Part shown: one piece after another, positions 1 through 20,497 of the stretch | How the letters are laid out: every line of letters begins with the position of its first letter | Numbering within the stretch: position 1 is the stretch's first letter | Source: a virus | Virus record (IMG/VR): IMGVR_UViG_3300045738_000129 | Span: 1 to 20,497 of that record | DNA length: 20,497 nucleotides | Strand: one strand, 5' to 3' | The notes under the pieces: generated by a model | Database searches by the model: none | The model's input: only the letters and a program-made list of their open reading frames with translations | What the model was told of the DNA's origin: nothing | Program-made: the position numbers and the translations under genes

Positions 1-1653
1 AGTACCGATTACTATGCGATAGCGTCTGCCAGCAACTAGTCCGCTTGCCACCGAATAATATAACCCACTTGTGCCGCTTGATGCTGAAGTAAATTGCAGA
101 ACATTGCTCGCAACACTAATGTCAGTTATGTTCCCGTCCGTATTCCAAACATAAGCGTCATTGAAATCATCACGGTCATCCGAGTCATTGCCGCTATCCG
201 TTTGTGGGGTTCCCCAGTTTTGGTCAGCAGCAGCAGCAACCTTCTCACTCCCATACCTCCCCGAAGAAACGTGCAGGGTTCCGCTGGGTGAGGTTGCGTC
301 TGCTCCTATGCCGACTGTGCCAGCCGCTACCCTCAACCCCTTGCTCATACTGAAGGCTTCTTCGCTGTCATCCCAAGTCAGCTTGCCGCCCCCCGTAACC
401 CCGGTCATGTTAATGATCGTATGATCTTCGTCTGTACCGCTGTTGATATAGATACCACTCGTACCATGCAAAGTGAGGAGAGCCGTCCCAGCCGCCCCAG
501 CTAGACCCAATTTTCCCATTTGGAAATCACCCGTCTCCAACAACTTGGCTGGCTCAACGGCATCGTCGGCTAGTTGGAGGGTGTCTATGCCATCATCCTT
601 AACGTCCAATGCTTCGCTAGTGAGCGCAAACCTGTCGGTGTTGTAGGCAAAGTTAATCGTATTGCTCGACTTCGTAAGGGGCGCAGCAGTTGATCCGTTG
701 GACGTTACGCTGATGTTTCCTACCCCGGTAAACTGGGTGAAGGAGATGGATGACTGACCGATACGGGCTGTGTTGGCAGTAAAGCCAAAGCTGGAGGTCA
801 TTACCCATCCAACATTAATATTATCTGTACCATGAGTGACGAACAGGAAGTCACCCTTGTTGATCTGATCTGTGTTCCTGTATTCCTTCCAAGGTTGATC
901 CCCAATAACGGTAGCAGAAGCACCGCTTTTGGCTCTGGTAAGCACCCAAGGACTGCTTCCATCTGCACCCTTGGCTGTTACATCATAGATACCATTCTCG
1001 TAGGCCTCACTATTAGTGGTATCCCCCGCCCCAGAGGAACCAAGTCCCTGCCATCTCACCAAGATACGGTCACCATTGGCGACTGCAACTCCGTCAATCG
1101 ATAAGGCTCCATTGGCATCTGCCGTAATCGTGGAGTTATAGATGGCTGTATTGCTAACTGGGTCTGGTGTGGCGTTGGCATAGGTGGCATCCTTGCTGCC
1201 TCCCTTGGTCTTAAATTGTCCAGCGTAAGTCTGTGATAAACGGCAAGGCTCAAGAATGTTCAACCCCTGAACCGCTGCATCGACATAAGATTTGGGAGTC
1301 GCATGGGTTGGGTCCGTAGGGGTTCCTACTGCAAGTACCCCGCCTGTCCCGTAGTATGGAATCTTGGCATCAACAGCCGTAGCTGATGTATCCATACCAT
1401 CAAGCGTAATGGCATCGACAGCCGTGAGATTTACCTGAGAGGCTGCTATAGCCGAATCGGTAGTCAGGATGGTGGCATATGTCTCTGTGCCTGCGTCTAC
1501 GGTGGATACCTTTGGAAACCCAGCCGTGGTATTAAAGTAAACATGACCCTTGCCTACATTGGTAGGGTCATCATCTGTTGCCTCCAGCCTGAAGTTCTTA
1601 GTCTGCCCACCTCCCGAAAAGGTGTAGCCCGTAAAGATTTTCTTTTCTGCCAT
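1..1653 (-). CDS. Distal tail fibre protein, 5' part (runs off left edge)
   Basis: The frame starts at ATG 1653, two bases after the stop of the anchor gene, and stays open for 551 codons to base 1, so the C-terminus is missing. The product looks like a modular phage tail fibre. Residues 119-132 carry TPKSYVDAAVQGLN, a segment very common in phage tail proteins. Residues 220-241 have the NGIYDVT ... PWVLTRA pattern of fibre repeat domains. Residues 445-462 have a GTVGIG ... SPSGTLHV element, typical of fibre shafts that often end in a self-cleaving chaperone; that end would lie outside the window. An acidic stretch (about 486-499) precedes a beta-rich segment that could bind a ligand. Its role would be receptor recognition, attached to the tail through the anchor protein encoded just before it. 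No strong ribosome site is visible, so translation is probably coupled to the upstream gene. The tail-fibre call is fairly sure; receptor and C-terminal fold are unknown. Confidence 0.85.
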   Translation of the reverse strand, partial: MAEKKIFTGYTFSGGGQTKNFRLEATDDDPTNVGKGHVYFNTTAGFPKVSTVDAGTETYATILTTDSAIAASQVNLTAVDAITLDGMDTSATAVDAKIPYYGTGGVLAVGTPTDPTHATPKSYVDAAVQGLNILEPCRLSQTYAGQFKTKGGSKDATYANATPDPVSNTAIYNSTITADANGALSIDGVAVANGDRILVRWQGLGSSGAGDTTNSEAYENGIYDVTAKGADGSSPWVLTRAKSGASATVIGDQPWKEYRNTDQINKGDFLFVTHGTDNINVGWVMTSSFGFTANTARIGQSSISFTQFTGVGNISVTSNGSTAAPLTKSSNTINFAYNTDRFALTSEALDVKDDGIDTLQLADDAVEPAKLLETGDFQMGKLGLAGAAGTALLTLHGTSGIYINSGTDEDHTIINMTGVTGGGKLTWDDSEEAFSMSKGLRVAAGTVGIGADATSPSGTLHVSSGRYGSEKVAAAADQNWGTPQTDSGNDSDDRDDFNDAYVWNTDGNITDISVASNVLQFTSASSGTSGLYYSVASGLVAGRRYRIVIGT

Positions 1654-1654
1654 T

Positions 1655-2338
1655 TTATCTAAATTCCGCTGTTGCTGATGCTGGTGACGATCCTGAGAAC
1701 GTCAGTCTGGTTACAGATGTGCTCACATGGGTCACCTCACAATCCAGTTGCACACCGGGAGTGCTCCCTTCAAATATCTGTACCACGGGATGGTAACCAA
1801 GATTGTGTGTCACATCATGCAATTGTTGTCCCCCCACTAGAGAGGTGGTAAACGATGTCCTAAGACGCGAGACATCATCAGAAAGCTGGTCAGGGATAGC
1901 AAGGATATCTTCACGGGTATCCGAGAGGTCATCCTCAATCTCCTGTTCCCTGAACAAGCTGTACCTATTGGAGTTATCAAGGTCAGCTTCTGTCAGGGGT
2001 GCTCCCCCTTGAAAGTCTACAAAGTGAGTCAGCTTAGGTGTGGCTCGCTTTACATAAAGATAATAAGTTGCCGTTGGCGTCAGGTTCATGTTGTTGGTTG
2101 AGGCAAACTCATGGCTAAGGTCCAAGGTATAATCGTTGCCAAGGGATAACGCCGAGACATCATCGGCATCTATGTCTGCCGTGAATGCCGTAAGGGTTTG
2201 ACTATTCGCAGAGATACGAAACTCAAGGTGAGTCTTGGCCAGATAACCAAAATTAATATTATTAGGATTACTGACTGTATGGGTCAGGACACCTGACTCA
2301 TTCGTTGTGGCTGCTGCGTAGTATCTGGAGTATCTCAT
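1655..2338 (-). CDS. Tail fibre anchor/adaptor, T7 gp17 N-terminal type
   Basis: This 227-residue protein matches the N-terminal tail-attachment domain of T7 gp17-type fibres. FGYLAKTHLEFRI (residues 30-42) corresponds to the gp17 'F-x-YLA-x-x-x-V' strand. RATPKLTHFVDF followed by LTEADLD (98-121) and EQEIEDDL (131-138) is the hallmark end of that domain. A short helical, coiled-coil-like stretch follows (about 128-160). The last 55 residues, with HNLGYHPVVQIFE at 178-190, resemble a small beta domain common at the ends of phage tail proteins. In T7 one long polypeptide holds anchor, shaft and tip. Here the anchor ends after 227 residues and the next gene supplies the fibre, so this product probably docks on the tail and carries a second protein. 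The start ATG shares an ATGA overlap with the preceding gene's stop. Confidence 0.9.
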   Translation of the reverse strand: MRYSRYYAAATTNESGVLTHTVSNPNNINFGYLAKTHLEFRISANSQTLTAFTADIDADDVSALSLGNDYTLDLSHEFASTNNMNLTPTATYYLYVKRATPKLTHFVDFQGGAPLTEADLDNSNRYSLFREQEIEDDLSDTREDILAIPDQLSDDVSRLRTSFTTSLVGGQQLHDVTHNLGYHPVVQIFEGSTPGVQLDCEVTHVSTSVTRLTFSGSSPASATAEFR

Positions 2339-5300
2339 CGAGTTAGAGAGAAGTTAAGATTCCTGCGCTGGGTAGACTTGTAACGAGAAAAGGCCTCCAA
2401 CAGTTCCGGGTATCTCTTAAGTGTCTCCATCTTTGATTTGGCCCTGTATCGCTGCATGATTCCACTAACCCATTTAACTCTCGGATCATCAGACCCAAGA
2501 GGCCATTCAGGTCTGTCCGAAAGCTCTGAAGCCTTTCGGTAAGTGCTGTGCCTGAACAGTTTCATTAAAGTTTCCCGTAATGTCCTGCCACTAATCTTGG
2601 TTTTTCCGACCCTCTCCTGCCAGTAATCATAGGCTGTTCGCTCATCTGAATCCTTAAAATCACGCATATCCAGAAAGGGCTGATTACTTAGCTTGGGGTC
2701 CATCGGTGTGAAGCCATAGTTTAAGAAGGCCAAGTTATCCAGTACCTCGTCATTCTTGATCGTGGCATAAGGGAATGGATTGAATAGTGATGAAGCTCTG
2801 GCAGCTAGGTTGTCATCCATTTTTGTGACAGGCTCTCCCATAAGGTTCCTTCGAGGCTCCACGCTACCGGCGAAGCCCGGAATCTGGGCTTTCATGGAGT
2901 CCATAAGATCATAGGTGGCCTTGACCATTGGATCGTCTGTCAAGGGGGTGAACTGAGAGAAAGCTTTTGGAATGTAGGAGGTTAGTTGTTTCTCCACCAG
3001 ACGATCAAAGTATTCCTGTTTACCGGCAGGATTCATCCCGGCCTGTAGAACAGTTGTCAGCCCCGCAAGATAACTCTTGTTAAGGATGTTGTTTGAGATG
3101 GAATAGACACCAGACAACATAAGGGTATGAGCCCACTCCTTGTCAAAGTCTCCCAAGCGATCTGCTTCCTCCAAGAATTCCGCGATATCTGCGGACATCC
3201 CCAAGACTGAAGCAAAAGGGTCAAGACGTTGGTAACTAATATATTTATTACCAACCTGAATTGAATAGGGCTTCCATCCGGTAGCCATTTTGGTTCTTCT
3301 TTGACGAGCGTCCTGTGGTCCAGCACCTGTAACAACCCCGCTTGCGGCTAAAAAACCTAATCCGGTGTACATGAACATACCTGTAGCGATTCTTCCGCGA
3401 GCTTCAGCCATCTTTATTGCGTCCCCACTAAGCATGTCGGCCTGATACCGCATGTGAAACCGTTTCATGAGCCCTCCGTTACCGGCCATCTTATCGATTG
3501 TCCCTTGACCCGGAGCAATTGGAAAACGTTGAAGGGGGAACTTCAGCAAGTTAACAGGGGTTCTAATAAACGGCATGAGTATCCGAAGGAACCCATGTCT
3601 TCCAACTATATCCTGAACCTCCTTCTGAACGGAAGTTGCAAAGGAACCCAGCCTTCCGTGCTCCTGCAAAACCTTAAAATCTTGATCTAGTTGCCTCGTA
3701 AACGTGACATCTTCAGCATTCTCCATAGCATAATCTGACAAGGTGGACCGCTTAGAGTCATAATTTTGATCGACATACTTGACTATAAAGTCATCTCTGG
3801 TTCCATATTCCTTTGGCAGAGGTTCCCCTGAATCGTTTGCGTGACGAACAGCTTGAGTATACATCGCCCAAGCTTCGTCCTCCAGAATGTCTGGGGTGTA
3901 TCTGGACCCGCTTTTTCTGACCAAACCCTGAAATCGTGTGCCAGCATAGTTAGACAACTGCTCTTTGGTAGCTCTGATGCCCTGCTTTTCGTAATGCTCA
4001 AAGCCTTCTGCCGTTAGACGAGCCATAGCTGAAGCCCTGAAGGATACCTGTTTGAAGAGCTCATCAGTAGAAATCATGAATCGACTTGGGAGTCGTATCA
4101 TTTTTCCAGCCCAGTTCATCATATCCTGCGCGAGTCTCCCAACGGGAGCCCCTAAGAATTCCGAATTAGCTATACCATCTGGAAGGATATCCCCTGTAAT
4201 GGCAACTTCAGGCTGCAAATCGAACAAGGCACTTCTGGATTCTAGGGTTGGCTTGCCGCTTCTAAAGGCCTTACGGGCTCCTGCCAAGGCTCCTGCTCCG
4301 TGTGTTGCCTTGCCAAAGACTGCCTTACGGCCTTCGTGATACGCCTCATCTCCGGCCCCCTTAATCCCGTGCCGTAGTTTATTCATCCCCAAAATAGTTA
4401 GTAACTTTAACGTTTCGGCGGTTATAATGGCACTATACAACAGGTTCTGTCTGAAATATTTCTTGGTATATGCGCTTCCTTGAGTGCCTAAAAGGCCCTC
4501 TAGTGGTTTCCATGTTAGGTGAAGAGCCGTGCCTATGGTGTTTACAGCTTGGGTTTTAAAGGAGCTCAAGATTGAATTCAGCCAGTATTCATTATGAATA
4601 TCAACTCCTGTAATGGTTTTATTAAGAAGCTTTTTAGCTCCTCCCATGCCAGCTTCAGTAGCCCCCATCCTACCGGCTTCCAATAGGTCTGCTGCCTCCT
4701 TGCCTTGATCTATAACAGCCTGAACCCTAGTCGCTAGTTTCTGTAATCCTTCCTTTCCACCCCCTCGGTTAATGATTTCCTCCCGCATCTTTTTCATGTT
4801 TCCGCCTAGATTCTTATCAATCTCCAGACTCTTATGAGCAGCCAAGGCCCGTCCCGTGGCGGTCCTTAGCTTTTGGAAGGCCGTGAGCTTTGCTTCCAGC
4901 TTTTTCAACTCACGAAGATACTCCACGAAAAACTTACTGCCCTTGGCTCCGTCTGCTATTTTCTTATTAAGCTTCTGGAAGTTGGTCATGGATACTACCT
5001 GATCAAGGCGATAGGCCCATGTGCGGATATAAAGCTCCTTCATCACGCTGGCGTCTTCCATCAGGGATTTTTCAACATCCTTTGCCGGGACCTTTAACTC
5101 TGGGAAGAGCTCCTTGTAATCTCCGTAACCCTTGCGGAACCTCTCCATAACCATTCGGGGATTCATGGAGTTAGTATCAGCAATATTATTAATGTGGTTT
5201 ATCACATCATTAATAAGATGATCCTTGGGGGTCATTGCTTGTGGGTCTGCAAGCCACCCGATTGCCTTGGCCAGTTGATCACTCTTCGGATCAACAAAGG

Positions 5301-7218
5301 TCTTCCTCATGTTAATCATAAAGAAGTGCATCAAGCGGGAAGAAAAATACTTCTGACCGGCATCAGTCAGGGTTCCATCAATGTTCATGACCTTGGTGGC
5401 CTTCAACAATAAATCATCCATTCCCTTGCCCTTGCCTTGGGCAGCTAACTCAAGCTGACGAGCTATGTACTTAGCATCCTTGGAACCACCCTTGAACAAC
5501 AGATCATCCATTATCTTCTGATCAACCGTGAGGTGCTCAAAGCCGGGGATGGCATCGAATTCATATTTCCAGAGATTTCCTATTCCCTTTCGTTTCAGGG
5601 TATTGGCAGCATGAATATCAAGCCTGTTCTGGTAGGCCTTCTCACCCTTGACCTTGGAGAATTTAATCTTGGCCTGATGTCTTGCTATTAACCACGCCTC
5701 GTATTCCGCAGCGTTGTTGAAGGCATCACGGGCTATCTTGCTTTTGCCATAACGAGGCGCACCCTTCTTGGTTACACCTAAGAATTCGGATGGCAACAGG
5801 TCACCCGTAACACCCCAAGCCTTGGCAACCAACTCCTGATTAACCAGAACCTCGGCATCGTTGGCCCCTCTAATTATAATATCTACAGCCTTGTTCCCCT
5901 TGACAGTCTTGGTAATGGGAGGTGCGAAATCACGGTTATGTAGGACAGGCTTGCCTTCATAGACAGCCGTGTTCAACCCTGTAGCTGGGTCTACTGGCCC
6001 ATCTCTGGGAACAAGATCATCATCCCACTTGTGTGGAACCAACTCTGTCTCCTCTGCTCTCGCATTCAGGTCACTCTTCTTTGCATCAACAGCATCTAAA
6101 GCTTCTTCATGTTTTGAGACTTCCTTGCTAAGTTCTGATTCCTCCTTGGCAACCTTGCCAAGAACTTCATCATCAATATTGGTATCCATGCGAACTTGCT
6201 TGCCGGGAGTGGCAAAACTAAGTTCTTCCTCTCCGATCTTAACCTTCTCTGCTTCGCTAAGACCCGCCTTTTCTGCCCTAGCTGCTGTTCGTTCGGCTCC
6301 CTTAATGGCTTTCTTGCTGCCTCCTTCGGCTCCCTTTATAAGCAGGCCATCCCTAAGCCAAGCCAGTTTGATGGACTGCCAGAACACATTAAAGAAACCG
6401 TTTAGAACAGCACCTTCAGTAGCATACATGCCCCGCCCACTAAGGTTGTGCCATGCCCTACCCATTCGGGTTGTTGTTTCAGCGGTAAGCTCCTCGTTGG
6501 TCATTCGTTCCCAACCGGGAATAGTCGTGATATCTCTGTAGGCATCCTGAAGCTCCGGGTTACTCTGGAAGAAGGACATCAATAAACTATGGTCCCCGTC
6601 GAAAGCCGAGAAATCCGCAATGTATCCCCTTAAGACACCATCAAGTGTATGAGCCTTTACTTTGCCGAAACTTGAAATACGATTTCCTGTTTTCCAATCA
6701 ATCCCCTTTCTGGCCAGTTCTCTCTTTCGCACACCCTGCGTAAACTTGTCGGCAGCTTTTGCTCCTCTAACAACCTTAAGACCTTTTGTGGTGGCCCCCA
6801 CTACAACTCTTCCAACAGGCCCACCAAGCGGTAAGCCGGTAACAAACTGTGTGATGCCGCTGGTTACATCTAGAAATATCTGACCACCCTTAGTGTCAGC
6901 CTGACGTCGGACCATCGGCTGAAGATCAAACCGGGACTCCTGTCCCGCTAAGTCACCCGGAACGTTGGCTATGTTGGTGATACCCTCAAAAGCACCATAA
7001 CCTATGGATGCGCCAAACTTTGTGAATGGACCCTCCTTGTTTCTGGCAGCAGCCCTCCAATCATATTCGCTATTGGTGTACTGCTCCTTGAGTCTCTGCA
7101 TGTTATTGAAGTTGCGCTGCTCTGTGCTAGTCGCTCTTCCATACGTTTGCGGCTCAAACCCAAAGTTGGGGAGACGGCCTTCCTTTTGAAGCTTCTGTAT
7201 TTGTGTCTGGTCGCTCAT
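2335..7218 (-). CDS. Giant internal virion / DNA ejection protein, gp16 position
   Basis: A 1627-residue protein in the place of T7 gene 16 (T7 gp16 is 1318 residues). Proteins of this class leave the virion first and line a channel for DNA across the envelope. Visible parts: a Gly-rich hydrophobic segment at about 108-148, a highly charged Ala/Glu/Lys helical region at 302-391, a hydrophobic helix near 922-945, a DELFKQVSFRASAMARL segment near 1050, and ILMPFIRTPVNLLKF around residue 1215. The last is a motif I associate with large ejection proteins of marine podoviruses. Another hydrophobic helix lies near 1273-1298. I see no transglycosylase motif of the kind found at the N-terminus of T7 gp16. 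Its ATG overlaps the upstream stop as TAATG, so expression is probably coupled. The role rests on position, size and the C-terminal motifs; the central 400-900 region is unrecognised. Confidence 0.8.
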   Translation of the reverse strand: MSDQTQIQKLQKEGRLPNFGFEPQTYGRATSTEQRNFNNMQRLKEQYTNSEYDWRAAARNKEGPFTKFGASIGYGAFEGITNIANVPGDLAGQESRFDLQPMVRRQADTKGGQIFLDVTSGITQFVTGLPLGGPVGRVVVGATTKGLKVVRGAKAADKFTQGVRKRELARKGIDWKTGNRISSFGKVKAHTLDGVLRGYIADFSAFDGDHSLLMSFFQSNPELQDAYRDITTIPGWERMTNEELTAETTTRMGRAWHNLSGRGMYATEGAVLNGFFNVFWQSIKLAWLRDGLLIKGAEGGSKKAIKGAERTAARAEKAGLSEAEKVKIGEEELSFATPGKQVRMDTNIDDEVLGKVAKEESELSKEVSKHEEALDAVDAKKSDLNARAEETELVPHKWDDDLVPRDGPVDPATGLNTAVYEGKPVLHNRDFAPPITKTVKGNKAVDIIIRGANDAEVLVNQELVAKAWGVTGDLLPSEFLGVTKKGAPRYGKSKIARDAFNNAAEYEAWLIARHQAKIKFSKVKGEKAYQNRLDIHAANTLKRKGIGNLWKYEFDAIPGFEHLTVDQKIMDDLLFKGGSKDAKYIARQLELAAQGKGKGMDDLLLKATKVMNIDGTLTDAGQKYFSSRLMHFFMINMRKTFVDPKSDQLAKAIGWLADPQAMTPKDHLINDVINHINNIADTNSMNPRMVMERFRKGYGDYKELFPELKVPAKDVEKSLMEDASVMKELYIRTWAYRLDQVVSMTNFQKLNKKIADGAKGSKFFVEYLRELKKLEAKLTAFQKLRTATGRALAAHKSLEIDKNLGGNMKKMREEIINRGGGKEGLQKLATRVQAVIDQGKEAADLLEAGRMGATEAGMGGAKKLLNKTITGVDIHNEYWLNSILSSFKTQAVNTIGTALHLTWKPLEGLLGTQGSAYTKKYFRQNLLYSAIITAETLKLLTILGMNKLRHGIKGAGDEAYHEGRKAVFGKATHGAGALAGARKAFRSGKPTLESRSALFDLQPEVAITGDILPDGIANSEFLGAPVGRLAQDMMNWAGKMIRLPSRFMISTDELFKQVSFRASAMARLTAEGFEHYEKQGIRATKEQLSNYAGTRFQGLVRKSGSRYTPDILEDEAWAMYTQAVRHANDSGEPLPKEYGTRDDFIVKYVDQNYDSKRSTLSDYAMENAEDVTFTRQLDQDFKVLQEHGRLGSFATSVQKEVQDIVGRHGFLRILMPFIRTPVNLLKFPLQRFPIAPGQGTIDKMAGNGGLMKRFHMRYQADMLSGDAIKMAEARGRIATGMFMYTGLGFLAASGVVTGAGPQDARQRRTKMATGWKPYSIQVGNKYISYQRLDPFASVLGMSADIAEFLEEADRLGDFDKEWAHTLMLSGVYSISNNILNKSYLAGLTTVLQAGMNPAGKQEYFDRLVEKQLTSYIPKAFSQFTPLTDDPMVKATYDLMDSMKAQIPGFAGSVEPRRNLMGEPVTKMDDNLAARASSLFNPFPYATIKNDEVLDNLAFLNYGFTPMDPKLSNQPFLDMRDFKDSDERTAYDYWQERVGKTKISGRTLRETLMKLFRHSTYRKASELSDRPEWPLGSDDPRVKWVSGIMQRYRAKSKMETLKRYPELLEAFSRYKSTQRRNLNFSLTR

Positions 7219-10200
7219 TATTTATTAATCATTAACTCAACCTCTTTAGCCATGAGTTCTTCAGCTATAAAGGACTCGATCTGAGGGGATGCCCTTAAGG
7301 GCAGAGCCAAGGGATGAACATTAAAATTCTTTAAGAACGGATGAGAATCAAAACCATCTGAAAGCACCATGCCTTTCAGCAAAGTGTTATAGGCACGGGC
7401 CAAGTCTGGACTCTTAAACTCTGCCTTCTTGCGCTCCTCCCAACTCTTGGAGGCTAAGAGAGGCTGACTACTATAGACATCTTTTCCCGGTAGGAGAGAA
7501 GGCGCAGCGACACCATCAACAAAGTGGACGCTATTTGGTTTTGACATCTTAACCACAACATCCTCCTTGCTGCCTCCACTTAAGAGATTAAAATATTGAT
7601 GAAAGCGGTCATCGAATTCCTTGCTACGAAAACGATCTGCTGTATCTGCCATACCGAATGTAAAGAGTTCTAACATATCAGCTAGGAACCCGCTTTGTCT
7701 CCTTTTGCCGCTTGTTGGTTCATAAAAATCTCCCCGTTGGCGTCGTTGTGCAACAAGAGGGGGAGGGTCGCCGCTGTCTGGTGACCAAGCTGGAACATCT
7801 GGTGAGACGCCCCCCCTTCTGCTCCTGCTCCTCGGAATCTTGGAAGATTCAGGAGCGTACTTCCAACGTGGATCATTAGGATGCCACACTTCATTAGCCT
7901 TAGCTTTAAAGTCTATGAAGGGATTAAACTTACGAGCCGAAAGCAAAGGCTTCTCATAACCCATGTCAGCCAAGGTAAGCTCAAAGGCCACGACCGTTTT
8001 CATAGGTCCAAAGCCCCCTGAAGCGTAGTCCTCTGACGTAGGCGACTCGTAATCAAACGGCACGAGAAATGTGCCGCTTTGTCCTACCATCCCCGGTGTA
8101 GAAGTATAAGGAAAACCCATACTAAAGGCTTTAGTAATCTGGTTACCTGATAGACCCGCATAGAGTCTGTAGAAATCTTTAAGAGTTACTCCATCTTCAA
8201 CATCCAAGCCTTCGTTTGCTATACGCTGATTGTTGGTGAGTATTGAGCGAACATGCCCCGCTTGTTGAGGAGAATATTCTTCACCAGCATATTGAAAATT
8301 CTTACCGGAAGGAACCTTGTAACCCGTGTCTGCCCATTGGTCAGACTCAAAGAAATTCTTAAACGTCTGATCCTTGATGGCCATTTGCTCTGCACCGGGA
8401 AGAGCATCAGTATCATGGGCAATCATGTCAGCCCTCCAAGCCTGTGAAGCCTTGCCTAGCTTGCGTATGGCGTCCTCCCTGATGTTGCGGTTATCGCTAA
8501 GGATTTGTATACCGCCTGCCGAGAGAACCCCTGCAAATTGTTTAAACCTTTTCCATTGGTCTGTCTCCTTGAGAGCGTCAAAAGCTGCTTGATCTCCCTC
8601 GGTTATCGCTTCGTTTAATGTGCTGAAGGTAGAATTTAGTTCCCCAAGTTCGGCCCAGTTGTCCACTATGCGAACCTCTGGAAAGGATATCCCCTCGTTA
8701 AACGGAAAGATTTCAATACTCTCCTCCCTGTCGCCTACCTCCATTGAGTATTGTCTGTTGAAAAAGTATGCGTCTCCATCAGAGTTGGTTAGATTTTTAT
8801 AATCAAAACTCTCGTGCTCCTTTATCAACCGGATATATTGGTTTTTAAGATTAAGCTTCTTGGCTACTTCTTCATGATATTTCTTGGCTTTTTCCGGGTC
8901 TTCAAGCTGACCACCTAATGACCTGACCATTTTGGCGTTGGCAACCAAGGCTGTGGAAAGATCGCGTTTAGTCTTATCAACATACTCACGAACCATCTGT
9001 TGTTCCTTAAGGAGCTCATCGCCTTTAGGACCCATGTAGGCTTCAACGGCAACATTGTGCTGTTGTCCTTCTGGAACAGAGAGTGTCTCTATGTCTTGCT
9101 GTGTGTTGCCTTCAAGGATTTTCCCGGCCGTTTCGCGGCTGTGGTCCCGCATGACTATGTGGGTCGAAGCCTGTGTATCTGCGGAAGACCCTTCATCAGT
9201 CGTGGTGGTTCGCGTTGAGCCATCCGGGTTTACGACGGAGTCGGCATCAGGAGCATTTGGATCAGTCCGTTGCTTAAGAAGGCCTGATTGGAGAGGAATC
9301 TGTGTATCCAGAAAACGTTCCAGCCCATCTTTAATCTCCTCCAAACCAAATTTATTAAACTCAACCGCTAGTTCAGTAGGATCAGTTATTCCCGTTGCTC
9401 TGGTTTTATCGAGCCAATTCTGAGCGAGCTTCGCTCTTTCTTTGGCCATCTCCGTAAGCAGCGCATTAACAGCCATGACTGCTGGAGCCATCTCTGCTAT
9501 ACTCGCACGAACAACTGCTCCTTCTGGGTGTAATAGTGCGCCAGCAGCACCGCCTATAGCAAATGGGTCCCCCGGTGTACGAATGTCTGACTTAGATTGT
9601 AGATAGAGATCGATGCCGTTCGTATAAAAATCTTCATCCTGCTTGCCCTTATTTATTAATATATCAAGATTCTGATACTGGGTTGGGTGTCCCGTCTCGG
9701 TGAAGATATACTTAACCTCTTGCTGTTCATCAATGCGACTTAGAAGAGCCCTTCCCGCTTGGTCTAACTTCTCGTCCCCATGAATGTTCTCAAAGATAGA
9801 GTTGCGTATCCACTCCTCTGCTCCCTTTGGAACTATACCCGTATTCTCCATTTCAGAGGAAATCTCTTTGTACTTGTTGTGAGTAAAGACAAGAGCTTCA
9901 GGGACAGCCTCGGTATCGGAGAAAAATTTTCTATCCAAAAACCCTCGCAACGCACCCTGCAACTGTAGTGTGCTCTTATTGTAATTAGGATGCCGTTGAC
10001 GGTATAGCTCCTCCAAGGTCAGGTAGGTTCCATCAGCTTTCGGATAGGCCCCGCCTTCCTTGCTCTCTATTGTTGGATCATCTATTGGAACGTGGGCCTG
10101 TGGGTCAGCCATCAGGCGTCTAAGAAAAAGGTCCTTGTTCAGGCCCCCGCCAATAATCAGCGGCATATACTGATCCCTAAAAGAACCAGCGATACTCTGT

Positions 10201-11567
10201 AGATAGGGGTCTTGGTTAAAGGTAGCGTCCATAGCACTATTAAAAGCTAACTGGGCTGTACCTTTGTTATCATATTCCTCTGCCGCAAACTTGTTCATCA
10301 GGTTCTTAACAACCCTGATCTGGGTTCCCAGTTCGGTCCACATAGCCTGACTTCCTTCGCCGCTATCCATCAGGCTCTGAACATAGGGGCTGTCTGCTGA
10401 AACAATATCCAGAAACTCCATGACGTTATGCCTGTCAACATCACGATATGAATTGATATTAATACCTGACAGCTTCTCCTGTACCTCTGGCTCAAACCCT
10501 CCTTCCCCGTTGTCTCCTAAGTCTTGTAGCAACCCCTGAAATGTTTCCCGAAACTCTTTCTGTTCTGTTGCTCTTCGGTTGGAGGAGGCTCTGCGACGGT
10601 TCTCTGTTGTCTCTGCTGCCTTGGCATACCAAAGCAATGCTTCTTGCTTAAAGTTTCCCCATAGTTCCGTGCTGCCTTTCTCTGTGGTCCGACGCATGGA
10701 GCCTACCTTCCGGTAGATTTCAGTTAGCTCATCAACATCAATGTCTTGGTTTTCCAATGCCAACTCAAAGACAGGGGTAATAATATTCGACCAGAACTCT
10801 CTATTATAAGTTATTCCCTCCTTCTTGCTTATAGCCCACGGACCATACAGCCCCTCATAGGCTTTCTCTTTAAAGTTAGCTAGTGATTGTTTGGTTCCAT
10901 CGGCTGTAATGACATCAGTTAACAGGTTACGCGCTACCTTAATACCCGCCAGCCTGACCGCTGACTTCTTACGTTGGTCCCAGAGATTGACATAAACTTC
11001 ATTTCTCTTCTTTGCTCCTTCCTCATAGGCAGGGTCATAGCCTGTTCTAAAATATTTACTAACCCGTTTATCGGGGTCCAGCCTCTCGATAGCCTGACCC
11101 ATGATATGGTCTTCCAGAAGCTGTGGAAAATCCTCTGCATCCTTGTTCTCGTTGATCCAATCTTGGGTTTCTTTTTGGCGATAAATCTTATCTAAATCTC
11201 GCGGAGCTTCGGTTGCTCCTGTAAATTTTATAGCCGCTGAGTAAAGCGCAGGGTTCCCCCAGCGAACCCCATCAATCTTGTCAAGTGCTTCGCTGATCTC
11301 AAGAGTCGTATCCTTTACAGCAGCTTGAAGTGCCGGTACTTGCTCCATTGCCGCCTTCTGTGCATAGCCGGTACGAGCAGAGAGAGCCCTGAGCCCCGAC
11401 ACGTTGAACATCTCAAGGCCTGTCGCCAGTTGACTTAACGGCTCCTGTCCTTGAGCCGGGGCTGCTGCACCAATTGCAGTCAGAGGCTCAATGGGTCTGG
11501 CCTTCTGATATTTAGGAACTCCTAATACATCGATGGCATCTGGAGCAATTCTGGTTCTTTTAGCCAT
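7218..11567 (-). CDS. Large internal virion protein, gp15 position
   Basis: A 1449-residue, mostly helical, charged protein in the place of T7 gene 15 (747 residues), starting directly after the gp14-like stop (TAG then ATG). In T7, gp15 forms the middle of the internal core and helps build the periplasmic DNA tube. Two low-complexity stretches divide it. An Asp/Thr/Ser-rich linker lies at about 765-806, and a Pro/Arg/Ser-rich linker with RSRSRRGG and DPPP lies at 1238-1293. The part before the first linker is about the size of T7 gp15; the remaining 640 residues look like added modules. No signal peptide or recognised catalytic motif is visible. Assignment is mainly from synteny, size and composition; sequence likeness to T7 gp15 is not obvious by eye. 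Confidence 0.75.
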   Translation of the reverse strand: MAKRTRIAPDAIDVLGVPKYQKARPIEPLTAIGAAAPAQGQEPLSQLATGLEMFNVSGLRALSARTGYAQKAAMEQVPALQAAVKDTTLEISEALDKIDGVRWGNPALYSAAIKFTGATEAPRDLDKIYRQKETQDWINENKDAEDFPQLLEDHIMGQAIERLDPDKRVSKYFRTGYDPAYEEGAKKRNEVYVNLWDQRKKSAVRLAGIKVARNLLTDVITADGTKQSLANFKEKAYEGLYGPWAISKKEGITYNREFWSNIITPVFELALENQDIDVDELTEIYRKVGSMRRTTEKGSTELWGNFKQEALLWYAKAAETTENRRRASSNRRATEQKEFRETFQGLLQDLGDNGEGGFEPEVQEKLSGININSYRDVDRHNVMEFLDIVSADSPYVQSLMDSGEGSQAMWTELGTQIRVVKNLMNKFAAEEYDNKGTAQLAFNSAMDATFNQDPYLQSIAGSFRDQYMPLIIGGGLNKDLFLRRLMADPQAHVPIDDPTIESKEGGAYPKADGTYLTLEELYRQRHPNYNKSTLQLQGALRGFLDRKFFSDTEAVPEALVFTHNKYKEISSEMENTGIVPKGAEEWIRNSIFENIHGDEKLDQAGRALLSRIDEQQEVKYIFTETGHPTQYQNLDILINKGKQDEDFYTNGIDLYLQSKSDIRTPGDPFAIGGAAGALLHPEGAVVRASIAEMAPAVMAVNALLTEMAKERAKLAQNWLDKTRATGITDPTELAVEFNKFGLEEIKDGLERFLDTQIPLQSGLLKQRTDPNAPDADSVVNPDGSTRTTTTDEGSSADTQASTHIVMRDHSRETAGKILEGNTQQDIETLSVPEGQQHNVAVEAYMGPKGDELLKEQQMVREYVDKTKRDLSTALVANAKMVRSLGGQLEDPEKAKKYHEEVAKKLNLKNQYIRLIKEHESFDYKNLTNSDGDAYFFNRQYSMEVGDREESIEIFPFNEGISFPEVRIVDNWAELGELNSTFSTLNEAITEGDQAAFDALKETDQWKRFKQFAGVLSAGGIQILSDNRNIREDAIRKLGKASQAWRADMIAHDTDALPGAEQMAIKDQTFKNFFESDQWADTGYKVPSGKNFQYAGEEYSPQQAGHVRSILTNNQRIANEGLDVEDGVTLKDFYRLYAGLSGNQITKAFSMGFPYTSTPGMVGQSGTFLVPFDYESPTSEDYASGGFGPMKTVVAFELTLADMGYEKPLLSARKFNPFIDFKAKANEVWHPNDPRWKYAPESSKIPRSRSRRGGVSPDVPAWSPDSGDPPPLVAQRRQRGDFYEPTSGKRRQSGFLADMLELFTFGMADTADRFRSKEFDDRFHQYFNLLSGGSKEDVVVKMSKPNSVHFVDGVAAPSLLPGKDVYSSQPLLASKSWEERKKAEFKSPDLARAYNTLLKGMVLSDGFDSHPFLKNFNVHPLALPLRASPQIESFIAEELMAKEVELMINK

Positions 11568-12149
11568 CTATGATCCTTTTATATCCCCAAACCCACCTGA
11601 GTAATATGTTGATACCCCACCAAGCATGCTGGCTCCTGTTTTCAGGGCGTAAGCAGCGGGAGAGGGGTGGTTGACAGGGCGAAAGGTCGAAACCTGTTTG
11701 CCCCTAAAGTTTGCTGCTGATCTGTCCAGAGCCCTTTGCATTCTTGCGGTTGCCGTGTGATCACCAAGAGTAAGGGCATGGCTTAACTGAGCTTCCTGTC
11801 CATAATATTCCTGCATCAAGGCATCAATGGAATGTCCCGTTAATCCTGACGCATCTGCCGAGGCCTGAGCCTTGGACCTAGCCAGCATAGCTTTATTCTG
11901 GAGCTTCTCCTGCTCTGCTGCCGTGGCTAACTTAGCCTCCAGATCAGAGTTAACCTTGTCAGTCAGATCAGCCGCCTCTTGTTTGGTCAACTCCTTGCTG
12001 ACGTCCCGCTGATATTGCTCCTGTTTCTTGGCTGCTTGTTTCTGGGCAGAAAACTGGGCCGCACCGCTGGCAGCACTAATGGCCAGCGAGGCCACCATCA
12101 GAAGCATGGGGTTACAGGCTAATATCGGTATAAGTTCTATTTCCATCAT
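11568..12149 (-). CDS. Internal virion protein B, gp14-like
   Basis: At 193 residues it is close to T7 gp14 (196) and sits in the same place. A hydrophobic, Ala-rich N-terminal segment (about residues 7-31, including ACNPMLLMVASLAISAASG) is followed by a long Gln/Ala/Lys-rich helix. A Gly/Ser-rich tail with a second mildly hydrophobic patch (172-187) ends the protein. This layout fits gp14, which inserts in the outer membrane as the first pore of the ejection apparatus. The start ATG at 12149 lies 38 nt inside the end of the gp13-like gene; a second ATG is the very next codon, so the start may be one residue later. Function is inferred from layout and synteny. Confidence 0.85.
   Translation of the reverse strand: MMEIELIPILACNPMLLMVASLAISAASGAAQFSAQKQAAKKQEQYQRDVSKELTKQEAADLTDKVNSDLEAKLATAAEQEKLQNKAMLARSKAQASADASGLTGHSIDALMQEYYGQEAQLSHALTLGDHTATARMQRALDRSAANFRGKQVSTFRPVNHPSPAAYALKTGASMLGGVSTYYSGGFGDIKGS
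11574..11580 (-). promoter_or_regulatory. Ribosome binding site for the gp15-like gene
   Basis: Minus-strand AAAAGGA lies 6 nt before the ATG at 11567, inside the last codons of the gp14-like gene. It supports that ATG as the real start and independent loading of ribosomes despite the abutting stop codon. Confidence 0.6.
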
Positions 12150-12666
12150 ATCTTATAAACATTATGAACTTTCTACGTTGCACCCCATACTTAGGGAACT
12201 CGTGAACGAAGTCAAACTCCAGCCAGTTAAGCCAAGCAACGTGAAGCTTGTTACGCGCATCAATGACATTATACAATAAATCATAACTTTCATGCAGCTT
12301 CTTTAGCCATTTCCTTGAGTGTCTAAGAAAGGTGAAGGAGTAGGCAAGGAGATCATCAGTTCCGCACATCCAGACCACGCCGACATCGGGATAGTCAGAT
12401 TCACGGACACCAAAGATTCCACAAGGTCTTCCGGTTGAGGTGATCTTGATCGTAAAGCAGGGATTGGAGGTGGACACTCCATCTTCAAGGACTCGTAAAG
12501 GACATTGGTCCGTGCTGGCAGAAATTTCGTCTCTGTCAGCTTTCCGCAAGTGTCGCTCAACATGTAAAACATCTGCTTTGGAACTATGTTCAACATATAA
12601 TCCTTTGTAATCCCAACGTTTCTTATCCGGTCCAACGCGCTCCTCTTGAATAGACGTTTCCTTCAT
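12112..12666 (-). CDS. T7 gp13-like virion assembly protein (GNAT-like fold)
   Basis: With the ATG at 12666 the product has 184 residues. It shows the T7 gp13 pattern: an N-terminal VLHVERHLRKADRDEI segment (33-48), an acceptor-like ISASTD ... GIFGV core strand (to about 86), then VVWMCGTDDL (97-106). Next come a basic helix, SRKWLKKLHESYDLLYNVIDARN, and a final WLNWLEFDF hairpin. The NVIDARN-x-x-HVAWLNWLGF-type ending is the usual form of acetyltransferase-like gp13 relatives. In T7 gp13 is needed for assembling the internal core; whether this protein acetylates anything is unknown. The frame could open at a TTG at 12711, but the ATG gives a shorter overlap (44 nt) with tubular protein B and is preferred. 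No clear ribosome site precedes either start, suggesting translational coupling. Confidence 0.8.
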   Translation of the reverse strand: MKETSIQEERVGPDKKRWDYKGLYVEHSSKADVLHVERHLRKADRDEISASTDQCPLRVLEDGVSTSNPCFTIKITSTGRPCGIFGVRESDYPDVGVVWMCGTDDLLAYSFTFLRHSRKWLKKLHESYDLLYNVIDARNKLHVAWLNWLEFDFVHEFPKYGVQRRKFIMFIRYDGNRTYTDISL

Positions 12667-15600
12667 AGTCAAAGCTAAGAAAATCTGCGGGGTAGGGCGA
12701 GGTGTTCTCAATGTCTATTGAAATCCTGTCGTTCCTACCCATGATACCAAAGGTGTACGCCCCTTCAGACAGCGTGTCTGCTCCTATAACTGCTGATGCG
12801 TACCCCAACTCAACGCCAGTAAAGCTGTAACTATTCGTGGTGGTAACATCCTGTGGATAATGTGTGACCTTGACATCAAACTTTTTAGCTCCTGAAAACT
12901 CTAGGGTTCCCCTTGTTAGCTGGAATCTCCCACCCAAGAGGACCCCTCGACCTCCGGTTCCTGTGTTCTTTCTAAGGTGTGGACGAGAGAGCGTGTATTT
13001 AAAATCATAAGGCTGACCTATGAAAAACGTTGTTGCCTTGAGATTGACCCCCGCAAACGTCGCAACATCTGTTGTTAAGGTTGCAGTCGGATGCCTTCCA
13101 CCAGCAATCGTTACCACCTCAACCTTCTCCTTGGCAGTAGGTGTGTAGTCAAGTGTTACAGAACTGATGCCTGTGTTTGAGTCATAGGTAACATTCGAGG
13201 CTGTTGTACCATCGATAAACTGTCGCCTATCCAGAAGGACCTGATAATCAAGTCCCGTATCTTTCTGGTCATCCTCAAAGACTAGGGATTCTATTACCAC
13301 CAGATCGTTTCGCTTGATAACAAGATAAAGCGTGTTGGCAATGAATCGAAGGGCCAGAATCTTATCGTCGCTGTCGCCTACAACATACTTGGACCATGCT
13401 GATTGGGTCTTCTGTCCCTGAGCATCTAGAAAATATTTATAAATATAAACAACAGCCTGAGTTGAATCATCAGTTAAAACTACAAGTACCTTTTCCTCTG
13501 GACAGGAAGCCATTGAAATCACCTTGCCCGATATGTATTTCGGGATGTGAGCAGATATGTCTCTGGATTCCATCGCTTCTATCTGGTCCTTGGAAACAAA
13601 GTATTCAGAAACAGCCCCAAATTCAGACCTTGGGTAGGTAAAGAATATCATGCTGCCTGCGTTTATGGGTTTGGTTACCACAGAATTCTCAAACTTCGAG
13701 GTGGTAGCCAGTTGAACTGTCTTTGGGGAAAAGAAAGGCTCTCCCGTGAGGGCGAACTGGGCTTGTGAGCTAAACAAAAGCAACTGATTGGAGAAGGGGA
13801 TCGCATGGTTCAGCTTGGAGACTGCGGTGGTTGACGTACCAACATCGATGGGAGCGGTATCCAGCAGCGCAGCGACGGTTGACCTGAACAGGTTGAAGTG
13901 TTCGCCTGATTCACTAAGTATGACGCTCTCGCCTGACAGGAATCCAAGCCTGTTCTTATAAAGAAAGATATCAGTAAGAGGTTTGTGGGTGAACGAGGGG
14001 AAAGGATTGGTTTGATTATCTCCAGCCTGTCGGTATCTCCACGGGCTTAGTTTTAAAGAGAAAAACCTATTCCCGTCTGCATCATATTCTCTTGTCAATA
14101 CGACGGGCAGGGTTCTCGGATCAAACGCTGCTTTTTGCCCATAACCCAAGCATTCTTTCCACGTTCCGTTCTGCAAATCATGGTTTTTGGGATTATTACC
14201 ATGAAATTTCAAGTAGTAGTCATCAGCCTCCTCCCGTGCATCGCCAACAACCCGGACCACATGGCCGTGCTGACATATTTCAGGGAGCTTGGATGCTTCA
14301 GAAACTTCAGTATAAGTCAGGGTCAAGCCGTTCCCACCCATGTCATCATCCACGGTGATATCAAATTTAATATTTTCCGGGTGTCTAATGGCCACCACGT
14401 TACCTCTTTGCCGAATGTCCCACGGCCTCTCAGCACCGGAAAGAAACTCATGGTCACCTGAAGCTCTTCTCACTCCCCCACCAAAAGCGTCTAACCCGAT
14501 AGCCTCCTCTTCCATGTCAGCGTGATAAAGTCCGTCCACAATAGGACGCCCATCAGGTTTCTTGGGGACAACAATGCCGCGATTTACAAGCGCACCATCA
14601 TTGTCAACTTTCTTGTTACCGCCATTAATGATTATTGCGTCACTAGATAATGCTTCTGCTATGCGTTGAGTTCCAATAGGTGCTTGATCATCTTTCTCTC
14701 CTGTCCATCGAGGAGATTTATAATAAAATTCCCCATCATAAACCGTTCTCTTTGGAGAAAACTCCGTAACTGGAACTGTTCCCCGACCATCAGTAGTGTA
14801 TGCTAGGCTTCTATTTAAATACTGAAAGGTCATTCCACTTGTGGCGAGGGTTCGGGTCACTAACCCCGGAACAAAAATAAAAGTCCAGAACCAACCTCCT
14901 ACCAGATGGCTATAGGCCCACGGAGAGGCGGCGGTTCCACCATAGTATTCGGTATCACGCCCAAAAGTCATGTCTCCCCAACTCCATTCCGATTGCGACA
15001 TCGATATAAAATCGGCATGTACTTCTATTTTTAAAAAGTGCCAATCCTCATCGTCATGCCCCACCACCGTATCAGAATCAAACCCAGCCTCTCCTTCCAC
15101 CAGCCCTGCTTCGTCACAAGGAAGCATCTCCCAGTTTTCGTTGAATTCAGCAAGACTGTTCGCGTAGGTAACCAGTTCTGTTACCGTGGTGGTAGCCTTG
15201 TGCTTATTTTTATAGTCCCCACCGTGTTTTGCCCAAGGAAAGTTCACCCACATGACAAACTCTTCCGGGTCTCTGTAACAATCTATCGCTGCCCTAAAGT
15301 TCTTATGCACATGTCGCTTGACATCTTGAAAAGGTTCCATGTTGTCCCTTCCAGCTTGCTTGGTGTTCTCCAAGTTAAGGACATCCCTGTGAAAACCGTG
15401 CCAATACCAAGCGGTTTGGGGGTCCTTCGACTTAGCCTTTCTAGCTTCCTTTCCCGGTGGAACATCGTATGACCCCTTATAATCCCACCAGCCTTTTGTT
15501 TTGCTGGAATTTCCGTCCTGTCCGTGACCATACCAGTTCTGAGCCAAACGAAACTCAAACCTATTCCACTCGAACCCTAGTTTTTTTGCCCGAATTTTTA

Positions 15601-17407
15601 CAACCTTGCGAGGGAGATCGTTCCCAGCGGTATTGCCGTAAAAGAATGTCTCGGATTTTTTAGCCACAACATCGTTTGGATCAGCAGCATCTAAAGTAAC
15701 AGTCTCTTTGCCCACATACACCCTGTAATATTTGCCATAGTCAGCCTGCATAATCGTCAGGAAAGCCTGATTGCTTTTGTATTCAGGATAAGGTTCGTAT
15801 GAAGAGTCTCGTACTGAGATGGTTTTATTGAGAAGGAAAGTGGTGTCACCTACGGTTACCGCCCTTAAATCTGAAGAGGGATCATCAATATCCATGAGAT
15901 ATTGCAAGGCACGTTGGTCGATATCCCCGGCTAAAGGAATCTTTGCGCCTGTCTGAAGATCATAAACAAAAGGACCGGACCCCTTCTTGGATTGAAAGGC
16001 TGTATACGTTACATCATCCGTCCCAATCCAAGCATACTCCCCGTCAGTCGTGTTATCTCCTGAAGCTGATTCCCTGTAGTCAAGCTCATCGGGACATCTG
16101 GTGCTGTAGTCACTCTTTCGGGACCAGAACCAAAGATTAATAATATTATCCTCATCACTCCACGCATCAAAATAGTCTCCTGTTCCGTTTGCGTTAGCAT
16201 CATACTTCTCTATACCAGCAGAAGCTTGAGTCTGCGTAGTCGAAGGGATGAGAACTATTTTACCCGTTCCCGCTGCACCAGCAGTAACGCTTTTAATGAT
16301 GGCACGTTGATTCTTATGATGACTACCCAGCTTAACAAGTTGTCCCGGCTTTAAGGTAGCAGCCCTCGCAGCACTAAGGGTTCCATATTCGATGTCCAGA
16401 GACCAATCATCCAAGGACCACTCAAGAGCACCTAAGTCCGTGCCAGAATCATAAGCAATACTGCCATCTCCAAGCTGTGTCCAACCAACAAGACCAGAGG
16501 CTCCGTTGCTTGGTCCATCCTGATAATAATTATCACTTGGGCCAGTAAGCCAGAACTTGTTAGCTGTCTCACCTGTAGACAAAGCATCGCCACCTATGGT
16601 TTTGATGGTTGTATCGTCCGGTGCTTTCTTGGTGAGGAACGCTGGGCCTCCGCTCTTTACCAAGTAACGGGACAGCCCAGACAAATCATTAATATGAATC
16701 TCGTCCCCCTCCACATAGGTATGACCTATTCCAGATGTTACTGATTGAAAGCGAACGGTTATAACCCCATCAATCCAGCTACCATCAATTTCCGAGTTAG
16801 CGTTGTCCGTTACCTTTACAGACTCAATAAGGAGACCGGCTTTATACTGGTCATCAGTAGCACCAAACTCAGCATCAGTAAGCTGAACCTGTCCTACCGT
16901 CAGGGCCGTCCCACCGCTTGTTGTGGCCACCTGAAACTTGTGGGTATCGGGACTCGTGCCAGTATCAACAGAGGTATTGACTATGTAATAGTCCGTACCT
17001 GTCTTGATACCATTGAAGGTGTCTAAAAGTCCTTCTATAAAAAACGAAATCAGTTCACCATTAGAAACCAAAGCGGAATCAGATTCATCCGGGTTTTGGT
17101 AGGAGAAGTACCAAGCAGCACTCTGCGGGTTTCCTAAATCAACCTCCAGCCGTAGGTTTTTATTGATTACCACCGCATACTGCTCCTGCTCGTCCCTGTT
17201 AATAATATGCAGGAAGCTGGATGTCGCATCATCGGGATGGACGTCAATACTATTTAAATGTTTGGTTGGTGGACGCTTGACCAGCCCCTTTATGTGAGAG
17301 GAGTACCCGTTGATCTGCTCAACAGCCTGCGAAGGGTGACGCTGGGACTCTGCTTGTTGGCTGACCCCCTGTGAAAGGCTTGTGATGGCATACTTCGTAT
17401 AGGGCAT
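12623..17407 (-). CDS. Tail tubular protein B (nozzle), enlarged gp12-like
   Basis: The ends are clearly T7 gp12. Near the N-terminus LSQGVSQQAESQRHPSQAVEQ (11-31), GLVKRPP (41-47) and HIINRDEQEQYAVV (67-80) match gp12. Toward the C-terminus, LPEICQHGHVVRVVGD and DDYYLKF (1041-1068), PFSNQLLLFSSQAQFALTG (1204-1222), and TYPRSEFGAVSEYF (1257-1270) do so too. The protein forms the distal tail nozzle in six copies, bound to tubular protein A. It has 1594 residues against 794 in T7. The extra length lies mainly in two blocks, about 101-350 (beta-rich, Thr/Gly/Asp-rich) and about 600-1000 (rich in Trp, Tyr and His). Its ATG overlaps the stop of tubular protein A as TGATG. Confidence 0.93.
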   Translation of the reverse strand: MPYTKYAITSLSQGVSQQAESQRHPSQAVEQINGYSSHIKGLVKRPPTKHLNSIDVHPDDATSSFLHIINRDEQEQYAVVINKNLRLEVDLGNPQSAAWYFSYQNPDESDSALVSNGELISFFIEGLLDTFNGIKTGTDYYIVNTSVDTGTSPDTHKFQVATTSGGTALTVGQVQLTDAEFGATDDQYKAGLLIESVKVTDNANSEIDGSWIDGVITVRFQSVTSGIGHTYVEGDEIHINDLSGLSRYLVKSGGPAFLTKKAPDDTTIKTIGGDALSTGETANKFWLTGPSDNYYQDGPSNGASGLVGWTQLGDGSIAYDSGTDLGALEWSLDDWSLDIEYGTLSAARAATLKPGQLVKLGSHHKNQRAIIKSVTAGAAGTGKIVLIPSTTQTQASAGIEKYDANANGTGDYFDAWSDEDNIINLWFWSRKSDYSTRCPDELDYRESASGDNTTDGEYAWIGTDDVTYTAFQSKKGSGPFVYDLQTGAKIPLAGDIDQRALQYLMDIDDPSSDLRAVTVGDTTFLLNKTISVRDSSYEPYPEYKSNQAFLTIMQADYGKYYRVYVGKETVTLDAADPNDVVAKKSETFFYGNTAGNDLPRKVVKIRAKKLGFEWNRFEFRLAQNWYGHGQDGNSSKTKGWWDYKGSYDVPPGKEARKAKSKDPQTAWYWHGFHRDVLNLENTKQAGRDNMEPFQDVKRHVHKNFRAAIDCYRDPEEFVMWVNFPWAKHGGDYKNKHKATTTVTELVTYANSLAEFNENWEMLPCDEAGLVEGEAGFDSDTVVGHDDEDWHFLKIEVHADFISMSQSEWSWGDMTFGRDTEYYGGTAASPWAYSHLVGGWFWTFIFVPGLVTRTLATSGMTFQYLNRSLAYTTDGRGTVPVTEFSPKRTVYDGEFYYKSPRWTGEKDDQAPIGTQRIAEALSSDAIIINGGNKKVDNDGALVNRGIVVPKKPDGRPIVDGLYHADMEEEAIGLDAFGGGVRRASGDHEFLSGAERPWDIRQRGNVVAIRHPENIKFDITVDDDMGGNGLTLTYTEVSEASKLPEICQHGHVVRVVGDAREEADDYYLKFHGNNPKNHDLQNGTWKECLGYGQKAAFDPRTLPVVLTREYDADGNRFFSLKLSPWRYRQAGDNQTNPFPSFTHKPLTDIFLYKNRLGFLSGESVILSESGEHFNLFRSTVAALLDTAPIDVGTSTTAVSKLNHAIPFSNQLLLFSSQAQFALTGEPFFSPKTVQLATTSKFENSVVTKPINAGSMIFFTYPRSEFGAVSEYFVSKDQIEAMESRDISAHIPKYISGKVISMASCPEEKVLVVLTDDSTQAVVYIYKYFLDAQGQKTQSAWSKYVVGDSDDKILALRFIANTLYLVIKRNDLVVIESLVFEDDQKDTGLDYQVLLDRRQFIDGTTASNVTYDSNTGISSVTLDYTPTAKEKVEVVTIAGGRHPTATLTTDVATFAGVNLKATTFFIGQPYDFKYTLSRPHLRKNTGTGGRGVLLGGRFQLTRGTLEFSGAKKFDVKVTHYPQDVTTTNSYSFTGVELGYASAVIGADTLSEGAYTFGIMGRNDRISIDIENTSPYPADFLSFDYEGNVYSRGARWTG

Positions 17408-18225
17408 CAGACTTTATAGAGTGTGGCAATAGGTGCTGTGGTGTTTCGTGCTACCGTGTAATAGGCCAGCGGACTCTGAAATATATTTGTATCCGCATTT
17501 TCTGTTTCGGCCGCAAGAAACTGGGCATACGCATCCTGTTCCTCTTTAGAAGCTATCTGAATCAGAGTGGGGTCTCCCACATGTCGCTGGGCAAAGACCC
17601 GTGCGGCTCTCATGGTGACAAACCTTCTGGCATATTCAGGAAGAGCCTGACCTCCTGCCTCCTCCTGCTCAAACGGAATCAAGTAGGTTAGGATAGCCTT
17701 AACAGTTGCAGTAAATTCATTTGTATTGTTCGCCTTGTCATAAAGAAATCTTCCCCGCACTACGGGGTCCAAGCTGGGGTTTCTGTAAGTCGAGAAGTCA
17801 ACGTTCAACGCTGTGATCGGGGTTCCAATCCTCTTGACATAGAACATCTTTGAACCGGAGACAGCAGAGTCCACCTCAAACGTGCTCGCATCTGTCACGC
17901 TGTCTACCTTTCTTGAGTAGCTGTCGATTGTAATTGATTCCCCCTTCACAAGGTAATGGGGTTTGCTGTTTGGAACAGTCACCGTGGTTGTTCCTCCTGC
18001 GGACACCGTGAGAAACTCCAAGCCTCGCACCAGTTCCACATCATAATATTTATTAAAATGCCAGCCCTCTGTCTGAACAGCCTTGCTGACCTCATCCAGA
18101 ATGTTACTCGCATCAAGGGCCTCACCCACGGCCCCCTCCAACTGGTTAACCCCCGCCTGCCCAATGGTGGACAGCATGGTGTTAACCGCATCTAGCTTCG
18201 ATGAAAACGCTCCGTAACTAGCCAT
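17407..18225 (-). CDS. Tail tubular protein A (adaptor), gp11-like
   Basis: The 272-residue product matches T7 gp11, which forms the ring between portal and nozzle. KLDAVNTMLSTIGQAGVNQLEG (10-31), ASNILDEVSKAVQTEGWHFN (39-58) and FLYDKANNTNEF (160-171) align with the gp11 helices and its 'vYD-x-x-x-x-x-x-F' strand. PEYARRFVTMRAARVFAQRHVGDPTL (196-221) aligns with the fitting gp11 helix. T7 gp11 has 196 residues; the surplus is a beta-rich insert at about 68-138, the same place where many marine relatives vary. The ATG stands 15 nt after the terminator hairpin and has no obvious ribosome site. It is the first gene after that terminator, so its level probably depends on read-through or a separate message. 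Confidence 0.93.
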   Translation of the reverse strand: MASYGAFSSKLDAVNTMLSTIGQAGVNQLEGAVGEALDASNILDEVSKAVQTEGWHFNKYYDVELVRGLEFLTVSAGGTTTVTVPNSKPHYLVKGESITIDSYSRKVDSVTDASTFEVDSAVSGSKMFYVKRIGTPITALNVDFSTYRNPSLDPVVRGRFLYDKANNTNEFTATVKAILTYLIPFEQEEAGGQALPEYARRFVTMRAARVFAQRHVGDPTLIQIASKEEQDAYAQFLAAETENADTNIFQSPLAYYTVARNTTAPIATLYKV

Positions 18226-18232
18226 GATTTCT

Positions 18233-18264
18233 AAAAGAGAGGACCCCCAGAAATCTGGGGGTCC
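18233..18264 (-). terminator. Intrinsic terminator after the capsid gene
   Basis: A perfect 10-bp GC-rich inverted repeat (arms 18241-18250 and 18255-18264, GGACCCCCAG with its complement, 4-nt loop) is followed on the minus strand by TCTCTTTT. It lies 10 nt beyond the capsid stop codon. T7 has its late terminator T-phi at the same place, between genes 10 and 11, so a partial terminator that raises capsid message over downstream genes is the likely role. Confidence 0.8.
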
Positions 18265-18274
18265 CCTTGATTAA

Positions 18275-19507
18275 TTAGGAAGCGGGATTGTTATCAGCCC
18301 TGCTGTCAGGTTGAGTCCCATCGGACCAAACCACAACAGACTCAGGACGTAACGGCCCGTGACCCATGCTGTACTTGGCAACAAACAAGTTACCCTGCCT
18401 CGCAATGAGGTACTCGGATTCCATTGTCAGGTCCATTAGCTTCAGAGTTCCGAAGCCACCTTTCTGGAAAACAAGACCCGCAACATGCGAGTAGTTTAGC
18501 TTGTAGTTGTTGAGCACATCAGACGCACCGGCCCATTGGTTTGGATCGGTGGTAACGTCAGCACTTGGCAAGTGATTGCTAGTGAGGATGGTAATACCAG
18601 CCACACGGACAATCGTACCGGCAGCAATCGAACCCTCACCACCAACATCCTTATGGATTGATGAGGATAATATATCAGTCCCAGATGTATTATTAACTAA
18701 TTCATAATACATCTTAGGCGTCACGATAGCATAACGATCACTCGAAGGAACATCCTTCTCATCCAACAAACGTGCAGACTCAAAAAGAGCCTTACGAAGT
18801 GCGTCCGCACTAGGCGTATGCCTTAACGCATTGACAGAACTGTCAGTCGCATAGGAGGAGTTTGCGTTCATCTCTGCATCAGCGTCCGTTGTTGCCTTCT
18901 TTGAATAAACTACAGAACCCTTGGGGGTTTGACCTGTAATCCACTCAGCGAGAGGTAACAAACCTAACGATGCAGCACCACCAGTAGATGCGCCAACCGA
19001 CTCTTCGTAGCCTGCCGCCGCTCCTTGAGCACCCGTCTTAATGGCAACCTGTAGGACATTTTTGTCAAACTTGTTGGCCAACGCCTCACCCAGTTGATGG
19101 GTATAAGGCGAACGGACGTCATAATGGTTTACCAACTCATCGACAGAGGCAATGAATGTCGAGGACATCAAAACCTTATCGATGTGGATCATCACTTCGG
19201 TCTGTTTGAAGGCGTTTAAACCCCCACTCACACCAAGTCCCGTGGCATCTACTGATAAGATGTCTTCACCGGGGCTGTAATAATCCGCTGCCGCAGTACC
19301 AATTACTGGAAACTGCGCCGATTTCCCCTTCGTGATCGTTCTGATCGTATGAAGGGGCTTCATGATATTCTTTTGATCGAATACCGTCATGACTTCTCCT
19401 GCAAACTTCTTGAGGAAAAGTGCGGTGGAGTTTGCGGCCCATTTATCGGAACCTAAACGCCCACCATAGCCGCTACCGGCTTGGAATAGACTATCTAACG
19501 CTGCCAT
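18275..19507 (-). CDS. Major capsid protein, T7 gp10A-like
   Basis: This 410-residue protein builds the icosahedral shell. LFLKKFAGEVMTVFDQKNIM (30-49) and TITKGKSAQFPVIGTAAADY followed by YSPGED (58-82) match the conserved N-arm and strand of T7-type HK97-fold capsid proteins. Further matches are IHIDKVLMSSTFIASVDELVNHYDVRS in the first third, the LLDEKDVPSSDRYAIVTPKMYYEL segment in the centre, and the closing NLFVAKYSMGHGPLRPE. T7 10A has 345 residues; the surplus is spread through the central Ala/Ser/Asp-rich part. It follows its own non-coding leader with a good ribosome site and is followed by a terminator, fitting high expression. No portal or scaffold gene is visible directly upstream, unlike T7. 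Confidence 0.95.
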   Translation of the reverse strand: MAALDSLFQAGSGYGGRLGSDKWAANSTALFLKKFAGEVMTVFDQKNIMKPLHTIRTITKGKSAQFPVIGTAAADYYSPGEDILSVDATGLGVSGGLNAFKQTEVMIHIDKVLMSSTFIASVDELVNHYDVRSPYTHQLGEALANKFDKNVLQVAIKTGAQGAAAGYEESVGASTGGAASLGLLPLAEWITGQTPKGSVVYSKKATTDADAEMNANSSYATDSSVNALRHTPSADALRKALFESARLLDEKDVPSSDRYAIVTPKMYYELVNNTSGTDILSSSIHKDVGGEGSIAAGTIVRVAGITILTSNHLPSADVTTDPNQWAGASDVLNNYKLNYSHVAGLVFQKGGFGTLKLMDLTMESEYLIARQGNLFVAKYSMGHGPLRPESVVVWSDGTQPDSRADNNPAS

Positions 19508-19624
19508 TAGAGTATAACCTTTCTTATTACGTTGTTAATAACTTAAACAGCCCTAGCACTCACTAAGGCTTACTCATACACACAATCCCTTATGGATTGC
19601 CGTCAAGTTATCTGTCGTAACAGG
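19508..19624 (-). promoter_or_regulatory. Non-coding capsid leader with hairpin, possible phage promoter
   Basis: This 117-nt gap is the longest non-coding stretch in the window and precedes the most highly expressed gene of such phages. It holds a perfect 6-bp hairpin (arms 19583-19588 and 19594-19599, CAATCC/GGATTG, 5-nt loop) with no T-run, so it is not a terminator. Near its upstream end (19603-19622) the minus strand reads TGTTACGACAGATAACTTGA. This shares the TACGAC block and about half the positions with the T7 RNA polymerase promoter; the likeness is weak. No convincing bacterial -35/-10 pair is present. That a late promoter lies here is inferred from the T7 layout, where phi10 sits before gene 10. 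Confidence 0.4.
19518..19525 (-). promoter_or_regulatory. Ribosome binding site of the capsid gene
   Basis: Minus-strand AAGAAAGG lies 10 nt before the ATG at 19507. It is the only candidate and fixes the capsid start. Confidence 0.65.
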
Positions 19625-19891
19625 CTATTCAGCGTCCCCTTCGGGCAAATCTAGCGGCCCAGCTAACCACCCTTCAGGCAGAGTGACTCTGTTTCTAGAG
19701 AGTTCCCACTCTTTGCCGTCCCAGTAATAGACTCGGCCCGTGACATTCGGTCCTAAACGAACCAGCGTGTCACTCGTCGGAATGAATACTACTCTCTTTC
19801 CACTTGTCAAGCATCCGTTTGTCCCAAGCATCCCGCAACTTACGAGGAACAACAGGGGCAACCGCAGCCTTAACAGGTTCAGTAGCTTCAT
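19625..19891 (-). CDS. Small phage lipoprotein, possible outer-membrane spanin
   Basis: An 88-residue protein whose N-terminus is a lipoprotein signal. Basic residues and a Leu-rich core (about 2-16) lead to LVSC at 16-19, a good lipobox, with a second Cys at 27 that could be an alternative. The mature part (about 70 residues) has the pattern VVFIPTSDTLVRLGPNVTGR followed by VYYWDGKEWELSRNRV and TLPEGW. I have the impression that this pattern recurs in small phage lipoproteins near lysis genes, but cannot prove it here. Its ATG lies inside the gene for the 60-residue helical protein, in another frame. That arrangement recalls Rz/Rz1, where the outer-membrane lipoprotein is embedded in the inner-membrane partner's gene. 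The lipoprotein call is solid; the spanin role is inferred from context. Confidence 0.7.
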   Translation of the reverse strand: MKLLNLLRLRLPLLFLVSCGMLGTNGCLTSGKRVVFIPTSDTLVRLGPNVTGRVYYWDGKEWELSRNRVTLPEGWLAGPLDLPEGDAE

Positions 19892-19952
19892 TCCACAACA
19901 AATTCAGTATCTCTCTAAGAATTGTTATTAGTGCCGTTACCATTCTGGGCAT
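19770..19952 (-). CDS. Small helical protein overlapping the lipoprotein gene
   Basis: A 60-residue frame from ATG 19952 (a second ATG is three codons later). It overlaps the end of the holin-like gene by 38 nt and two-thirds of its length is shared with the lipoprotein gene in another frame. The N-terminal part (VTALITILREILNLLW, residues 5-20) is hydrophobic but carries an Arg and a Glu, so it looks like an amphipathic helix more than a plain membrane anchor. The rest is charged, rich in Lys, Arg, Asp and Trp. By position it could be the inner-membrane partner of the lipoprotein (an i-spanin), yet it is short and lacks a clean transmembrane segment and a long coiled coil. I do not recognise the family. 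It may also be a chance frame, although without it about 24 nt would separate the neighbouring genes. Confidence 0.5.
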   Translation of the reverse strand: MPRMVTALITILREILNLLWNEATEPVKAAVAPVVPRKLRDAWDKRMLDKWKESSIHSDE

Positions 19953-20178
19953 CCAGTTTCTTGAGGGTCAAACGAGAACCCGTGTAACCAAGAGCAACCA
20001 ACGCAGCCATGATCAGGCCAACAACTTTTGTTAGCCCGTCGCTTCCCTCCAGTATTCCAGAAGAAGCAACCGCCCCTATGATTACAGCGGCCATGCTCAT
20101 GTAGAATTCGGTGGATTTATATCCCGGTTTCTTAACCGTTTCGTTTACCACCGCCACAGATTTTTTAGCATCAGGCAT
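19915..20178 (-). CDS. Two-helix membrane protein, putative holin
   Basis: With ATG 20178 the product has 87 residues and two predicted membrane helices, at about 24-43 (EFYMSMAAVIIGAVASSGIL) and 49-68 (LTKVVGLIMAALVALGYTGS). A short turn with Gly/Asp separates them, a Lys-rich N-terminus precedes them and a very polar Asn/Gly tail ends the protein. The KPGYKSTEFY lead-in and GYT-S-R exit are a layout I know from small phage membrane proteins often annotated as holins. Size and topology fit a class II holin, which would open the inner membrane at lysis. A longer frame from a GTG at 20223 is possible, but would overlap the upstream gene by 26 nt. The ATG leaves a 19-nt gap with AGAGG in front of it, so I prefer it. 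Holin function is inferred. Confidence 0.65.
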   Translation of the reverse strand: MPDAKKSVAVVNETVKKPGYKSTEFYMSMAAVIIGAVASSGILEGSDGLTKVVGLIMAALVALGYTGSRLTLKKLDAQNGNGTNNNS

Positions 20179-20197
20179 GATATTAATGAAACCTCTG

Positions 20198-20497
20198 TTA
20201 CTGTTTACTCGTGTTAACTTCACCCAACTTTAGCTCTACCCTGTTAGACTTGGTTCCAAGGGTCAACGTGGGGAAAGGAATATCGAGGGCAAAGTAAGGT
20301 ATTTTAAACTTCACTCCATCGGAAGACACGCTGGCATCCGGGGTTACTCCAGCCTTCGCCCCCAAACAAAGCGAGGGAATTGGCCAAGAAATTTTTTGGC
20401 CGAAAATCGTTAGGCTTGGGTTGGGCTTAAGGCTTGCACCGAAAGTATCACCCGCACTTGCAGAACCTGTAAACAACAGGACTGCACCAACAATAAT
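20198..20497 (-). CDS. Small exported protein with internal repeat (runs off right edge)
   Basis: The frame is open to the window edge, so its start is outside. The first residues seen, IIVGAVLLFTGSASA followed by GDTFGAS, are the hydrophobic core and Ala-x-Ala cleavage site of a Sec signal peptide. A TTG at 20476 therefore cannot be the start, since it would cut the signal. The mature part is about 85 residues. It contains two similar segments, one with ISWPIPSLCLGAK and one with LDIPFPTLTLGTK, giving the shared pattern I-x-x-P-x-P-x-L-x-L-G-x-K. Short beta strands are likely and there is no enzyme motif. Being exported and next to a holin-like gene, it may act at the envelope during lysis or change the host surface, but I do not recognise it and assign no function. 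Confidence 0.65.
   Translation of the reverse strand: MIVGAVLLFTGSASAGDTFGASLKPNPSLTIFGQKISWPIPSLCLGAKAGVTPDASVSSDGVKFKIPYFALDIPFPTLTLGTKSNRVELKLGEVNTSKQ

Follow-up and report, generated by a model that had tools for sequence, protein, structure and literature searches.

A giant tail nozzle lies within a T7-like row of virion genes

The window, i.e., the whole 20,497-nucleotide stretch of viral DNA analysed here, carries its virion genes in the order capsid, adaptor, nozzle, (gp13) gp14, internal proteins and gp17, with the gp13 match lying below the cut-off and gp15 assigned by position (Table 1). The position of the gp13 gene is conserved in locus L006, and the gp15-position protein has no Pfam match. 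A TGA codon that had been flagged in the RNA polymerase as possible recoding looks like the stop of that gene, after which the next one begins, and this candidate was set aside.

Table 1. Positions and assignment of the genes and nozzle segments in the window
Feature	Positions	Strand	Basis
Giant tail nozzle (gp12/tail tubular protein B homologue), 1594 aa	12623..17407	-	ATG start; PF25675; phmmer
Nozzle residues 1-84, N-terminal strip and blade 2 strands A, B, T7-like	17156..17407	-	phmmer, model
Insert 1, residues ~85-478, ~394 aa, beta-rich, blade 2 B-C loop	15974..17155	-	alignments, model
Nozzle residues 479-570, rest of blade 2, blade 3 strands A, B, tip start, T7-like	15698..15973	-	phmmer, model
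Insert 2, residues ~571-893, ~323 aa, inside nozzle tip domain	14729..15697	-	alignments, model
Nozzle residues 894-1055, remainder of nozzle tip, T7-like	14243..14728	-	PHROG 457, VIA alignment
Nozzle residues 1056-1594, rest of propeller, fibre dock, platform, T7-like	12626..14242	-	PF25675, phmmer
Stretch homologous to the block exchanged between L010 and L012 (codons ~50-1050)	14258..17260	-	transferred by homology
Tail tube A/adaptor (gp11 homologue), 272 aa	17407..18225	-	PF17212, E 1.2e-34
Major capsid protein, 410 aa	18275..19507	-	PF21703, E 3.6e-51
gp13-position gene, 199 aa, TTG start as listed	12112..12711	-	PF11090, E 0.021, under cut-off
gp14-like internal virion protein	11568..12149	-	PF24072, E 1.6e-20
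gp15-position protein, 1449 aa	7218..11567	-	position only
gp16-like internal virion protein, 1627 aa	2335..7218	-	tblastn, annotated internal virion protein D, E to 2e-42
Short gp17, anchor-only protein, 227 aa	1655..2338	-	PF03906, E 1.4e-8
Second fibre gene, cut by record end, 551 aa seen	1..1653	-	open frame; L096 match

The 1594-aa protein is a T7-type tail nozzle. It matches the Pfam family Phage_nozzle (PF25675) in three stretches at 638.8 bits against a cut-off of 27, and phmmer aligns it with T7 gp12 (6r21) at an E value of 1.2e-89 over residues 6-91 (T7 6-91), 507-569 (T7 109-174) and 1010-1588 (T7 225-790); the PHROG 457 match spans residues 893-1591. The first-pass annotation had the frame, its coordinates and its strand right, and these matches bear out the gp12 framework that it had recognised. 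The window nozzle has this whole framework in common with T7 gp12 (PDB 6r21, 9jyz; PF25675), yet it is twice as long, with one insertion in the B-C loop of blade 2 and a second inside the tip. In other words, two extra domains built into the nozzle's outer end account for its doubled size. Both had been spotted at first pass, though with wrong borders and sizes, at residues 101-350 and 600-1000 (about 250 and 400 aa) instead of those in Table 1. The nozzles of the cyanophages P-SCSP1u (8i4m, 806 aa) and P-SSP7 (match span 2868 bases), marine T7-like members of the same family, are also much shorter.

The inserts are modelled as separate modules

An AlphaFold2 model was obtained for the N-terminal 1110 residues, and the C-terminal 484 residues were compared by sequence only. 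The model is partly confident (mean pLDDT 68.4, pTM 0.44, with 226 of 1110 residues below 50). Both inserts were modelled only as parts of this piece, neither being folded alone with an alignment; a single-sequence prediction of insert 2 reached a pLDDT of 31. Model residues 63..1109 superpose on T7 gp12 63..317 with a Z score of 14.5 and 2.4 Å over 250 residues (VIA alignment), leaving both inserts looped out. Strands A and B of blade 2 are found at residues 65-70 and 76-81, and the T7-like stretch between the inserts contains strands at 480-483, 514-519 and 522-527. Within its partial confidence, the model supports both inserts as separate beta-rich modules, in line with the earlier proposal of extra domains near the tail tip, and a simple elongation of the propeller does not appear in it.

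The tip that holds insert 2 grows from the B-C loop of blade 3, and B-C loops of neighbouring propeller blades lie on one face. Insert 1, leaving from the blade 2 B-C loop, and insert 2, within the tip, would both project at the propeller's outer end. In T7, the nozzle tip leaves via a blade-3 loop and is the most distal part, as described in PMC6702177. Assuming that the nozzle is hexameric like that of T7, its six subunits would ring the mouth of the DNA channel with twelve modules, adding ~4300 residues per virion.

A Foldseek search of the 1110-residue model against the PDB ranks nozzles first and returns no match spanning an insert; among viral models, the best named rows belong to further tail tubular proteins B, of which several measure 838-1091 aa. 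The fold matches of insert 1 mostly have Z scores of ~5-6, a range that the structure-comparison tool calls common: 74-80 residues within 83..478 weakly match E1 FCCH-type barrels (Z 5.5-6.4), and 308..436 weakly match riboflavin synthase and T5 pb9 barrels (Z ~5). Such small beta barrels occur widely among phage tail proteins. The E1 FCCH profile PF16190 reaches its cut-off in none of 20 insert 1 members (one at E 0.13). Insert 2 has one weak fold match (Z 6.6), which pairs residues 583..873 with a neck chain of phiCD508 (9gb5_e).

Neither insert matches a known family

Domain searches of both blocks, as suggested at first pass, returned no known carbohydrate-binding or receptor-binding family for either insert. 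The phmmer and profile searches against the PDB gave unrelated rows only (e.g., antibody light chains and NADPH-quinone reductase). Among 50,697 phage records, the tblastn matches of insert 1 were limited to three rows at chance level (E 4), and insert 2 had no match. PHROGs matches to 20 insert 1 members are scattered over one or two members each, the best being to an unnamed family (E 1.4e-4, one member of 20). Single-member Pfam matches of insert 2 to EHN (E 0.0046) and N1221 (E 0.0063), each in one member of 20, were taken as chance, and an origin of insert 2 by internal duplication, considered from a resemblance seen by eye, was dropped.

The first-pass annotation had raised the possibility that the extra domains degrade a surface polymer. 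A position at the tail mouth would suit such an enzyme, and the matches of insert 1 include the barrels of GH110B and phi92 endosialidase, albeit over 73-79 residues only and at Z ~5-6, in the same common range. However, no glycosidase, lyase or peptidase family passes the Pfam cut-off in any of 20 members of either insert. Across 21 members, the only invariant acids of insert 1 are D213 and D297, and insert 2 has none, with E893 at its very edge in 20 of 21; its pairwise identity of about 25% is also low for a conserved active site. Polymer degradation by either insert is therefore unsupported and highly improbable. Invariant sites do occur in the inserts of these 21 members (D213, D297, R368, R445, R620 and R866), and part of the inserts is therefore constrained.

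The crowding of Trp, Tyr and His reported for the middle block holds as a matter of composition. Together they make up 12.8% of insert 2 vs 7.2% of the C-terminal core (p 0.0055 against the whole protein, hypergeometric, uncorrected and for a block picked beforehand at first pass). A milder Trp excess in insert 2 is common to the members (1.6-4.9% vs 0.7-1.4% in the C-core, 20 sequences). The two quoted motifs, WYWHGFHRD and WFWTFIFVP, are private to the window protein among 20 aligned members, and so is most of the aromatic crowding on which the first-pass argument drew.

Giant nozzles recur in separate records

We compared 67 nozzle frames, i.e., 66 loci plus the window, 17 of which served to build the normal-size model and therefore necessarily match it. 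Of these frames, 23, window included, encode full-length nozzles of 1494-1679 aa with gaps against that model at both sites, and L148 is a further full-length giant nozzle beyond them. Both insert sites are conserved in this lineage of uncultured phages. In the alignments of 20 and 21 rows, from which near-duplicates and partial genes were excluded, insert 1 measures 361-446 aa and insert 2 260-387 aa (21 members). The genome-contig search yielded a single normal-size nozzle. Although the window is a single IMG/VR virus record, which might invite the suspicion of an assembly or annotation artefact, 23 full-length nozzles from separate records carry both inserts at the same sites; an assembly accident is therefore rejected as an extremely remote prospect.

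Unrelated nozzles also have smaller inserts, both at these two sites and at others. L131, an uncultured P-SSP7-like nozzle of >1560 aa, has extra stretches of ~110 and ~400 aa at the same two sites, but belongs to another lineage and bears additional extra sequence elsewhere. It is an independent enlargement. A survey of literature titles and abstract openings found no description of giant nozzles or nozzle insert cassettes.

The inserts diverge fast and appear to be exchanged as a block

The inserts diverge faster than the rest of the nozzle. Among 20 giant nozzles, mean pairwise identity is 0.49-0.68 for residues 1-85 and 886-1594 (0.675 for residues 1-85), whereas it falls to 0.318 in insert 1 and 0.253 in insert 2. 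For close pairs, dN/dS is 0.46 in insert 2 vs 0.074 in the C region (L091/L098) and 0.75 vs 0.22 (L095/L096). Amino-acid changes are likewise concentrated in insert 2, with 15 of 298 codons against 4 of 722 (p 8.5e-6) and, in a second comparison, 67 of 299 against 67 of 716 (p 7.9e-8); for L007/L016, dN/dS in insert 2 is 2.9, on few changes.

One pair shows an abrupt exchange. L010 and L012 share 94-99% nucleotide identity in the 1050 bases upstream of the gene and 99% over codons 1-50. In sliding-identity analysis, they drop to 41-68% over codons ~50-1050 and return to 77-100% up to the gene's end and 87-99% downstream. Their C-cores are 90% identical and their inserts 41% and 25%, while the two are otherwise ~97% identical. 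They are the only near-identical pair with a swap, and two exact-pattern scans for one like it found no third. Since the clean swap comes from one pair of metagenome contigs, it could conceivably reflect a chimeric contig; however, L011/L097 shows the same direction with a weaker contrast.

Trees point the same way. The core tree joins L010 with L012 and L011 with L097 (100/100 each), whereas the insert tree joins L011 with L012 (100/98). Core and insert trees reject each other in AU tests (p 6.5e-5, 1.3e-4, 1.1e-4 and 8.8e-7), run under a site-heterogeneous model on groups picked partly after viewing similarity tables and trees. Fast sites could account for part of the conflict. Exchange by recombination on a conserved backbone is clean in one pair and tree-supported in others.

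Fast evolution might also be expected if the inserts merely brace or lengthen the tail mouth under relaxed constraint and play no part in host choice. The tips of ordinary nozzles, too, vary faster than their propellers (0.314 vs 0.444, 17 sequences), the smaller inserts of unrelated nozzles would fit structural bulk, and so would the lack of any matched ligand-binding family. Yet relaxed constraint does not make identity fall abruptly to 41-68% between flanks of 94-99%, nor does it yield well-supported trees that conflict, and both inserts are kept in 23 of 23 full-length members. We consider this explanation unlikely.

Fibre genes and insert types assort independently

Another first-pass suggestion was that additional fibres might be held by the extra domains; fibres of a different build could be held there as well. 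Such a platform could be needed because gp17 is reduced to a short anchor: its open frames measure 188-233 aa in all 14 matches among 18 giant-nozzle records examined (window included), the protein has 185-227 aa in 14 of 14 loci compared (again with the window), and separate fibre genes come after it. Among 22 comparison records, gp17 has 318-937 aa in 14 of 16 matches, and the other two (215 and 240 aa) lie less than 300 bases from the record end and look cut. According to PMC6702177, the fibre dock of T7 sits between the propeller end and the platform; this region is intact here by sequence, which argues against such a platform. Moreover, the second fibre gene of the window is 89.4% identical over 377 aa to that of L096, in the same place, whereas the nozzle inserts of the two are only 25% and 16% identical. 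Conversely, the anchors of L008 and L012 are 95.3% identical, and their inserts lie on opposite sides of the insert tree. Since the type of fibre and the type of insert assort independently of each other, fibre holding is disfavoured, and we regard it as rather improbable.

A putative host-recognition cassette at the DNA gate

The recognised determinants of host range in T7-like phages are the fibres; the nozzle is regarded mainly as a conserved gate of the channel. That related viruses appear to swap the inserts as a block suggests a role in the choice of host cell. We infer from fast divergence, the cassette swap and the tree conflict, all read from sequence comparison, that the inserts probably form an exchangeable host-recognition cassette that is carried by the nozzle and works alongside the fibres; the depolymerase and fibre-dock readings are both less likely. 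Binding of a surface polymer by the inserts is plausible.

In such a scheme, the fibres, built from the short gp17 anchor and the separate genes, would make first contact. Once the tail stands on the cell, the cassette would then touch a variable ligand on its surface, for which a glycan or an outer-membrane protein is the likeliest candidate, and binding at the tip may help to commit the phage and open the nozzle gate. A further-reaching version, which we put forward tentatively as a possibility, is that the decisive exchangeable receptor-binding domains of this T7-like lineage of marine type might sit on the DNA gate itself; a co-inherited cassette of two modules, on neighbouring propeller blades, would couple recognition directly to gate opening, and the fibres would serve as an independently exchanged first-contact system.

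Ordinary nozzles have been linked to adsorption. For the Acinetobacter phage vB_Ab4_Hep4, PMC10904470 describes a tail tubular protein B acting in host range and adsorption: a single substitution broadened the host range, and the protein, when expressed, competed for adsorption. It has an ordinary 761-763 aa and carries one substitution without an insert cassette. In T7 lines evolved against LPS mutants, gp12 changed, according to PMC6962156.

If the nozzle cassette is exchangeable, host choice in such phages would not be readable from fibre genes alone. With sensor and gate on a single polypeptide, the way in which receptor contact opens the gate would become testable. A pair of nearly identical phages with different versions of the exchanged block offers a natural experiment.

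A giant nozzle with two inserts characterizes a phage lineage

The window, the whole of a 20,497-base virus record, carries a T7-like phage virion module on its minus strand. The nozzle product matches the Pfam family Phage_nozzle at 638.8 bits, and T7 gp12 aligns to it in three collinear stretches, the gaps between which are filled by two inserts. The first-pass annotation had proposed two extra blocks, and both the count and the idea hold, but its borders (residues 101-350 and 600-1000) give way to those obtained from a profile, an alignment of 21 members and predicted strands. Pfam returned no hit over the cut-off, and no lytic transglycosylase domain, for the two large internal virion proteins.

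Features of the window's virion module and two nozzles from other loci
Feature	Position	Strand	Length (aa)
Capsid protein		minus	
Adaptor		minus	
Nozzle	12623-17407	minus	1594
Nozzle insert 1	residues ~85-478		
Nozzle insert 2	residues ~571-893		
gp13-position gene		minus	
gp14		minus	
Two large internal proteins	2335-11567	minus	1449 and 1627
Short gp17 (anchor)	within 1-2338	minus	227
Second fibre gene	within 1-2338	minus	
L131 nozzle, P-SSP7-like	2143-6846		at least 1567
L054 nozzle	7683-9692		672

Among 50,697 annotated phage records, none covers 80% of the window nozzle; the best rows reach 41-54% coverage at 28-36% identity with ordinary-nozzle spans, and the inserts searched alone gave no convincing match. 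Both inserts are present at the same two sites in 23 of the 67 IMG/VR nozzle frames examined, the window included (1494-1679 aa); locus L148 holds a further giant nozzle, and L016, L027, L122, L125, L126 and L127 hold partial ones. Marine Alphaproteobacteria phages are among the nearest relatives by capsid and gp16 searches, alongside others, all below 60% identity. The giant nozzle is no accident but a genuine variant of a known protein, found throughout a lineage; the first-pass annotation had its kind right and its details wrong.

Smaller enlargements occur at site 1 in L068 (~265 aa) and at site 2 in L042 and L048 (~110 aa), and the giant nozzle of L131, an independent enlargement, has its own inserts at both sites, ~110 and ~400 aa long; the two sites are therefore recurrent insertion points. 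Elsewhere, nozzles of ~1120 aa (L079-L082, L084-L086 and L119) have ~285 extra residues in the fibre-dock part, and most of the tip domain is apparently missing from the L054 nozzle, in which model position 143 jumps to 238.

Predicted position of the inserts

In T7 gp12, as described in PMC6702177, the propeller has seven blades, and the tip domain exits via a blade 3 loop as the most distal part; the protein also has a fibre dock and a platform. An AlphaFold2 model of window nozzle residues 1-1110 (36 rows; mean pLDDT 68.4, pTM 0.44) superposes residues 63..1109 on T7 63..317 in VIA-align with Z 14.5 and 2.4 Å over 250 residues, so that in the model the T7 framework is retained, with the inserts looping out. 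Insert 1 is preceded by predicted strands 65-70 and 76-81 and followed by 480-483, while the tip, which holds insert 2, is preceded by 514-519 and 522-527 and followed by 1064-1070. On the reading that these are the A, B and C strands in blades 2 and 3, both modules would exit the same kind of loop on neighbouring blades and hence, from general propeller geometry, would share the same distal face.

For insert 1 the structural matches were weak (Z about 5-6): the stretch 84..475 matched FCCH-type and elongation-factor barrels, and 308..436 matched barrels of riboflavin synthase and T5 pb9. Insert 2 (583..873) gave a single weak match, a neck chain of phiCD508 with Z 6.6. All of these lie within the range that the search tool rates common. 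Neither insert is placed in any family, and the depolymerase role suggested earlier found no support.

The inserts diverge rapidly and appear to be exchanged as one block

Across 20 giant nozzles, residues 1-85 have a mean pairwise identity of 0.675; the mean drops to 0.318 in insert 1 and 0.253 in insert 2, and past residue 886 it is 0.49-0.56. In close pairs the insert excess consists of amino-acid changes: dN/dS of insert 2 versus the T7-like C region is 0.46 versus 0.074 (L091/L098), 0.75 versus 0.22 (L095/L096) and, with few changes, 2.9 versus 1.5 (L007/L016). Four pairs are too close to judge (L014/L015, L013/L112, L121/L027 and L014/L125), and two are partly near saturation (L010/L012 and L088/L148).

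Loci L010 and L012 are 94-99% identical over the 1050 bases upstream of the nozzle and 99% over codons 1-50, fall to 41-68% over codons ~50-1050, and recover to 77-100% in the rest of the gene and 87-99% downstream. The closest inserts to those of L010 are in L102 (67% and 56%), and to those of L012 in L011 (52% and 32%). The core tree groups L010 with L012 and L011 with L097 (each 100/100), whereas the insert tree joins L011 with L012 and places L010 with L097, L102, L095 and L096 (each 100/98). AU tests on the inserts reject L010+L012 (p 6.5e-5) and L011+L097 (p 1.3e-4), and on the core reject the insert-tree groups (p 1.1e-4 and 8.8e-7). Between L011 and L097, identity likewise falls to 40-58% across bases ~600-2700, with flanks of mostly 60-86%. 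Insert 1, insert 2 and the intervening segment move as one cassette. A second stretch of lower identity (70-86%) lies ~1050-2100 bases upstream of the L010 and L012 nozzles, toward the capsid gene; other genes are therefore mosaic too.

Relation to the fibres and a predicted role in host recognition

Of 18 giant-nozzle records, 14 have a PF03906 match to a short gp17 (open frames of 188-233 aa; 185-227 aa from ATG), followed by further genes. In a non-random comparison set the profile matches 16 of 22 records with other nozzles, 14 of the frames measuring 318-937 aa and the other two, of 215 and 240 aa, being apparently cut by the record end. The other 13 loci in the comparison share the window's split into a short anchor and a separate fibre gene, and show two layouts: an anchor of 224-227 aa with a MAEKK/MANKK-type gene, or one of 185-193 aa with other genes.

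The first-pass annotation had also suggested that the extra domains hold additional fibres. The second fibre genes of the window and L096 are 89.4% identical over 377 aa with inserts only 25% and 16% identical, and the anchors of L008 and L012 are 95.3% identical, yet these loci fall on opposite sides of the insert tree's deepest split. Fibre type and insert type are unlinked, which speaks against the inserts as a dock for a particular fibre and weakens that idea.

The cassette most likely serves host recognition alongside the fibres, because a (predicted) exposed position, rapid replacement and exchange while the backbone stays constant are traits of adhesion modules; it would contact the host, beside the fibres, once the tail tip reaches the cell. 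The binding role proposed earlier, still a prediction, gains plausibility from the divergence and exchange, evidence absent from that annotation. Marine phages are described as varying in host-recognition genes, for which fibres and lectin-like proteins are named in a main text without the string "tail tub" (PMC3909814). A part for the nozzle in host range has precedents from experiments: chimeras reportedly need gp11 and gp12 moved with gp17, which is compatible with fibre docking too (PMC8234382), T7 evolved on LPS mutants is reported to acquire gp12 changes (PMC6962156), and Acinetobacter phage vB_Ab4_Hep4 provides a case with a substitution in its tail tubular protein B (PMC10904470).
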